From Deltaproteobacteria bacterium (GTDB lineage: Bacteria > UBA10199 > JACPAL01 > JACOUP01), in contig JACOUP010000001.1 of the NCBI GenBank assembly GCA_016177765.1, positions 1-64,000 on the forward strand: a stretch of DNA of 64,000 nt, in the 5' to 3' direction. Below, one piece after another: positions 1 to 64,000 of this stretch. The position numbers and the translations under genes were made by a program. Under the pieces are notes generated by a model. The model worked only from the letters and a program-made list of their open reading frames with translations, did no database searches and was not told where the DNA came from. The stretch's first letter is position 1. Each line of letters opens with the position of its first letter.

Positions 1-1
1 A

Positions 2-1477
2 GGTGGAGAGGGCAAGAATCAGGTACCCTCTCCCTTGACGGGAGAGGGCGAGGGTGAGGGTGCCAAAACAAGCACCTCCGGTTTCTCCAAAACAATCTCT
101 TACACCCTCTCTTCAGGGGATGGTTTAAAAACAGTCTATCTGCATCTCAAAGACTCTGACGGGAGGAGGAGTAGTTCCAGTTCTACAATTACCCTGGACA
201 TGACCCCTCCCCAAGGGACTCTGTTGATTGACAACGGCAACAAGCTCACACTGGAGTCGGATGCGGATGTCTCAGAGTCGGTCACCACGACAGACAACAG
301 TGGGATTATCGCCTATCTCTTCTCCACAGACTCCACCCCTCCTACTGTTTCTTCCAGCTCCTGGGTGGCGGTCAGTTCCACCAGTTCACTCACCCAAAGC
401 CAGAACACCACACTTGCTTCACCGATGAGGGGCAAAAAGACCCTTTACGTCCATCTCAAAGACAAGGCAAACAACATCCGGACACTCTCGGATGAGATTG
501 AGGTGTTGAGGATTTTGACAACTGGCAACGAAACCGGTTTTGGGCAGTATACCTCTATTGCTGTTGACTCATCGGGAAACCCCTCCATCTCCCTTTACAG
601 GGGTTTAACTAGTGATCTGGGACTGAATTCTAATCCAAACTTTAGTCAAAACGGAAATAACGCCGCTTTTAGCTACACCGGTATTGATGGCATTGGGGAT
701 GTCGGTGCCGGGACCTCGATTGCGGTGGATTCCAACAACAAGCTCCATATCGCCTACAGGGATACGACCAATAGTACTCTCAAGTATGCCACCAACAAGA
801 GCGGCTCCTGGGCGACTGAAACCATCGAGGCGGGGGGGGTCTCTCCCTCCATTGCGGTCGATTCCAACGGCACGGTGCATATCTCTCATCAGGCTTCTAG
901 CAAGGTACGGTATGTCACAGGAACAGCGGGGAGTTGGAGTAGTCAGCAGGTTATATCCAATGGTGTCTTTAACCTAACCTCTTCTCTAGCTTTGGATTCC
1001 AACAATAAAGTGTATATTACTGCCACTTCGTTTAACACTCCCTTTCAACTTCAATACGCGACAAATAAAACTGGTTCATGGAATGAGGAAACAATTGTCA
1101 CTGGAGATGCAGTAGGCCCTTCAATTTTGATAGGTCATGATGGAGTTGTTTATGTTCCTTATACTACTCCATCGATGAAATTGGCAAAAAACAGTGGTTC
1201 TGGTTGGACGACTTCCACAATTGATACAGTAGCCAGTGGCTTAACCGGCATTGCTATTGATTCCAAAGGATTCCTCCACATCTGTTACTACGACTCCACC
1301 AACAAAGACCTCAAATACGCGACCAACCTTACCGGTAGCTGGGTCACGATGACCTTAGATTCAACCGGGGATGTGGGAAATTACTGTGACATCGCGATTG
1401 ATTCGAATGATAGGTTGCATATCTCTTACTACGATGCGACGAATGGTCGGGCAAAATATGCGACGACGGGGGATTGA
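2..1477 (+). CDS. Partial surface protein with Ig-like region and seven propeller-type repeats
   Basis: The frame is open to the window edge, so the true start lies upstream; a TTG at 35 is only an internal start and sits in an interspersed repeat. The first ~150 residues hold two Ser/Thr-rich Ig-like stretches containing the word FSTDSTPPT, common in bacterial extracellular Ig-like domains. From about residue 175 to the end I count seven repeats of ~40 residues of the form SIAVDSNNKLHIAYxD...LKYATNxxGSW, the spacing expected for a seven-bladed beta-propeller (BNR/Asp-box style). No catalytic motif is evident. Role is probably extracellular binding or adhesion; this is inference. It converges on the LamG lipoprotein operon. 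Confidence 0.75.
   Translation, partial: GGEGKNQVPSPLTGEGEGEGAKTSTSGFSKTISYTLSSGDGLKTVYLHLKDSDGRRSSSSSTITLDMTPPQGTLLIDNGNKLTLESDADVSESVTTTDNSGIIAYLFSTDSTPPTVSSSSWVAVSSTSSLTQSQNTTLASPMRGKKTLYVHLKDKANNIRTLSDEIEVLRILTTGNETGFGQYTSIAVDSSGNPSISLYRGLTSDLGLNSNPNFSQNGNNAAFSYTGIDGIGDVGAGTSIAVDSNNKLHIAYRDTTNSTLKYATNKSGSWATETIEAGGVSPSIAVDSNGTVHISHQASSKVRYVTGTAGSWSSQQVISNGVFNLTSSLALDSNNKVYITATSFNTPFQLQYATNKTGSWNEETIVTGDAVGPSILIGHDGVVYVPYTTPSMKLAKNSGSGWTTSTIDTVASGLTGIAIDSKGFLHICYYDSTNKDLKYATNLTGSWVTMTLDSTGDVGNYCDIAIDSNDRLHISYYDATNGRAKYATTGD
24..62. repeat. CCCTCTCCC-type interspersed repeat inside CDS
   Basis: A CCCTCTCCC...GGGAGAGGG inverted arm pair followed by GGGTGAGGG. It is read in frame by the surface protein (TGEGEGEGA), one of eleven copies in the window. 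Confidence 0.7.
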
Positions 1478-1486
1478 TGGTTCGTA

Positions 1487-1563
1487 TCCCCTCCCAACCT
1501 CCCCTTACTCTAAGGGGAGGGGTTCCAATCCCCCCTCTTAGGGTAAGAGGGGGTGAGGGGGAG
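1487..1563. repeat. CCCCTCCCAACC-type repeat pair in convergent gap
   Basis: Fills the gap between two convergent genes. Two inverted modules (CTCCCCTTA/TAAGGGGAG and CCCCCTCTTA/TAAGAGGGGG) can form two hairpins. A closely similar pair sits at 38002-38071. It may double as a bidirectional terminator, but there is no T run. Confidence 0.7.
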
Positions 1564-1569
1564 ATACCG

Positions 1570-3624
1570 TTACTGAGGGACACAGGAAAAATCACAGGAA
1601 AGACCGGCTGAAAAACAGGTGGTCAGGTAACTATTACAAATGACCGCCGGACTGAGATTGCTGGGATTGGCATCATCCTGATACACCATCACCTCATCCA
1701 TGAGTCCGTTAAAGACATTATCCACTGAACCACCGTCGCCGCCCCATGAACGAGAGGCCCCGATACGGGCCTCAGCAGGGGTGTCCGCACTTTCCGTCAG
1801 GGAGAGGGCATTCACCACAGGAATCACCTTCTGCGATTGCCCGTCAATATAAAGCCTGATACTGGAGACATCCACCAAGCGTGAACCGGCATAACTCATC
1901 GCAACATGGTGCCAGTTGGTGTCTGTTATCGTCGTCTCCGTCCTGCCCTCAATGTAACGGTTTGCGTTATTCTGGCTCCTTATCATAAAGTCTACCGTGT
2001 TGGCAGACCCATTGAGAACACTTTGACCCCCTGAAAGAATGGCAAAATTGTAACCCCGACCTGTCGGGTCTGTCATATCCATCTTGGAGAAAATAGTGTC
2101 GTCGTTGGGTGAATCGGCAGAATTACGCCTGACCCAGGACTCAATCATAAAAGAAGAACCAGTATCAAATTTTAGACGAGCCGCATTGCCAAGGTTAATA
2201 TAGTTACTCCGATCATCAAACGAAAGGGCCGATCCGCTGATACCGGGTGTCCGCAACAGCCCACTGATCAACTGACCATTAATCCCCCTGATCGAATCAA
2301 TAGCATCCCCAGACCCCTCATTAAAAGACCACCAGCTCACCACAGGCGCCGTCGTCGAAAAAGTGCGGGTGGAGGTGGCGTTGGAATTATCATTTGGAGT
2401 GACATTCAAACGAAATTTCTTGTTAACAGAACTAGCTCCAAGTTCATTCACATAATAACCTGTGGTAATTGATCCTAGTTGAGTAGCCTCTGTCCACATT
2501 CCAAGACCATCAGCAAAAATCTGATAACTCACTTGATAGGTTGAATCCGGATAGATCATCCTCCCCGCCGGGTCTTTCTCACCCCTCCATGCAAACAGGG
2601 CCTTGGTCGGGGGGAGTTTCATCCCCGGGGTGGGGAGGAGGATGATCGGGGAGCGAGGGTCGGGGCATGGTTCGACAAGCTCACCATGTCCGAAAAAGGT
2701 TCGACGACAATCCCGGCGAATCTCATCGACGGAGAGGGCGCGGTTGTAGATCGATACTTCATCCAACGCCCCCTTGAAAGAATTGGCCCCAACCCTCCGA
2801 CCGATCTCCGCCATCCCTGGAACGGTATTCCAACCCTTCTCCTCCTCAGAAATCAGCACCCCGTTCCAATAAATCCTGACCATCTTCCCATCGTAGGTGT
2901 AACCCAAAACACCTTGTGTCATTCCGGTCGTCACAGGGGTTGTATCGTTGTTGATACCAACCAAACGCACCGTCGGTGTCGAACAACCGCTCAGGTCAAT
3001 CCTGTTCATCCCATCATTCACCTCGGAACCGTACCAAAAGGGATTCCGATAGGCTTGGCAATCCCCACCGGCAATAGCCTCATCCCACCGGAACCACAAG
3101 AATACCGACCGTGACGAAGCACCGGTCGGAAAACCGTTGCTCGATAACGCCACATAATCACTCGTACCGTTAAACAAGAGCCCTTTGCCGGAAACCCCGC
3201 TGACCCATTGCGGCCCGGACAACAACCCGGTGTTCAAACCGGTGCTGTCCCTTGCCCCGGAACCGGAACCTTCCTCAAACCGCCACCAGCTCACAAGATT
3301 GTTATCCAAAATAGTCCCAATCCCCACCACCGGAGAAGAGGACAACCCCTGGTAATCAACCGCCTTGACCTCCATCCGGTAATCAGACTTGGCCCCCAAG
3401 GTGAGTGGAGTTACCATCTCCCCATAACCGGTCCGCTTGAGTTGACAAACGGAACGGTAATCCCCACCCCCCACCAAACGGTTTTCCGTCAGGTTCGAAC
3501 AGGTGATCACCTCACCCCCGTTCGACGTCACCGTCACTGTGTAACTCGCAAGGTCTTCATTGCCGTCCGGATCCGATCCGTCCCAGGCGATCGTAAAGTC
3601 ACCAGGCAAACGATTCCCCTCCAA
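1570..3624 (-). CDS. LamG-type surface protein, distal part of a frameshifted lipoprotein
   Basis: Contains an FN3-like segment (IAWDGSDPDGNEDL), a concanavalin/LamG domain starting LVSWWRFEEGSGSGARDSTG, a second FN3-like linker and a second LamG domain (VVSWWSFNEGSGDAIDS...). The order matches the distal halves of the four LamG lipoproteins at 30817-40401. The nominal TTG start is poor, and the frame stays open and protein-like upstream of it (TSSQVPVISNVRLEG). It is therefore best read as the continuation, in the -1 frame, of the lipoprotein ending at 3672. One copy of the GGTTCGACAAGC repeat is translated here as FGHGELVEP. Likely cell-surface carbohydrate or protein binding. Confidence 0.7.
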   Translation of the reverse strand: MEGNRLPGDFTIAWDGSDPDGNEDLASYTVTVTSNGGEVITCSNLTENRLVGGGDYRSVCQLKRTGYGEMVTPLTLGAKSDYRMEVKAVDYQGLSSSPVVGIGTILDNNLVSWWRFEEGSGSGARDSTGLNTGLLSGPQWVSGVSGKGLLFNGTSDYVALSSNGFPTGASSRSVFLWFRWDEAIAGGDCQAYRNPFWYGSEVNDGMNRIDLSGCSTPTVRLVGINNDTTPVTTGMTQGVLGYTYDGKMVRIYWNGVLISEEEKGWNTVPGMAEIGRRVGANSFKGALDEVSIYNRALSVDEIRRDCRRTFFGHGELVEPCPDPRSPIILLPTPGMKLPPTKALFAWRGEKDPAGRMIYPDSTYQVSYQIFADGLGMWTEATQLGSITTGYYVNELGASSVNKKFRLNVTPNDNSNATSTRTFSTTAPVVSWWSFNEGSGDAIDSIRGINGQLISGLLRTPGISGSALSFDDRSNYINLGNAARLKFDTGSSFMIESWVRRNSADSPNDDTIFSKMDMTDPTGRGYNFAILSGGQSVLNGSANTVDFMIRSQNNANRYIEGRTETTITDTNWHHVAMSYAGSRLVDVSSIRLYIDGQSQKVIPVVNALSLTESADTPAEARIGASRSWGGDGGSVDNVFNGLMDEVMVYQDDANPSNLSPAVICNSYLTTCFSAGLSCDFSCVPQ
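2669..2691. repeat. GGTTCGACAAGCTCACCATG repeat end
   Basis: Same 23-bp sequence as the left end of the hairpin element at 47067 and the copy at 12188. Translated on the minus strand as GHGELVE inside the LamG protein. Confidence 0.8.
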
Positions 3625-3671
3625 ACGAACATTGGAGATAACAGGAACCTGCGAACTGGTTCTCCTGAATT

Positions 3672-4763
3672 TTATCGGAACTCTCTCCTCATAAGCATTA
3701 TGTTTGAGTGAAGAAGATTGGCCAAAAGACGGGTCACCGAAGAATCCTGATCGGCTATCCCCAGCAAACGCTCCACCCCATTACCGATAAGTTTGACCGA
3801 AACCGCTTCCAGACCGGAAGGGTCATCCAGTTCCCAAATAAAGGAGGCAGGGCCGTTGATCTCCTGATCTTTCTGCAAATCCAACCGGACACGACTGGGC
3901 CCTTTGGTATCTTCGTTATTAAAGGCAGAAAAGGTGAAGGTGGTTTCCCCCACAAGACCGTACTTGTCTTTGACACGAACCTTAAAGGCCATCGTCCCGA
4001 CCAAATCCCCCACCACAAACCGGTCCGTCTCAATCAACAAAATCATCTGTTTCTTCTTCAAAATCTCGTCTGTTGGTGTCAAAACATGAATTCCATAGCT
4101 CGGGGAGACAACCAACATCTCTTTAATATCGAAAGGGAACGGCTTGTCCCCATCGATAACAGCCCTTATCAAAACTTCCGCATCCCCGGTCAAAGAATCA
4201 AAAAAGGTGGAACCGGGCTTGGGCAGGGAAACAGAGTTGTTTGTCAGAATATCCCCGCGCGTGGCGGAAAGAGAGGGACCCCCCTGGGGGATTGAATTCT
4301 TGGAATAAAGGTCACTCTTGTAAACATACTCCGCCAAATTCCCAAAACCATCCCCATCCAGGTCCAAACCGGGGGTCCCCTCGTAAACCGCCTCCCAGTT
4401 GGCCTCATCTCCCAAATAAGAAACATTCATCTCCTCCCCAACCGCCGTGAGATTCCTTCGCACCAAATGCTCCAGTTCTACCGTTTCCTTTGGTGAAATA
4501 TCCCCCTCATAAATCACCGTGACATCAAAGGTGGATCCGGTCGGAACCGTCACCGTCCCCCGAAAACTGTTCGTCTCCGGATCCAGCTCCATCTCGTGCC
4601 GCTCCTCCGGATCGGTAGAAACAACCGCATAAGCCTTTAACGGAATCCCCAAATCCAACAACGCCTGCGGAATGGCCGACTCAAACCCGGAATCACCGGA
4701 AGAACAGCTGATGAGGGAGAGGAAGAGGAAAAGGGGTATTAAGGAATAGAGGGTCTTTTTCAT
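3672..4763 (-). CDS. Lipoprotein, N-terminal half of frameshifted LamG surface protein
   Basis: Signal peptide MKKTLYSLIPLFLFLSLISC ends in a lipobox (LISC), so the protein is predicted lipid-anchored. The N-terminal ~120 residues have the same layout as the LamG lipoproteins at 30817-40401, although diverged. A calcium-type DLDGDGFGNLAEY motif (thrombospondin type 3 style) follows, then Ig-like strands. The ATG overlaps the upstream gene stop as ATGA, implying translational coupling. The frame ends in an unlikely tail (LHSNIMLMRREFR) just where the -1 frame becomes protein-like, so the gene is probably one ~1,040-residue lipoprotein interrupted between about 3672 and 3710. Confidence 0.75.
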   Translation of the reverse strand: MKKTLYSLIPLFLFLSLISCSSGDSGFESAIPQALLDLGIPLKAYAVVSTDPEERHEMELDPETNSFRGTVTVPTGSTFDVTVIYEGDISPKETVELEHLVRRNLTAVGEEMNVSYLGDEANWEAVYEGTPGLDLDGDGFGNLAEYVYKSDLYSKNSIPQGGPSLSATRGDILTNNSVSLPKPGSTFFDSLTGDAEVLIRAVIDGDKPFPFDIKEMLVVSPSYGIHVLTPTDEILKKKQMILLIETDRFVVGDLVGTMAFKVRVKDKYGLVGETTFTFSAFNNEDTKGPSRVRLDLQKDQEINGPASFIWELDDPSGLEAVSVKLIGNGVERLLGIADQDSSVTRLLANLLHSNIMLMRREFR

Positions 4764-5422
4764 CGTGAATTCCCAAAAACCGGTGAATCAATAGTGATAT
4801 CGGTGCCATCCCCGCCACCCCCACTCCCCGCCACCGCAAAACCGATCCCCATCCCAAGACCAGCCATCAAAACACCGCTCGCAATCCAGAAGATCGGCTT
4901 CTTGTAAAATGGTTTCCTTTCAGTGGTTCTTAACGCCAAAGGAGCTGGTATCGGCTCGGAGCGTTGTGGCCTCGCCGACGAGTCAAGGCGAGCCTGATCG
5001 ATCATGGTATTGGTGCGAGCCTCTTCGTAGGTCTTGATCATCCGGGGAGGGTAGAGCTTCGGGTCCGGACGGTAGCTCGGGTCCAACTGGACCACCTTCT
5101 CCAACCCCGTCACGGCAGACCTCCTGCGACCATCCGCCAGGTCAATCATCGCCATGAGAAGGGAGGCCTCAATAAATTGATCTCTGACCACTCCTTCCAG
5201 TTTCATGGAGGAAACAAGGGCCATCGCCTTCTCCGACTTCACCCGCGCCTTGGTCCATTCCATCTGGTAATAATGGTTCCGGGCCTCATGAATAAGCGTC
5301 GCTAAATCGCCGGATTCTGTGGGGATTGCAGGCCCAGCAAAAAGGGTAGGGGGGAAGAGGAGGGTCAGGACAAGCGGAATCAGGAGAAATCTGGAGAAAA
5401 AACCAAACCTTTTGCCGTCCAT
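4760..5422 (-). CDS. TPR-like envelope protein with C-terminal membrane anchor
   Basis: Signal segment (FFSRFLLIPLVLTLLFPPTLFAG), an alpha-helical TPR-like region with LEKVVQLDPSYRPDPKLYPPRM, then a C-terminal anchor KKPIFWIASGVLMAGLGMG followed by a Gly-rich end. The same anchor ends the PEGA protein at 29436-30806, so the two are paralogues, each just upstream of a LamG lipoprotein. I chose ATG 5422; the GTG at 5434 comes from an interspersed repeat. Likely works with the lipoprotein made by the overlapping gene. No enzymatic motif seen. Confidence 0.7.
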   Translation of the reverse strand: MDGKRFGFFSRFLLIPLVLTLLFPPTLFAGPAIPTESGDLATLIHEARNHYYQMEWTKARVKSEKAMALVSSMKLEGVVRDQFIEASLLMAMIDLADGRRRSAVTGLEKVVQLDPSYRPDPKLYPPRMIKTYEEARTNTMIDQARLDSSARPQRSEPIPAPLALRTTERKPFYKKPIFWIASGVLMAGLGMGIGFAVAGSGGGGDGTDITIDSPVFGNSR

Positions 5423-5426
5423 GGTC

Positions 5427-5464
5427 ACCCTCACCCCGACCCTCTCCCATCCAGGGAGAGGGGG
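5427..5464. repeat. CCCTCACCC-type repeat at gene start
   Basis: Covers the 5' edge of the TPR-like gene and provides the alternative GTG start at 5434. Confidence 0.65.
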
Positions 5465-5597
5465 GTTTTTCTGAGGCTCCCCCGCGCCAAACTGGTTAGT
5501 TTATCGGTCACCATTTGTCAATGTTGCTATAATTATCGGCCTCCCCCTCACCCTGACCCTCTCCCCAAGAGGGAGAGGGAGGGATGACGGGAACCGT
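5465..5597. other. Intergenic stretch, possible weak promoter
   Basis: On the minus strand a TTGACA lies at 5521-5516, with only a poor -10 (TAACCA) 17 bp downstream. The rest is AT-rich spacer between two interspersed repeats. The downstream genes could equally be read through from the sigma-54 promoter at 7993. Confidence 0.3.
5545..5582. repeat. CCCTCACCC-type interspersed repeat
   Basis: CCCTCACCCTGACCCTCTCC followed by the inverted arm GAGGGAGAGGGA. Lies just past the stop of the BamE-like lipoprotein gene on the minus strand. Confidence 0.7.
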
Positions 5598-6002
5598 TTA
5601 ATGCTTTAATCCTCCCCACGGTGTGTCAACGGATCGTTCCACTTTTCCCGTAGCAACTTTGCCCGGGGGGAGACATTCCGCCGTCTTCTTTTCTGACAGC
5701 CCGCCCAAACCCGGAATGGAAAGGGCTGTCTTCTCTTCCGTCTGGCTCTTGGTGGAGACCTTGTCATCCTTCAAAAGAAGGCACTGGTCCTTGCCGTAGT
5801 ACCAGGTGGCGTAGTTCCCCTCGTGCTGTTCTACCTTGCTGGGGCCGGATTCCATTGCCTTGACCACTTCCTGCGAGGTCATGCCGGGATAGACCAGGGC
5901 AAATTTTGAACCGGCACAGGCTCCGAGGCTCGCCGCCGTCAGCAGGACCGTCAGGATCTTCTTGATTCTTTCTTTTTCCTTCTTGTTGACCGGCTTATTC
6001 AT
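5598..6002 (-). CDS. BamE/SmpA-OmlA-like small lipoprotein
   Basis: The 134-residue product begins MNKPVNKKEKERIKKILTVLL and has a lipobox (SLGAC), so it is a predicted lipoprotein. The core YPGMTSQEVVKAMESGPSKV followed by ATWYYGKDQCLLLKDDKV matches the SmpA/OmlA fold signature (GMT-x-xEV-x8-GxP, then an aromatic strand and a V-strand). BamE helps assemble outer-membrane beta-barrels, but this fold occurs in many small lipoproteins, so that role is not proven. Start chosen at ATG 6002 because AAGGAG lies 7 nt upstream; an upstream GTG is part of a repeat. Third of three lipoproteins sharing one signal peptide. Confidence 0.65.
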   Translation of the reverse strand: MNKPVNKKEKERIKKILTVLLTAASLGACAGSKFALVYPGMTSQEVVKAMESGPSKVEQHEGNYATWYYGKDQCLLLKDDKVSTKSQTEEKTALSIPGLGGLSEKKTAECLPPGKVATGKVERSVDTPWGGLKH

Positions 6003-6015
6003 CGGATTCTCCTTT

Positions 6016-6062
6016 TTTCCCCTCACCCAACCCCCTCCCGAGATGGGAGAGGGAAGGGAGAG
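6016..6062. repeat. CCCTCACCC-type interspersed repeat
   Basis: CCCCTCACCCAACCCCCTCC with inverted arm GGGAGAGGGAAGGG, between two lipoprotein genes. The same repeat occupies the equivalent gap at 7035-7077. Confidence 0.7.
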
Positions 6063-6078
6063 CCAGGGAGTTCGTTTT

Positions 6079-7020
6079 TTACTTGGCTACGATGACATCA
6101 CCATTAATGACGGTATCACCGTTGTTGTTATTGCCATTGATGATTGTCACGCTGTTGTTATTGTTGCTGTTGGTCGTACTATTATCAATGACAGTGTTAT
6201 TAGAATTGATATTGGTATTATTATTGGAATTGATGGTGTTGTTGAAATTGCTGTTATTGTTTCCAGTATTGAACGTGATCTTGTCACGCCCCGCAGAACC
6301 GTCAGCATCAGATACAGAATTGGATTTCTCGCTATCGTCTTCTGATCCACAATTGCTCCCCTTCATGGAGAGATCGAAACAACTTCCGGATAGGGAACAA
6401 CTGACCTTTTCGCCACAGAGGGTGCCGTCGATATTGCCTTCGATTGAACAAGCGGTGGCAGAGGCATCAACCTTGAAATCATAGGTTAGCTCCCCTTCAC
6501 AGGTCCCGCTGATCTTGAGGGAGGCTGTCTCCGTAATGACAATCGCCACGTTATTGCTCGGCCCCTTGATCGTTCCCTGCTGGCCGACGGTTCCGGTCAG
6601 AAAGAACCCGGATTCGTCGACGTCGCTGGTGGACGCAGAATCGGCCATGGCACAACCGTCAAAGGTGATTGACTCATCCAGAGAAAGATCGACTGAATCT
6701 GCCCCCGCCTGCCCTTTGAGACTGCCGGTCGCCTTTGCCGATCCTTTCTGACAAGGAATGGTTTCGGAGGCGGTCTCATCGACCGTTGTCGTTGCCGTTT
6801 GAAGCGCCTGAAAGGCAGATGTGGATTGGCTTCCTTGAGAGGAGGTGGCACTAAAGAGTGCTGAAGTCACTCCCTTAACCGCCTTACCACTGACTGAACC
6901 GGATGATACCTGTTCGTTTTCCTCACCCCCACCACCGCAGGCGGCTAAACTCGACGCCGCTAGCAGGACCATCAGGATCTTTTTGATTCTTTCTTTTTCC
7001 TTCTTATTCATCTTCTTCAT
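6079..7020 (-). CDS. Lipoprotein with AGRDK motif and Asn-repeat tail
   Basis: Signal peptide MKKMNKKEKERIKKILMVLL with lipobox LAAC followed by a Gly run. Residues ~30-230 are a Cys-containing beta-rich domain shared with the next lipoprotein (shared words: DVDES, ACEG/TCEG, GTLCGE/GTICGE). At about residue 243 comes GSAGRDK, the motif found in the Asn-rich secreted proteins at 8230, 8988 and 26917. The last 66 residues carry about 27 Asn in NSNN-type repeats. It may be a membrane-anchored member, possibly a nucleator or cap, of the fibre system; this is inference. AAGGAG precedes ATG 7020. Confidence 0.75.
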   Translation of the reverse strand: MKKMNKKEKERIKKILMVLLAASSLAACGGGGEENEQVSSGSVSGKAVKGVTSALFSATSSQGSQSTSAFQALQTATTTVDETASETIPCQKGSAKATGSLKGQAGADSVDLSLDESITFDGCAMADSASTSDVDESGFFLTGTVGQQGTIKGPSNNVAIVITETASLKISGTCEGELTYDFKVDASATACSIEGNIDGTLCGEKVSCSLSGSCFDLSMKGSNCGSEDDSEKSNSVSDADGSAGRDKITFNTGNNNSNFNNTINSNNNTNINSNNTVIDNSTTNSNNNNSVTIINGNNNNGDTVINGDVIVAK

Positions 7021-7034
7021 TGGGTTCTCCTTTT

Positions 7035-7077
7035 TTCCCCTCACCCAACCCTCTCCCGAGATGGGAGAGGGAATGGG
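7035..7077. repeat. CCCTCACCC-type interspersed repeat
   Basis: CCCCTCACCCAACCCTCTCC with inverted arm GGGAGAGGGAATGGG in the gap between lipoprotein genes. Almost identical to 6016-6062, so the gap and signal-peptide region may have been copied together. Confidence 0.7.
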
Positions 7078-7089
7078 AGCAGGTAAAAA

Positions 7090-7821
7090 CTACTTTTTGC
7101 TATCGTCATCATCGTCGTCTTTTTTGTCTTTGGCTTTATCCTTGGCGTTCTCATCATCTTCCTCCCCAAACGTATCCTCAGAGAGGGATGGGTTGCCGCA
7201 GTTCCCGCTGACCTCAGAGTTAACCCTCTCCCCGCAGATGGTTCCCGAAACAGTGCCGGTACTGGTGCAAACTTTGTCCGAACCTTTTAAAGTCACCTCA
7301 AACTGCAAAGAGCCTTCACAGGCACCGCTGATCCTGATGTTACCGGTCTGGCTCACGCTAAAATAAGGATTTTCTTCCGAACCATTCACCTTAGCTTTTT
7401 CACCGATCGTGCCATCCAGGACAAATGTGGATTCGTCAACGTCCTTGGTAGAGGTCATGTTGGCCGGTGCACATTTGTTGAGAACAACATCACTCACGAC
7501 GTCCAGATTGACACTGGTGACCTCTTCCGATTGATCGTCCGTGGTGACCGAACCTTTCACGGACTGACTAACATCCGCAGATCCGGAGGAGCAGGGGAGG
7601 ACCACCTTCTCGCTCTGATCAAAGTTAGTCGTTAAGGCTTGCAGTTGAATATCCCCAGATGCCGAGTTCTGCATCACCACTGCCATAACCCCTTTGGCCG
7701 CCTTGACAGTCTCCTTGGAAGGACCATCACCTCCGCCGCAGGCGGCTAAACTTGATGCCGTCAGCAGGACCATCAGGATCTTTTTGATCTTTGTTTTTTC
7801 CTTCTTGTTCGTCTTCTTCAT
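7090..7821 (-). CDS. Lipoprotein, paralogue of the AGRDK lipoprotein, acidic/Lys tail
   Basis: Signal peptide MKKTNKKEKTKIKKILMVLL plus lipobox LAAC. The ~190-residue beta-rich Cys domain is paralogous to the one in the gene at 6079-7020 (shared TSTKDVDES/STSDVDES, GACEGSLQFEV/GTCEGELTYDF). In place of the Asn tail it ends in a charged Asp/Lys tract with six consecutive Asp. ATG 7821 follows AAGGAGAACCC. First gene of the minus-strand operon driven by the sigma-54 site at 7993-7977. Function unknown; predicted envelope lipoprotein. Confidence 0.7.
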   Translation of the reverse strand: MKKTNKKEKTKIKKILMVLLTASSLAACGGGDGPSKETVKAAKGVMAVVMQNSASGDIQLQALTTNFDQSEKVVLPCSSGSADVSQSVKGSVTTDDQSEEVTSVNLDVVSDVVLNKCAPANMTSTKDVDESTFVLDGTIGEKAKVNGSEENPYFSVSQTGNIRISGACEGSLQFEVTLKGSDKVCTSTGTVSGTICGERVNSEVSGNCGNPSLSEDTFGEEDDENAKDKAKDKKDDDDDDSKK

Positions 7822-7885
7822 TGGGTTCTCCTTTTTTCCTTCCAGCGATCGCTCCCCTCGTGCCGGTTGGTGGTTTTTAAATTTT

Positions 7886-7962
7886 GGCAGGTGTCTTTGT
7901 TCCCATCGCAAGGGGGAGCCCCGCTTTGGGAACTGACCGGATTTTGGTCAACGACACCTGCC
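7886..7962 (-). ncRNA. Candidate structured 5' UTR RNA, three-way junction
   Basis: Outer 10-bp helix GGCAGGTGTC (7886-7895) with GACACCTGCC (7953-7962). Inside lie a 7-bp helix GTTCCCA/TGGGAAC (7899-7905, 7927-7933) and, directly abutting, a 5-bp helix TGACC/GGTCA (7934-7938, 7946-7950). The predicted start of the minus-strand sigma-54 transcript is about 7966, so this would be the very 5' end of the lipoprotein mRNA. It matches no riboswitch core that I can recognise. Confidence 0.5.
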
Positions 7963-7976
7963 ATGGTATTCTCTAT

Positions 7977-7993
7977 AGCAACCGGCGTGCCAA
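7977..7993 (-). promoter_or_regulatory. Sigma-54 promoter for the lipoprotein operon
   Basis: Minus strand TTGGCACGCCGGTTGCT, a full match to the TGGCAC-N5-TTGC consensus with GG-N10-GC spacing. Transcription would start near 7966 and read the lipoprotein genes at 7821 to 5598, possibly on to 1570. Confidence 0.8.
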
Positions 7994-8052
7994 GTGCCGG
8001 GGAGCCATTAAATGCATCGTAGGGGCGTATGGCCGTGTGCCCCTACTTAAAA

Positions 8053-8094
8053 ACGGTTCGAAAATCGAACCACGGTACGAAAATCGAACCGTTC
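8053..8094. promoter_or_regulatory. Twin palindromes, candidate shared activator site
   Basis: GGTTCGAAAATCGAACC (8056-8072) is a perfect inverted repeat. A near copy GGTACGAAAATCGAACC (8075-8091) has its centre 19 bp away, and the whole block is also bounded by AACGGTTCGA/TCGAACCGTT. It lies between two divergent sigma-54 promoters, 40-60 bp from each -24 element, the usual setting for enhancer-binding activator sites. Confidence 0.55.
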
Positions 8095-8133
8095 ACCAAA
8101 CCTTTCAAAACCAGTTTTGTGCTCAGGAGAGGC

Positions 8134-8150
8134 TTGGCACGCCTCTTGCT
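8134..8150 (+). promoter_or_regulatory. Sigma-54 promoter for CsgG cassette 1
   Basis: TTGGCACGCCTCTTGCT, a full -24/-12 consensus (GG-N10-GC). Predicted start is near 8161, leaving a ~69-nt leader before ATG 8230. Confidence 0.85.
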
Positions 8151-8229
8151 AAAGGAAGACTTGTGACGATTTTAAAAACAACAACGGGAGCTCTGAAAAA
8201 GAGACCCAAAATAAAAAGGAGGAAGTGAG

Positions 8230-8946
8230 ATGAAGAGACAAGTCATAGGGACACTAGCTGTGACCCTGTTAACAGTAGGGATAGGAGGGACAGGCTGGAG
8301 TCAGACCAACATCAGCCCTTCTGCCAGCCTTAATCCCTCTGCTAACGTTAGCCCTTCCGCCAGCCTCAATCCTACTGCCAACATTAATCCTTCCCTTAGC
8401 GCCAGTGCCTCCGCCGGTAGTATTAACCCTTCCCTCAATTTTGGTTGGTCCTCCACTGAGGCGAATCAACAGGCTGGCCATCACAACATTACGCAGACAG
8501 GGAAAGGCTCTGCCGGCCGGGACAAATACGAAATGGGAGACAATTCCCGAGTCAGCAATTCGAATAATATCCGCACTGACTCGAATAACACGACCAATAC
8601 TGATTCCAATAATCGTTTCACCGATTACAGCATGAAAAATAGTGGCAATGACAGCCGACAGTGGAACGACAACGGTGTCCATATTGACAACAGGGATTTC
8701 AGCAACAACGCGAATCTGAGCGACAACCGTATTGATAACAGAAATTTCAGCGACAACCGTCAATGGAGTGCCGCGAATAGTTTTAATACGACAGATAGCC
8801 ACAACTTCACTGATAATCGAACCCTGTACATGACAGGTCCGAACGCCGCTGACGGCCGAGGCACGAACAGTAACATGAACGACGTTCGAAACAGGAACAT
8901 GAATAACAGTGGTCAGGGAGGACAAGCGGAAGGGTGGAATTGGTAA
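8230..8946 (+). CDS. Asn-rich secreted AGRDK protein, candidate fibre subunit
   Basis: The 238-residue product has a signal peptide MKRQVIGTLAVTLLTVGIGG ending near GWSQ. Residues ~26-75 are an eight-residue-type repeat NPSANVSPSASL. Then EANQQAGHHNITQTGKGSAGRDKYEMGDN leads into Asn/Ser/Asp/Arg repeats (SNNIRTDSNN, then DNRNFSDNR). The QxGxxNxxQxG spacing recalls curlin, but this is not a canonical curlin repeat. It lacks the C-terminal GNFSGSNNQINN domain of the other two AGRD proteins. AGGAGG lies 7 nt before ATG. First gene of the cassette that includes a CsgG channel, so secretion to the surface is likely. Confidence 0.75.
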   Translation: MKRQVIGTLAVTLLTVGIGGTGWSQTNISPSASLNPSANVSPSASLNPTANINPSLSASASAGSINPSLNFGWSSTEANQQAGHHNITQTGKGSAGRDKYEMGDNSRVSNSNNIRTDSNNTTNTDSNNRFTDYSMKNSGNDSRQWNDNGVHIDNRDFSNNANLSDNRIDNRNFSDNRQWSAANSFNTTDSHNFTDNRTLYMTGPNAADGRGTNSNMNDVRNRNMNNSGQGGQAEGWNW

Positions 8947-8987
8947 ATTCAATGAGAAACCAACAAACAGAAAAGGAGAAGACTCAA

Positions 8988-9683
8988 ATGAAAAAGACAA
9001 TAAAAGGGTGCTTCACCCAAGGCGCACTGGCTGTCGCCCTGTTAACAGCCGGGATCGGAAGTCAAGCATGGGGATGGGGTTTCGATGTCAGTGCCTCCTC
9101 TAGTGAAGCGAACCGACAGGGTGGGGCCGGGAACATACAGCAGACCGGTAGAAATTCTGCCGGTAGAGACAAATACGAAATGGGAGATAATGGTACAGTC
9201 AGTAACTCCAACAACACCAATACTAACTCTAATAACAAGATAAACACTAATTCCAATAACCGTTTCTACGATAATAGCGTCAAAGATAGCAACAACGATA
9301 ACCGGCAGTGGAACGACAGCCGTTCCTACAGCGACAGTCGAGACTTGAGCGATAATAGAAACTTGAGCGACAACCGGATCGATGGCCGGAATTTGAGCGA
9401 CAACCGTGTCGATGCCCGTCAAGTACATACGACAGACAGCCATAACTACACGGATGGTCGCAGTATGATTGATGCACGTCAGACGCATGATACCAAGTAC
9501 ATGGATATCAAGGCCGGCGATAATTCCGCCATCGTTGCCGGGAACTATGCGCCGAGCCTCGGTGTTGGAAAAATCGAGATGGGTAATTTCTCCGGTTCCA
9601 ATAACCAGATCAACAACTCCCTCTCCGGCTATTTCGGGGTGGGAAATGTCATCAACAGCAACAACGTACCGGCAAGTAAATAA
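8988..9683 (+). CDS. Asn-rich secreted AGRDK protein, candidate fibre subunit
   Basis: Start ATG 8988 follows AAAAGGAGAAG. Signal peptide MKKTIKGCFTQGALAVALLTAG. The mature part begins with EANRQGGAGNIQQTGRNSAGRDKYEMGDN, followed by NSNNTNTNSNNK repeats and then a heptad-like run of DNRNLSDNRIDGRNLSDNR. The C-terminal ~60 residues (AGDNSAIVAGNY, MGNFSGSNNQINNSLSGYFGVGN) are shared with the protein at 26917-27447. The signal peptide contains a five-residue insertion GCFTQ relative to the preceding gene, exactly one 15-bp palindromic unit. Likely the main surface-fibre component. Confidence 0.75.
   Translation: MKKTIKGCFTQGALAVALLTAGIGSQAWGWGFDVSASSSEANRQGGAGNIQQTGRNSAGRDKYEMGDNGTVSNSNNTNTNSNNKINTNSNNRFYDNSVKDSNNDNRQWNDSRSYSDSRDLSDNRNLSDNRIDGRNLSDNRVDARQVHTTDSHNYTDGRSMIDARQTHDTKYMDIKAGDNSAIVAGNYAPSLGVGKIEMGNFSGSNNQINNSLSGYFGVGNVINSNNVPASK
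9006..9020. repeat. 15-bp palindromic unit in signal-peptide codons
   Basis: GGGTGCTTCACCCAA, read as G-C-F-T-Q. It is absent at the aligned position of the paralogous gene at 8230. Confidence 0.85.
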
Positions 9684-9701
9684 TCCATGGAGAGAACTGT
9701 C

Positions 9702-10049
9702 ATGAAAACAAAACGGAACAAAATCCTGAAAAAAGCGGTCCCTCTCCTGGCCCTCGGGTTGGTGCTGGGTCTACCGCTTACGACCGAGGCGGCCTGTCTG
9801 AGGGACTGCGCCCAAGATAACGCCCAAGACAGCGGAAGAGCGGGGAATTCCTACTCCGGCTACGGGACGAACAGTTACCGGGACCGCAGTCCTACCTTCG
9901 GCGACAACAACACCGCCATTCTCGGCGATGTGAACATCCATGTCGGGCATGACAATGTAACGATCGGCGGTTTTGGCGGCAATGCCACCGGCAACTTTGT
10001 GGACACCTCCATCAATTCGACCATTATCATGGGGAATTTGAAACAATGA
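9702..10049 (+). CDS. Small secreted GDNNTA-family protein
   Basis: The 115-residue product has a signal peptide MKTKRNKILKKAVPLLALGL ending near TTEAA. The C-terminal half FGDNNTAILGDVNIHVGHDN, GGFGGNATGNFVDTSINSTI is a short-period beta-strand pattern nearly conserved in the paralogue at 26485-26832. GGAGAG precedes ATG 9702; the in-frame ATG at 9687 lacks a site. Overlaps the next gene by ATGA. Could be a minor fibre component or accessory factor comparable in position to CsgE/CsgF, but no sequence match to those is visible. Confidence 0.7.
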   Translation: MKTKRNKILKKAVPLLALGLVLGLPLTTEAACLRDCAQDNAQDSGRAGNSYSGYGTNSYRDRSPTFGDNNTAILGDVNIHVGHDNVTIGGFGGNATGNFVDTSINSTIIMGNLKQ

Positions 10050-10438
10050 AAAATAGCCACCCCCTGCATTTAGCGGTTCTTTTGCTTGTTTCTCTGGAGC
10101 TTTGCCTGGTGTCAACGGCGATGGCGGCGCAACAGACAGAGCAGGGTCCGTCGCTAGCGGCCGTGATCAATGATATGCGGATGAAACAACAGGCGGAGGA
10201 GCGAAACTCCGTGGTCCGGGTCATCCAACCAATGATGACCCCGCAGAGAGACGTTTGTTCCCCGATTCAACAGGCCCGACAGCGGCTTCGCGATTTGGCA
10301 ACAAAAGACAAAAAGTCAGTAGGGAATCTTAATGTGGAGGCAGGGCATGGGGAGGTGAAGGTCGATGGGAACAGTGGGACCGTGAATAACAGTGTCAACG
10401 TACAGGTGGTGAACCCTAATGAGAAAAATTGCCTATAG
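10046..10438 (+). CDS. Small secreted protein ending NPNEKNCL
   Basis: The 130-residue product has a signal peptide ending at STAMA. The middle contains VCSPIQQARQRLRDL. The C-terminus is a beta-type repeat NVEAGHGEVKVDGNSGTVNN then NSVNVQVVNPNEKNCL, almost identical to the end of the paralogue at 26111-26488. Start overlaps the previous stop (ATGA), and its last codons overlap the CsgG gene by 20 nt, so the three are translationally coupled. The conserved Cys two residues from the C-terminus is unusual. Role unknown; likely an accessory or minor subunit of the exported fibre. Confidence 0.7.
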   Translation: MKNSHPLHLAVLLLVSLELCLVSTAMAAQQTEQGPSLAAVINDMRMKQQAEERNSVVRVIQPMMTPQRDVCSPIQQARQRLRDLATKDKKSVGNLNVEAGHGEVKVDGNSGTVNNSVNVQVVNPNEKNCL

Positions 10439-11465
10439 CAAAAAACATTTGAGCGGAGGACTGGTCCCCCTCGCCACCCGTTCGCTCCTAGCGATCTTCT
10501 TGCTGATCGGCTCATTTGATCTGTCCCACGCCGCCGGTCTCTCCAAATCCGGACCGAAGTCCCGTGTGGCCGTCTCCGAATTCGGCGCGACCGACCGGTT
10601 TGCGGCGGCGTACGGCGGTTGGAACATCGGCGGGGGGTTGGCGGCCCAGCTCGTCACCTCCTTAATAGACTCCGGCCAGGTGCTGGTTGTTGAGAGGGCG
10701 ATCCTCTCCAAGGTGCTGATCGAACAGGAGTTGGGGCAAAACCGGCTTTCTTCGCCGATGACCCAAACCCCTGCCGGCCAGCTTTTGGGGGTGGATTACC
10801 TGATCGTCGGCCAGGTTACCGAATTTGAAGAGCGCCAGATGGGGGGCGGCGCGGCGCTCTCGATCATGAAATCGTTTGGCCCCCGGATCAGCGGCGATGC
10901 GGTGGCGGCCCATGTCGGGATCGACCTCCGGGTGGTGGATACCCGGACCGGTGAGATCCTCCATTCCCACCGGGCGCAGGGGAGGGCCTGGGAAAAGGCG
11001 GTCGGAACCAAGATTGACTACAAGTTCATTGAATTCGGCGGCGAGTTCTTCCACAAGACACCGCTCGGCAAGGCGACACGCCGGGCGATTGATGACGCGC
11101 TGGACTTCATCCTCAAGATCATCGGCAAGAGGACGGAGGAGTTCCAGTGGCTGGCCCGTGTCATCGACGGGGACGGAAACAACGTCTATTTGGATGCCGG
11201 CCGGACCGCCAACATCGAACCGGGCGACCGGTTTGTGGTCAGCGCCGTGCAAAAGGTGCTGACCGACCCGGAAACCAACGAGGTGCTCGGGCTTGTTGAG
11301 CAAAAACTGGGGCTTGTTGAGGCGGTCGAGGTGGAAACGAAATACACCCGGGCGGTCGTTCTTGGGAATTTCAGGCCGAGAATCGGCAACCTGGTCCGGT
11401 TTGCCCACGAAAAAAAGAGCGCGATGAACGGTTCCCCTTCAAGCTACAAGATCATGGAGGACTAA
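10419..11465 (+). CDS. CsgG-family outer-membrane secretion channel with C-terminal barrel
   Basis: The 348-residue product has a signal peptide ending near SHAAG. CsgG hallmarks follow: RVAVSEFGATDRF, GLAAQLVTSLIDSGQVLVVERAILSKVL, LLGVDYLIVGQVTEFE, and VGIDLRVVDTRTGEILHSHRAQG. CsgG forms the nonameric channel that exports curli subunits; HfaB of Caulobacter is a relative. Two differences from E. coli CsgG are visible: no lipobox Cys after the signal peptide, and an extra ~110 residues (VYLDAGRTANIEPGDRFVV) resembling the small barrel at the end of FlgT-type proteins. Context of upstream Asn-rich secreted proteins supports a fibre-export role. Confidence 0.85.
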   Translation: MRKIAYSKKHLSGGLVPLATRSLLAIFLLIGSFDLSHAAGLSKSGPKSRVAVSEFGATDRFAAAYGGWNIGGGLAAQLVTSLIDSGQVLVVERAILSKVLIEQELGQNRLSSPMTQTPAGQLLGVDYLIVGQVTEFEERQMGGGAALSIMKSFGPRISGDAVAAHVGIDLRVVDTRTGEILHSHRAQGRAWEKAVGTKIDYKFIEFGGEFFHKTPLGKATRRAIDDALDFILKIIGKRTEEFQWLARVIDGDGNNVYLDAGRTANIEPGDRFVVSAVQKVLTDPETNEVLGLVEQKLGLVEAVEVETKYTRAVVLGNFRPRIGNLVRFAHEKKSAMNGSPSSYKIMED

Positions 11466-11469
11466 AAAA

Positions 11470-12186
11470 ATGGGCGAGACAGTCGTTTTTGGGCAACATC
11501 AAAAGATGGTTCCACCGTTAAAACTGGTGGTCGTTCCTGGCCGGTCAATGGGGTCGGGTGAAGCACCCTTGGGTGGAACACCCCTGGAGTTTCTGGTCTT
11601 CTTCGGCCGACAGAGTTACGGCCGCGGACCGGACAACGAGATCATCCTCGACCACCCGACCGTCTCCAAGAGGCATGGGGTGATCGACTATCACAAGGAA
11701 GGGGAGGTGATCTTTTACGACCTCTCCTCACTCAACGGGATTTCTTTTAACGGAAAAAAGAAACCGGTTGTTTCGATCAAAAAGGGGCAGTCCATCCAGG
11801 TGGGGGGGATTTATTTAAAACTGGTGGGGGGGGATGATCATTACGGGGCGCGGCCGGCAACGCCCCTCCGATGGATGAAATCAAAAAAACAATGGATCGC
11901 CGTAACGGCCGTAATTTCTCTGATGAGTGGGTTCTCGTTTTTGGCCTGGTCTCAAATGGAAACAAGGAAGGAAAACTCGGCCCCGTTGGCGGAATTTGTG
12001 ACGCCGGGGGCCTCCGCACTCCCCCTCACCCGTCCGCCAGAGCTAGCGCTCCCCCTCTCCCCGACCCTCCCCCTCCCACAGGGACTTCCTTCGGTCGCAA
12101 AGGGGGAGGGAAGTAAGGTACGAAGCTATCCGAAGCAGAGAATGGTTTCGATCCTGCCGCGGGAATCTCAGAGGAGGTATCGATGA
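11470..12186 (+). CDS. FHA-domain membrane protein
   Basis: Residues ~35-120 form an FHA phosphothreonine-binding domain: FGRQSYGRGPDNEIIL, VSKRHGVI, YDLSSLNGISFNGKK. A single membrane segment follows (QWIAVTAVISLMSGFSFLAW), then a tail. By topology the FHA domain would be cytoplasmic and the tail periplasmic. Nearby PEGA Ser/Thr kinases are candidate partners. Two 15-bp units (11556-11585) and a CCCTC repeat (12016-12115) are translated within it, the latter supplying most of the C-terminal tail. The paralogue at 24518-25117 has lost the FHA core. GGAGGAC precedes ATG 11470. Confidence 0.75.
   Translation: MGETVVFGQHQKMVPPLKLVVVPGRSMGSGEAPLGGTPLEFLVFFGRQSYGRGPDNEIILDHPTVSKRHGVIDYHKEGEVIFYDLSSLNGISFNGKKKPVVSIKKGQSIQVGGIYLKLVGGDDHYGARPATPLRWMKSKKQWIAVTAVISLMSGFSFLAWSQMETRKENSAPLAEFVTPGASALPLTRPPELALPLSPTLPLPQGLPSVAKGEGSKVRSYPKQRMVSILPRESQRRYR
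11556..11585. repeat. Two tandem 15-bp palindromic units
   Basis: GGGTGAAGCACCCTT then GGGTGGAACACCCCT, in frame at the start of the FHA domain ([10 protein letters not shown]). Confidence 0.8.
12016..12115. repeat. CCCTCACCC-type repeat inside CDS
   Basis: CCCCCTCACCC, CTCCCCGACCCTCCCCCTCC and inverted arm AAAGGGGGAGGGAAG, read in frame as the Pro/Leu-rich tail of the FHA protein. Confidence 0.7.
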
Positions 12187-12983
12187 TGGTTCGACAGGCT
12201 CACCATGTCCAAAAAACCCTGATCCTCGCCTTCTGTCTCTTATTCACAGGCTGTGCCTCGATGGGGCGTTCGCCGCTCCAGACCGCCGTTGCCGATGAGA
12301 TGCTGGAGGCCAAAAAGATGATCCGGGTGGGGCAGTATCGGGAGGCGGTCGACCAATTGAACATGATTCTCCAGATGAACCCCAATGACGAACAGGCCTA
12401 CTTCCTGCGCGGCGTCGCCCACCAGAGTCTCGAAGAGTTTCCTGCCGCTGTCCAGGACTATGAAACGGTGATCAAGAAAAATCCAAGGTCGGCCAAGACG
12501 TATTACAACCTCGGGATGATCTACGCCCATAAACTGGATGACCCACAGCGGGCCCTTGTCAATCTGGACCGATTTCTTTCACTGGAACCGAACCACCCTC
12601 AGGCGGGGGATACCGCCAGTTTGATGATGACCCTTGACGAAAGGGGGCAGGAAACAAGCCCCGAAGAATCTCAATTGAAAGAACACCTCTCTCGCTTGTC
12701 CTCAACGGAAAACTTTTTGGAACGGCGCGGGAAACTGGCCCCCCTGATGCAACTTTACCCCGACTCGGCCGTCTTGCACTATTTGATGGGACAAACCTAC
12801 GAACGGGAGGGGAGGAACGACGAGGCGATCCGCTACTACCAATCGGCCCTTGAGCTCCGGCCCACTGACGCCAACACCCAACAGGCGCTTGGAAATCTCC
12901 TGATCTATGAGGGAAAAAACGCGGAGGGACAGGGGCACCTCATGAAGGCCAAGTTGTTTGAAACTCCCTCTAGCAAAGGGTAA
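12183..12983 (+). CDS. TPR lipoprotein of CsgG cassette 1
   Basis: Lipobox FTGC in a signal peptide. TPR units follow: AKKMIRVGQYREAVDQLNMI, AYFLRGVAHQSLEEFPAAVQ, TYYNLGMIYAHKLDDPQRAL and a C-terminal pair around LHYLMGQTYEREGRNDEAIR. Predicted periplasm-facing lipoprotein scaffold, analogous in position to the TPR module of HfaB-type systems. The N-terminus MMVRQAHHVQK is encoded by a GGTTCGACAGGCTCACCATG repeat, so this mobile sequence now supplies the start. GAGGAGG precedes the ATG, which overlaps the FHA gene stop. Paralogue of 23722-24516. Confidence 0.8.
   Translation: MMVRQAHHVQKTLILAFCLLFTGCASMGRSPLQTAVADEMLEAKKMIRVGQYREAVDQLNMILQMNPNDEQAYFLRGVAHQSLEEFPAAVQDYETVIKKNPRSAKTYYNLGMIYAHKLDDPQRALVNLDRFLSLEPNHPQAGDTASLMMTLDERGQETSPEESQLKEHLSRLSSTENFLERRGKLAPLMQLYPDSAVLHYLMGQTYEREGRNDEAIRYYQSALELRPTDANTQQALGNLLIYEGKNAEGQGHLMKAKLFETPSSKG
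12188..12210. repeat. GGTTCGACAGGCTCACCATG repeat end
   Basis: One base different from the copies at 2669 and 47067. Forms codons 2-10 of the TPR lipoprotein. Confidence 0.8.
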
Positions 12984-12991
12984 TTCGTTCG

Positions 12992-13195
12992 ATGAAGCTC
13001 CATCCAAAACAAAGAGAAAAAATGTCGGATATGTTTCTAGATCTCTCGAAGGTTTTGTTTGGTTCGTTTGTCCTAGGGCCTTTTCTCACTTCTGCGGGGA
13101 AAGAATACAATTACGCACTTGTTTCTGCGGGGGTTCTATGCTCCACTATACTATGGTTGGGTGGTATTGTGCTTGCGAAACCCAGCGGAGGTTAA
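12992..13195 (+). CDS. Small membrane protein, hypothetical
   Basis: The 67-residue product has an N-terminal amphipathic stretch MKLHPKQREKMSDMFLDLSK and two hydrophobic segments, VLFGSFVLGPFLTSAG and ALVSAGVLCSTILWLGGIVL. It is likely a two-pass inner-membrane protein. It sits 9 bp after the TPR lipoprotein and just before another tiny membrane ORF. Family not recognised. The ribosome site is weak, so the start is less certain. Confidence 0.55.
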   Translation: MKLHPKQREKMSDMFLDLSKVLFGSFVLGPFLTSAGKEYNYALVSAGVLCSTILWLGGIVLAKPSGG

Positions 13196-13199
13196 GTCG

Positions 13200-13292
13200 A
13201 TGATCATCCCTACAGCAATCGCAGTCTTTCTGGCAATTGTAGCCATAACCGTTGTTATCTGGGACCGGCAGACCACCAAAAAACACCACTAG
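13200..13292 (+). CDS. 30-residue single-pass membrane peptide
   Basis: MIIPTAIAVFLAIVAITVVI followed by WDRQTTKKHH. A strong GGAGGT lies 7 nt before ATG 13200, and the ORF follows the 67-residue membrane protein by 4 bp. The hydrophobic helix plus short basic tail is typical of small membrane subunits or regulators. No family assigned. Confidence 0.5.
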   Translation: MIIPTAIAVFLAIVAITVVIWDRQTTKKHH

Positions 13293-13347
13293 TACTTTTC
13301 TTATTTCCCTTGCACTGCCAGCCGGGAATTGCTAGAACAGGGCCACT

Positions 13348-13761
13348 TTGAAGAAATCGATCGGCTTCATCCTCGTTTTGTCCGGCGTTCTGCTCTTCCT
13401 CCGTTGTGGCAGTGCCTCCGATCCCCTTTTGCCCAATGCCTCGGCGGAAACGGAGGGTCAGGATGAGGCGGCCCCGACCGATCCCCTCCAGACGGCCTCG
13501 TTTGCCGTCACCAACCCCAAGGCGATCGGCGCCAATGCCGGAACGACCTGTGACGGTTGCACACTAACACCGCCAACCGGTTTTACCTTGGCTGAATGTG
13601 TCTTTTCCGTGGGGTTGACCGATTCCAGTCCGAGCACAACACGACGCACCTCGGTCGACGGCAATGGCAAGGTCACCTGTCAGGTAACGACCGTCGATTC
13701 CCTGGGGAGGAACAAGGTGGTGGGATGTGCCCCCTCCTTCATGATCGTTTGTGCACGCTGA
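13348..13761 (+). CDS. Secreted or lipid-anchored hypothetical protein
   Basis: The 137-residue product has an N-terminal signal-type segment KKSIGFILVLSGVLLFLRCG. The Cys suggests a lipoprotein, but Arg at -1 is not a standard lipobox. The mature region has six Cys and a DGNGKVTCQVTTVDSLGRNK beta stretch. TTG start with no clear ribosome site; the beginning is uncertain. Lies upstream of the OmpA gene. Family not recognised. Confidence 0.5.
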   Translation: MKKSIGFILVLSGVLLFLRCGSASDPLLPNASAETEGQDEAAPTDPLQTASFAVTNPKAIGANAGTTCDGCTLTPPTGFTLAECVFSVGLTDSSPSTTRRTSVDGNGKVTCQVTTVDSLGRNKVVGCAPSFMIVCAR

Positions 13762-13813
13762 CGACTCTTGGTTTTGATTGACTTCTTCCCCAAAATTGAA
13801 TAAAAATTGCGTA

Positions 13814-15235
13814 ATGTCCAAGCGGATCGCCGCGTTGTCCCTTTTTCTTTCACTCCAACTGGTTCCCCTTTCGGCAATCGCCTTTGGCACCAGCGACGGT
13901 GTCTCGGCGGCGGCGCAGATCTTCTTTCCTGTGGTGGACGAAAGCCGGTACTTAAGCATTTACAGCTCCCAAAACCTGCAACAGTGGCAGTGGCGAACGG
14001 GGGCGGTCCTGCATTATTCGAGAAATCCCCTGGCCCTCGGGAGCGCCGGCGGAAGCACCGGCAAGGTGATCTCGGATGTCCTCTGGATGAATGCCTACGG
14101 TTCCATCGGATTTTTTGACTGGTTGCAGATGGGTTTGGACTTTCCGGTGGCCCTTTATGAAAAATTCTACGACCCCAACGTGGCCAGCCCTTCCGGCAAG
14201 GCAACAACCCGGATGGGGGATGTCCGGATGGAGTTCAAATTCCGCCTCGTGGATATCGACCAGCATAACGTCGGTATTTCCCTCATGCCGTATGGCACCT
14301 TCCCGACCGGCGATGGCGGCAAGTTTACCGGCAACAACAGCTTTACCGGCGGGATCAAACTGATCACCGATGTGGATATTCTGGATCGGGCGCAGATCGC
14401 GATCAATCTGGGATACCTGGCCCGCAAAAATTTCAGCGTCCCGGGCCGGGCGATCCGGATCGATGACCTGTTCACCTACGGGCTCGGGGCCAACGTCAAG
14501 ATCACCGACTGGATGGAGGTCATTGCCGAAGGGTACGGTTCCACCGTCATCCCGGATGCCTTCGACACCTCTATCGTCCGTGAACTCCCCCTGGAGGCGG
14601 ATGGAGGCCTCCGTTTTTTTCCGACCGAAACCCTTTCAGCCACCATCGCCGGGGGGGCCGGGTTGACGATCGGTTACGGTTCTCCTGATTTCAGGATCAT
14701 TGCCAGTGTCGCCTATACCCGTCCTCGCCGTATTGAACTCCCGCCGCCGCCACCACCGGAGCCGGAAACACTTGCCTACATCGAAAAGAAAAAGATCGTC
14801 ATCACCAAGCGGGTCCATTTTGAATTCGATAAATCGATCATCCGGCCAGTTTCCTTCCCGATCCTCCAGGCGGTGGCCGATATTTTGTCGCAGAACCCGA
14901 ACGTCCTGAAGGTAAGGATCGAAGGACATACCGACTGGATCGGTTCGGATGCCTACAACCAGAAACTCTCGCAGAACAGGGCCAATGCCGTGAAGAAATG
15001 GCTGGTCGATCATCGGATCGCCGCGAGCCGTCTGGAGGCGGTTGGCTACGGAGAGAAACAACCGATCGCTGAAAACAGCACCGCCATCGGCCGGGCCAAG
15101 AACCGGCGTGTTGCTTTTACTATTCTTGAGCAGGAGACGAGAGTGCCCGCCTTTTTGACTCCGGCCGATGCGGCACCGACCGAAACGCCGATCTCGGCCC
15201 CTCCCAAGAATCACAAAAACTACAAGGTTCAATAG
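13814..15235 (+). CDS. OmpA-family outer-membrane protein
   Basis: The 473-residue product has a signal peptide MSKRIAALSLFLSLQLVPLS ending near AIAFG. Residues ~30-300 have alternating aromatic beta strands typical of an outer-membrane barrel (YGTFPTGDGGKFTGNN, GLGANVKITDWMEV). A Pro-rich hinge follows (LPPPPPPEPE), then an OmpA-like peptidoglycan-binding domain: VHFEFDKSIIRPVS, RIEGHTDWIGSDAYNQKLSQ, NRANAVKKWL and GRAKNRRVAF. It probably links outer membrane and cell wall. I chose ATG 13814, which starts the signal peptide cleanly, over TTG 13778; neither has a good ribosome site. Confidence 0.85.
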   Translation: MSKRIAALSLFLSLQLVPLSAIAFGTSDGVSAAAQIFFPVVDESRYLSIYSSQNLQQWQWRTGAVLHYSRNPLALGSAGGSTGKVISDVLWMNAYGSIGFFDWLQMGLDFPVALYEKFYDPNVASPSGKATTRMGDVRMEFKFRLVDIDQHNVGISLMPYGTFPTGDGGKFTGNNSFTGGIKLITDVDILDRAQIAINLGYLARKNFSVPGRAIRIDDLFTYGLGANVKITDWMEVIAEGYGSTVIPDAFDTSIVRELPLEADGGLRFFPTETLSATIAGGAGLTIGYGSPDFRIIASVAYTRPRRIELPPPPPPEPETLAYIEKKKIVITKRVHFEFDKSIIRPVSFPILQAVADILSQNPNVLKVRIEGHTDWIGSDAYNQKLSQNRANAVKKWLVDHRIAASRLEAVGYGEKQPIAENSTAIGRAKNRRVAFTILEQETRVPAFLTPADAAPTETPISAPPKNHKNYKVQ

Positions 15236-15246
15236 CTAAAAAAGCC

Positions 15247-17361
15247 ATGTCGGAGAGTCTGGCCACCCCTGTGAGGTACCTGAAAGGGGTTGGGCCCCAG
15301 GTTGCTGAACTTTTAGGCCGTAAGGGGATCCAGACGATCGGAGACCTCCTTTTCCACATCCCTTACCGCTACCTCGACCGGAGAAAACTCTCCTCCATCC
15401 GGGAGTTGATGCCGGGAAAAGACAGGACGGTGGTCGCTGAAATCTTGACCTGCGGGATCGCCTTCGCCGGCCGGCGGCGAAAAAAAATATTCGAGATGAT
15501 CCTGTCGGATGGCACCGGCCGGATTTCGGCCAAATGGTTTCACTTCCCCAGTTTTATGCTGGCCCAATTCAAGAAAAAGATGTGGGTCCTGCTTTCCGGG
15601 GAAGCAACCGTCTATAACAAGGAGGCCCAGTTCATCCATCCGGAACTGCAGATCCTTGACGCGGAAGAAGCGCCCTTTGCGGAAGCCCCGGGGATTATCC
15701 CGCTCTACCCGTTGACGGAAGGGATCGGCCAGAGGGCCATCCGGAGGATCGTCCTGGCCGCACTCGAAAAATCCCGGTCTTCCCTCACAGAAACACTCCC
15801 CGCAGGCCTGAGGGAGAAAGAGAGACTGCTCCCCTTAAACGAGGCGCTGGAATGGATCCATAACCCCTCTCCCAACGAAGATATCCGGGCCCTCAATGAA
15901 TTCCGATCCAGGGCCCATGAGCGACTCATCTTTGAGGAATTCTTCTTCGTGGAATTGGGGATAGCCCTGAAGAAGAGGGGGGTGAAGGAGGAACAGGGGG
16001 TTTCTTTCAAGGTGGAGGGGGTCTTTCTCTCCGATTTTTTAAAAAACCTTCCGTTCTCGCTGACCGGCGCCCAAAAAAAGGTTTTGCAGGAGATTGCGAA
16101 AGATATGTCAGGGCCGCAACCGATGAACCGATTGGTTCAGGGGGATGTCGGCTCCGGGAAAACGGTGGTTGCCTTGACAGCCTCTGTCATTGCGATGCAA
16201 AACGGTTTTCAAACCGCCTTGATGGCACCCACCGAGATCCTGGCTGAACAACATTACCTGACGGGCCGGGTTCTCCTTTCAGGGATCGGTCCTGGACCGC
16301 AACTCCTGACCAGCGGGACTCCAAAAACGGTGCGACAGGAGCTTTTGGCAAAGATAAAAAATGGTGAGGCCCCTCTGATCATCGGGACCCATGCCCTCCT
16401 GGAAGGAGAGGTCGTTTTCAAAAATCTGGGGCTGGTCTTGATCGATGAACAACATCGGTTTGGTGTCCTTCAACGATCTCTTTTGAGAAGGAAAGGGATT
16501 TCTTCAACAGGGCTCTCGCCAGACATCATCGTGATGACCGCCACGCCGATCCCCCGGACACTCTCGATGACCCTTTACGGCGACCTGGATGTTTCGATCA
16601 TTGACGAACTTCCCGCCGGACGGAAGCCGGTTCCGACAAGGGTGGTCGGGGAACGGGCCCGGGAAAAAGTCTATGACGTCATCCGCCGCTGTCTCGAACG
16701 GGGAGAGCAGGCCTATATTGTTTATCCTTTAGTCGAGGAGAGCGAAAAACTGGACCTCAAAGATGCGACACGGATGGCCGAAGAATTGAAAAAGAGATTT
16801 CCCCAAAATCCGGTCGGGCTCCTTCACGGGAGGCTTTCACCGGACGAAAAGGCCGAGGTGATGTACTCCTTTAAGAAAAAAAGGATCGGACTGCTCGTCG
16901 CCACCACCGTGATCGAGGTCGGGATTGACGTCCCCAATGCCACACTGATGATCGTTGAGCATGCCGAACGGTTCGGGCTGGCCCAACTCCACCAGCTCCG
17001 GGGGAGGGTGGGGCGGGGGGAGAAAAATTCGCTCTGTCTTTTGATGGTCGGCGGCGTCAGGTCAGACGAGGCCAAGAGAAGACTCGCCGTGATGGAGGAG
17101 ACCAACGACGGATTTCGAATCGCGGAGGAGGATCTGGCGATCCGTGGACCGGGGGAATTTCTGGGGACACGGCAATCCGGACTCCCCGACTTTCATATCG
17201 CCAACCTGATCCGCGACCTGCCGATTCTCTCGGTCGCCCGCAAAGAGGCGTTCCGGCTTGTCGAGGAAGATCCCTCCCTCCAAAAGGAGGAACACCGGCC
17301 TCTCAAACAAGTGGTCCGGGAGAGGTGGCAGGGAAAATTGGAATTGGCCGAGGTGGCGTAG
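15247..17361 (+). CDS. recG: ATP-dependent DNA helicase RecG
   Basis: The 704-residue product has normal RecG length. N-terminal wedge domain begins RYLKGVGPQVAELLGRKGIQ. Helicase motifs are present: Walker A GDVGSGKT near residue 299, DEQH box near 400, TATPIPRTL near 431, and the C-terminal GRVGRG motif in LHQLRGRVGRG. RecG remodels stalled replication forks and branched recombination intermediates. First gene of a tightly spaced plus-strand run that continues into amino-acid genes. Confidence 0.95.
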   Translation: MSESLATPVRYLKGVGPQVAELLGRKGIQTIGDLLFHIPYRYLDRRKLSSIRELMPGKDRTVVAEILTCGIAFAGRRRKKIFEMILSDGTGRISAKWFHFPSFMLAQFKKKMWVLLSGEATVYNKEAQFIHPELQILDAEEAPFAEAPGIIPLYPLTEGIGQRAIRRIVLAALEKSRSSLTETLPAGLREKERLLPLNEALEWIHNPSPNEDIRALNEFRSRAHERLIFEEFFFVELGIALKKRGVKEEQGVSFKVEGVFLSDFLKNLPFSLTGAQKKVLQEIAKDMSGPQPMNRLVQGDVGSGKTVVALTASVIAMQNGFQTALMAPTEILAEQHYLTGRVLLSGIGPGPQLLTSGTPKTVRQELLAKIKNGEAPLIIGTHALLEGEVVFKNLGLVLIDEQHRFGVLQRSLLRRKGISSTGLSPDIIVMTATPIPRTLSMTLYGDLDVSIIDELPAGRKPVPTRVVGERAREKVYDVIRRCLERGEQAYIVYPLVEESEKLDLKDATRMAEELKKRFPQNPVGLLHGRLSPDEKAEVMYSFKKKRIGLLVATTVIEVGIDVPNATLMIVEHAERFGLAQLHQLRGRVGRGEKNSLCLLMVGGVRSDEAKRRLAVMEETNDGFRIAEEDLAIRGPGEFLGTRQSGLPDFHIANLIRDLPILSVARKEAFRLVEEDPSLQKEEHRPLKQVVRERWQGKLELAEVA

Positions 17362-17404
17362 ATCTTTGTTTACAACAAGGTGTTTTTCTTATTAAAAAGA
17401 CCGA

Positions 17405-18571
17405 ATGGAGTTCCCCCGAGTCCAACAACTCCCCCCCTACCTTTTGGGGGTTGTCACCCAGATGATGACCGAGGCCCGGAAGAAGGGACAAGATATCATC
17501 AATCTGGGGATGGGAAACCCCGATCTGCCGACACCGCCGGTCATTGTGGGCAAGCTGATCGAAGCGGCCTCCAAACCGAAAAATCACCGTTATTCGATCT
17601 CCCGCGGTATCCCCAAGCTCCGGATGGCGATCTGCAACTGGTATAAGAAAAACTACAACGTCGAACTGGATCCGGAGTGCGAGGCGATTGCGACGATCGG
17701 CGCCAAGGAGGGGTATTCGCACCTGATGCTCGCCATCACACAACCGGGAGATGTTGTTCTGGTGCCGAACCCGACCTACCCGATCCATACCTATGCCTGT
17801 GTCATCGCCGGGGCCACGGTGCAGGGGGTGCCGATTGATACCCAGACCGATTTTTTTCAAAATCTGGAGCAGGCGATTAAAAAGGCACCGGCCCGTCCCA
17901 AATTCCTCCTCCTCTCATTCCCTTCAAACCCCACAACACAGGTCGTGGATATGACCTTCTTCGAGAAAATAATCGACTTTGCCAAAGAGAACAATCTTCT
18001 GGTGATCCATGATTTTGCCTATGCCGACCTTGTCTTTGACGGCTACCGGGCCCCCTCCATCCTCCAGGTCCCCGGGGCCCGGAAGGTGGCGGTGGAGATC
18101 TATTCCCTCTCCAAGAGCTACAGCATGCCGGGCTGGCGCGTCGGTTTTTGCGTCGGCAACAAGGAAGTGATCGCCGCATTGACCCGCTTGAAAAGTTATC
18201 TGGATTATGGGATGTTCGCCCCGATCCAGATTGCCGCCACCGTCGCACTGAATGGATCGGACAACGTGGTAAAGGAAATCGTGGAGATCTACCGCCGGCG
18301 GCGGGATGTCCTGTGCGAGGGACTCGAAAGAATCGGTTGGGAGATCCCCAAACCATGGGGGACGATGTTTGTCTGGGGAAAGATCCCGGAGGGTTTTCGG
18401 AAATCCGGTTCCCTTGAATTTTCAAAGTTGTTGTTAAAGGAAGGCTTGGTGGCTGTTTCGCCCGGTGTCGGTTTTGGGGAGCATGGCGAGGGGTTTGTGC
18501 GGTTTGCCCTCGTGGAAAACGAAAAAAGAATCCGGCAGGCGGTGCAGGGAATAAAAAAGGTGCTTTCATGA
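17405..18571 (+). CDS. alaC: AlaC-type aminotransferase
   Basis: The 388-residue class I PLP aminotransferase is closely similar to E. coli Ala[65 protein letters not shown]. The Schiff-base Lys lies in [12 protein letters not shown] near residue 237. AlaC makes alanine from pyruvate using glutamate; some members of the group act on aspartate or LL-diaminopimelate. Its position before hom and thrC would also fit aspartate-family metabolism. Stop overlaps the hom start (ATGA). Confidence 0.85.
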
Positions 18572-19851
18572 AAAAAGAATTTAAAATTGGTTTGCTCGGC
18601 TGTGGATCGGTAGGGACGGAGGTCGTTCGTCTCTTGAGCCAAAAAAAGAAGCTCCTGGAGGCCCGGTCCGGCCTTCAGTTCACCTTAAAGAAAATTGCCG
18701 TCCGGGATCTCAAAAAGAAACGCCCCTCCTTTGTGGACCAAAAACTCCTGACAACCAGGCCGGAGGATGTTGTGGGTGATCCGGAGATTGACATCGTGGT
18801 CGAACTGATGGGAGGCCTCGAGACACCCGAGCCGCTGGTTCTCCAGGCGATCCGGAACGGAAAATCGGTGGTGACCGGAAACAAGGCGCTCCTCGCGGAA
18901 CGGGGTCTTGTTCTTTTCCAGGAGGCACGGGAAAAAAGGGTGCCGATCGGCTTTGAGGCGAGCGTGGCGGGAGGGATTCCGCTCCTGCAGGCGGTTTCCC
19001 AAGGGTTGATCGCCAATGAGATCGAAGCCAGCTACGGGATTATCAACGGCACCTCCAATTACATCCTTTCCGCAATGGCCGATCATAATCTCTCCTTTGA
19101 AACGGCCCTTAAAGAGGCCCAAGGCCGTGGGTTTGCCGAGGCCGATCCGGGGCTGGATATCGACGGAACCGATGCGGCCCACAAACTCTCCATCCTGGCG
19201 ACACTCTGTTACGGAACTGCTTTTCCATTCCGTCAGGTTTATATCGAAGGGATCCGCAAGATCACCCCCTTTGAAATAGAGATGGCCAAACGATTCGCCT
19301 ACCGGATCAAGTTACTCGCCATTTCCAGGAAGAGTGCTGGCGGGATCCAACTGCGTGTCCATCCCACGATGATCCCCGAAATTCACCCCTTGGCCTCTGT
19401 TTCCGGGGGATTTAACGCGATCACCCTGATTGGGGATGCGGTGGGGGAAACGATGTTCTACGGCCTCGGGGCCGGGGGGCGACCGACCGCCTCAGCGGTT
19501 GTCAGCGATATTGTCTCCGTGGCCCGCGGGATGCCTCTCCCTGTCTCCTTCAAAAAAGAGGTCTCGATCGAATCGATCGACGACCTCCGCTCGGAATATT
19601 ACCTCCGTTTCACCGCGGTGGACAAGCCGGGGGTCCTCTCCCGGATCGCCGGCATCCTTGGCGCCAACGAAATCAGCATCGCCACCGTCTACCAGCATGA
19701 GCAGGATACCGGCTCCAAGGTGCCGATCGTCATCATGACCCACGAATGCCGTGAAAAAAATCTGAAAAAGGCGCTCGTGGAGATCGATAAACTCGATGCC
19801 GTAGCCGAACCGACCCTGCTGGTCCATGTCGACAAATTGAAAGGTCACTAG
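18568..19851 (+). CDS. hom: Homoserine dehydrogenase
   Basis: The 427-residue product has an NAD(P)-binding motif [13 protein letters not shown] at the N-terminus, the catalytic region around [14 protein letters not shown] and [19 protein letters not shown], and a C-terminal ACT domain from about residue 350 ([18 protein letters not shown]). It reduces aspartate semialdehyde to homoserine; the ACT domain suggests threonine feedback. Translationally coupled to alaC and 3 bp from thrC. Confidence 0.95.
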
Positions 19852-19854
19852 AAA

Positions 19855-20904
19855 ATGCACCCCGGGTTGATCCGCCGCTATCGAAAACAGCTACCGGTCT
19901 CGGAAGAGGCGATTGTCACCCTCCTGGAGGGAAACACCCCGCTCCTTCCCGCCCCACGACTGGCCAGACAACTCCTTCCAGGACTTCAAGTTTTCCTTAA
20001 GCTAGAAGGGCTAAACCCGACAGGATCATTCAAAGATCGCGGGATGACTTATGCCGTCTCCAAGGCGATGGAGCAAGGGGCGCAAGGGATCATCTGTGCC
20101 TCCACCGGAAACACCTCCGCCTCGGCCGCCGCTTTTGCCGCACGGGCCGGCATCAAGGCCATTGTGGTGATCCCTGAAGGGAAGATCGCCTTGGGAAAAC
20201 TCTCTCAGGCCCTCGTCCATGGGGCCAAGGTCTTTGGGATCCGCGGCAATTTTGATGAGGCGTTGACCCTCGTCAAAGAGGTCTCCCGAGAAAGGGGGCT
20301 TGTCCTGGTCAATTCGATCAATCCGTACCGGCTGGAGGGGCAAAAAACTGCCGCCTTCGAGGTATGCGACACCCTTGGCAAGGCCCCGGATTATCATCTC
20401 CTCCCGGTGGGTAATGCCGGCAACATCAGCGCCTATTGGAAGGGGTACCAGGAATATTTTGAGGAGGGAATTATCACCGGAAAACCAAAAATGATCGGCT
20501 TTCAGGCCAGCGGCGCCGCGCCGATTGTCCGCGGAAAGATCGTGGCCAGGCCGGAAACAATCGCCACCGCCATACGAATCGGCAATCCGGCCAATTGGCA
20601 AAAGGCGCTGAAGGCACGAGATGAATCCGGGGGACTGATCGATACGGTCACCGATGCCGAAATCCTGAAGGCCTATCGGATGGTCGCCTCGCTCGAGGGG
20701 TATTTTTGTGAACCGGCCTCCGCCGCCGGTATCGCCGGATTTTTCAAACTCGGCAAAAAAGGATTTTTTAAAAAAGGGGAGACGGTTGTCATGACCCTCA
20801 CCGGTCACGGACTCAAGGATCCCGACATTGCCATCAAGAGTTCCAGCAAGGTCGTCGTCATCAGACCGGATGTCAGAGAGATTTTGAAGAGGCTTGACAG
20901 CTGA
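19855..20904 (+). CDS. thrC: Threonine synthase
   Basis: The 349-residue short-type threonine synthase. The PLP Lys lies in NPTGSFKDRGMT; ICASTGNTSASAAAFAARAG and LPVGNAGNISAYWKGYQE are the phosphate/PLP-binding loops. It converts O-phosphohomoserine to threonine, following hom in the pathway. No thrB is present in the window. Confidence 0.95.
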   Translation: MHPGLIRRYRKQLPVSEEAIVTLLEGNTPLLPAPRLARQLLPGLQVFLKLEGLNPTGSFKDRGMTYAVSKAMEQGAQGIICASTGNTSASAAAFAARAGIKAIVVIPEGKIALGKLSQALVHGAKVFGIRGNFDEALTLVKEVSRERGLVLVNSINPYRLEGQKTAAFEVCDTLGKAPDYHLLPVGNAGNISAYWKGYQEYFEEGIITGKPKMIGFQASGAAPIVRGKIVARPETIATAIRIGNPANWQKALKARDESGGLIDTVTDAEILKAYRMVASLEGYFCEPASAAGIAGFFKLGKKGFFKKGETVVMTLTGHGLKDPDIAIKSSSKVVVIRPDVREILKRLDS

Positions 20905-20932
20905 GAGCCGATAATGGATAGGAAGGCCGTTT

Positions 20933-21898
20933 ATGGATAGAAACCTTGCCCTGGAAGCGGTTCGTGCCACAGAGGCGGCCGCCATTTCCTCCGCCCGCGT
21001 GATGGGGCGGGGAGATAATCATCTGGCCGACCAGGCGGCCGTCAATGCGATGCGGAATTCCCTCAATTCAATCCCTTTTTCCGGTACCGTTGTGATCGGG
21101 GAAGGGGAGAGGGACGAGGCGCCGATGCTCTACATCGGCGAGAAGGTCGGCACCGGGGAGGGGGGGGTTAAAGTGGATATCGCCCTTGACCCTCTTGAAG
21201 GAACAACACTCACCGCCCACGGGCAACCGAACGCCCTTTCGGTCATCGCGATGGCAGACGAGGGGTGCTTTCTCCATGCCCCGGATACCTACATGGACAA
21301 GATTGCCGTTGGTCCGCGGGCCAAGGGGGTCATTGACATCACCCAGTCCCCCACCTGGAACCTGAAGCAACTCGCCAAGGCAAAACAATGTGGGTTCTCC
21401 GACCTGACCGCCATCATCCTGGACCGGCCCCGTCATGAAAACCTGATTCAGGAAGTCCGGCGGTCCGGGGCACGCATCCGTTTGATCACCGATGGCGACG
21501 TCTCCGCCGCCATCTCCACCTGCTGGAAGGAGACCGGGATCGATGTCCTCTTCGGCATCGGCGGCGCCCCCGAAGGGGTTATCGCGGCGGCCGCCCTCCG
21601 CTGTGTCGGCGGTGACATGCAAGGGGTCCTGAAGCCTCGCAACCAGAACGAGATTGACCGGGCCAAAAAAATGGGGGTTGCGGATATTAACAAGGTCTAC
21701 ACCCTTGAGGAATTGGCGAAGGGGGACGTCATGTTTGCGGCGACAGGGGTCACCAACGGTGATTTTCTCAAAGGGGTCCGTTTCTTTGGCGGCGGGGCCA
21801 CAACCCACTCTGTGGTGATGCGTTCCAAGACGGGGACAGTCCGCTACATGGAAGTAATCCACCACTTTGACCGAAAACCGCAATTCTACAAAGACTGA
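20933..21898 (+). CDS. glpX: Class II fructose-1,6-bisphosphatase
   Basis: The 321-residue product matches GlpX throughout: LEAVRATEAAAISSARVMGR, VVIGEGERDEAPMLYIGE, DIALDPLEGTTLTAHG (metal-binding acidic DPLEGT), and GIGGAPEGVIAAAALRC. It hydrolyses fructose-1,6-bisphosphate in gluconeogenesis. The 28-bp gap from thrC holds AGGAAGG upstream of ATG 20933. Confidence 0.95.
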   Translation: MDRNLALEAVRATEAAAISSARVMGRGDNHLADQAAVNAMRNSLNSIPFSGTVVIGEGERDEAPMLYIGEKVGTGEGGVKVDIALDPLEGTTLTAHGQPNALSVIAMADEGCFLHAPDTYMDKIAVGPRAKGVIDITQSPTWNLKQLAKAKQCGFSDLTAIILDRPRHENLIQEVRRSGARIRLITDGDVSAAISTCWKETGIDVLFGIGGAPEGVIAAAALRCVGGDMQGVLKPRNQNEIDRAKKMGVADINKVYTLEELAKGDVMFAATGVTNGDFLKGVRFFGGGATTHSVVMRSKTGTVRYMEVIHHFDRKPQFYKD

Positions 21899-21909
21899 TC
21901 ATTTACCCC

Positions 21910-22332
21910 ATGCCTGAAATCTCCTCCTCCGTTGAAATTAAGGCCTCCCCAAAAATTGTTTACGGGATCGTGACTGATTTTGAGAAATACCCTGAGTTCC
22001 TCCCAGAAACAAAGTCTGTTGAAATTAAAAAAGAGGGGCGAAGTCCCCAGGTCCGTTTTCAAATCCAGGTCATCAAGACCATCTCCTATCTCCTTCAATT
22101 CAACCTCAAACCCCTGACAGACGTCTGCTGGAAACTGGTCGAGGGGGATATTTTCAAGAGAAATAGCGGCTTCTGGAAGTTTGAAGAGGTCAAAAAAGGG
22201 GTGACGAAGGCAACCTATTCCATCGATGTCGATTTTGGCGTCCTTGTCCCACGCATGATCACCCATATGCTCGTCGGGAAAAGCCTGCCGCAGATGCTCG
22301 AACGGTTCAAGAAGAGGGCTGAAAAACTTTAA
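21910..22332 (+). CDS. Coq10/RatA-like START-domain protein
   Basis: The 140-residue SRPBCC-fold protein: SSSVEIKASPKIVYGIVTDF, EKYPEFLPETKSVEI, and a C-terminal helix MITHMLVGKSLPQMLERFKK. Such proteins bind hydrophobic ligands (ubiquinone for Coq10), or in E. coli RatA the ribosome. The ligand here is unknown. Packed 11 bp after glpX and 10 bp before the FHA activator gene. Confidence 0.8.
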   Translation: MPEISSSVEIKASPKIVYGIVTDFEKYPEFLPETKSVEIKKEGRSPQVRFQIQVIKTISYLLQFNLKPLTDVCWKLVEGDIFKRNSGFWKFEEVKKGVTKATYSIDVDFGVLVPRMITHMLVGKSLPQMLERFKKRAEKL

Positions 22333-22342
22333 GACTTAAGTC

Positions 22343-23725
22343 ATGGTCAACATCCATTTCAGTGAAGAGACCGCCCATATTGAAGAACCCTCCATCCGGC
22401 TGGTCTCCCTCAAAGAAAACAGCAACAGACTCACCACGGAAACCCTAAAACTGGAAATCCGGGAACCCTCCGGGAAAAACAGGCAGGTCCTGATGGACCA
22501 CTCCCCGTTCCGGATCGGCAAGGGAGATCACAATGATGTCATGATTGACGATCCGTACGTTTCCGACCAGCATTGCAAGATCCGGTTGGTGGAAAAAGGC
22601 TGGCTCCTCAAGGATATGGCGAGCACCAATGGGACTTACCTGAACGGCAAAAAGGTCGAAGAGGGCTTTGTCGAATCTGGCGACAAATTACAGGTGGGGC
22701 AGTCTGAAATTTGTCTTCAGGTTGTCAAAAAAGAGGAGACTGTCCTGCCGGAAAAAGAAGAAGAGTTTTGCGGCCTGATCGGAGGGAGTGAAAAGATGCG
22801 CCAGTTGTACGCCTTGCTCCGGCGAGTGGGCCCGGCCGATGCGAGTGTCCTGATCCAGGGAGAGACCGGGTCAGGGAAAGAACTGGTCGCCAGGGGGATT
22901 CATCAGTTGAGCCCGTTTGCGGGAGGACCATTCGTGGCGATCAACTGTGGGGCCATTTCTCCGGAATTGATTGAGTCTGAACTGTTCGGCCATGAAAAAG
23001 GGGCCTTCACCGGCGCCGTGGCCAGCCGGAAGGGGGCCTTCGAAGCGGCAGAAAAGGGGACACTTTTTTTAGATGAAGTCGGCGAACTCCCCTTGAGACT
23101 CCAGCCCAAACTCCTGCGGGTTCTGGAACAAAAAGCGGTAAAAAGAGTCGGGGGGAATCAGGAGATCCCTGTTTCCACCCGCGTCATCGCCGCAACCCAC
23201 AAAAACCTCAAGACCGAGGTCAAGAAAGGAAATTTCCGGGAGGACCTTTTTTTCCGTCTCCACATCGTCCCTCTTTTCATCCCTTCCTTGAGGGAACGAC
23301 GGGAAGATATCCCGCTGTTGACCGACCACTTTCTCAAAGAGTTGGGCCATTCCAAAATCCGGATCTCGGAAAAAGCGAAGTTAAAACTTTCCAACTACGA
23401 CTGGCCCGGAAATGTCCGTGAGCTCAAACATCTCCTGACCCGCGCCTGTCTGCTCGCCAAGGGTGGTCCACCCAGGGGTGAGTCACCCAAGGGTGGTTCA
23501 CCCAGGGGCGATTCGTCGAAGGGGAACCGTATTGAGGAAGAAGATCTCCAGTTTTCCGATGGGGAGTCTGCGGCAGGTCCAACGTCACTGGAATCTGCAG
23601 AAAAGGAGACCATCCTCAGCAAGTTAAACCAGTCCGGCTGGAACAAGACCCAAACGGCGCAGGCGTTGGGGATCGCCAAGTCCACCCTTTTCAAAAAAAT
23701 CCGGGAATATAATCTCAAGCCTTAA
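22343..23725 (+). CDS. FHA-domain sigma-54-dependent activator
   Basis: The 460-residue product has an FHA domain at ~50-120 (NDVMIDDPYVSDQHCKI, MASTNGTYLNGKK), an AAA+ domain with Walker A GETGSGKE near 173, the sigma-54 contact loop GAFTGA near 220 and LFLDEVGE (Walker B), and a Fis-type helix-turn-helix at the C-terminus (WNKTQTAQALGIAKSTLFKK). Activity is likely gated by binding a phosphothreonine made by a Ser/Thr kinase. Four tandem 15-bp units (23461-23520) insert 20 residues between AAA+ and HTH. Last gene of the recG-thrC run; candidate activator of the -24/-12 promoters in this window. Confidence 0.92.
   Translation: MVNIHFSEETAHIEEPSIRLVSLKENSNRLTTETLKLEIREPSGKNRQVLMDHSPFRIGKGDHNDVMIDDPYVSDQHCKIRLVEKGWLLKDMASTNGTYLNGKKVEEGFVESGDKLQVGQSEICLQVVKKEETVLPEKEEEFCGLIGGSEKMRQLYALLRRVGPADASVLIQGETGSGKELVARGIHQLSPFAGGPFVAINCGAISPELIESELFGHEKGAFTGAVASRKGAFEAAEKGTLFLDEVGELPLRLQPKLLRVLEQKAVKRVGGNQEIPVSTRVIAATHKNLKTEVKKGNFREDLFFRLHIVPLFIPSLRERREDIPLLTDHFLKELGHSKIRISEKAKLKLSNYDWPGNVRELKHLLTRACLLAKGGPPRGESPKGGSPRGDSSKGNRIEEEDLQFSDGESAAGPTSLESAEKETILSKLNQSGWNKTQTAQALGIAKSTLFKKIREYNLKP
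23461..23520. repeat. Four exact tandem 15-bp palindromic units
   Basis: Units begin at 23461, 23476, 23491 and 23506. The first three match GGGTG-N5-CACCCAR variants and the fourth is degenerate (GGGCGATTCGTCGAA). Read as GPPRGESPKGGSPRGDSSKG. Confidence 0.9.
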
Positions 23726-24516
23726 TTAACGCCCGGCCCGTTCGGATCATACAATTTGGCCTTGAGAAGGTGGATTTCACCCGCTTTCCCGTCCCTCTTT
23801 TTGACAAACAGGTTGCCAAGACTCCGGTGGCAAGGGGCGCAGGTCGGCTGAATCTCAAGCGCCGATTGGTAGTAACGAACCGCCTCCGATTCGTTCCCCT
23901 CAATTTCGAAGGTTTGTCCAATCATATAATAAAGGATAGAGGCCTCGGGATAATCCTTGAGCAGTGCTGTGAAATGCCGGCGTCGTTCGGCTATCTCTTC
24001 AATCTGTAATCCCTCAGTCACAGCCATTTGAATCTCAGAATCTTCAAAATAGTTTTTTGCAGAATCCAAAGAACAGATAATCTTGGCAACGGAAAAAGCC
24101 TCTTCATGCTGTGGCGCCAGAGAGAGAAATTGATCCAAATGACGGATCGCCGAGGAGGGTTCGTTTAACCGGAAGGCATAGATCATTCCCAGGTTGTAAT
24201 GCGCCTTCTGGGCCGCAGGATTTCTCTTCAAAACAGCCTCATAATCCTGAATAGCAAGATCTGGTTTTTCGAGCTTTTGATAGGCACGGGCACGGGCTAA
24301 AAGGGCTTGCTCGTTTTTTGGATCCATTTCCAGAAGGGTAGAAATTTCATCGACGGCTTGGCGGTAATTCCCAGCCTGAATGAGCCGCTCAGCCTCTTCT
24401 AAATCATCCGAATAGGCACGACTAAAAAAAGCCGGCCTCGAAGAGATGGCACAGGCTGTCAAACCAGCAAGGGTTATCAACCCAAAGACAAAAATAAGGG
24501 CGCGAAGTTTTTTCAT
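23722..24516 (-). CDS. TPR lipoprotein of CsgG cassette 2
   Basis: The 264-residue product has a signal peptide with lipobox LTAC, then TPR units: LIQAGNYRQAVDEISTLLEM, ALLARARAYQKLEKPDLAIQ, AHYNLGMIYAFRLNEPSSAI, and a C-terminal pair LYYMIGQTFEIEGNESEAVR. Order and motifs match the TPR lipoprotein at 12183-12983 (shared LGMIYA, LDxFLSL, HLLKAKL/HLMKAKL). Unlike that copy, it has a plain signal peptide without the repeat-derived start. Its stop overlaps the stop of the convergent activator gene by 4 bp. Confidence 0.8.
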   Translation of the reverse strand: MKKLRALIFVFGLITLAGLTACAISSRPAFFSRAYSDDLEEAERLIQAGNYRQAVDEISTLLEMDPKNEQALLARARAYQKLEKPDLAIQDYEAVLKRNPAAQKAHYNLGMIYAFRLNEPSSAIRHLDQFLSLAPQHEEAFSVAKIICSLDSAKNYFEDSEIQMAVTEGLQIEEIAERRRHFTALLKDYPEASILYYMIGQTFEIEGNESEAVRYYQSALEIQPTCAPCHRSLGNLFVKKRDGKAGEIHLLKAKLYDPNGPGVN

Positions 24517-24517
24517 A

Positions 24518-25117
24518 TCATCTCCATTGGGCCAATAATCCTTCCGCTTGAGCCCGAAGGGGGGAATCAGACGGACTGATTTTTATTACCATCTCCAAAA
24601 GTTCTTCCGCGCGTGTGGGGTAAATCGCACGCGTCATCACCGCTTCCTCAAAAAGACGGGAGGGGTGATTCACCTGAGCTTGATCTTGCCGGGGCGATTC
24701 GCCCAGGTCGGACCGGTCTTCGCCCTCAGTTGTTGTTCTCAAGTCTTGTGAAGAATTAACCGAGGAACGGATAGTCTTTTTGGGGAGTCTTCCTTGCATG
24801 AGGGGCATGGGGGAGAGCTGTTTTACCGCCTCTTCCGTCACAAATTCCGAAAGAGGTGGAGGTGCTGGTGTTTTTAAATGATTTTTAACAATAAAAACAA
24901 GGGAACCGGCCAGAAGAACGATTGAAAGGAATAATCGGTATCTTCTCATAAGTATCCATTGAGAAGAAATTTTTTCCCCCAGCCGAGAAACAAAGTGGGC
25001 TCGCCTCGCTGAAGCTACGTCAAAACGGGTCTTCTCATCATCAACCAATACCAGCTTGAGAAAAACCGATCCCACCTGGATAATCTGTCCCTTTTTGATC
25101 TGAACCACTTCGTTCAT
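24518..25117 (-). CDS. Membrane protein, truncated paralogue lacking the FHA core
   Basis: The 199-residue product begins MNEVVQIKKGQIIQVGSVFLKL, matching only the last strand of the FHA domain of the 11470 protein (VVSIKKGQSIQVGGIYLKL). The preceding GR...SxxH...NG core is missing, and there is no room for it because the CsgG gene stops 3 bp upstream. A membrane segment follows (YRLFLSIVLLAGSLVFIV) and a periplasmic tail (LSEFVTEEAVKQL). It keeps the same slot between CsgG and TPR genes. Phosphothreonine binding should be lost; the tail may still function. Confidence 0.7.
   Translation of the reverse strand: MNEVVQIKKGQIIQVGSVFLKLVLVDDEKTRFDVASARRAHFVSRLGEKISSQWILMRRYRLFLSIVLLAGSLVFIVKNHLKTPAPPPLSEFVTEEAVKQLSPMPLMQGRLPKKTIRSSVNSSQDLRTTTEGEDRSDLGESPRQDQAQVNHPSRLFEEAVMTRAIYPTRAEELLEMVIKISPSDSPLRAQAEGLLAQWR
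24663..24706. repeat. Two separated 15-bp palindromic units
   Basis: GGGTGATTCACCTGA at 24663-24677 and GGGCGATTCGCCCAG at 24692-24706, both inside the truncated FHA paralogue (read as VNHP and GESP). Confidence 0.7.
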
Positions 25118-25119
25118 GA

Positions 25120-26130
25120 CTACTCCATCACCTTGTACCCGACAAGGGCGGGAGATTCCATACGGGCCTGGGTCTCCGAACTCTGTTTGTCAAACCGGAT
25201 GATATCGCCGATCGCCGGACGGAAATTCCCCAGCGCTCTTGCCTTGGTATACTTCAATTCGACATTGACCGCCTCCACCAGACCGACCGGGTGTTCCACA
25301 AGACCCAAGATTTCGTTCGTTTCCGGATCGGTCAGGACCTTTTCCACGGAACTGACCCGGAAACGGTCCCCGGACTGGATACTGGAGCGTCGGCCGGCGT
25401 CAAAATAGATGTTGGAACCGTCGATCTCAATAACACGCGCGAGCCACGAAAGATCTTCCGTCCGCCGCTCAATGACCTCCATCACAAAACCGATGGCATC
25501 GGCAATCGCTCGACGGGTCGCCTTGCCGAGAGGGGTTTTATGAAAAACCTCACCCCCAAACTCGATAAATTTGTAATCGATCTTGGTCCCGAAGGACTTT
25601 TCCCAGGCCCGCCCCTGGGAACGGTGGGAATGGAGGATTTCTCCCGTTCGCGTATCAACAACCCGAAGATCCATGCCAACATGAGCGGCCACGGCATCCC
25701 CCGATATTTTTGGACCAAAACTCTTCATGATACCAAATCCCGCACCGCCCCCCATTTGTCGTTCCTCAAATTCGGTCACTTCACCGACAATCAGGTAATC
25801 GACCCCCAGCAATTGGCCGGCCGGGGTCTGCGTAAAAGGGGAAGAAAGTTTGGCCTGCCCCAGTTCCTGCTCGATCAATACCTTGGAAAGGATTGCCCGC
25901 TCGACAACAACCAGTCTTCCGGTGTCGATCAGGTTGGTGACCAGTTGGGCCGCCAAACCCCCGCCGATATTCCAGCCGCCGTAGACAGAGGCAAAACGAT
26001 CCGTTGTCCCAAACTGGGCGACGGCGACGCGCGCCTTGGGACCGGTCTTGGGCAGGTTGGCTCCACTCGCCGAAGAGCAGAATCCAAGAATCAAAATAGA
26101 CGCCAGAATGTTATAAGCAGTTTTTTTCAT
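25120..26130 (-). CDS. CsgG-family outer-membrane secretion channel, copy 2
   Basis: The 336-residue product is highly similar to the protein at 10419-11465: RVAVAQFGTTDRFASVYGGW, NIGGGLAAQLVTNLIDTG, LLGVDYLIVGEVTEFEERQM, VGMDLRVVDTRTGEILHSHR. The same C-terminal extension is present (IYFDAGRRSSIQSGDRFRV). The signal peptide ends near SSASG with no lipobox Cys at a suitable position. The start overlaps the preceding small gene by 20 nt, as in copy 1. Predicted to export the Asn-rich protein encoded at 26917-27447. Confidence 0.85.
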   Translation of the reverse strand: MKKTAYNILASILILGFCSSASGANLPKTGPKARVAVAQFGTTDRFASVYGGWNIGGGLAAQLVTNLIDTGRLVVVERAILSKVLIEQELGQAKLSSPFTQTPAGQLLGVDYLIVGEVTEFEERQMGGGAGFGIMKSFGPKISGDAVAAHVGMDLRVVDTRTGEILHSHRSQGRAWEKSFGTKIDYKFIEFGGEVFHKTPLGKATRRAIADAIGFVMEVIERRTEDLSWLARVIEIDGSNIYFDAGRRSSIQSGDRFRVSSVEKVLTDPETNEILGLVEHPVGLVEAVNVELKYTKARALGNFRPAIGDIIRFDKQSSETQARMESPALVGYKVME

Positions 26131-26488
26131 TGGGATTCACAATTTGTACGTTGACGCTGTTGTTCACAACGCCATCATTGCTATCAATCGCCACATCGCC
26201 GTGGCCGGCTGTCACATCCACGCTTCCAACCTTTTTATTCTGATCATTATCTGGCAGATCCCTCAGCCTCTGGCGCGCCTGCTGGATAGGAGAACAGACA
26301 TTTTCCATCTGCAAGGGAACCGGTTGTATAATCCGGAGCGGTTTTTCTTCCTGCTCCTGCTTTTGCCTCATAGCCATGAGGGCATCCAGTTGCGAAGGGG
26401 CCTTCTCGGGCGGGGGAACCGCCAGAGCCGTAAAAACAGGCTGAATCAAAAAGACGGAGACAAAAACGAGGGGATAAAATTTCTTCAT
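26111..26488 (-). CDS. Small secreted protein ending NPNEKNCL, copy 2
   Basis: The 125-residue product has a signal peptide ending near TALA, shared VCSPIQQARQRLRDLP, and a nearly identical C-terminus (DVTAGHGDVAIDSNDGVVNN then NSVNVQIVNPNEKNCL) to the 10046-10438 protein. Strong conservation of the end, including the penultimate Cys, against a diverged middle suggests a functional C-terminal motif. ATGA overlap with the upstream gene, 20-nt overlap with the CsgG gene. Confidence 0.7.
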   Translation of the reverse strand: MKKFYPLVFVSVFLIQPVFTALAVPPPEKAPSQLDALMAMRQKQEQEEKPLRIIQPVPLQMENVCSPIQQARQRLRDLPDNDQNKKVGSVDVTAGHGDVAIDSNDGVVNNSVNVQIVNPNEKNCL

Positions 26489-26832
26489 TGTTTCATGTTC
26501 CCCAAGATAATGTTGGAATGAACGGAGGTATCGATGTAATTACCGTTGGAGCCTCCGCCAAAACCGCTGATTTCGACTCTCTCATGGCCAACCCGGATGT
26601 TCACATCTCCCAAAACCGCCGTATTGTTGTCGCCGAAATTGTGGCTATTCTGGCGACCCTCTTGCGCCCCTTCCGAAAAAAGAGTTGTTCTTGGGTGAAT
26701 CACCCTTCCCCTATCTGAAGAACAGTTTCCGTCACGACACTGCGCCTTGACTTCTTCGGGGGCTACCCCAACGGCCGAGAGGGTCGCAATCATCAAGAGG
26801 ATTCGTTTCACTTTTTGTTTTTTGCCGGACAT
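26485..26832 (-). CDS. Small secreted GDNNTA-family protein, copy 2
   Basis: The 115-residue product has a signal peptide ending near VGVAPEEVKA, then a Cys-containing head, then NFGDNNTAVLGDVNIRVGHE and GFGGGSNGNYIDTSVHSNII, conserved with the protein at 9702-10049. The head differs and carries one translated 15-bp unit (GRVIHPR). Same position in the cassette as copy 1. Confidence 0.7.
   Translation of the reverse strand: MSGKKQKVKRILLMIATLSAVGVAPEEVKAQCRDGNCSSDRGRVIHPRTTLFSEGAQEGRQNSHNFGDNNTAVLGDVNIRVGHERVEISGFGGGSNGNYIDTSVHSNIILGNMKQ
26691..26705. repeat. 15-bp palindromic unit in CDS
   Basis: TTGGGTGAATCACCC, read on the minus strand as GVIHP in the small secreted protein. Confidence 0.8.
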
Positions 26833-26842
26833 TGTTTTCTCC

Positions 26843-26857
26843 TTGGGTGGTACACCC
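26843..26857. repeat. 15-bp palindromic unit at ribosome-site region
   Basis: TTGGGTGGTACACCC, just upstream of the GGAGAA ribosome site of the 26485-26832 gene. Confidence 0.75.
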
Positions 26858-26873
26858 TTAAAGCCCCTTTAAG

Positions 26874-26901
26874 ACCCGGGCGGCCTCAAAACCGCCCGGG
26901 T
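26874..26901 (-). terminator. Strong hairpin after the Asn-rich gene, no T run
   Basis: ACCCGGGCGG and CCGCCCGGGT form a perfect 10-bp, GC-rich stem with an 8-nt loop starting 16 nt after the stop of the 26917-27447 gene. No T tract follows on the minus strand, so it is more likely a partial terminator or an mRNA-stabilising stem that sets a higher level of the first gene. Confidence 0.5.
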
Positions 26902-26916
26902 CAGGGACTTTTTAGT

Positions 26917-27447
26917 CTACTTACCCGATGTGTTGTTGCTCCCGGCAATATTGCCGATACCAAAATAACCGGCCGCCGAGTTGTTGATCTGGTTGTTGGA
27001 ACCGGAAAAGTTCGCCATATCGACCTTATCCGTACCAACTCTCGGGTTATAGTTGCCGTTCATCACGATGGAGTTATCTCCCGCCGAGATGTTATTGCTG
27101 TTCATGGTATTGTAACTGTCTGTCGTGGAAGTATTTGTGCTCAAATTACGGCTGTCATAGCTGTCATGTCTGTCACTGGTACTGTAGTTACGACTGTCAG
27201 TGGTATTCGTGACACTGCGATTGCTGTAATCGCGGTTGTCGGTGCGGTTGTCATTACGATTCGTTGTGGTCGTATTGTACGAATCGGTTGTGGTCTTGTT
27301 ATTGGAATTAAGCGTCTGGTCGCGTCCCGCCTTCGGTCCGGTATCCACATTGCTATTGACTCTAAAAAACCAGGCATCGGCCGGCCCGGCAGTCAGCGCC
27401 GCTGAAATCAGAGCGACAGCGGCTACGCTCGTGGTGATTCGTCTCAT
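26917..27447 (-). CDS. Asn-rich secreted AGRDQ protein, candidate fibre subunit, copy 2
   Basis: The 176-residue product has a signal peptide MRRITTSVAAVALISAALTA ending near PADA. After KAGRDQTLNSNNKTTTDSYN come Asn/Thr/Asp/Arg repeats (DNRTDNRDYSNRS). The C-terminal domain AGDNSIVMNGNY, MANFSGSNNQINNSAAGYFG is shared with 8988-9683. AGGAGG lies 7 nt before ATG. First gene of the second CsgG cassette and followed by a strong hairpin, which fits an abundant secreted structural subunit. Amyloid character is inferred from composition and context only. Confidence 0.75.
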   Translation of the reverse strand: MRRITTSVAAVALISAALTAGPADAWFFRVNSNVDTGPKAGRDQTLNSNNKTTTDSYNTTTTNRNDNRTDNRDYSNRSVTNTTDSRNYSTSDRHDSYDSRNLSTNTSTTDSYNTMNSNNISAGDNSIVMNGNYNPRVGTDKVDMANFSGSNNQINNSAAGYFGIGNIAGSNNTSGK

Positions 27448-27477
27448 ATCTTTCCCCTCCTAAAAGTTTGGAATCGC

Positions 27478-27492
27478 TCGGGTGAATCACCC
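27478..27492. repeat. 15-bp palindromic unit in leader of cassette 2
   Basis: TCGGGTGAATCACCC in the 5' leader, between the -24/-12 site and the start of the Asn-rich gene. Confidence 0.75.
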
Positions 27493-27536
27493 TTTTACGA
27501 TCCCAGTTAATTGAATGAACCCTAGGAACAGGTCTA

Positions 27537-27553
27537 TTCAAGAGGCGTGCCAA
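27537..27553 (-). promoter_or_regulatory. Sigma-54-type promoter for CsgG cassette 2
   Basis: Minus strand TTTGGCACGCCTCTTGAA. The -24 and spacer equal the cassette 1 promoter, but -12 reads TTGA instead of TTGC, so it is probably weaker. Leader of roughly 80 nt to ATG 27447. Confidence 0.65.
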
Positions 27554-27599
27554 ACGATTTTGTGCTTGAAAAATTGGAAGAGCGGGAAAAAAGCCTCTT

Positions 27600-27625
27600 T
27601 TTTTTAGACGGTACCGTCTAAAAAA
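27600..27625. promoter_or_regulatory. 26-bp perfect palindrome upstream of cassette 2
   Basis: Core TAGACGGTACCGTCTA flanked by T and A runs, perfectly symmetrical without a loop. Lies 48-73 bp upstream of the -24 element and just past the kinase stop. T before and A after the stem is the wrong order for a terminator, so an activator or repressor operator is more likely. Confidence 0.5.
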
Positions 27626-27639
27626 GAGAGGGTGACAAA

Positions 27640-29085
27640 CTAACGGCAGTGAAGGGAAGGGGGGTCGTCCTGCAGGTTGGCCAGACAGCGGTGATTTCCT
27701 TCAGGGCGAATTTCCAGATCTGTTTCCAGGGTGAGGTTGTCCGGTTCGTAAAAAATACGGACATGGTGGGATCCGGCCGCCAGTCTTCTTTTTTGGAGAG
27801 GACTGGTCTGATTCGGTCCCCGATCAATAGAAACATACCCCCAGGGAATCGCCAGGACCGTCAGGAACCCTTCTGTCTTGAGAACCGGCCCGCCTTGACT
27901 CGTCGGCGAGGCAGGCCCGCCTTGCTCACCTCGCTGAAGCTGTGGCGAAGCGGGCATCGCCGCAGGCAAGGCAGGTTTCACTGGAGCAGTATTGGAAGAA
28001 ACCGCCGGGTGAAGCATCCTGGAACGAATCCCAAAAAACAGGAGTAGTCCCAGAGCGGCAAGGGTCAAAACTACTGCAACTGCCTTACGTGAAGAAGGTT
28101 TTTGGGAAAGTAACGAGGAGGTTTTGACCTCCGCTTCCAGAGAGGCTGGCTGGGGCGTCCCCTCCACCCCAAAGACTGATTCCAGAAAATCAACCAGACC
28201 CTCGCGCTGGAGGGTGAAACCGTTTTGGACGGCAAACCGCGAGATTTCTTCGCGAAAAGCAGCCGCCTGGGGGAACCGGTCTTCCGGAGAACGTGCCAAC
28301 GCCTTGCGGACGATCTCCCGCAAACGGGGGGGAATATGTTTCTCGTCCTCAGGGGTAAAATGGACCTTAATTTTACGGATGCGGTCGAGTGTCTCAATAT
28401 CCGAACCGCCGCCAAAGAGCCGGCGGCCGGTCAGCACCTCGTAGAGGACAATGCCGGCGGAGAAAAGGTCGCTCGATTGCCCGATCTCCTGGAGGTTGGC
28501 CTGTTCGGGCGACATATAGGCGAACTTTCCCTTGTGGACACCGGAGACTGTTTCGGTAGTTCGGAGCGCCGCCTTGGCGATGCCAAAATCGGTCAGTTTG
28601 ACTGTCCCATCATAGGAGACCAGGATATTTTGTGGAGAGACATCGCGATGGATAATCTGTAGATTCTTCCCGTGGGGGTCTTTTTTACTATGGGCATACT
28701 GAAGGCCGTCCAGGACATGGGTCATGATAAAGAGGATAACCGGAAGGGGGATTTTCCCTCCTGAACTACCAACCTTCTCCCAGAGCCGCCGGAGGTCAAC
28801 CCCAGGAATATATTCCATGGCGATAAAATAGTCGTTCCCCTCCCGACCCAGATCATGGACCTGGACAATATTCGGGTGGGTGAGGAGGGCGGCCAGCTTG
28901 GCCTCGTCAATCAGCATCGTGAGGAAGGAAGGGTTGTTCGCCCATTCGGGCAGAATCTTCTTGATCACCAGCTCCTTCTCAAACCCCTGTTCCCCCTTCT
29001 GTTTGGCCAGAAAGATCTCCGCCATTCCGCCCCGGGCGATCTTTTCCAAAAGGAGATATTTACCAAACTGACTCGGGAATTCCAT
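27640..29085 (-). CDS. Ser/Thr protein kinase with C-terminal PEGA-like domain
   Basis: The 481-residue product has a Hanks-type kinase domain at residues ~5-270: GGMAEIFLAK (Gly loop), VIKKIL (Lys), IIHRDVSPQNIL (catalytic loop near 145), LTDFGIAK, and YMSPEQA. A membrane segment AVAVVLTLAALGLLLFFGI and a PEGA-like extracytoplasmic domain (FLTVLAIPWGYVSIDRGPNQ) follow. Start set at ATG 29085, preceded by AAGGA; the longer frame to 29187 runs through the neighbouring control region. Divergent from the PEGA/LamG operon; candidate kinase for the FHA activators. Confidence 0.88.
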   Translation of the reverse strand: MEFPSQFGKYLLLEKIARGGMAEIFLAKQKGEQGFEKELVIKKILPEWANNPSFLTMLIDEAKLAALLTHPNIVQVHDLGREGNDYFIAMEYIPGVDLRRLWEKVGSSGGKIPLPVILFIMTHVLDGLQYAHSKKDPHGKNLQIIHRDVSPQNILVSYDGTVKLTDFGIAKAALRTTETVSGVHKGKFAYMSPEQANLQEIGQSSDLFSAGIVLYEVLTGRRLFGGGSDIETLDRIRKIKVHFTPEDEKHIPPRLREIVRKALARSPEDRFPQAAAFREEISRFAVQNGFTLQREGLVDFLESVFGVEGTPQPASLEAEVKTSSLLSQKPSSRKAVAVVLTLAALGLLLFFGIRSRMLHPAVSSNTAPVKPALPAAMPASPQLQRGEQGGPASPTSQGGPVLKTEGFLTVLAIPWGYVSIDRGPNQTSPLQKRRLAAGSHHVRIFYEPDNLTLETDLEIRPEGNHRCLANLQDDPPSLHCR

Positions 29086-29132
29086 AAAGGGTCCTTCTAA
29101 CAAAGCGACTGAAAAAAAGCTATAGACTTCAA

Positions 29133-29174
29133 ACCGACCGATTGAGAGAGGGGGACCGACCGATTTCGAGAGGG
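29133..29174. promoter_or_regulatory. Direct repeats, candidate activator sites
   Basis: ACCGACCGATTGAGAGAGGG at 29133 and ACCGACCGATTTCGAGAGGG at 29155, offset 22 bp (about two helical turns), ending 48 bp before the -24 element on the plus strand. Confidence 0.5.
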
Positions 29175-29221
29175 TACTTCTCGCCAAAACGAATTAAACC
29201 CCACCCCAGCACCAAAAACAG

Positions 29222-29239
29222 TTGGCACAACTATTGAAT
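29222..29239 (+). promoter_or_regulatory. Sigma-54-type promoter for PEGA/LamG operon
   Basis: TTGGCACAACTATTGAAT, GG-N10-GA spacing. It has the same TTGAA -12 variant as the cassette 2 promoter. Confidence 0.6.
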
Positions 29240-29435
29240 AAGGAAAGAGACAATGAATCACTATTATTTTCAACGGTCATTTTTAACGAAACTATAAAAA
29301 CATTATTCCGATAAGGGCATTAGATATAAAAATTTCATGTAATAGATTAGATATTGATTTTGAATCGTACAAGAGGGGTTGTCTTTTGAACCCTGGAGAG
29401 TTAGTGGACCCACTCACCTAGAAAAAGGAGTCTTT

Positions 29436-30806
29436 ATGAAGAAATTAGCCTTCAAGGCGCTTTGTCTCTGGATAACGCTTCTCTTCTTCGTCCCTCCGGT
29501 GACCGCCAAAGAACCGGGGGTAGCCGTCCTTGAACTCCGCCACGCCTCGGTTTCCCCCACGGAGAGCCGGACGATGGCCCAGACCCTCCGCAAAAAACTC
29601 TCTACAGAAGGAAAGGTTCTCTCGGAGGCCGAAACCAGAGAAGGACTCAGCGGTTTTCAGGATCAAACCCCAGTTAGTGGTCTTGGTGCTGTCTATGAAA
29701 CGGCCATGCAGAACTACCGTCGGCTGGAACTGGAGACTGCAGAACGGGAATTAAAGCGGAAATTAGGAGAATCCCAGAGGGGTGAGTCACCCAAGGGGGG
29801 AATGACCTTGGAAGACGCCTTTCACCTGGTCCCGGCAACCCTCCTGTTGGGGGAACTGGCCCAAGCCCAGGGAAGACAAAAAGAGGCGGTTTTCTACTTT
29901 CGTGAAGCGGCCCGTCTTTCACTGGACACCCCGTTGAACGAAAAAAGATATTCACCGCAGATTCGTAAACTGTACGAACGGGAAAAAGAGACCCTTTTAA
30001 AGGATAAACAAAAACTGGCGCGGGTCCGGGTGGAATCCCCTGTCCGTGGCAAGGGTGCTTCACCCAAGGGTGATTCACCCAAAGTCCACTTGAATGGTAT
30101 CCTGAAAGGGGAGGCCCCGCTTGTGCTTTCCGGCCTCCCGACAGGAAGACATTACGTTACTGTCACGGCGGAAGGATACCGGCCCTATTTTAGTCCGATC
30201 GATCTCTCTCCCGGAGTGGAAACCGGTGTCACCGCCACGCTTGAAAAAATGGATACGGGCCAGCAAGAATCCTTGGGTGAAGCACCCTTTGCCGGTTTTT
30301 CGGTCTCCAGCCTGCAAGCCCAGGAGGAGATCACGGGAAAGGCAGTCTCCGCCGGTAAACTCCTCGGCGTCGATCAGGTCATTCTTGTCTCCGTTACCGG
30401 GGAGGGGGGGCAGTTTCAGGCGACGGCCCGCCTTGTTGATGTTGTGAGCCGGCGGCTCCAACCGGCCGCCAGTATCGGATTTGACAAAACATCCCGTAGC
30501 CGGGAAGCGGCCTCTGCCAAATTGGCTTCGCATCTCACAGCCAAACCCTTGGCCATTGCCCAAAGGGAAGGTAGCTCCGTTCCTCGTTCTCCCTTGGGTG
30601 GATCACCCTTGGGTGGAGCACCTTTGAAAAATCGTTTCGTTTCTGAAGAAAAACCGCTCTGGGTAAAACCGATCTTCTGGATCATCAGCGGGGTCATCCT
30701 TGCCGGGGCAGGGACAGGGATTGGGCTCGCCCTTTCCAGTGGAGGGGGAGCCTCCGAAGTGCCGGTCACTGTTTCGGGAAATATTCCAAGTGTAACGGGT
30801 CAGTAG
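29436..30806 (+). CDS. PEGA-domain envelope protein with C-terminal anchor
   Basis: The 456-residue product has a signal peptide ending near PVTA. An N-terminal beta-alpha region VAVLELRHASVSPTESRTMA resembles the opening of CsgG/TolB-type proteins. Helical TPR-like segment, a PEGA domain (VHLNGILKGEAPLVLSGLPT, GRHYVTVTAEGYRPY), a further alpha/beta segment, then the anchor KPIFWIISGVILAGAGTGIG follow. Six 15-bp units at four sites are translated inside it, adding about 30 residues (GESPK, GASPKGDSPK, GEAP, GGSPLGGAP). Paralogue of 4760-5422, in both cases just before a LamG lipoprotein gene. Likely anchors or assembles the lipoproteins. Confidence 0.8.
   Translation: MKKLAFKALCLWITLLFFVPPVTAKEPGVAVLELRHASVSPTESRTMAQTLRKKLSTEGKVLSEAETREGLSGFQDQTPVSGLGAVYETAMQNYRRLELETAERELKRKLGESQRGESPKGGMTLEDAFHLVPATLLLGELAQAQGRQKEAVFYFREAARLSLDTPLNEKRYSPQIRKLYEREKETLLKDKQKLARVRVESPVRGKGASPKGDSPKVHLNGILKGEAPLVLSGLPTGRHYVTVTAEGYRPYFSPIDLSPGVETGVTATLEKMDTGQQESLGEAPFAGFSVSSLQAQEEITGKAVSAGKLLGVDQVILVSVTGEGGQFQATARLVDVVSRRLQPAASIGFDKTSRSREAASAKLASHLTAKPLAIAQREGSSVPRSPLGGSPLGGAPLKNRFVSEEKPLWVKPIFWIISGVILAGAGTGIGLALSSGGGASEVPVTVSGNIPSVTGQ
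29780..29794. repeat. 15-bp palindromic unit in PEGA gene
   Basis: GGGTGAGTCACCCAA, read in frame with flanking codons as RGESPK. Confidence 0.85.
30053..30082. repeat. Two tandem 15-bp palindromic units
   Basis: GGGTGCTTCACCCAA then GGGTGATTCACCCAA, read as GKGASPKGDSPK at the edge of the PEGA domain. Confidence 0.9.
30273..30287. repeat. 15-bp palindromic unit, inverted orientation
   Basis: TTGGGTGAAGCACCC, read as LGEAP. Confidence 0.85.
30594..30623. repeat. Two tandem 15-bp units, inverted orientation
   Basis: TTGGGTGGATCACCC then TTGGGTGGAGCACCT, read as LGGSPLGGAP before the membrane anchor. Confidence 0.88.
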
Positions 30807-30816
30807 AGGTTTACCG

Positions 30817-33177
30817 ATGAAACCTTGGTTTCTCACATTACTTGTCTTTCTCACCGCCTGCGGTTCTTTGGAAAAGGGAAGTGGGTCTTCGGTCGCCTTT
30901 GACCTTCCTCCCGCCCTGCAGACGCAAAGCACGACCGACACCAAGGCATTTTTGCTGGCAACGAACAGTGAAGAAACCAAAGAACTGGAACTCACCATCG
31001 CCGGTGGCAAGGTCTCCGGAACCATTAATCTGAAACCGGGTCTCTGGACCCTCGAACTCCATTTCTACCAAAAGGCACCGTCAGGGAGCTATCTCCTGGT
31101 CGCCATGGTCTCGTTTGGAGAAAAAGAGGTCGGGGAGGAGGGGCTGGAACTCTCTTACGACCCCTCCCAGATCTTCTTTGACGATTTTAACGGAACCTCC
31201 CCCTCGATCGCCTCTCCTTCGGTCTCCCTCCCTGAAAACTGCTCCAAGCTCTTTGATTGTGACGGGGATGGATTCAGCAACTTTGAAGAGATCAAAGCAG
31301 GGAGTAACCCCGAAGATGCCAAGAGTATGCCTCAAAAGAAGTCAGAGAGTGTCTCGGCCCCGGTCGCAACCACAACAACCATCAATAAATCTTCAGTCAC
31401 TGTGACAACACCACCGCTGACACGTGTGATGGATGGACTCGTCGGGTGGTGGAAATTTGATGAGGGGACAGGATATCTGGCCAAGGACTCCAGCGGAAAT
31501 GGGAATGATGGAACCCTGATGCCCCAGACCACCGAGAGTCCCGGGCGTCTTGCCAACGGAGTCTCCGGCGAATTCCTCCATTTTGACGGCGAAGGAGACG
31601 GGAGTCAGGATTATGTCCTCATCGGAGATAAACCGACTCTGGAAGGGATGACACAGTTGACGGTGGAGGCCTGGGTCAGGACCAACCATCCGAATCAAAA
31701 AAACACCGCTGTCATATCGAAGGACTGGTCAAATAATGGGTCCTATGTTTTACGAATGAATCCCAGCGAGGCAAACGCGAGTGACGGGATGATTAATTTT
31801 CGGACGGAAACCGACACGGGGGATGTCACAGAACGAAATGCGGATACGGAGTCCGGTCAGGCCATTAACGATGGTGCCTGGCATCACGTGGTCGGAACCT
31901 ACGACGGTGCCACCCAAAAGATTTTCATCGACGGGATCCTGCAGAGCTACGTAGCACAGACCGGGATCATCGACACGGGAGATTACGATCTCTGTTTTGC
32001 CACCACTTGTTACACCAATGGTGACGGGAGCCGGGGTTTTTACCGATTTTTTATCGGAGACTTGGACGAAGTCGCCATCTACAACCGTGCCCTTACAACC
32101 GCGGAGGTCCGCAATAACTGCCAGGTCAATGACCCCACCGGAAGCACCTGTGCGGCCGATGATGTGCCGGATCAAATCACACCATCGGGCGTAACTCTCC
32201 CACCAACACGCGCGTTTATTTCCTGGAAGAGGGGAACGATTCCCACCGGAAAAACTTTTGATCATGATCAACTTTGCTATGCCACTAACGGTTCCGACAT
32301 CAGCCCTCCAGCAAGCTGCCTGAACCCAACCAACCGGACAGTACCGTATCATGTTTTGGAACCCCTCACCGCCAACAACACTGACTACCGCTGGAAGGTC
32401 CGCACTTGTTACAACGCCGCCGGAACTGACTGCTCCGCTTATTCGCCGGTATGGAGTTTCTCGACCAACAGTCTACCGACCGCATGGTGGAAATTCGACC
32501 AGACACCGATTGTCAATGGAACGACCCTCTTAGACGTGGGAATCAGTGGTCAAAACGGGACATTTGTGGGCAATGGCACATGGGGGCACACCGACACAGG
32601 GGACGGCATTTTAGACACAGCTCTTTTCCTGAATGGGCTGGAAGAATATGTCGATTTAGGAACTCCCGCCTTTGTCGATTGGAACGCCAGTGAAGGAACC
32701 CTCAGCGGTCGCGTCAAAATCCTGGTTGTTGGGGGGGGCATCTTCTCGAATAGCGATGGAGATGCCTGGGTCAATGAGAGACTCACTCTATTCTTCCGGA
32801 ACCTAAGCAACACATGGGGGTGGTCGTTTGCTGACGGCACAACGTCCCAAAATGACTCCTTCAGCCCACTGCCGCAAAACGAATGGGCCACATTCACCGT
32901 AGCCTGGAATGGAACAACAGTGTGGACTTATTTGAATGGTCTCCTCATTAACCAACAGGCCCAAACCGTTATTCCCGTACTCTTTTCGAACCCGGGTACA
33001 TCATGGCTTGGCAGGACTCAAGGCATTTCACCCGACAACTTGGCAAACTACCTTGACGGATCGATTGATGAGGTCGCGATATTCAGGTACGCACTTTCCA
33101 GTGAGGCCATCATCAATAATTTCTGCGCCACTGAGGCATTGGCCGGAATCAGTCCGCTCCCGGAGGTTTGCCAATAA
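30817..33177 (+). CDS. LamG lipoprotein 1 of tandem array
   Basis: The 786-residue product has signal peptide MKPWFLTLLVFLTAC (lipobox). Residues ~15-190 are shared nearly unchanged with the next three genes and include the Ca-type motif DCDGDGFSNFEEIKAGSNPE. LamG domain 1 follows (LVGWWKFDEGTGYLAKDSSG to LDEVAIYNRALTTAEVRNNC), then a linker FN3-like domain (LPPTRAFISWKRG, YRWKVRTCYNAAG) and LamG domain 2 (TAWWKFDQTPIVNG). Predicted surface-displayed, probably glycan or matrix binding. GAGG precedes ATG; 10 bp after the PEGA gene. Confidence 0.85.
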   Translation: MKPWFLTLLVFLTACGSLEKGSGSSVAFDLPPALQTQSTTDTKAFLLATNSEETKELELTIAGGKVSGTINLKPGLWTLELHFYQKAPSGSYLLVAMVSFGEKEVGEEGLELSYDPSQIFFDDFNGTSPSIASPSVSLPENCSKLFDCDGDGFSNFEEIKAGSNPEDAKSMPQKKSESVSAPVATTTTINKSSVTVTTPPLTRVMDGLVGWWKFDEGTGYLAKDSSGNGNDGTLMPQTTESPGRLANGVSGEFLHFDGEGDGSQDYVLIGDKPTLEGMTQLTVEAWVRTNHPNQKNTAVISKDWSNNGSYVLRMNPSEANASDGMINFRTETDTGDVTERNADTESGQAINDGAWHHVVGTYDGATQKIFIDGILQSYVAQTGIIDTGDYDLCFATTCYTNGDGSRGFYRFFIGDLDEVAIYNRALTTAEVRNNCQVNDPTGSTCAADDVPDQITPSGVTLPPTRAFISWKRGTIPTGKTFDHDQLCYATNGSDISPPASCLNPTNRTVPYHVLEPLTANNTDYRWKVRTCYNAAGTDCSAYSPVWSFSTNSLPTAWWKFDQTPIVNGTTLLDVGISGQNGTFVGNGTWGHTDTGDGILDTALFLNGLEEYVDLGTPAFVDWNASEGTLSGRVKILVVGGGIFSNSDGDAWVNERLTLFFRNLSNTWGWSFADGTTSQNDSFSPLPQNEWATFTVAWNGTTVWTYLNGLLINQQAQTVIPVLFSNPGTSWLGRTQGISPDNLANYLDGSIDEVAIFRYALSSEAIINNFCATEALAGISPLPEVCQ

Positions 33178-35534
33178 TGAAAAGATTTTACCTCCTGCCA
33201 CTATTCCTCCTGTTTGTTGCCTGCGGTTCTTTGGAAAAGGGAAGTGGCTCTTCGGTCGCCTTTGACCTTCCTCCCGCTTTGCAAACAGAGACCACCGCTG
33301 ACACCAAAGCCTTTCTCCTAGCAACCAATGGGGAAGAAACCAAGGGTGACTCACCCAAAGAACTGGAACTCACCATCGCCGATGGCAAGGTCTCCGGAAC
33401 TATTAATCTGAAACCGGGGCTCTGGACCCTCGAACTCCATTTCTACCAAAAGGCCCCGTCAGGGAGCTATCTCTTGGTCGCCATGGTCTCGTTTGGAGAA
33501 AAAGAGGTCGGGGAGGAGGGGCTGGAACTCTCTTACGACCCCTCCCAGATCTTCTTTGACGATTTTAACGGAACCTCCCCCTCGATCGCCTCTCCTTCGG
33601 TCTCCCTCCCGGCCAACTGCTCCAAACTCTTTGATTGTGACGGGGATGGATTCAGCAACTTTGAAGAGATCAAAGCAGGGAGTAACCCCGAAGATGCCAA
33701 GAGTATGCCCCAAAAGAAGTCAGAGAGTACTTCGGCGCCTGTCGTCACAACCACAACAAACACTCAGTCCTCCGTTACAACCCCTTCCCCCGCACCCCTC
33801 ACACGGGTCATGGATGGACTTGTCGGGTGGTGGAAATTTGATGACCTACCCCCAGACTCCAGTTGCAATCCGGGAGCTACGGGACAAATAACCACGATCG
33901 ATTCAAGTACAAATGGTTTTACCGGTTCCCTCAAAAATACCCCCTGCTGGGTTAAGGGGGTAAGTGGCTCCTCCTTGGAGTTTAACATCGGAGGGCCTGT
34001 GGAAGATTGGGTCTCTCTTCCCGCCAGTCTCAGCGATAAAATTAACGGGGCGGTAACCTTGGAGGCCTGGTTTAAAACGGCGGACGTAACCAGTGAGATG
34101 ATGATCCTCTCCATCGAAGGGGCCTACATATTAATTCCCAACTGGAACTTTTCTTATCCAAGCTACGCGGCCGCCTTCGACGGTGGTTCTGGCGATGATA
34201 CTTTCACGACCACCAACCTTAGCAATAATCAGTGGCATCATTTTGCGGCCACCAATGATGGAAATATCACAAAGGCGTACATCGACGGGGTTTTGTTGAT
34301 GAAGACGGCCGAGACTCTTTTTAATCTGGCCTCTACCAACAGAACCTCCGCAATCGGCGCCCAGTGGGATGGGAATCTCGACCTCTTCAAAGGCTCGATC
34401 GATGAAGTCGCCATTTACAACCGTGCCCTCACAACCGCGGAGGTCCGTAATAACTGTAAGCTCAACGACCCGACCGGCTCGACTTGTGCCGCCGATGACG
34501 TACCAGATCAGGTGACACCGAGCTCAGCCCTGACTCTTCCCCCAACGCGAGCTTTTATTTCCTGGAGGAGGGGGACAATCCCCAGCGGAAAAACTTTTGA
34601 TCATGATCAACTTTGCTATGCCACGAACGGTTCCGATATTTCAGGAGTGGATAATTGCCTTAATTCCACAAACCGAATAGTTCCTTATTTTCCCCTCGAA
34701 TCACTCACCGCCAGCAACAGTGGTTATCGCTGGAAGGTCCGGACCTGCTATACGGATCAATCCTGCTCAGCCTATTCACCGGTCTGGAGTTTTTCGACGG
34801 ATAATTCTGTAGTCGCCTGGTGGAAGTTTGATGATGCCGTTGGCAATCCTGATGGTTCCAGCACAACAGCCGATTCCAGCGGTAACAATCACACAGGAAC
34901 AATGCAAAACATGGACGTGGAACGAGTTGGAGATCTCCTGCCGACAGACTGGATTTCGAGTGACGGAATCTTGGGAACGGCCCTAAATTTTGATGGGGTC
35001 GATGATTATGTCGAGGCCCCAGACCAAGCCTCATTGGATCTGGACACGGCTGTCTCGATTACGGCACGCGTCCGGCCCGAGGTGATGATTGAAGGGAGCG
35101 AGCGAGGTATTCTTTCTAAAGGACAGGTTGGAGGCGGGGGCGATGCCACATACGGAATGAGTATGTTTGCCAACGGGGAGCTGGCACGGATGTTTTTCTA
35201 TATTGGAGCCCCCTTCTGTGCAGTCACCAACACCGTGGTGGTTGCCAACAGCTGGCACTTTCTGGCCGGTTCATACACCGAAACGACGACTCAGAAGATC
35301 TGTTACATGGATGGCCTCACGGGGACGGAGCCTTTTACGTCCCCTTCCCTGGATCCTAATAACACCCCACTCCGCATCGGTTGGGATGATGCCAATTCAG
35401 TCCGTTTTTTTCCTGGACTCATCGATGAGGTCGCCCTTTACAACCGGGCCCTGCCTCAGGAGGTCCTGAAAAATACCCACTGCGCCACTGAGGCGTTGGC
35501 CGGCACCAATCCGCTCCCGGAGGTTTGCCAATAA
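33177..35534 (+). CDS. LamG lipoprotein 2 of tandem array
   Basis: The 785-residue product starts MKRFYLLPLFLLFVAC (lipobox) with ATG overlapping the previous stop as TAATG. The N-terminal block equals gene 1 apart from a five-residue insertion GDSPK made by one 15-bp unit (33344-33358). The first LamG domain differs strongly from gene 1 (FDDLPPDSSCNPGATGQITT) and resembles that of gene 4. The linker is conserved; the second LamG domain begins VVAWWKFDDAVGNPDGSS. Shares the ending EALAGTNPLPEVCQ with gene 1. Confidence 0.85.
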   Translation: MKRFYLLPLFLLFVACGSLEKGSGSSVAFDLPPALQTETTADTKAFLLATNGEETKGDSPKELELTIADGKVSGTINLKPGLWTLELHFYQKAPSGSYLLVAMVSFGEKEVGEEGLELSYDPSQIFFDDFNGTSPSIASPSVSLPANCSKLFDCDGDGFSNFEEIKAGSNPEDAKSMPQKKSESTSAPVVTTTTNTQSSVTTPSPAPLTRVMDGLVGWWKFDDLPPDSSCNPGATGQITTIDSSTNGFTGSLKNTPCWVKGVSGSSLEFNIGGPVEDWVSLPASLSDKINGAVTLEAWFKTADVTSEMMILSIEGAYILIPNWNFSYPSYAAAFDGGSGDDTFTTTNLSNNQWHHFAATNDGNITKAYIDGVLLMKTAETLFNLASTNRTSAIGAQWDGNLDLFKGSIDEVAIYNRALTTAEVRNNCKLNDPTGSTCAADDVPDQVTPSSALTLPPTRAFISWRRGTIPSGKTFDHDQLCYATNGSDISGVDNCLNSTNRIVPYFPLESLTASNSGYRWKVRTCYTDQSCSAYSPVWSFSTDNSVVAWWKFDDAVGNPDGSSTTADSSGNNHTGTMQNMDVERVGDLLPTDWISSDGILGTALNFDGVDDYVEAPDQASLDLDTAVSITARVRPEVMIEGSERGILSKGQVGGGGDATYGMSMFANGELARMFFYIGAPFCAVTNTVVVANSWHFLAGSYTETTTQKICYMDGLTGTEPFTSPSLDPNNTPLRIGWDDANSVRFFPGLIDEVALYNRALPQEVLKNTHCATEALAGTNPLPEVCQ
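33344..33358. repeat. 15-bp palindromic unit, paralogue insertion
   Basis: GGGTGACTCACCCAA sits between GAAACCAA and AGAACTGG, which are directly joined in LamG genes 1 and 3. Confidence 0.92.
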
Positions 35535-37972
35535 TGAAAAGATTTTACCTCCTGCCACTATTCCTCCTGTTTGTTGCCTGCGGTTCTTTGGAAAAGGGAA
35601 GTGGGTCTTCGGTCGCCTTTGACCTTCCTCCCGCTTTGCAAACAGAGACCACCGCTGACACCAAAGCCTTTCTCCTAGCAACCAATGGGGAAGAAACCAA
35701 AGAACTGGAACTCACCATTGCCGACGGCAAGGTCTCCGGAACCATTAATCTGAAACCGGGGCCCTGGACCCTCGAACTCCATTTCTACCAAAAGGCACCG
35801 TCAGGGAGCTATCTCCTGGTCGCCATGGTCTCGTTTGGTGAAAAGGAAGTAGGGGAGGAGGGGATGGAGCTTCCATATGATGCCTCACAGATTGTCTTCG
35901 ATGACTCTACCGGAACCTCCCCCTCTATCGCCTCTCCTTCGGTCTCCCTCCCTGAAAACTGCTCCAAGCTCTTTGATTGTGACGGGGATGGATTCAGCAA
36001 TTTTGAAGAGATCAAGCAGGGGACGGATCCGGAGGATCCAAACAGCTTCCCTGGCAAGAAATCAACTAGCGTCTCGGCGCCTGTCACAACCGTAACACCC
36101 TCCCCGGTGACAACTCCTCTCCCTGTATCCCTCACACGTGTGATGGACGGACTCGTCGGCTGGTGGCGATTTGATGAAGGGACCGGTTTTACAGCAATCG
36201 ATTCAAGCGGCAACGGGAATAACGGGACCCTTGTTCCGACAGAAAATCATCGAAGCCCCGGTCGGGTGGCGGGAGGGGTTTCAGGAGAGGCACTGCAGTT
36301 TGACGGAGTGGATGACTACGTGGATGGCGATTCAATCGCTCCCCTTGCCGGCAATCAGTCGATCACGATGGAGGCATGGGCCCGACCTAACTCCGGTTTC
36401 TCAGGGTCAAACGGAAGGACTCTGATGAGCCTAGGGACAGAGAAAGGTCGCCACCTGACCATAAGGGCGTTTAGCGATCCTGGCTGGAGTTTTTCGCGAT
36501 GCAGTGGGGGACCGAGCCGCTGGACAGTCGGGGCAGATGATAACGGAATAGACATGTGGCACTGCGGGGCATTAAGTTCCGCAACCATAACCGGCTCATG
36601 GTATCATGTCGTCGCCTCTTATGATTCGTCCTCCCAAATCGTAAAACTTTATGTTAACGGGTTGCTTCAAACGACGACACAACTCTCAGGACCTCTTAAT
36701 TTTCAAACAGGGTTCCTGATTGGTCAGGATCAGAATCTCAACCAGTGGTTTAATGGGCTTATTGACGAAGTCGCCATCTATAACCGTGCCCTCTCGACCG
36801 CGGAGGTCCGCAATAACTGTCAGGTCAATGATCCGACCGGCTCGACTTGTGCCGCAGGCATTCCCATTCAAAAGACCCCCACGAATGGCGTCACCTTGCG
36901 AATGACCCGGGCCTTTCTGAGTTGGGATCCGGTGAATGCCCCCAAGACAATCGCCTACTACCAGGTCTGCTACCTGAGCACAAACTATGGTCTCGATCTT
37001 AATACGGAGGGCCGATGCGGCGACATGCAAACGACCGCCAATCCTTATCTTGCCTTGAGTGAGGATTATCTGCAGAGCGGTCAGACCTATCAATGGAAGG
37101 TAAAAACCTGTTACACGGATGGCACCTGCTCCGCCTACAGCCCAGTCTGGGAATTTTATCCCGAATACTCCCCCTTATTGGCCTGGTGGAAATTTGATGG
37201 AGACGTATTGACGGATTCAAAACAAGGATCTTATCCCGGTTCGGCCCCCACAGTGAGTGGATTCGGACTCCCCAATGCCGTGCAATCAGGGGGCTCGTGC
37301 CATGGATTGGCTGTTCAGAACCTCCTCGATGGGGCCGCCTGCTTTGATGACTCGGATGGGAGTGATGATTACATCAACCTGGACCCTCAGGCCGCCAGTT
37401 TCAGTTTTGCCTACGATGAAGCGGCGACCATTTTTGTCCGCTTCCGGTATGATAATGACAGCTCGGGTGCTTCCCTTTTTAACCTGGCCCCCGGCGAATC
37501 TGGAGGACCACAAACTAGCATAGGACTGACCGGTAGCTCGGAGTCAGATCCCGATAAAATCTATTTTGAGGTAGAAGATACCCTGGCGTCTCGGGGATAC
37601 CCTGCAGGTTCACGGGCCAACGTACTCCGGTACAGTACCACAAAAGTAAAAGTAGGAACCTTTAGTGATGCGGTCGGTATCTACGACAAGGGAACCGTCT
37701 CCCTCTACCACAATGGGGCTTTTCAGGGTAGCGGTAGTTATAACTTTCTCTTCGGTCGTGAATTTGCCAATACGGCGATCCACACATCAGGACGAATCGA
37801 TACCCTCTGTTCAGAAGCTGGAGCCCCCGGCCCTTGCACGACGCCGAGCAACATCCTGATCGACGAGATAGACTTCTTCAATACCGCCCTAACTGCCGAA
37901 CAGATTGTCAATATGACCTGTGCCGTCGAAGCCTTGACCGGCACTGATCCTCTTCCGGAGGCATGCCGATGA
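35534..37972 (+). CDS. LamG lipoprotein 3 of tandem array
   Basis: The 812-residue product has the same signal peptide as gene 2 (MKRFYLLPLFLLFVAC), ATG again within TAATG. N-terminal block without the GDSPK insertion. Ca-type motif DCDGDGFSNFEEIKQGTDPE differs slightly. First LamG domain FDEGTGFTAIDSSGNGNNGT resembles gene 1. Second half is the most divergent, with LAWWKFDGDVLTDSKQGSYP and a long Cys-containing LamG. Predicted surface lipoprotein. Confidence 0.85.
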   Translation: MKRFYLLPLFLLFVACGSLEKGSGSSVAFDLPPALQTETTADTKAFLLATNGEETKELELTIADGKVSGTINLKPGPWTLELHFYQKAPSGSYLLVAMVSFGEKEVGEEGMELPYDASQIVFDDSTGTSPSIASPSVSLPENCSKLFDCDGDGFSNFEEIKQGTDPEDPNSFPGKKSTSVSAPVTTVTPSPVTTPLPVSLTRVMDGLVGWWRFDEGTGFTAIDSSGNGNNGTLVPTENHRSPGRVAGGVSGEALQFDGVDDYVDGDSIAPLAGNQSITMEAWARPNSGFSGSNGRTLMSLGTEKGRHLTIRAFSDPGWSFSRCSGGPSRWTVGADDNGIDMWHCGALSSATITGSWYHVVASYDSSSQIVKLYVNGLLQTTTQLSGPLNFQTGFLIGQDQNLNQWFNGLIDEVAIYNRALSTAEVRNNCQVNDPTGSTCAAGIPIQKTPTNGVTLRMTRAFLSWDPVNAPKTIAYYQVCYLSTNYGLDLNTEGRCGDMQTTANPYLALSEDYLQSGQTYQWKVKTCYTDGTCSAYSPVWEFYPEYSPLLAWWKFDGDVLTDSKQGSYPGSAPTVSGFGLPNAVQSGGSCHGLAVQNLLDGAACFDDSDGSDDYINLDPQAASFSFAYDEAATIFVRFRYDNDSSGASLFNLAPGESGGPQTSIGLTGSSESDPDKIYFEVEDTLASRGYPAGSRANVLRYSTTKVKVGTFSDAVGIYDKGTVSLYHNGAFQGSGSYNFLFGREFANTAIHTSGRIDTLCSEAGAPGPCTTPSNILIDEIDFFNTALTAEQIVNMTCAVEALTGTDPLPEACR

Positions 37973-40401
37973 AAATAAACCTCATGTCTTCTCTTTGTAC
38001 TAACCCCTCCCAACCTCCCCTTACGCTAAGGGGAGGAGTTCCCCCTCTTAGTGTAAGAGGGGGTCAGGGGGAGTTAGTTAAAAAGGGAAGAGGGTTTATT
38101 TTATTTCTCCTCTTTTTTGTCACCGCCTGCGGTTCTTTGGAGAAGGGGAACGGCTCTTCGGTCGCCTTTGACCTTCCCCCCGCCCTGCAAACGCAAAGCA
38201 CGGCTGACATCAAGGCCTTCCTGCTGGCAACAAACAGTGAAGAAACCAAGGGTGATTCACCCAAAGAACTGGAACTCACCATTGCCGACGGCAAGGTCTC
38301 CGGAACCATTAATCTCAAACCGGGGCTCTGGACCCTCGAACTCCATTTCTACCAAAAGGCGCCGTCAGGAAGCTATCTCTTGGTCGCCATGGTCTCGTTT
38401 GGAGAAAAAGAGGTCGGGGAGGAGGGGATGGAGCTTCCGTACGACCCCTCCCAGATCCTCTTTGACGATTTTAACGGAACCTCCCCCTCAATCGCCTCTC
38501 CTTCGGTTTCTCTTCCTGAAAACTGCTCCAAGATTTTTGATTGTGACGGGGATGGATTCAGCAACTTTGAAGAATTGAAGAATGGGAGTGATCCCGAGGA
38601 TGCCAAGAGTATGCCTCAAAAGAAGTCAGAGAGTGTCTCGGCCCCGGTCGCAACCACAACAACCATCAATAAATCTTCAGTGACTGTGACAACACCACCA
38701 ACACGCGTTATGGACGGACTTGTCGGGTGGTGGCGGTTTGATGACTTGCCTGCAGGCTCCAGTTGCAATCCGGGAGATACGGGACAGTTAACCACAGCCG
38801 ATTCAAGCGGCAATAAACTAAACGGTCTGCTCAAAAATACCCCCTGTTGGGTAGAAGGGGTCAGCGGAAGCGCCCTGGAACTCAATAACACGATGGGCCC
38901 AGACGAGGATTATGTTGAAATCCTGGATAACGATCTGCTCGATTCCCCAAAAACATTCGAGATCTGGATCTACCCCACAAGAGATGCCGGTCAACCCAGA
39001 GCCCTCTTTGACAAGTATAACGGCGATTCTGCGGATGGGGGAGGTTATTTTATTTCTCTGGGCCGCAATGACAACCAGGTTTCCATCGACTCCCCGCTCT
39101 CCCTGTGGTCCGTTACAGAAGTTCCCTTAAATTCCTGGACACATGTTGTCGTCACTCGTGATGATGGCTCCTCTTCAATTTATCTTAATGGGCTGAAGGT
39201 AGCCAGTTCAACAACCTCGGCGGCATGGGTGGCCAACACCTTAAGCCTTTGGCTTGGAGTCAACGTGAATGGCAACACTATTTATGAATTTTTCAGCGGG
39301 AGAATGGACGAAGTCGCCATCTACAACCGTGCCCTTTCCACCGCCGAAATCCGCAATAATTGCCAACTCAACGATCCGGGAGACCCTTCGGCGGCCTCAG
39401 GGCAAGCCTGTGCGAAGGACGATCTGCCGACCCAACTCACTCCGTTAAACGGCGCAACATTGGCTCCCGCCCGTCTGTTTTTGTCGTGGGAGGCTGGAAC
39501 CGTGCCGGATGGAAAAAACATTACTCATTATCATTCGTGTTACACTTCTGAGGCTGCCACAGCGATTGATGGAAATGATGAGTGTGCCAACGGGTCTAAC
39601 GACCGGGCTGGAACTTTCAGAGTCCTCGATTCCGATTCCGCCGGTTTTAACAAAACCTATTACTGGAAAGTACAGACCTGCTACGATGCGGCCGGTACGG
39701 ATTGTTCCGACTACTCCCCGATATGGTCCTTTTCCACTGATAATTCGCGGGTAGGATGGTGGAAGTTTTATGAGGGGAGTGGCACAACGGTAACTGATTC
39801 GACGGGGCACGGGCACGCCGGTAATCTATACGCCGGGGACAGCTCACCTGCGTGGGGACCAGGTGTTTTCGGTAACGCCATCGATTTGGACGGCATTGAC
39901 GATTATGTCATCGTAGGCGGTAACGCCGCTCTTGATCTCACCACCGCCTTCTCAATCACCGCCTGGGTGAAGCCATCTGGCACCATGCCCAATGATACCG
40001 GTATTTTCTCCAAAGCAACGGCCGGTTCCTATTCCATGACAATCGGGGCTAATGAAGGGGAGGGAATGGACTTGAACGTGTATGCCGGCAGTGCCACGGC
40101 AGGAAATTATTGCGCCCTCAAGGGGGCCTCATCAACGGGGGTCCTTGATTCCTGGCATTTCCTGGCCGGGACTTTTGATAGTTCCCAAGGTATCCGTTGT
40201 TACCTAGATGAAGAAACGGGGAGTCAGGGTTATTTAGAAAGTATGGCGAGCAATTCGAACGATATTTGGATCGGCCACGACACTGGGAATGCTCAATACT
40301 TTAACGGTCTTATCGACGAAGTTTCTTTGTACAACCGCGCCCTTTCTGCCGAGGAAGTTAGAAATAATTTCTGCGTCGCCAAGCCGGGGAGCTGTCAGTA
40401 G
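37969..40401 (+). CDS. LamG lipoprotein 4 of tandem array
   Basis: The 810-residue product. ATG 37969 overlaps the previous stop (ATGA). The signal peptide is preceded by ~40 extra residues encoded by a CCCTCCC repeat (38002-38071); the hydrophobic core and lipobox FILFLLFFVTAC come only afterwards, so lipidation may still work. N-terminal block carries the GDSPK insertion. LamG 1 (FDDLPAGSSCNPGDTGQLTT) resembles gene 2; linker LAPARLFLSWEAGTVPDGKN; LamG 2 VGWWKFYEGSGTTVTDSTGH. Convergent with the activator gene, 4 bp apart. Confidence 0.83.
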   Translation: MKINLMSSLCTNPSQPPLTLRGGVPPLSVRGGQGELVKKGRGFILFLLFFVTACGSLEKGNGSSVAFDLPPALQTQSTADIKAFLLATNSEETKGDSPKELELTIADGKVSGTINLKPGLWTLELHFYQKAPSGSYLLVAMVSFGEKEVGEEGMELPYDPSQILFDDFNGTSPSIASPSVSLPENCSKIFDCDGDGFSNFEELKNGSDPEDAKSMPQKKSESVSAPVATTTTINKSSVTVTTPPTRVMDGLVGWWRFDDLPAGSSCNPGDTGQLTTADSSGNKLNGLLKNTPCWVEGVSGSALELNNTMGPDEDYVEILDNDLLDSPKTFEIWIYPTRDAGQPRALFDKYNGDSADGGGYFISLGRNDNQVSIDSPLSLWSVTEVPLNSWTHVVVTRDDGSSSIYLNGLKVASSTTSAAWVANTLSLWLGVNVNGNTIYEFFSGRMDEVAIYNRALSTAEIRNNCQLNDPGDPSAASGQACAKDDLPTQLTPLNGATLAPARLFLSWEAGTVPDGKNITHYHSCYTSEAATAIDGNDECANGSNDRAGTFRVLDSDSAGFNKTYYWKVQTCYDAAGTDCSDYSPIWSFSTDNSRVGWWKFYEGSGTTVTDSTGHGHAGNLYAGDSSPAWGPGVFGNAIDLDGIDDYVIVGGNAALDLTTAFSITAWVKPSGTMPNDTGIFSKATAGSYSMTIGANEGEGMDLNVYAGSATAGNYCALKGASSTGVLDSWHFLAGTFDSSQGIRCYLDEETGSQGYLESMASNSNDIWIGHDTGNAQYFNGLIDEVSLYNRALSAEEVRNNFCVAKPGSCQ
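38002..38071. repeat. CCCCTCCCAACC-type repeat pair within signal-peptide region
   Basis: Same two-hairpin repeat as 1487-1563, here translated (NPSQPPLTLRGGVPPLSVRG) ahead of the signal peptide of LamG gene 4. Confidence 0.85.
38250..38264. repeat. 15-bp palindromic unit, paralogue insertion
   Basis: GGGTGATTCACCCAA at the same codon as the unit in LamG gene 2; absent from genes 1 and 3. Confidence 0.92.
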
Positions 40402-40405
40402 GGGC

Positions 40406-41695
40406 TTATTTTTTAAGATCGTATTCTTTAATCTTCTTAAAAATCGTCGAGACGGCAAGCCCCAGTTCGCGGGCGGCGGCTGCCTTGTTCCAATCGGTTT
40501 GACGAAGTTTTTCTAAAATCATCTCTTTTTCCATCTCGCCAATCGTCTGCGGCTCCTGTTTCTCTTCGGAAACGGATTGCGGCAGAAAAACGATATGCTC
40601 CCCTTGGATCCCCTCCGAACCGGCCAAAAGGGCGGACCTGAGAATGACGTTTTTTAATTCCCGGACATTGCCGGGCCAAAGATGGTTCTTGAGCTTCTCC
40701 GACGCCTCCCTGGAAATAGCGGCCCCCTCATCCGGCCTCATTTGACACAGAAAATGTTCCGCCAAAAGGGGGATATCCTCACGCCTCTGCCGCAACGGGG
40801 GGATTTCGACCGGCATCACAAAGAGACGGTAGTAAAGATCTTCACGAAACCCTCCCTCCTGCACGACACGGGTCAGGTTCCGGTGGGTCGCCGCAATCAC
40901 ACGACATTTGACAAAAATCTCCTTTTCTCCCCCCACCCGTTTGATTTTCAAGGATTCGAGCGCCCGCAACAGTTTGGGTTGAAGGTCGAGCGGGATTTCT
41001 CCCACCTCATCCAGAAAGAGGGTCCCCCCCTCCGCCTGCTCGAAGGCCCCCCGATGCAGTTGGGTCGCTCCGGTGAAGGAACCCTTTTCGTGGCCGAAAA
41101 GCTCACTCTCCACAAGCTGAGGGGAGATAGCGGCACAATTGACCGGCACGAATGGGAGCAGGGCCCTTTTGGAAGTCCGGTGGATCGCCTGGGCGACCAC
41201 CTCTTTGCCGCTCCCGGTTTCCCCCAAAAGAAGAACCGTCGCCTCGCTGTCAGCAACCTTGCCGACCAGTTGAAAGACCTTTTTCATCACCGGAGAGATT
41301 CCCAGGAGATCGCCGGGCCCCCCATTTTCTGGAAGGTCAAAATTCTGGGCCCCCTTGGGTGGAACACCCTTGGTCTTGGTAACCGTCACCGTTTCGGTCG
41401 CCGGGTCATCGGATCCCGCTAAAAACTGAAGTATCCATTCCCCCATTTCAATCCGATCCTTATCCTCCAGTTTGGCGGACCGGACCGTCTTTCCATTCAG
41501 CCGGAGTCCATTCTTGCTCCGATCCTGGATCTGGTAAAAACCACCGTCATAGCTGACAACCGCATGAAGCCTGGAGACCTGGGTCCCTTCCAGGGTGATA
41601 TCGCAGGTGGACTGGCGTCCGAGCGTCGTTTCCCCCCGCCGCAGAGGGAAGGAGAGAACCTTTTTATCGTTCTTGAGAAAGACAAGTTGGGCCAT
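40406..41695 (-). CDS. FHA-domain sigma-54-dependent activator 2
   Basis: The 429-residue product has an FHA domain at ~20-95 ([34 protein letters not shown]), AAA+ with Walker A GETGSGKE near 157, LFLDEVGE, and a Fis-type HTH end ([20 protein letters not shown]). The sigma-54 loop is GSFTGA instead of GAFTGA, a tolerated variant in some family members. One 15-bp unit lies in the FHA-AAA+ linker (KGVPPKGA). Encoded 3 bp after shc, so expressed with hopanoid synthesis. Second candidate activator of the local -24/-12 promoters. Confidence 0.92.
41355..41369. repeat. 15-bp palindromic unit in activator 2
   Basis: TTGGGTGGAACACCC, read on the minus strand as GVPPK in the interdomain linker. Confidence 0.82.
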
Positions 41696-41698
41696 AAT

Positions 41699-43585
41699 TT
41701 AAGGGTGCTCCAGAATTCTTTGGTACCGCCCCAGGGCCAGTGTCGGAAAATAATCCCGGTACCCGTGGTAGCGGATGTAAAAGTGGCCGGGAAATCCGGT
41801 CCCGGTAAAGTGCGCCTCTTCCCAGGTGCCATCGGCGGTTTGTTTTTCGACCAACCAACTTATTCCATTTTCGACAACACCACTTTCAACTTCACCGGTG
41901 GGACCGGCCCCGCCCGCCGCGATCAATCCCATCAAGGCCCAAGCGGTTTGGGAGGGGACACTTTCTTTTAGTGAAACAAATTTTTTCTGACGGTAAGAAT
42001 CACACGATTCTCCCCAGCCGCCATCAGGGTTTTGAACCGATTTTAACCAGGAAACGGCACGCCGGATGTACGGCTGACGAAGATCTTCACCGATCGCCGC
42101 CAGCCCCTGAAGGACCGCCCAGGTCCCGTAAATATAATTAACCCCCCATCGTCCCCACCAGCCCCCCCACGGTTCCTGAGTTTTTTTGAGGAAGGTTATT
42201 GCTTTGGCAACAACAAGGGAGCTCATTCTCTCCGGTCCCTCCGAAAGAAGCTCCAGCATCCGGCCGGTGACATCCGGTGTCGGCGGGTCGAGGCAGGCAC
42301 CGTGGTCCGAAAAAGGGATCCGGTTGACCCAACCTTGGGTGTTGTCCTTATCAAACGCCGCCCAGCCGCCGTTCCGGCACTGCATCGAAAGGAGCCAATC
42401 CAACCCCCTGCGGATCGCCTCCTCTTTTTCCGAAGGAGGAAGACCCACTCTGTTCAAGAAAAAAAGGACCTCAATCGTGTCATCGACGTCCGGAAAATAA
42501 TCGTTTTGAAACTCAAACGCCCAGCCGCCAGGGCGCCCTTTTTTATTTTTCAAGCCCCAGTCTCCGTAAAAATCCAGGATCTGTTTCGAAATCAACCAGC
42601 GGCCGGCACGGAGCAGGGGAGGGGAGTCGGCCGGTTCCCCCGCCTCCAAAAGCGCCATCCCGGCCCACGGGGTATCCCAGACTGGAGAAATACAACATTG
42701 CTGGTGGTTTTGATCGCCGGAGGTTTGTTGAAACCGTTTGAGGCCGCTCCAGGCCTTTTGGATCGTCGGGTCGGTGTTGGGATGGCCGAGGGCGGAGAGG
42801 GCGTAGATGGCATAGGCCATCGCCGGAAAGATATCCTCCGTCCGGGCGATATGGTCGCGAACCCATCTTTCGCAAAAATCGAGAGATCTTTTTTTACTTG
42901 TTAGAGCGGGTGGCGAGGGTCGGGCGCCCGGCCGAGCGGAACGGGTGAGCACGGCTGGGCGGAACCCGAGACAGGACCCGCTCAAGTCGGGAGGATTGGC
43001 AAAAATTTCATCGATTGAAAGACCTGGAATCGGTCGCGATCTTTTCTGGTCCAAGACGATCAGGAGCGGGACGATGGAAGCCCGGGCCCAGCTGGAAAAG
43101 GAATAGATATTGACCGGGAACCAGGAGGGGAGGAGGGCAAACCAGACCGGCATCAAGGGGCAAGACTCCCAGGGAACAAGCCCGAACAGGGCGAGATGGA
43201 TCCGGGTAAAGACCCGCACACGCTCCACCCCTCCGGCGGAAAGGATAAATTGTCGCGCCTTTTGTAAAACGGGATCGTTGGCGGGCCTGCCGGAAATTTT
43301 GAGGGCCAGATAACATTCCACCGTCGCTGAGAGATCTCCCGGTGCGCCGTAGTAGATCCCCCAGGAACCATCTTCCTTCTGTTCGGAGAGGATCCGGTTC
43401 GCTAACCCTTTTTCAATCGCGGGATCAACGACACCGATATAGCGCATCAGAAGGATCGTTCCGGCCCCGATCGTCTCGTTCGCCTCGAGGGGATACCACC
43501 AGTACCCCTCCGGGTTCTGTCGGGAGAGCAACATCTCCCTCGCTTGGGACAAGGCATCGTCGAGGGGGATCTCGTTAGTAAACAT
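41699..43585 (-). CDS. shc: Squalene-hopene cyclase
   Basis: The 628-residue product has the catalytic acid motif PDVDDT near residue 365 and several QW repeats (QNPEGYWW, QKEDGSWG, QCRNGGWAAFD, QNPDGGWGESC, QTADGTWEE). WAFEFQNDYFPDVDDTIEV is typical of the family. The enzyme cyclises squalene to hopene, the base of hopanoid membrane lipids. A Pro/Arg/Ser-rich segment (about 42905-42975, FRPAVLTRSARPGARPSPPA) looks inserted relative to the usual fold and is GC-rich like a repeat. ATG 43585 may be leaderless. Confidence 0.92.
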   Translation of the reverse strand: MFTNEIPLDDALSQAREMLLSRQNPEGYWWYPLEANETIGAGTILLMRYIGVVDPAIEKGLANRILSEQKEDGSWGIYYGAPGDLSATVECYLALKISGRPANDPVLQKARQFILSAGGVERVRVFTRIHLALFGLVPWESCPLMPVWFALLPSWFPVNIYSFSSWARASIVPLLIVLDQKRSRPIPGLSIDEIFANPPDLSGSCLGFRPAVLTRSARPGARPSPPALTSKKRSLDFCERWVRDHIARTEDIFPAMAYAIYALSALGHPNTDPTIQKAWSGLKRFQQTSGDQNHQQCCISPVWDTPWAGMALLEAGEPADSPPLLRAGRWLISKQILDFYGDWGLKNKKGRPGGWAFEFQNDYFPDVDDTIEVLFFLNRVGLPPSEKEEAIRRGLDWLLSMQCRNGGWAAFDKDNTQGWVNRIPFSDHGACLDPPTPDVTGRMLELLSEGPERMSSLVVAKAITFLKKTQEPWGGWWGRWGVNYIYGTWAVLQGLAAIGEDLRQPYIRRAVSWLKSVQNPDGGWGESCDSYRQKKFVSLKESVPSQTAWALMGLIAAGGAGPTGEVESGVVENGISWLVEKQTADGTWEEAHFTGTGFPGHFYIRYHGYRDYFPTLALGRYQRILEHP

Positions 43586-43592
43586 ACGGGGT

Positions 43593-43622
43593 AATAGAAA
43601 CGAAAGGGAGGCCGCTTGTCAA
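43593..43622 (-). promoter_or_regulatory. Possible sigma-70 promoter for shc
   Basis: Minus strand TTGACA (43622-43617) and TCTATT (43598-43593) with an 18-bp spacer. The start point would fall at about the shc ATG, and no ribosome site is visible, suggesting a leaderless transcript. Confidence 0.35.
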
Positions 43623-43645
43623 CGACCTCCCTGAAAGGCAACGCT

Positions 43646-43687
43646 ACGGGTGTTGCCCTGGGTGAATCACCCTTGGGTGTAGCACCC
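43646..43687. repeat. Two to three 15-bp palindromic units
   Basis: CTGGGTGAATCACCC and TTGGGTGTAGCACCC in tandem, preceded by a degenerate GGGTGTTGCCC. Reaches the stop codon of the 65-residue gene. Confidence 0.8.
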
Positions 43688-43884
43688 TACTGCATCACTA
43701 ATTCAGAAGGATTGGCGAAGCAGGTCATCTCCTCCGACTTTTCGAGGATCTTGTTGGCCGCCTCCCACTCATACTCATCCAGCAGGATCCCGGTCTGGAT
43801 CAGGAGATCGTTAAACCGCTTCCCGCCAACATTGCCAAGCGCCAGTTCAATGCAAAGCTGATGCAACAAAGGGTTTTTATCCAT
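43687..43884 (-). CDS. 65-residue helical hypothetical protein
   Basis: MDKNPLLHQLCIELALGNVG followed by FNDLLIQTGILLDEYEWEAA and NKILEKSEEM. Soluble and largely helical by composition, without signal peptide. No ribosome site is clear before ATG 43884, and upstream is very AT-rich, so expression is less certain. Its TAG stop touches a 15-bp palindromic unit. Family not recognised. Confidence 0.5.
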   Translation of the reverse strand: MDKNPLLHQLCIELALGNVGGKRFNDLLIQTGILLDEYEWEAANKILEKSEEMTCFANPSELVMQ

Positions 43885-44076
43885 TATATTAAATGAGACG
43901 TAGTTTTAATAAGAAATAAAAAATAAACATAATTCGTATATAATTTTGCATAAATATGTTTAAATTCTATTGTTTTGTCAACAACTATTTTAATTGGTTA
44001 ACATTCAATTAAAAATCGGTTATCGCATTGATATTCCTTGATAATTAATGTCCCTTCTGTTATTCCTCAGAATTCT
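43885..44076. other. AT-rich divergent intergenic region
   Basis: Much richer in A+T than its surroundings, with several T/A runs (TATATAATTTTGCAT and nearby). Probably holds the promoters of the 65-residue gene and the second kinase, but I see no clear -35/-10 pair and no sigma-54 site. Confidence 0.4.
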
Positions 44077-45582
44077 ATGGCAGGGGCTCTGGCAGGACCG
44101 CACCCGTTCGGTCGTTATCTCCTCCTGGAGAGGCTTGCCACGGGGGGGATGGCCGAGATCTTTCTCGCCAAATTGCCCGGGGTTGCCGGTTTCGAAAAGA
44201 TGGTGGCGATCAAGAGGATCCTCCCTCACTGGTCCCAAAATCGCGAATTTATCACGATGTTGATCGATGAGGCCAAGATCGTCGTTCAGTTGACCCATCC
44301 CAATATCGTTCCCGTCTATGAGCTCGGGAGAGAGGAGGGGAGTTATTACATCGCGATGGAGTATGTGGATGGCATTGACCTGAAAAAACTCCTCCAGTCT
44401 TGTCTTGAAACATCGAAAACGGTTCCGGTTTCAATCACCCTTTTTATCATCACCGAAATCTTGAAAGGGCTCGCCTACGCCCACAAAAAAACAAACAACC
44501 GGGGGGAAAACCTGGGGATCATCCACCGGGACATTTCGCCGCAAAATATTTTGATCTCTTTTGACGGTCTCGTCAAAGTGGCCGACTTCGGGATCGCCCG
44601 TGCCGCCCGCCGCTCTCATGAAACCGCTACCGGCACCCTCAAGGGAAAGTTTTCCTATATGTCCCCGGAGCAGGCGAATCAACAGCCGCTCGACCCGCGA
44701 AGTGATCTCTTCTCCGTCGGCATCCTTTTCTATGAGCTTCTCGTCGGCAAAAAGCTCTTCGGCCAAAAAACCGATATCGCGACCCTGGATGAGGTCCGAA
44801 AATCGGAGGATCTTATCCCAACTGATCTTTCCCTCAAACCCTCCCTGAAGCCGGTCCTTGAAAAAAGCCTCCGCAAGGATCCCAAAGAGCGCTTTCAGGA
44901 GGCGGGTGAATTTGTGCAGACCCTGGAGCGGTGGTGCCGGAACGAAAAGGAAGAGTGCTCGGCGGAACAGCTGTCCATTTTTCTGAAGGAAATCTTCTCC
45001 CAGGAGATCCAGCTCCACAAAAAGAAGCAGGAACGGCTGGAAGGGACCCCGATCCTCAAAGGGGTGATTCACCCAAGGTCCTTCTCCCGTTCACTGAGAA
45101 AGAGACAGGGCACAGAGGTCTTCGTCGCCAAACAACCTTCCATTCTCCCCAAAAGTCCATGGTCGAAAAGGCTTGCTGTCGGTCTCGGCCTCCTGGGATT
45201 GGCCCTTTTGATAATCACCGTCGGTCGGGTGATTAACCCAAAGAAGGCCACTCCAGCCCCAACAAAAACACCGGCCGTGTTAACGACACCGGCAGTGTCC
45301 ATGACACCGGCCACGTCCATGGCACCGGCGATAACACCGCCATTAAAGATGGAGGGGTGGCTTTCCATCCAGGCGGTTCCCTGGGCCAGTGTCTCGATTG
45401 ACGGCCAGCCCCAGATAGAAACCCCACTCCGCAAAAGATCCCTTTCCTTGGGGAAACACCTCGTGAAGGCCTACTATTCCGACGACAAATTCCTGACAAA
45501 AGAGATTGCGATTGCGGAGGGAAACCATATCCGTTGCGTCGTTAACTTTAGCAATTTACCGGGAACGTTTGAATGCCACTAG
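44077..45582 (+). CDS. Ser/Thr protein kinase with C-terminal PEGA-like domain, paralogue 2
   Basis: The 501-residue product has a kinase domain at ~8-275: GGMAEIFLAK, VAIKRIL, IIHRDISPQNIL near 150, VADFGIAR, YMSPEQA. One membrane segment (RLAVGLGLLGLALLIITVG), a Pro/Thr/Ala-rich stalk (TPAVSMTPATSMAPA) and a PEGA-like domain (GWLSIQAVPWASVSIDGQPQ) follow. Same architecture as the kinase at 27640-29085. Start taken at ATG 44077, which places MAGALAGPHPFGRYLLLE like its paralogue; the frame is open to 44038. Its end overlaps the M16 peptidase gene by 10 nt. Confidence 0.88.
   Translation: MAGALAGPHPFGRYLLLERLATGGMAEIFLAKLPGVAGFEKMVAIKRILPHWSQNREFITMLIDEAKIVVQLTHPNIVPVYELGREEGSYYIAMEYVDGIDLKKLLQSCLETSKTVPVSITLFIITEILKGLAYAHKKTNNRGENLGIIHRDISPQNILISFDGLVKVADFGIARAARRSHETATGTLKGKFSYMSPEQANQQPLDPRSDLFSVGILFYELLVGKKLFGQKTDIATLDEVRKSEDLIPTDLSLKPSLKPVLEKSLRKDPKERFQEAGEFVQTLERWCRNEKEECSAEQLSIFLKEIFSQEIQLHKKKQERLEGTPILKGVIHPRSFSRSLRKRQGTEVFVAKQPSILPKSPWSKRLAVGLGLLGLALLIITVGRVINPKKATPAPTKTPAVLTTPAVSMTPATSMAPAITPPLKMEGWLSIQAVPWASVSIDGQPQIETPLRKRSLSLGKHLVKAYYSDDKFLTKEIAIAEGNHIRCVVNFSNLPGTFECH
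45062..45076. repeat. 15-bp palindromic unit in kinase 2
   Basis: GGGTGATTCACCCAA read as GVIHPR in the juxtamembrane segment. Confidence 0.82.
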
Positions 45583-47063
45583 CAAAGAAGTTAGCTCAAC
45601 TGCTTTTACTGTTCGCCTCTCCCCTTGTTTTTGCCGGTTCCGACCTCCCGCGCTGGGAACAGAAGGTCGTAGAATACCAGCTTCCCAACGGGATGAAGTT
45701 TCTTCTAGTCTCTCGGGGGGAGGCGCCGACTTTCAACGCCATCATCCGCTTTCGTGTCGGGAGCATGGACGAGGAGCCGGGAAAGACAGGCCTGGCACAT
45801 CTCTTTGAACATATGGCGTTCAAGGGGGGGCAAAATTTCGGGACGCGAAACTACAAGGCGGAAAAACCGATCTTGAACGAAATCGAAAAGACCGGTCAAA
45901 GGCTCTCCGAAGAGTATGCCAAGGGGGAGAAGGCCGACCCCGGGAAAATCCTTGAAATCCGCACCAAGCTCCGGGAACTCCACAATGCCGAGGAAAAACA
46001 TATTGTCAAAGAAGAGATCTCCAAAATAATTGAAGAGGCGGGGGGCCATCATTTCAACGCCACCACCGGCCAGGACATGACCAGTTATTTTGTCAGCCTC
46101 CCCTCGGTCCAGTTGGAACTCTGGGCCAAGATCGAATCGGAGGCAATTTTTAACGGCGTCCTCCGCGAATTTTATGAGGAGCGGGACGTTGTCCTCGAAG
46201 AACGCCGGATGAGGCTTGAAAACGATCCATCGACAAAACTTTATGAAAAACTGATCGCCACCGCCTTCCCCGACGGCCATCCCTACCAGGGGATGACAAT
46301 CGGACGGAAGCAGGATCTTCTGACCCTCACACGGACCGATGCAGAACGGTTTTTTGCCCGCCATTATACTCCTGCCAATGCTGTCGGGGCGATTGTCGGA
46401 AGGATCTCGATCCCGGAGGTAAAAGGAATTCTTGACCGGTATTTCAGCTCAATCCCTTCAAAAAAGGCGGCCCCGGCCAGATCGATACCCCCTTTGCTTC
46501 TCGATAAGGAAAAACGGGTGGTCCTTGAAGAAAAGGCCGAGCCCCGTCTCGTTGTTGCCTATTACAAGCCAACCCTGCCGGACCAGGATGACATCATTTT
46601 TGACCTGATCGATCAGATCCTCTCCGGAGGGGCGACAAGCCGCCTTTACAAGAGACTGGTCCTCGAAAAAAAGATCGCCTCCGGCATCGACTCCTATACC
46701 GATATCCCCGGCAGCCGTTTGCCCAACCTGTTTTTTATCTCCGCGGAACCGGTTCGCCCGCATACGGCGGGAGAACTGGAAAAAGGGATTCTGGAAATTT
46801 TAGGAGAATTCAAGGAAAAGGGACCGACAGAGACGGAACTGGAACAGGCCAAGAACAAACTCAAAAGCCAATTTATCTGGGGCCTCAAAACCAATGAAGG
46901 GATCGCCTCCCGGCTGACCTACTTTGAAATCCTCGGAGGGTGGCGCTACCTGACCCAATACCTGTCAAGGGTTGAAGGGGTGACTCCCGAAGAGATCCGA
47001 AAGGCGGCCCAAAAATACCTGGTGGCGGAACGGCGCGTGGTCGGAGAGTTGAGGAAAAAATAA
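45573..47063 (+). CDS. M16 zinc metallopeptidase, active subunit
   Basis: The 496-residue product has a signal peptide ending near LVFAG. The inverted zinc motif HLFEH is at residues 76-80, with the downstream glutamates in YEERDVVLEERRMRLEN and the family signature GGHHFNATTGQDMTSYF. The C-terminal M16 domain carries ILSGGATSRLYKRLV. Periplasmic or outer-membrane processing peptidase. Coupled by overlap to the PEGA kinase and followed by a partner lacking the zinc motif. Confidence 0.9.
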   Translation: MPLAKKLAQLLLLFASPLVFAGSDLPRWEQKVVEYQLPNGMKFLLVSRGEAPTFNAIIRFRVGSMDEEPGKTGLAHLFEHMAFKGGQNFGTRNYKAEKPILNEIEKTGQRLSEEYAKGEKADPGKILEIRTKLRELHNAEEKHIVKEEISKIIEEAGGHHFNATTGQDMTSYFVSLPSVQLELWAKIESEAIFNGVLREFYEERDVVLEERRMRLENDPSTKLYEKLIATAFPDGHPYQGMTIGRKQDLLTLTRTDAERFFARHYTPANAVGAIVGRISIPEVKGILDRYFSSIPSKKAAPARSIPPLLLDKEKRVVLEEKAEPRLVVAYYKPTLPDQDDIIFDLIDQILSGGATSRLYKRLVLEKKIASGIDSYTDIPGSRLPNLFFISAEPVRPHTAGELEKGILEILGEFKEKGPTETELEQAKNKLKSQFIWGLKTNEGIASRLTYFEILGGWRYLTQYLSRVEGVTPEEIRKAAQKYLVAERRVVGELRKK

Positions 47064-47066
47064 GAT

Positions 47067-47230
47067 GGTTCGACAAGCTCACCATGTCCGTGATGAAGAG
47101 GCCCAACGAATAAATTCGTGGGCTAATTTAAAACAATTCCTCTGGAATTCCGGAAGGAATTGTCATTGGATTAGCCGCCGAATTTATTCGGTCGGCCAAT
47201 GGGAATGGACACCCTGAGCTAAGTCGAAGG
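47067..47230. mobile_element. MITE-like hairpin element between M16 genes
   Basis: Ends GGTTCGACAAGCTCACCATG (47067) and ACCCTGAGCTAAGTCGAAGG (to 47230) are imperfect inverted repeats. Nested perfect arms lie inside: CGAATAAATTCG/CGAATTTATTCG (47107, 47179), GGCTAAT/ATTAGCC (47121, 47170) and ACAATTCC/GGAATTGT (47133, 47156). The whole 164 bp can fold as one long hairpin. No ORF. The left end also occurs alone at 2669 and 12188. Confidence 0.75.
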
Positions 47231-47238
47231 GGAAAATT

Positions 47239-48591
47239 ATGAAATCTTTTTTAACCATTTTTTGTCTCCTCTTCAGTGCTCAAATTGGGCGGGCAGCAGA
47301 GTTCCTCCCGCCGCGTCCGATCATCCAACCTCTAGCCAATGGTTTGAAGCTCTACCTGTTGCCTGATCGCGAGCTTCCAACCTTTGAGGCAGTCCTCACT
47401 ATCCCGGCCGGTCGTCTCTACGACCCGAAGGGGAAAGAGGGGACAGCCCTTCTCACCGCAGATCTCTTGAGGAGCGGCGGCACCGTCTCCAAAACCGCCG
47501 ATCAGGTGGATCACTTGTTTGACTTTGCCGGCGCCTCTTTGAATTTTGAAACCGCCCACGAATACCAGGCGGTTTCACTCCACTGCCTCAGGAAAGACCG
47601 TGAAAAACTCCTCTCTCTCCTTTTTGAAATCATCGCGGAGCCTCGTTTTGACAAAGACCGGTTTTCCATCTCCAAGGCACGGGTGAAAGAGGGGATCCTA
47701 AGGCAGGATGAAGACCCGTTGGAACGGGCACTGCGGGAATTCCAAATCCTCGTCTACGGGGCCGGAAACCGGTGGGGGGCCAAACCGACGCTCCAATCGA
47801 TCAAAAAAATAGAAAGGGATGGTCTCCTGGAATTTCACGGGAGATTCTTTAATCCTCAAGGATCGTTTCTGGCAGTCAGCGGTGATTTTGATCCCAAAGA
47901 GATCGTGAGAGAACTTGAAAGAAGTTCCAAGATCTGGATCAACAGAAAATCACAGAAAATAGAACCGGAACCAATTAGGGAAGAATTCAATCCCAAGACA
48001 GTTCTCCTCCCCGAGGCGCTCTCACAAACGACCCTCATCCTGGGGCACCTCGGTGAAAAGAGAACCAACCCCGACAAATTTCCACTCATCGTCATGAACT
48101 ATATCCTCGGAGGGAGCAGTGCCATGACAAGCCGTCTGGGCGAGGAGATCCGTTCAAAATTAGGAAAGGCCTACCTCGTCTGGTCCGATTTTGGTTTTGG
48201 TAAAGATCGCGGGCTCTTCAAGATCATTGCCCAAACTGAGAATACCAACGTCCCCCTCGTTCTTGAAAAGATCCAGGAGGCGATTGTCCGGATGGCCAGT
48301 GACCCTCAAATTACGGACGAGGAACTGAAGAGGGCCAAGAGGTCGATCGTGACCTCCCTGATTTTTCAGCACGAAAATCGGTTCCAGATTGTGAAAAACC
48401 GTGCCCTGTTCGATTTTTTGGGATATCCTCCCGACTATCTGGAGATTTACAAACGGGAGATTGAACGGGTCACCAAAAAAGAAATCGTCCGGGTCTCCAA
48501 AAAGTACCTGCACCCGGAGGGCTTGAAGGTGCTGATTGTCGGGCCCAAGAACTCCTCGATCAGAATTGATAAAATACGGAAGTCACTGTGA
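47239..48591 (+). CDS. M16-family peptidase-like protein, inactive partner
   Basis: The 450-residue product has a signal peptide ending near GRAA. M16 fold is seen from NGLKLYLLPDRELPTFEAVL and YILGGSSAMTSRLGEEIRSK, but the HxxEH zinc motif is replaced (TALLTADLLRSGG), so catalysis is not expected. Such subunits pair with an active M16 protein, here the gene just upstream. GTG start of argS overlaps its stop. The 164-bp hairpin element separates the pair. Confidence 0.88.
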   Translation: MKSFLTIFCLLFSAQIGRAAEFLPPRPIIQPLANGLKLYLLPDRELPTFEAVLTIPAGRLYDPKGKEGTALLTADLLRSGGTVSKTADQVDHLFDFAGASLNFETAHEYQAVSLHCLRKDREKLLSLLFEIIAEPRFDKDRFSISKARVKEGILRQDEDPLERALREFQILVYGAGNRWGAKPTLQSIKKIERDGLLEFHGRFFNPQGSFLAVSGDFDPKEIVRELERSSKIWINRKSQKIEPEPIREEFNPKTVLLPEALSQTTLILGHLGEKRTNPDKFPLIVMNYILGGSSAMTSRLGEEIRSKLGKAYLVWSDFGFGKDRGLFKIIAQTENTNVPLVLEKIQEAIVRMASDPQITDEELKRAKRSIVTSLIFQHENRFQIVKNRALFDFLGYPPDYLEIYKREIERVTKKEIVRVSKKYLHPEGLKVLIVGPKNSSIRIDKIRKSL

Positions 48592-50297
48592 GAAATCAGG
48601 TCAAGAAAATACTGGGTGATACGCTGGCACGGTGCCAGAAAGAGGGGAAACTGGCGGTTCCCTCCGTGTCCTCCTATACCCTCGAGAGACCGAAGGTCGC
48701 CGATCACGGGGACTATGCCGCTAATATCGCCTTTGAACTCTCCAAACTCCTGAAACAACCCCCCTTAAAAATTGCCCAGACCCTTGTTGGCAATCTCGTC
48801 GATCCGGCCGGATTGATCAAAAGCATCACCGTCGCCGGCAGTGGCTTCATCAACATCACCCTGACTGACCAGGCTTGGCAGTCTTCACTCCTCGACATCG
48901 ACAAGGCCGGAGGGAAATGGGCCCATTTTGAAGAAGGGAAGGGGAAGAAGGTAAATATCGAATTTGTGAGCGGCAACCCGACCGGCCCTTTGCATATCGG
49001 GAACGCCCGAGGCGGTCCGTTGGGAGATGTCATTGCCTCCCTTCTGGAAAGAAACGGCTATCAGGTAACACGAGAATATTACGTCAATGATGTCGGTGGT
49101 CAGGTGGAGCAATTGGGGCAATCTATCCTGATCCGGTGCCAGAGAAAATCGCAGTCCCCCTCCGCACCGGAGGTCCCTTCAAAAGCCGGGTATAGCGGCC
49201 CTTACATTGAAGAACTGGCTGAAAAGGCGACGCAAAAATTAAAAAAAATTGATTTCGGCGATCCCCAATCGGCCCGGTCCGTTGGGCAGTTTGGCGTCGA
49301 CACCCTTCTTGCCGAGGTTCGCGATGACCTGGAGGTGATGGGGATCCATTTTGACGTCTGGACCCACGAAAAGACAATCCTCGTCGGAAAAAAAACGGAA
49401 AAGGTGATCGAGGCGCTCAAGAAGAAGGGGGCCACGATAGAAAAAGAAGGGGCGCTCTGGTTTGTGCCTCCGGAAGGGATCTTCTCTTCCTCCGAGGATA
49501 GAGAATCGGTCCTTGTTCGCTCCTCGGGCCAACCGACCTACTTTGCCAATGACATCGCCTATCATGCCGACAAATTTGATCGCGGTTTTGACCTTCTGAT
49601 CGATGTCTGGGGTTCCAACCACCATGGCCACGCCCCCCGGCTTAAAGCGGCCCTCGGTACCCTCGGGTATGATCCTTCAAGGCTGGAGGTACTCCTTTAC
49701 CAATATGTTCGGGTCAAGAGAGGGAGCGATCTCGTGAAGATGTCGAAGCGGGCCGGTGACTTTGTGATCGCCAGGGATATTCTTGATGAAGTGGGGCGTG
49801 ACGCCTTTCGTTTTTTTCTGCTGATGAGGAGCGGTCCCTCCCACATGGATTTTGATCTGGACCTTGCCAAGCGCCAGTCGTCGGAAAATCCGGTCTTCTA
49901 TGTCCAGTATGCCCATGCCCGGATTTGCAGTATCCAGAGCAAGGCGGAGGAAAAAGGGTTAAAACCTCAGAATCGACCGGAACAGCTGGTCTTGCCGGAA
50001 GAGATCTTTCTGATCCGTACCCTGCATGAATACCCCCACGAATTGTCACTCGCGATTCGGGAAAAGGCTCCTCATCGAATCACCTATTATCTGATCAGCC
50101 TCTCCCAACAGCTTCAGTCCTACTACGCGAAGGCCAAAGAAGATTCCCGTTATCATCTCTTGAGCCAAAATGTTGACTTCGCGTCAGCGAAGTTGTATCT
50201 TCTGGGCCACGTTCGACGCGTTTTGAAAGATGGTTTAAATCTTCTCGGCGTCTCAGCACCAGAGAGGATGGATTCTAATAAAGGTGAACTCGAGTGA
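48588..50297 (+). CDS. argS: Arginyl-tRNA synthetase
   Basis: The 569-residue class I synthetase has the N-terminal Add1 domain, HIGH motif in GPLHIGNARG near residue 134, KMSK in VKMSKRAGDFV near residue 385, and the anticodon-binding all-helical domain with typical ARICSI and YAKAKEDSRY. GTG start overlaps the preceding TGA. It charges tRNA-Arg. Confidence 0.95.
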   Translation: MRNQVKKILGDTLARCQKEGKLAVPSVSSYTLERPKVADHGDYAANIAFELSKLLKQPPLKIAQTLVGNLVDPAGLIKSITVAGSGFINITLTDQAWQSSLLDIDKAGGKWAHFEEGKGKKVNIEFVSGNPTGPLHIGNARGGPLGDVIASLLERNGYQVTREYYVNDVGGQVEQLGQSILIRCQRKSQSPSAPEVPSKAGYSGPYIEELAEKATQKLKKIDFGDPQSARSVGQFGVDTLLAEVRDDLEVMGIHFDVWTHEKTILVGKKTEKVIEALKKKGATIEKEGALWFVPPEGIFSSSEDRESVLVRSSGQPTYFANDIAYHADKFDRGFDLLIDVWGSNHHGHAPRLKAALGTLGYDPSRLEVLLYQYVRVKRGSDLVKMSKRAGDFVIARDILDEVGRDAFRFFLLMRSGPSHMDFDLDLAKRQSSENPVFYVQYAHARICSIQSKAEEKGLKPQNRPEQLVLPEEIFLIRTLHEYPHELSLAIREKAPHRITYYLISLSQQLQSYYAKAKEDSRYHLLSQNVDFASAKLYLLGHVRRVLKDGLNLLGVSAPERMDSNKGELE

Positions 50298-50932
50298 GTG
50301 ACTTAAAAGAAGAACTGGAAGAATACTTTTGCAAATTCACCTTCGGCCAGTTCATGACGCTGGCGATTCTGGAGCTGGCGACCCTTTTCTTCGTCTTCTA
50401 CCTAGGGGCCCGGTACGGCCCTGAATTTCTTGGCAGTGCCAAACTAAAAGCGGTGGCGAAGGAAGAAGTGGTACTCCCTGTTGAAGATCCCAAGAGTGTC
50501 GATGAGATTGTCGGCAAGGAGGGGTATACCTACCCGGAACTGCTCACCGACAAAGAAGGGGCTCCCGTCAAGAGGGAGGCGGTTCGGATCATTGGTGGTA
50601 AGGAAATCGACTCCCAGGGAAAAGAGATCAGGGGAGCCAAGAAGGAGGCCCCCAAAACCCCACAAACCGTCCGGGTTAAATCGGCCCACAATTCAAAATA
50701 CACAGTCCAGGTCGGCTCCTTCCCAACCCCGGAAGAGGCCTCCTCATCGGTCGAAAAGTGGAAACAAAAAGGGTACGATGCCTTTATGTCGGTTGCCGAG
50801 ATCCCGAACCGGGGGACCTGGTATCGCGTCCGGGTCGGTAGCTTCGGCAATAAACAGGATGCCCAGAGCTATGTCCAACAGATCAAAACCAAGGAAAAGA
50901 TCCTCGCCCTTGTTGTCCTCACAAATAGCTAG
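50294..50932 (+). CDS. SPOR-domain membrane protein
   Basis: The 212-residue product has a short cytoplasmic N-terminus, membrane segment FMTLAILELATLFFVFYLGA, a linker and a C-terminal SPOR domain (YTVQVGSFPTPEEASSSVEK, YRVRVGSFGNKQDAQSYVQQ). SPOR domains bind denuded peptidoglycan at division sites. GTG start overlaps the argS stop. DedD/FtsN-like role is possible but not specific. Confidence 0.88.
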   Translation: MSDLKEELEEYFCKFTFGQFMTLAILELATLFFVFYLGARYGPEFLGSAKLKAVAKEEVVLPVEDPKSVDEIVGKEGYTYPELLTDKEGAPVKREAVRIIGGKEIDSQGKEIRGAKKEAPKTPQTVRVKSAHNSKYTVQVGSFPTPEEASSSVEKWKQKGYDAFMSVAEIPNRGTWYRVRVGSFGNKQDAQSYVQQIKTKEKILALVVLTNS

Positions 50933-51019
50933 TTAACCAAGTTAATACAATAGGTTATAATAAATATTTAAAGTATACCTTCCTCTCTTTTTGAGAGTAC
51001 AATAAAGGAGTGGGGGGAG

Positions 51020-52390
51020 GTGAGGGTTGTGGGCCGGCGGTTTGCGGGGGGTAGTTGCGGCTTCACCCTGATTGAGCTAGTCTTTGTCATCGCACTCCTG
51101 GGGATCCTTGCCGTGAGTGCCCAGTCGGTCCTTATCTCCATCAACCAGAATGCCCAGACAAGCGCCGAACTGGGAGCCGTCGGTTCTGTCAAGACCGGTG
51201 TCGAACAGTACCGGATGGAATCGCTCCTGAGCGGAAGGGTCCCGGTCCTGCCCCCCTTTCTGGACCAGGCCTCCGTTGGCAGTGCCAGCAGTGACAACCC
51301 GCTCTTCGGGATGATCCTTGGTCAAGGGATCACCAGCCAATGGCAGAAGACCGGAATGAACAGTTATCAGGGGCCAACCGGTAACGCCTACCGCTACGAC
51401 CCTGCCTCAGGCCAGTTCGATTCCCTCACGGCCGATCCCTTTGCCCTCTACGGCAAGATTATCGGTCAGACGAGCGGTCTCCTTGTCTTCGACTCGGGGA
51501 CACTCCTCTCCACCTTTTCTAGTCTCCTCTTCAATCCCAATTTTGAGACCGGAGAAGTCAAGGCCGCCCTCGCCTCCGGCATCAAGATCAACACCGACGG
51601 CTCCCGGGGAGCCGTGGTCACCCTGCTGGACGGTTCCACCATCACGGTTGAAGATGTCTTCAATAGTTGGAATATCCTTGATCAGAAGAACACCCTCTCG
51701 CCGGATGGGATGAACTATACAGGGAAATATGCCGCCATCGGCTACGGTCAGGCCTTCGAAGGGAACTATGAATCAGACTACCTCAAGAAGGAATCTTCCT
51801 ACGATAACAAATCTGGGAGCTACTCCTACGACTACGAATATAACAGTAAAGGGGATTACTCCGGCGTCGGTCTGAGTATCGACAACGGTTTTGTCTACGA
51901 GGTCAGCTACCAGTCCAAGAAACCGTCCCAATTCCGGGCCAACCAGTCGACCACCAAAAACGGGGATTACACCGGCAGTTATGAAGCCTCCTACGACCAA
52001 TCCTACACCAGCAATTATGGGAAATCGGACAAAAAGAACCCTTATGCCCAGACGATCACGACGGGGAATTCGGGAGACTACAGCTATACCTACCAATATG
52101 ATGCTTCATCACAGGTCTTTGCCTCCAGCGGCTCCGGTTCCTATGCCTATGACTACCAATATGAACAGTTAAACGGATCAAAAAACTACGCCGACCAGTA
52201 CGACTATGCCACAAACTATAACTACAACCGGAAAACCGGGGAGACCTTCTCCCAGTCAACCTACAAATCCAAGACAAACGGCACCGACCGGACCTACACC
52301 TTCACCTACGATCCCAAGAGCCGCAAAGAAATTTACACGGAGACCGATAATGTAACAGGGAAGACCACGCAAAACAGTCACCAGAGATGA
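51020..52390 (+). CDS. Pilin-like protein with long Tyr-rich tail
   Basis: The 456-residue product has a class III/type IV prepilin signal GGSCGFTLIELVFVIALLGI: cleavage before Phe, Glu at +5, hydrophobic helix. Residues ~60-225 are a globular region. The last ~225 residues contain about 36 Tyr in short motifs such as GSYSYDYEYNSKGDYSG, SYTYQYDASS and YDYATNYNYN. This tail is low complexity and unlike ordinary pilins. Start could be GTG 51020 or GTG 51029; GGGGGAGG lies in front of the latter. No other pilus gene is nearby. May form a crosslinkable or adhesive surface filament (inference). Confidence 0.8.
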   Translation: MRVVGRRFAGGSCGFTLIELVFVIALLGILAVSAQSVLISINQNAQTSAELGAVGSVKTGVEQYRMESLLSGRVPVLPPFLDQASVGSASSDNPLFGMILGQGITSQWQKTGMNSYQGPTGNAYRYDPASGQFDSLTADPFALYGKIIGQTSGLLVFDSGTLLSTFSSLLFNPNFETGEVKAALASGIKINTDGSRGAVVTLLDGSTITVEDVFNSWNILDQKNTLSPDGMNYTGKYAAIGYGQAFEGNYESDYLKKESSYDNKSGSYSYDYEYNSKGDYSGVGLSIDNGFVYEVSYQSKKPSQFRANQSTTKNGDYTGSYEASYDQSYTSNYGKSDKKNPYAQTITTGNSGDYSYTYQYDASSQVFASSGSGSYAYDYQYEQLNGSKNYADQYDYATNYNYNRKTGETFSQSTYKSKTNGTDRTYTFTYDPKSRKEIYTETDNVTGKTTQNSHQR

Positions 52391-52435
52391 GGGCGCTTCG
52401 CCCAAGGGTGATTCACCCAGGGGTGATTCACCCAA
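52391..52435. repeat. Three exact tandem 15-bp palindromic units
   Basis: GGGCGCTTCGCCCAA, GGGTGATTCACCCAG, GGGTGATTCACCCAA, beginning directly after the pilin stop codon in a convergent gap, where they could form terminator-like hairpins. Confidence 0.92.
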
Positions 52436-52441
52436 AAGTAA

Positions 52442-52918
52442 TTACGGCCTTGTCCTCAACCCTTCTTTAATGGAAGAAGGGGCGGCCTCGGGCGGGGGAG
52501 GGGCCATGGGGCTAAGCTGAGAACTCTTAATCTTCCAACCGGCCGTTTTATCCCTCACCAATGTGTACTCTTCGTGAGCCGTCCCTTTGGAATAGACGGC
52601 AAAGAGGGAGGCATGACAACCGTCCGGAAAAAAGCGGGTAACGAGCAAGCGCCGCTCCAGGATCATCCCTAGTGCCTCGGTTCGCCTCTGCCAGTCAGCC
52701 AGGAAGGAATCCAGGGTCATTAGGGCATCATCGGTCATCTCATGATAAATAATCTCAAGACGATTTTGCCGCTGGAATTCGGTCAAATGGGTGAAAAAAT
52801 CGTCGACCGACCTCCGCCGTTCCTGCTGAAAATAGAGGGTCATCACAAGGATCCCACTAAAAACGAGGAGGGCTGTCCCGACAAGGAAGGGACTATTCCG
52901 TTTCAGGGTTTCTCTCAT
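52442..52918 (-). CDS. Single-pass membrane protein, hypothetical
   Basis: The 158-residue product has membrane segment FLVGTALLVFSGILVMTLYF near the N-terminus, a helical stretch QERRRSVDDFFTHLTEFQRQ and an alpha/beta periplasmic region ending in a Pro-rich tail (SPMAPPPPEAAPSS). Convergent with the pilin gene. No family recognised. Confidence 0.55.
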   Translation of the reverse strand: MRETLKRNSPFLVGTALLVFSGILVMTLYFQQERRRSVDDFFTHLTEFQRQNRLEIIYHEMTDDALMTLDSFLADWQRRTEALGMILERRLLVTRFFPDGCHASLFAVYSKGTAHEEYTLVRDKTAGWKIKSSQLSPMAPPPPEAAPSSIKEGLRTRP

Positions 52919-52959
52919 CGGGTTGACTTCCTTGGGTCTCTCCTGTATTTAAAAGTCCC

Positions 52960-53223
52960 ATGGCTCGCAAGAAGCTGTCAACCACCATCTATATCACCGA
53001 GGAGCAGAATGAACGGCTGAAAAGCCTCCATCAAAAAACCCGCGTCCCGGTCGCTGAATATATCCGTCAAGGAATCGACCTGATCCTGGACAAAAACCAG
53101 GGCCAGCTTCCCGGCCAACTAAACCTCTACCCCCCTCCCTCGATGGGAGGGGATGAAGGGGAGGGTGATCCCAGGGCCACCCTCACCCCAACCCTCTCCC
53201 CTCAAGGGAGAGGGAAAAATTAA
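52960..53223 (+). CDS. Ribbon-helix-helix DNA-binding protein with repeat-derived tail
   Basis: Residues 1-48 ([38 protein letters not shown]) form a ribbon-helix-helix domain as in CopG/Arc-type regulators. From about residue 57 the sequence is translated CCCTC repeat ([27 protein letters not shown]), which supplies the stop codon. The original C-terminus was therefore probably replaced. Lies 4 bp before lepA. Confidence 0.7.
53128..53217. repeat. CCCTC-type repeat pair before lepA
   Basis: CCCCCTCCCTCGATGGGAGG plus CCCTCACCCCAACCCTCTCC with inverted arm GGGAGAGGG. Supplies the RHH gene's tail and lies up to 11 bp before the lepA ATG. A matching pair, in reverse order, is in carB at 60477-60573. 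Confidence 0.8.
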
Positions 53224-53227
53224 TCTC

Positions 53228-55024
53228 ATGAACCCCAAAAATATCCGCAACTTCTCCATCATCGCCCATGTCGATCATGGCAAATCAACGTTGGCCGATC
53301 GGATCCTGGAGCTGACTGGCGCCATATCGGAGCGGGAAAAGAAAGACCAGTTCTTGGACAAGATGGATCTCGAACGGGAACGGGGGATCACGATCAAGGC
53401 CCAGACGGTCCGGCTCCGTTATCGTTCCAAAAATGGGGAAGAACAGATCTTCAACCTGATCGATACCCCCGGTCATGTCGATTTCAACTACGAGGTCTCC
53501 CGCAGTCTCTCCGCCTGTGAAGGGGCAATTCTTGTCGTCGATGCCGCGCAGGGGGTCGAGGCACAGACGCTCGCCAATGCCTACCTGGCAATCGACAATG
53601 GGCTCACCATCATCCCGGTGATCAACAAGATCGATCTCCCGAGCGCCGACCCGGAACGGGTCAAAAAACAGATTGAAGAGGTGGTTGGTATCCCGGCCCA
53701 CGAGGCGCTTCTTGTCTCCGCCAAGACGGGGGAGGGGGTCGATAAAATTCTGGAGACAATCGTTGCCAAGATCCCTCCGCCACAAGGGAACCCCAAAGGG
53801 GCCTTGAAGGCCCTCCTCTTCGACAGCTGGTTTGATCCTTATCAGGGGGTCGTCGTCCTGATACGGCTCATCAACGGTACTCTTCACAAGGGAATGAAGA
53901 TCCGTTTTTATTTTACCGGCAAAACCTATGATGTCCTCAAGATTGGCGCCTTTACCCCCAACATCGAAGAAAGAGAAAGCCTCTCTGCCGGCGAGGTCGG
54001 TTTTATCACTGCCGCCATCAAGTCGGTCCATGAAACAAAGATTGGTGACACCCTCCTCGAAGAAAATGACACAACCACCCGGCCGCTCCCCGGCTTCAAG
54101 GAGGTCCAGCCGATGGTCTTTGCCGGGATTTTTCCGGTCGATTCCAGCCAGTACGAGAACCTCAAGGGCTCGCTGGACAAACTCCGCTTGAACGACGCCT
54201 CTTTCTCCTTTACCCCGGAGACCTCGTCCGCACTCGGGTTTGGTTTCCGCTGTGGCTTTCTGGGACTCCTCCATATGGAAATCATCAAGGAGCGACTGGA
54301 AAGAGAATATAACCTGGAGTTGATCTCCACGGCACCGATGGTCCTCTTCCGGATCAAAACCATTCAAGGAGAAGTCATAGAGCTTGATAATCCTACCAAG
54401 ATGCCACCCACCCAGGAGATTGAGGAGATTTCTGAGCCTTTTGTTCTGGTCCATATCCACACCCCCAGCACCACGGTCGGCAATATCCTCAAACTTTGTG
54501 AAGAGAGAAGGGGGATCCAACGCAAGATCGACTATCTTTCGGAAGACCGCGTGCTGATTGTCTACGAACTCCCTTTTGGCGAGATCATGTTCGATTTTTT
54601 CGACCGCTTGAAATCGATCTCCAAGGGGTACGCCTCGCTGGACTACGAACTTCTGGATTGGCGCGTTTCTGATTTGATCCGGCTCAATATCATGGTGAAT
54701 GGGGATCCGGTCGACGCCCTTTCCATCATCCTCCACAAGGAAAAAGCGTATACCCGGGCACGGGAACTGGTGCATAAACTCCGTTCGGTGATTCCCAGAC
54801 AGATGTATGAGGTGGCGATCCAGGCCGCCATCGGCGGCAAGATTATCGCGCGCGAAACAGTCGCCGCCCTGAGAAAGAACGTGACCGCCAAATGTTACGG
54901 TGGTGACATCACGCGAAAAAGAAAGTTGCTTGAGAAGCAAAAAGAGGGTAAGAAGCGGATGAAACAGGTCGGTAACGTGGTCATCCCGCAAGAGGCCTTC
55001 TTAACCGTTCTGAAGGTTGATTAG
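53228..55024 (+). CDS. lepA: Elongation factor 4 (LepA)
   Basis: The 598-residue translational GTPase: [20 protein letters not shown] (P-loop), [12 protein letters not shown] (switch I), [21 protein letters not shown], and the LepA-specific C-terminal domain ending [18 protein letters not shown]. Length is typical. I chose ATG 53228; the longer frame to 53153 is translated repeat. EF4 back-translocates stalled ribosomes. Confidence 0.95.
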
Positions 55025-55044
55025 ATAGTGATCGAGTAAGTCCC

Positions 55045-55782
55045 ATGAAGAAAAGCAAAATCAGGGAGTACATTGAGTCGCTTTTAGTGGCGCTAGTCAT
55101 CGCCTTTTTCCTCCGTTCCTTTGTCGTCGAGGCCTTCAAGATCCCTTCCGGTTCGATGATCCCGACACTCCTGATCGGCGATCATATCTTTGTCAACAAG
55201 TTCACCTATGGTTTGCGGATCCCGTTCACCAAACAATGGATCAAGAAATTCAAAACACCGGAGCGGGGAGAGGTGGTCGTCTTCATTTGGCCTGTCGAAG
55301 AGGACAAGGATTTCATCAAGAGGGTGGTCGGTCTGCCGGGAGACACCCTGCGGATTGAAGGGGATGCCCTTTTTGTCAACGGAGAACCGGTCAATGAGCA
55401 AAAGGTCTCCGTCGTCTCCCCATCCCGGCAAAAAGCACGCAAGTTGGTCGTTCTGGGAGATGCCATCGCCAGCGAAGCAGGACTCCGATCGGTCCCCTAC
55501 TACAAAGGATGGGACCGGTTCGACTATTTTGTGGAGGAACTGGGAGAGGTAAAACACCTCATGCAGATTGACCACTACCCAAATACCGAACACCGCGAGA
55601 TCACCATCCCGCCAGACCATCTCTTTGTGATGGGGGATAACCGGGATAACTCTGCCGATAGCCGCGAGTGGGGGTTTGTCCCGATGGAAAACGTCAAAGG
55701 GCAAGCAATGTTCATCTGGCTCTCCCTCGACACCGACGACAAACGGGTCCGTTGGGAACGGTTTGGGAAGTGGATAAGGTAA
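55045..55782 (+). CDS. lepB: Signal peptidase I
   Basis: The 245-residue product has an N-terminal membrane segment ESLLVALVIAFFLRSFVVEA, the catalytic Ser37 in IPSGSMIPTL, the general-base Lys in DFIKRVVGLPGD (about residue 91), and MGDNRDNSADSREWGFVP (box E). It removes signal peptides of exported proteins; here many secreted products are encoded nearby. 20 bp after lepA, a common order. Confidence 0.95.
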   Translation: MKKSKIREYIESLLVALVIAFFLRSFVVEAFKIPSGSMIPTLLIGDHIFVNKFTYGLRIPFTKQWIKKFKTPERGEVVVFIWPVEEDKDFIKRVVGLPGDTLRIEGDALFVNGEPVNEQKVSVVSPSRQKARKLVVLGDAIASEAGLRSVPYYKGWDRFDYFVEELGEVKHLMQIDHYPNTEHREITIPPDHLFVMGDNRDNSADSREWGFVPMENVKGQAMFIWLSLDTDDKRVRWERFGKWIR

Positions 55783-55789
55783 AAAAGGG

Positions 55790-55816
55790 TTGACAGAACG
55801 ATCCAATTTCTATACT
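55790..55816 (+). promoter_or_regulatory. Sigma-70 promoter for pyrB operon
   Basis: TTGACA (55790-55795) and TATACT (55811-55816), 15-bp spacer. Starts a transcript just upstream of ATG 55827. Confidence 0.55.
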
Positions 55817-55826
55817 TACCCCCCGA

Positions 55827-56813
55827 ATGATTTTGAAGAAAGACAAGAGTTTGAAACAAAAAACCCCGCCACAGCGGGGTTTTTTTTTACCTCAAAAGGA
55901 TCTTTTAGGGCTCAAAACGCTCACCCGTGAGCAAATCCTTCATATCCTTGATCGGGCGAAGGTTTTTAAAGAATCCCTCAAAACCGGCAAGAAGGGGGAT
56001 GACCTCAAGGGAAAGAGGGTCATCAACCTCTTCTTTGAACCCTCCACACGGACCCGGACCTCCTTCGAGATTGCGGAGAAAAACCTCTCTGCAGAAATTC
56101 TAAACATTGCCCCCTCGGCCAGTAGCCTCACCAAGGGGGAAAGCCTGAAGGATATGATCGAAAATTTGGGGGCGATGCATCCTGATTTACTGGTCGTCCG
56201 CCACGCGGCAAGTGGCGCCTCACCGTTGATCGCTTCTTATACCCAAGCCTCCGTAATCAACGGCGGGGACGGGTCACACGAACACCCAACACAAGGGCTG
56301 GTCGATCTCTTCACCGTCCAGGAGAACCTTGGACGAATCGCAGGGGTCAATCTCTTAATCGTCGGTGATATCGCCTACAGCCGGGTCGCCCGATCCAATA
56401 TCTATGGTTTTACCAAGATGGGGGCCAAGGTCACCGTGATCGGACCGGCAACCCTACTCCCCCCGGGACTCGAAAAATTAGGGGTGAAGGTCTCCACACA
56501 GTTTCACAAACATATCCCCGGAGCGGACGTCATCATGCTCCTCCGGATCCAGAAAGAGAGACAACAGACCCTTAATTTCCCGAGCCTTGCCGAGTATACC
56601 CGATTTTTCGGCTTGACCCGTGACCTCCTCCCTTTGATCAAGAAAGGGACTTTAATTATGCACCCGGGACCGATTAATCGCGGGGTGGAGATTGATCCGG
56701 AAATTGCCGATTCAAAAAGCGCGGATGGTCCGCAAACAGTGATCCTCGAGCAGGTGGCCAATGGTGTTGCCGTCCGGATGGCGGTCTTGTCACTGTGGGG
56801 AAATAAAAAATGA
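55827..56813 (+). CDS. pyrB: Aspartate carbamoyltransferase catalytic chain with N-terminal leader extension
   Basis: The 328-residue product has carbamoyl-phosphate motif FFEPSTRTRTSFE, HPTQGLVDLF, and MHPGPINRGVEID. The recognised enzyme begins around KDLLGLKTLTREQILHIL (residue ~25). The first ~24 codons (MILKKDKSLKQKTPPQRGFF) span an intrinsic terminator, and no usable start codon lies between it and KDLLGL, so the enzyme seems to be translated through it. This looks like a pyrBI-type leader fused in frame to the structural gene. Catalyses the first committed step of pyrimidine synthesis. ATGA overlap with pyrC. Confidence 0.92.
   Translation: MILKKDKSLKQKTPPQRGFFLPQKDLLGLKTLTREQILHILDRAKVFKESLKTGKKGDDLKGKRVINLFFEPSTRTRTSFEIAEKNLSAEILNIAPSASSLTKGESLKDMIENLGAMHPDLLVVRHAASGASPLIASYTQASVINGGDGSHEHPTQGLVDLFTVQENLGRIAGVNLLIVGDIAYSRVARSNIYGFTKMGAKVTVIGPATLLPPGLEKLGVKVSTQFHKHIPGADVIMLLRIQKERQQTLNFPSLAEYTRFFGLTRDLLPLIKKGTLIMHPGPINRGVEIDPEIADSKSADGPQTVILEQVANGVAVRMAVLSLWGNKK
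55864..55888 (+). terminator. Intrinsic terminator/attenuator inside the 5' end of pyrB
   Basis: CCCCGC-CACA-GCGGGG followed by nine T; the A run before it can extend the stem. It is downstream of the pyrB promoter and inside the reading frame, so it likely works as an attenuator relieved by close-following ribosomes. It could also end the lepB transcript. Confidence 0.75.
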
Positions 56814-58087
56814 AGCTACTGATCCAAAACGGCCGACTCATCGACCCCGCCACAAAAAAGGATGGGGTGACCGACCTTTTAATCTCCAACGGAAAAATTC
56901 AGAAGATTGGTGGAAAGATAAGGGCGCAAGAGGCGGAGCAGGTCATCAACGCCAAGGGATTCGTTGTTAGCCCGGGATTCATCGACCTCCACACCCACCT
57001 CCGTGAGCCGGGGCATGAATACAAGGAAACAATCCGGACAGGGACAGAGGCGGCCGCCGCCGGCGGTTTCACCACGGTGGTCTGCATGGCGAACACGGAA
57101 CCGGTCAACGACAACGACGTCATTACCGAATACATCCTTAAAAAGGCGAAGGAAGAGGGGAGGGTCAACGTCCTCCCGGTCGGGGCGATCTCTCGTGGGC
57201 TCAAGGGGGAATCACTGGCGGATATTGGTCAGATGGCGGTGGCCGGTATTGTCGGCGTTTCCGATGACGGGTCTGCGGTAATGAACAGTGCCCTGATGAG
57301 AAAGGGGATGCAATACGCCAGGGGTTTCGGCCTGTTGGTGATCTCGCATGCCGAGGATGAATCCCTCTCCGGCACCTCTTCCATCAATGAAGGACTGGTC
57401 GCGACAGAGCTGGGGCTACCCGGCTCCCCCGATGCCGCCGAGGAGATCATGGTGGCCAGAGATATCGCCCTTGCGGAATTAACCGGGGCACGGCTCCATA
57501 TTACCCACATGACCACCCGCGGCTCGCTGGAATTGGTGACTGCGGCCCGAAAGAGGGGAGTGGCGGTCACCTGTGACGTAGCCCCTCACCACTTCAGCCT
57601 GACCGACGAGGCGGTCCGGGGTTATAACACGCTGGCCAAGATGAGACCACCGCTCCGGAGTGAACAAAATGTGAAAGCCCTGAAAGAGGGTTTTCAAAAG
57701 AACCTGATCCAGGCGATCGCGACCGATCACGCCCCTCATGCCTCGTTTGAAAAGGAGGTGGAATTTCACCTGGCGACGAACGGCCTGGTCGGCCTGGAAA
57801 CGGCCTTTTCCCTTTCACTCAAACTGGTTGAGGAAAAATTAGTGAGTCTGCCCGAACTGATCCACCTCCTTTCGACAGGGCCGGCCGGTATCCTTGGGCT
57901 CCAGAAAAAAGGGACACTCAAGGTCGGGGCCGATGCCGACATTGTGATCTTTGATCCAAAGGCCTCGGTCACGGTAGATGTCAACCGATTCCACTCCAGA
58001 TCGAAAAACTCCCCCTTTCATGGATGGCGTCTGAGGGGAAAAATTCAAAAGACAATCGTCGCCGGTAAGGTGGTCTACGAGGCATGA
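56810..58087 (+). CDS. pyrC: Dihydroorotase, class I
   Basis: The 425-residue amidohydrolase: metal site [53 protein letters not shown], and ATDHAPH. The segment GVSDDGSAV is typical of the type that pairs with aspartate carbamoyltransferase. It cyclises carbamoyl aspartate. Overlaps pyrB and carA by 4 nt each, supporting a single operon. Confidence 0.95.
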
Positions 58088-59253
58088 CCCGGGCGGTCCT
58101 GATCCTCGAAGATGGCACCCTCTTTGAGGGGCGCTCCTTTGGGGCGGAGGGCGATTCGCCCATGGGGGAATCGACGGGAGAGGTGGTCTTCAACACCAGC
58201 ATGACCGGCTATCAGGAGATCCTCCACGATCCTTCCTACCGATGTCAGATCGTAACAATGACCTATCCGGAAATCGGTAATTACGGGGTTAATCCGGAAG
58301 ATATCGAATCGAGCCAGGTTCATGTTGCCGGCTTCGTGGTCAAAGAGTATCACCCTTACCCCAGTAATTTCCGGTCCCAAAAATCGTTGGGGGATTATCT
58401 CAAAGAGCATAACATTATTGGTCTTGAAGGGATCGATACCCGCGCCTTGACAAAACAGTTGCGGGACAAGGGGTCACAGATGGGGATCCTCTCCACAAAA
58501 TTGAAGGGGGCGGGTGATAAAAAGATCCTCTTGAAAAAGTTGAGACAGGCTCCAGGGATGATCGGCCGGAACCTGGTTGGTGAGGTGACCTGTCGGAAAC
58601 CGTACCATTGGACCGAAGGGATCTGGAAGTTGGGGGCAGGGTATGAAAATCCCCCTTTGGCAAAGGGGGGTAAGGGGGGATTTAAGGTAATTGCTTACGA
58701 CCTCGGCATCAAGTACAACATTCTCCGTAATCTCGTAAATGCCGGCTGTGATGTCACGGTTGTCCCTTCAAAGACCACTGCCCAAGAGGTGTTGAAATAC
58801 AAACCGGACGGGGTTTTCCTTTCGAACGGCCCCGGCGATCCGGCCGCGGTCACAGACGTAATTGAAAATACCCGTCGGCTGATCGGCAAGGTCCCGATCT
58901 TTGGCATCTGTCTTGGTCATCAAATCCTTGCCCTCGCCCTCGGCGGAAAGACCTACAAACTGAAATTCGGGCACCGGGGAGGAAATCAGCCGGTGATTGA
59001 CCTGGGAACCAGAAAGGTTGAAATCACGACACAGAACCACGGCTTTGCGGTGGATGAAAAATCTCTGAAGGGGAAGGGTGATTCACCCGAGGCCGATGTT
59101 TCGCATCTCAACCTCAATGACAAGACGGTCGAGGGGTTAAGGCACCGAAAACAGCCCATTTTCTCCGTACAGTACCATCCAGAATCATCACCCGGACCGC
59201 ATGATAGCCACTATTTATTTAACCGATTTGTGGAGATGATGAAAAATGCCTAG
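58084..59253 (+). CDS. carA: Carbamoyl-phosphate synthase small subunit
   Basis: The 389-residue glutaminase subunit: Cys nucleophile in [15 protein letters not shown] near residue 275, the His/Glu pair in [13 protein letters not shown], and the N-terminal domain [20 protein letters not shown]. Three repeat-derived stretches are seen: GDSPMGES (58149), [12 protein letters not shown] (58647) and GKGDSPEAD (59076), all at linker or surface positions. Supplies ammonia from glutamine to CarB. Confidence 0.95.
58149..58163. repeat. 15-bp palindromic unit in carA
   Basis: GGGCGATTCGCCCAT, read as GDSPM in the small N-terminal loop. Confidence 0.75.
58647..58683. repeat. AATCCCCCTTTGGCAAAGGG repeat inside carA
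   Basis: Read as [12 protein letters not shown] between the N-terminal and glutaminase domains. A short inverted repeat with a CCCCCTTTGG core. Confidence 0.8.
59076..59090. repeat. 15-bp palindromic unit in carA
   Basis: GGGTGATTCACCCGA, read as GDSPE. Confidence 0.82.
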
Positions 59254-62200
59254 ACGCACCGATCTAAAAAAAATCATGCTGATCGGTTCAGGTCCTATCG
59301 TGATTGGTCAGGCCTGCGAATTTGACTACTCCGGGACGCAGGGCTGCAAAGCGCTTAAAGAAGAAGGGTATCGGGTCATCCTGGTCAATTCCAATCCAGC
59401 GACGATCATGACCGATCCCGATTTTGCGGACAAGACCTATATTGAACCGGTCGTCCCTGAAATAGTCGCCAAAATTATCGCCAAGGAGCGGCCGAACGCC
59501 CTGCTCCCAACCCTTGGCGGCCAGACGGCGCTTAATGTTGCCGTTTCCCTCGCTGAGGGCGGCGTTTTAGAAAAATACCACGTGGAATTAATCGGCGCCA
59601 AACTCCCCTCGATCAAAAAGGCGGAAGACCGAGCCCTCTTCAAACAGGCGATGCAGAAGATCGGACTGGAGGTCCCTCAAAGCGATACCGTTACCGGTCT
59701 GGAGACCGGAAGGGCACTTTTGAAAAAATTGGGTCTCCCGATCATTATCCGTCCTTCATTCACCCTCGGTGGGACGGGGGGAAACATCGCCACTACCGAA
59801 AAAGAATTTGAAGAACAGCTCCATTGGGCGCTCTCCACAAGCCCGATCCACCAGGTACTCCTCGAGGAATCGGTCCTCGGCTGGAAGGAGTTTGAACTGG
59901 AGGTAATGCGCGATCTCAAGGATAATGTGGTCATCGTTTGTTCCATCGAAAATTTTGACCCAATGGGGATCCATACCGGAGATTCCATCACCGTCGCACC
60001 GGCCCAGACCCTGACCGACAAGGAATATCAGATCATGAGGAATGCGGCGATCGCGATCATCCGGGAGATCGGGGTCGATACCGGCGGTTCCAACATCCAG
60101 TTTGCGATCCAGCCCAAAACGGGGCGGATGGTGGTGGTGGAAATGAATCCCCGCGTCTCTCGAAGTTCGGCCCTCGCCTCCAAGGCGACCGGGTTTCCGA
60201 TCGCCAAGATCGCGACAAAACTGGCGGTGGGCTATACCTTGGACGAGATTCGGAACGATATCACCCAATACACCCCCGCCTCCTTTGAACCAACCATCGA
60301 TTACGTCGTCACCAAGATCCCGCGCTTCACCTTTGAAAAGTTCCCCGAGGCGGATGATACCCTCACCACACAGATGAAGGCGGTGGGGGAGGTAATGGCG
60401 ATCGGACGGACCTTTAAGGAGTCGCTCCAGAAGGCGATCCGTTCGTTGGAGACTGACAGATATGGATTTGAAAGCCTCTCCCCCTCACCCCAACCCTCTC
60501 CCACAAGGGGAGAGGGAGTTAAAAATTTGGTTCCCCCTCCCTTGATGGGAGGGGATAAAGGGGAGGGTGAAATAAAAACGCTCCTCATGGAAAAACTTCG
60601 TAAACCAACGGCCGATCGTCTCTGGCTGATCGGGGATGCCTTCCGGCAACGGTTCAGTGTGGAACAGATCCATGAAATCACCAAGATTGATCCGTGGTTT
60701 CTCTACCAAATCCGGGAGATTATTCAGGAGGAGACCCGGCTCAAAACAGGCTCTTTCCTTAAAGACAGATTGGTGATGAGACGGGCCAAGGAGATTGGCT
60801 TCTCCGATCGGCGTCTTTCTAATCTTACGAACCTTCCCGAACAGAAAATCCGTCAGATCCGGAAGAAGATGAAGATTGAACCGGTCTATAAGACCGTCGA
60901 CACCTGTGCGGCGGAGTTCAAGGCCTACACCCCCTACCTCTATTCCACCTACGACGCCGAAGATGAATCGAACGTCACCAAGAAGAAGAAGATCGTCATC
61001 CTCGGCGGAGGACCGAACCGGATAGGGCAGGGGATCGAGTTTGACTACTGTTGTGTCCATGCGAGCTTCGCCCTGAAGGAAGAGGGTCTCGAAACAATCA
61101 TGGTCAACTGTAACCCGGAGACCGTTTCGACCGATTACGACACCTCCGATCGCCTCTACTTTGAACCACTCACCTACGAAGATGTTTTGAATATTATAGA
61201 AAAAGAAAAACCGAAAGGGGTTATCGTCCAGTTTGGGGGGCAAACACCCCTGAAACTGGCCTTGTCCCTCGCCAAGGCGGGGGTCCCGATCATCGGGACC
61301 TCTCCTGAGAATATCGACAGGGCCGAAGACAGAGGGCTTTTTTCGCAAATGCTCCGCAAATTGAAACTCAGGCAACCGGAGAACGGCACGGCCCATTCCT
61401 CGGAGGCGGCGGAAGTGATCGCCAACAGGATCGGTTACCCGGTTGTGGTCCGCCCCTCGTACGTCCTGGGGGGGAGGGCCATGAGGATTGTTTACGACGC
61501 CGAAACCCTCCGCCATTACATGAAAAGTGCGGTGACCGCCTCTTCGGAACGGCCGATCCTGATTGACAAATTCTTGGAGGCGGCCATTGAAGTGGATGTT
61601 GACTGCATTGCCGACGGCCGTCAGGTGATTATCGCCGGCATCATGGAACATATTGAAGAGGCGGGGATCCACTCCGGGGACAGCGCCGCCTGCCTTCCGC
61701 CCTATTCTCTCAAACCGGAACTGGTGGAAGAGATCAGGAGACAAACCGGCCTGATGGCAAAAGAGCTCTCCGTGGTCGGACTGATGAATGTCCAGTTTGC
61801 CGTTCAGGGAGAAATGATTTATGTCCTGGAAGTGAACCCGAGGGCCTCACGAACCATCCCGTTCGTCTCCAAGGCAACCGGCATCCCGTTTGCCAAACTG
61901 GCGGCCAAGGTGATGGCCGGGAAGGGAAACCTGAAACAGTTGGGGTTCATCAAGGAAGTGATACCGGCCCATCTCTCCATCAAGGAGTCGGTCTTCCCTT
62001 TTAACAAGTTTCCCGGAGTAGACACCCTCTTGGGCCCGGAGATGAAATCGACCGGCGAGGTGATGGGAATCAACCATTCTTTTGGGGCCGCCTTCGCCAA
62101 GTCCCAGCTCGCCGCCTTTAATGCCTTGCCAGCCAAGGGGAAGGTTTTCCTGAGTATCCGAAATTCGGATAAAGGGGAATCGATCCTTCAAACCGCCAGA

Positions 62201-62566
62201 ACTTTTCACAAACTCAACTTTGCAATCACAGCAACCCGCGGAACGGCCAAATTCCTCAAAACCAACGGCATCCCCTCCGCAACCATGAACAAGGTGAAAG
62301 AAGGAAGCCCGCACATCGTGGATGCCCTCAAAGGGGGAGAAATAGCGATGGTCATCAATACCGTCGAAGGGAGGGAATCGGCCGAGGATTCCTATTCCAT
62401 CCGGAGGACGACACTTCTCTGCAACATCCCGTATTTCACAACCACCTCAGCCGCGCACGCCGCCTCCGAGGCGATCCGCGAGCTGAAGAAAACAGGATTG
62501 GATGTCCGGTCCTTGCAGGAATATCATTTAAAAAAGAAGTTGAATTCAAAAGAGATTCATAGTTAG
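59246..62566 (+). CDS. carB: Carbamoyl-phosphate synthase large subunit
   Basis: The 1,106-residue product is about 30 residues longer than usual CarB. It has two ATP-grasp halves ([20 protein letters not shown] and [20 protein letters not shown]), an oligomerisation domain between them, and a C-terminal MGS-like allosteric domain ([20 protein letters not shown]). The excess is explained by a translated CCCTC-type repeat pair at residues ~410-442 ([26 protein letters not shown]), exactly between the carboxyphosphate and oligomerisation domains. It makes carbamoyl phosphate for pyrimidines and arginine. Confidence 0.95.
60477..60573. repeat. CCCTC-type repeat pair inserted in carB
   Basis: CCCCCTCACCCCAACCCTCT with arm GGGGAGAGGGAG, then CCCCCTCCCTTGATGGGAGG and GGGGAGGGTGA. 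About 97 bp, in frame, at a domain border. Confidence 0.9.
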
Positions 62567-62596
62567 ACTCAGGGCCTCAAACACAAGGAGGGGGAA

Positions 62597-62749
62597 ATGG
62601 GCGAAAAAGGATATTGCGTCAAATGCAAGGCGAAGCGGGATATGGGGGATGCCAAGAAGGTGACGATGAAAAATAAGAGGCAGGCCCTCAAGGGGAAATG
62701 CACCAAATGCGGCACCGGGATGTACAAAATTCTCGGCCTCAAGAAGTAA
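62597..62749 (+). CDS. DUF5679-type zinc-ribbon protein
   Basis: The 50-residue product: MGEKGYCVKCKAKRDM, VTMKNKRQALKGKCTKCGTG, MYKILGLKK. Two CxxC pairs (CVKC, CTKC) should bind one zinc. AAGGAGGGGG lies before ATG 62597. The family is widespread, small and uncharacterised, probably nucleic-acid associated. It follows carB by 30 bp and could be in the same transcript. Confidence 0.85.
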   Translation: MGEKGYCVKCKAKRDMGDAKKVTMKNKRQALKGKCTKCGTGMYKILGLKK

Positions 62750-62864
62750 GAATTTAACTTCTTAGAAGTTCATCAATCGGATTAAATAACTTCTATAAGT
62801 CATTTAGATTTAGTATTAATTTTTAGTTTGCGGCTTAGCCTTATCTTCAGTATAATGGCGAGGC
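62750..62864. other. Intergenic, AT-rich with small inverted repeat
   Basis: AACTTCTTAGAAGTT just after the zinc-ribbon gene is a short inverted repeat without a T run, followed by AT-rich sequence and the promoter at 62828-62856. Confidence 0.4.
62828..62856 (+). promoter_or_regulatory. Probable sigma-70 promoter of MEDS gene
   Basis: TTGCGG (62828-62833), 17-bp spacer, TATAAT (62851-62856). The start would be near 62863, so the transcript would have almost no leader. Confidence 0.5.
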
Positions 62865-63434
62865 TTGACACCGCCATCCCGCCACGAATCATTGGATCGC
62901 CTGAGCTGGGGGGCTCATCTCTGCCAGTTCTACCACGGTTCTTCTGACTGGCTGGATCTCTTGACCCGTTTTTTTCTGAACGGTTTAAACCAAAACCAGT
63001 TTTGTCTCTGGATCCTGCCACCGGTCATCAAACGTCGGGACTTTGACGAGATGATCAATAAAACCAGGGTCTTTAAAGAAGCGTTCACTTCAGGGCAGAT
63101 GGAAGTAGCGACAGCGACTCGTTGGTATTCCCTCAAGACAGGGTTTGATCCCCACAAGGCCTCTCAACGGCTCCACCTCAAGTATCAGGAATCACTCAAG
63201 AGGGGGTTTGAAGGGATACGGGTGGCAGGGGGACCCCATCATATCAAGGAGAAGATGGTTTGGAAACGGTTCGCCGATTACGAAAAGAGGGTCCATCAGG
63301 AGATAGGGTCCCGCAAGATCATCGCCCTCTGCACCCACTCCTTCACAGAATGCCCGTTGGGCACCATGAACTCCCTCATTCAGTCCCACGACCGGACCCT
63401 CATCCAAAGGAGCGGGCAGTGGGAAGTCCTCTGA
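62865..63434 (+). CDS. MEDS-domain protein
   Basis: The 189-residue product matches the MEDS (DcmR-type sensory) domain: LSWGAHLCQFYHGSSDWLDL, FFLNGLNQNQFCLWILPP, LKRGFEGIRVAGGPHHIKEK, and ALCTHSFTECP. These domains sense redox or small ligands and often precede kinases; here it stands alone. TTG 62865 is the longest start and sits almost at the predicted transcript start; TTG 62892 is an alternative. No ribosome site is clear. Confidence 0.75.
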   Translation: MTPPSRHESLDRLSWGAHLCQFYHGSSDWLDLLTRFFLNGLNQNQFCLWILPPVIKRRDFDEMINKTRVFKEAFTSGQMEVATATRWYSLKTGFDPHKASQRLHLKYQESLKRGFEGIRVAGGPHHIKEKMVWKRFADYEKRVHQEIGSRKIIALCTHSFTECPLGTMNSLIQSHDRTLIQRSGQWEVL

Positions 63435-63465
63435 CATAACGTCGTATAATATATATTATGTAATG

Positions 63466-64000
63466 TTAGCTATTAGGAGGAAGGAGGTCACGGTCTGACA
63501 GATAGGTATAATCCGACAATGCCTTCCGGTAGTCATCCAGGAGCTTCATCCCGAGTGTCGGCTTGATCCGATCCTCCTTAATAGCGGTATCCACCACCCT
63601 CTTGAAGTTCCGGATCAGATCATTCGGGTCATACTGGGTACTCTGAAGGACCTGTTCAATGGTAGAACCCCGGATCACCTCTTCCAGGTAAAACCCGGAT
63701 TCCTCGTCCGGATCCAGAAAGACATGGACCTCATTGGTCCGGCCAAAAAGGTTGTGTTCGTCCCCCATGATATCCTGATAGGCCCCGGAGAGAAAAATCC
63801 CCAGGTAATAGGGATCCTTGCCGATCGGATGGAGCGGCAGGAACTCCCGGACATCCTTGAGGTCGATAAACTCATCGATTTTCCCTTCGGAGTCGCAGGT
63901 AATATCCACCAGCGTCGCCCGATTGGAGGGCTCCTCATTCAATCGGTGGATCGGGATTATGGGAAAAAGCTGACCGATCGCCCAGTTATCCAGTAAGGAC
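63466..64000 (-). CDS. speA: Biosynthetic arginine decarboxylase, C-terminal part
   Basis: Runs off the window edge: the frame stays open upstream of the TTG at 63942 with SpeA-like DNWAIGQLFPIIPIHRLNEE. Family landmarks are RATLVDITCDSEGKIDEFID, GIFLSGAYQDIMGDEHNLFG and a C-terminal helical region ending SDRDLLPPNS. SpeA converts arginine to agmatine for polyamine synthesis. The PLP-binding part lies outside the window. Convergent with the MEDS gene. Confidence 0.9.
   Translation of the reverse strand, partial: SLLDNWAIGQLFPIIPIHRLNEEPSNRATLVDITCDSEGKIDEFIDLKDVREFLPLHPIGKDPYYLGIFLSGAYQDIMGDEHNLFGRTNEVHVFLDPDEESGFYLEEVIRGSTIEQVLQSTQYDPNDLIRNFKRVVDTAIKEDRIKPTLGMKLLDDYRKALSDYTYLSDRDLLPPNS

Follow-up and report, generated by a model that had tools for sequence, protein, structure and literature searches.

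Gene content of the cassette and its second copy

The window, by which we mean the whole stretch of 64,000 nucleotides analysed here, carries at positions 8230 to 12983 of its plus strand a compact operon of seven genes (cassette A) with a perfect sigma-54 site upstream. The first two genes encode Asn-rich secreted proteins, Asn1 (8230-8946; 18% N) and Asn2 (8988-9683). They are followed by genes for two small secreted proteins, s3 (9687-10049) and s4 (10046-10438), a CsgG-family protein (10419-11465), a protein with an FHA domain and a TM helix (11470-12186), and a TPR lipoprotein with the lipobox LLFTGC (12183-12983). All seven open reading frames and their order, as given in a first-pass annotation of the sequence, were confirmed, and so were the three gene overlaps it had listed: ATGA at 10046, 20 nt at 10419-10438, and ATGA at 12183. 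Pfam recognizes the products of genes 5-7 (CsgG, E 2.5e-31; FHA, 1.4e-12; TPR, 1.1e-23) and returns no match for those of genes 1-4. An Rfam scan of the window gave no RNA families.

A second copy (cassette B), overlooked in the first-pass annotation, lies on the minus strand of the same window (27447-23722). Its gene order is Asn, s3, s4, CsgG, FHA remnant, and TPR lipoprotein. The Asn-rich protein (26917-27447) has the C-terminal module described below, and the identities to the cassette A counterparts are 42% for s3 (26485-26832), 54% for s4 (26111-26488), 72% for CsgG (25120-26130), and 42% for the TPR lipoprotein (23722-24516). The FHA protein (24518-25117) keeps the TM helix and has lost nearly all of its FHA domain, because the gene begins within the last strands of that domain. 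A sigma-54 site with one mismatch precedes the cassette on the same strand (27552-27537). Cassette B is flanked on one side by a plus-strand gene for a protein in which Pfam finds an FHA domain, a sigma-54 AAA+ activator domain, and an HTH (22343-23725), a relative of which occurs in the cassette locus of genome G005 (L063:7023-8303). On the other side is a minus-strand gene for a Ser/Thr protein kinase (27640-29187; Pfam Pkinase, 6.6e-41), with relatives beside the cassettes of G005 (L063) and G043 (L066). Another gene for an FHA and sigma-54 AAA+ activator protein is found at 40406-41695.

Conservation across the class

When a profile built from both CsgG proteins of the window was used as query, seven other class genomes proved to contain close relatives (E below 1e-100). 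The core Asn-s3-s4-CsgG-TPR is present in constant order at ten loci in eight of the 46 class genomes, a count that includes a G030 cassette in which CsgG and TPR are broken, a G001 cassette whose contig stops before the TPR gene, and s3 genes of G040 and G001 that were located by reading the gap. s3 is present in exactly those eight of the 46 genomes that bear a close CsgG, and s4 in the same eight of 385 genomes, plus two marginal matches. The recurrence of gene order and promoter type in the second copy of the window and in seven other genomes is beyond chance. It had been proposed that the CsgG-family gene belongs to a cassette with dedicated secreted proteins that are not curlins, a view that Asn-rich homologues lying away from csgG in other genomes would contradict. 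We looked for such homologues, and the secreted proteins adjoin csgG at every homologous locus.

Other parts of the earlier description hold for cassette A or its nearest relatives only. Two Asn-rich proteins are found in cassette A alone, every other locus having one; Asn1 is the extra copy. Likewise, the motif SAGRDKYEMGDN is found in both Asn-rich proteins but is local to cassette A, and the conserved feature is instead the C-terminal module. SAGRD as a defining motif was rejected, being restricted to family f1 (G000, the genome of the window, and G001). The FHA and TPR proteins had both been counted as parts of the system. The TPR lipoprotein is indeed a core component, but the FHA protein is confined to family f1, where it occurs also in the G001 cassette L067, is truncated in copy B, and is absent from the cassettes of the other relatives; it is therefore accessory. 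Genes for an FHA activator and a kinase lie directly downstream of the cassette in G005, and a kinase gene lies upstream in G043.

Identity to cassette A is 58-78% for CsgG and about 30-58% for s3 and s4, the difference expected between a channel and its cargo. In the CsgG tree, cassette A groups with one G001 copy, and the order to which the window belongs stands apart from the rest of the class, a topology that would fit vertical inheritance with an ancient duplication.

A shared C-terminal module in the secreted proteins

The C-terminal 50 or so residues of Asn, s3, and s4 form a common module, roughly GDxNIxxGHxxVxIxGxxGxxNxxVDxSVxxxxxxG, which indicates that these cargo-like proteins are paralogous, a relationship not noted in the first-pass annotation. 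The match between the s3 and Asn profiles, which involves Asn2 in cassette A, has an E value of 7.2e-11 and that between s3 and s4 one of 3.5e-7, while the direct s4-Asn comparison is weak (0.0036). In 100 column shuffles the observed scores were never reached, and the scores of reversed profiles were far lower. When HMMs of each family were run against all open reading frames of the window, the matches were reciprocal and confined to cassette members, and the s3 HMM also recovered members of the Asn and s4 families from other genomes. Some of the module alignments contain the very proteins matched, and the comparison between families is the cleanest evidence.

Each family has features of its own. 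In s3 a conserved CLxxC stands just behind the signal peptide, and the module of the cassette A protein follows the pattern GDVNIxVGHxxxxI..S..STIILG. In s4 a charged N-terminal half precedes the module and the final cysteine is conserved; the 20-nt overlap of its gene with csgG recurs in several loci. Asn2 carries the module and is a candidate for the major subunit, and the module has been lost from Asn1. Searches of s3, s4, and Asn against Pfam and NCBIfam at lax thresholds gave only scattered chance matches, and a PDB profile search with s3 gave nothing. AlphaFold2 predicts no confident fold for s3 (pLDDT 50), a result that would be compatible with an unfolded export substrate and that may merely reflect an alignment of ten sequences.

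The possibility that curlin repeats are hidden in these proteins was considered and rejected. The pattern QxGxxN occurs at most once per protein and only in Asn1, Asn2, one s3, and one s4, and its single occurrences in Asn1 and Asn2 are not conserved in relatives. PF07012 gave no match above cut-off in the eight cassette genomes.

The CsgG-family protein and its TPR partner

The CsgG protein of cassette A scores 109 bits against PF03783 (cut-off 20.8) and matches the PDB CsgG sequence by profile at 1.7e-5. The E. coli CsgG is a lipoprotein. Here, none of nine CsgG homologues has a lipobox, and all eight TPR proteins have one. TPR lipoproteins such as PilF are pilots for secretins, and by analogy the TPR lipoprotein may have taken over the anchoring or piloting of CsgG, which makes it a candidate pilotin or periplasmic scaffold.

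The structure of the CsgG protein was modelled with low confidence (mean pLDDT 62). The model contains long strands at 127-141, 160-174, and 179-194, the positions of the membrane hairpins of CsgG; in the second hairpin the prediction lacks the latter of the two strands, and a simple test of hydrophobicity alternation gave mixed results. In fold comparisons FlgT ranks first (3w1e, E 4e-16), followed by CsgG, and PelC is matched as well. Since FlgT is the top match, a FlgT- or PelC-like ring is a serious rival to a channel. The CsgG-family protein would then be no exporter, but a periplasmic ring tied to the TPR lipoprotein that stabilizes another envelope machine, and Asn, s3, and s4 would decorate the ring. 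FlgT of the flagellar H-ring has, like the protein here, a CsgG-like middle domain and an FlgT_C-like domain, the latter being C-terminal in the cassette protein, and the missing lipid anchor also fits a ring. PelC belongs to the same fold class, forms rings, and is paired with a TPR domain in PelB; PelC rings bind TPR domains (PMC12141448). However, PelC is a lipoprotein and PelB holds a barrel, whereas in the cassette it is the TPR protein that is the lipoprotein, and it has no barrel. By sequence, the FlgT domains stay below their cut-offs (FlgT_M, 24.7 of 31.2 bits; FlgT_C, 14.6 of 27), and FlgT_M falls far short of the 109 bits for CsgG. Both membrane hairpins of E. coli CsgG have matching regions of nearly full length here, and a 3-residue indel among the homologues sits at the presumed tip of the first hairpin. 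No flagellar genes were recognized beside the cassettes in the loci that were read, and Pel genes are not found there either. We regard the ring as unlikely on balance.

Comparison with curli and holdfast anchor systems

The likeness to curli lies in a CsgG-family protein adjoining Asn/Gly-rich secreted proteins and in the presence of more than one related subunit; in curli, CsgG is required for export. The differences are several. The CsgG here is not acylated, bears the additional FlgT_C-like domain, and is invariably accompanied by a TPR lipoprotein, control is of the sigma-54 type, and curlin repeats, CsgE, and CsgF were not found. The lack of CsgE and CsgF, noted at first for the one locus, extends to all eight cassette-bearing genomes, in a search whose E. 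coli control was positive. True curli systems account for only 171 of 601 PF03783 hits, so CsgG alone is not diagnostic of curli (PMC3521004).

HfaABD, the holdfast anchor of Caulobacter, resembles the cassette in another way. It too pairs a CsgG-family protein (HfaB) with a small number of dedicated secreted proteins and lacks CsgE and CsgF, and HfaB carries HfaA and HfaD to the cell surface (PMC6707917). The cassette could accordingly serve an anchor rather than a fibre, with CsgG exporting short surface proteins to fasten a polysaccharide or another adhesin to the outer membrane. The NCBIfam HfaB model is a better match than E. coli CsgG, albeit far under its cut-off (NF037935, 31.8 of 300 bits), and some neighbours in G000 are LamG-type secreted proteins. 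However, no polysaccharide locus was seen adjoining the cassette in relatives, the neighbours vary between genomes, no cargo protein has an NCBIfam or Pfam match to HfaA or HfaD, and the three partners here, unlike those of HfaB, are mutually paralogous and accompanied by a TPR lipoprotein. We regard an anchor in place of a fibre as unlikely, much like the ring. The cassette appears to be a variety of CsgG-type system that would work like curli or Hfa, and is not a curli system. A literature search of incomplete coverage did not turn up any earlier account of CsgG combined with partners of this kind in a cassette.

Promoter sites and probable control by sigma-54

The first-pass annotation had called the operon sigma-54-driven, and the comparison bears this out. 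The cassette A site, TGGCACGCCTCTTGCT (8135-8150, plus strand), fits TGGCACG-N4-TTGCT without mismatch, and sigma-54-like -24/-12 sites with 0-2 mismatches lie 31-89 bp ahead of the Asn start codon at all ten loci. Such sites occur in at most 1.4% of random 150-bp stretches from the same loci. Genome-wide, the pattern with up to one mismatch is found 33 times, compared with 4 in reversed controls. Many of the genes behind these sites have N-termini resembling signal peptides or lipoboxes (judged by eye and uncounted).

Two further elements had been overlooked upstream of cassette A. One is a divergent perfect site, TGGCACGCCGGTTGCT (7977-7992, minus strand, 0 mismatches), upstream of two paralogous lipoprotein genes (7090-7911 and 6079-7044). 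The other is a pair of palindromes, GGTTCGAAAATCGAACC and GGTACGAAAATCGAACC, of 17 bp each, which lie between the two divergent promoters (8055-8090, with members at 8055 and 8074, 19 bp apart). The palindrome is found at 12 sites genome-wide and at none in the reversed control. The sites are often paired and close to sigma-54 sites, which makes the palindromes good candidates for sites at which a sigma-54 activator binds, and the pair at 8055-8090 is a candidate enhancer (UAS) common to both promoters.

Elsewhere in G000 (loci L117-L122) the palindrome occurs at C2:115755/115775, C2:131429/131448, C8:481349, C8:774460, C8:1330436, and C10:3488/3507. At these places, with sigma-54-like sites nearby, it precedes genes for a metallo-beta-lactamase lipoprotein, a ComM/YifB-like protein, Y1 (IS200-like) transposases, and surface proteins. 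The recurring palindrome may serve as an activator site; alternatively, it may be a REP-like element associated with the transposases.

The rpoN gene is present in the six other cassette genomes but was not found in the G000 and G001 assemblies, although sigma-54 sites and activators are plentiful in both. In order-mates pyrG adjoins rpoN, and G000 has no full pyrG match, which makes an assembly gap at rpoN likely. In G001, pyrG is present and rpoN is not beside it. The linkage of FHA activators and a Ser/Thr kinase to the cassettes suggests phosphorylation-dependent control.

Proposed mechanism

We propose, at a probability of roughly one half, that the cassette specifies CsgG-type export across the outer membrane and assembly of three secreted proteins that are paralogous, largely unfolded, and rich in Asn and Gly. 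The cassette probably encodes an export system of a new variety, for surface fibres or surface anchors. Asn, s3, and s4 would cross the inner membrane via Sec and leave the cell through a channel formed by a CsgG oligomer that is not acylated, and their common, beta-prone C-terminal module would join them outside. Asn would serve as the principal structural component and s3 as a minor or nucleating subunit, and s4, co-translated with CsgG, would be the coupler that holds the assembly to the channel. Fibres, first suggested from the composition and context of these proteins, may be the product. The TPR lipoprotein would stand in for the lipid anchor that CsgG lacks, in outer-membrane targeting or as a scaffold, and transcription would be of the sigma-54 type.

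A more specific version is offered tentatively, as a possibility that we would not yet favour. It holds that the system is an undescribed class of CsgG-dependent surface polymer from an uncultured class of bacteria, with a non-acylated CsgG channel that a dedicated TPR lipoprotein takes to the outer membrane, three exported paralogous subunits that are not curlins and that have the roles given above, and control by sigma-54, FHA proteins, and a kinase. It is very improbable that Asn, s3, and s4 form no joint structure and are degenerate envelope proteins that evolve fast and are united only by their operon: the Asn proteins are highly divergent and of low complexity, Asn1 has no module and the FHA protein of copy B is truncated, but all three genes, their order, and the common module are kept in every homologous cassette.

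Most CsgG-family proteins are found outside curli operons (PMC3521004), which leaves the question of what they carry. In the conserved cassette CsgG is coupled to a recognizable family of paralogous cargo and to a lipoprotein, so that this question can be put to a direct test. If the proposal is correct, it would show how CsgG can dispense with CsgE, CsgF, and a lipid anchor of its own, and it would add a type of surface fibre or anchor of interest to biofilm biology and pore engineering.

Neighbouring genes and repeats

In the minus-strand region upstream of cassette A (5598-7911), three genes encode lipoproteins whose N-termini are almost the same (KKEKxxIKKILMVLLxAASSLAAC). One of these proteins (6079-7044) has a C-terminal Asn-rich tail that includes SAGRD, and the Asn profile does not match it. 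Farther along, at 1570-5434, is a paralogous set of surface genes comprising a TPR-like gene (4760), one of unknown type (3672), and a LamG gene (1570). The set is duplicated elsewhere in the genome (L118 and L122) and also adjoins the G001 cassette (L067). Finally, short Pro/Gly-rich insertions of SPKG or GDSPKGG are seen within unrelated open reading frames at 12000-12120, 23395-23480, and 29800-30700, suggesting an interspersed short repeat.
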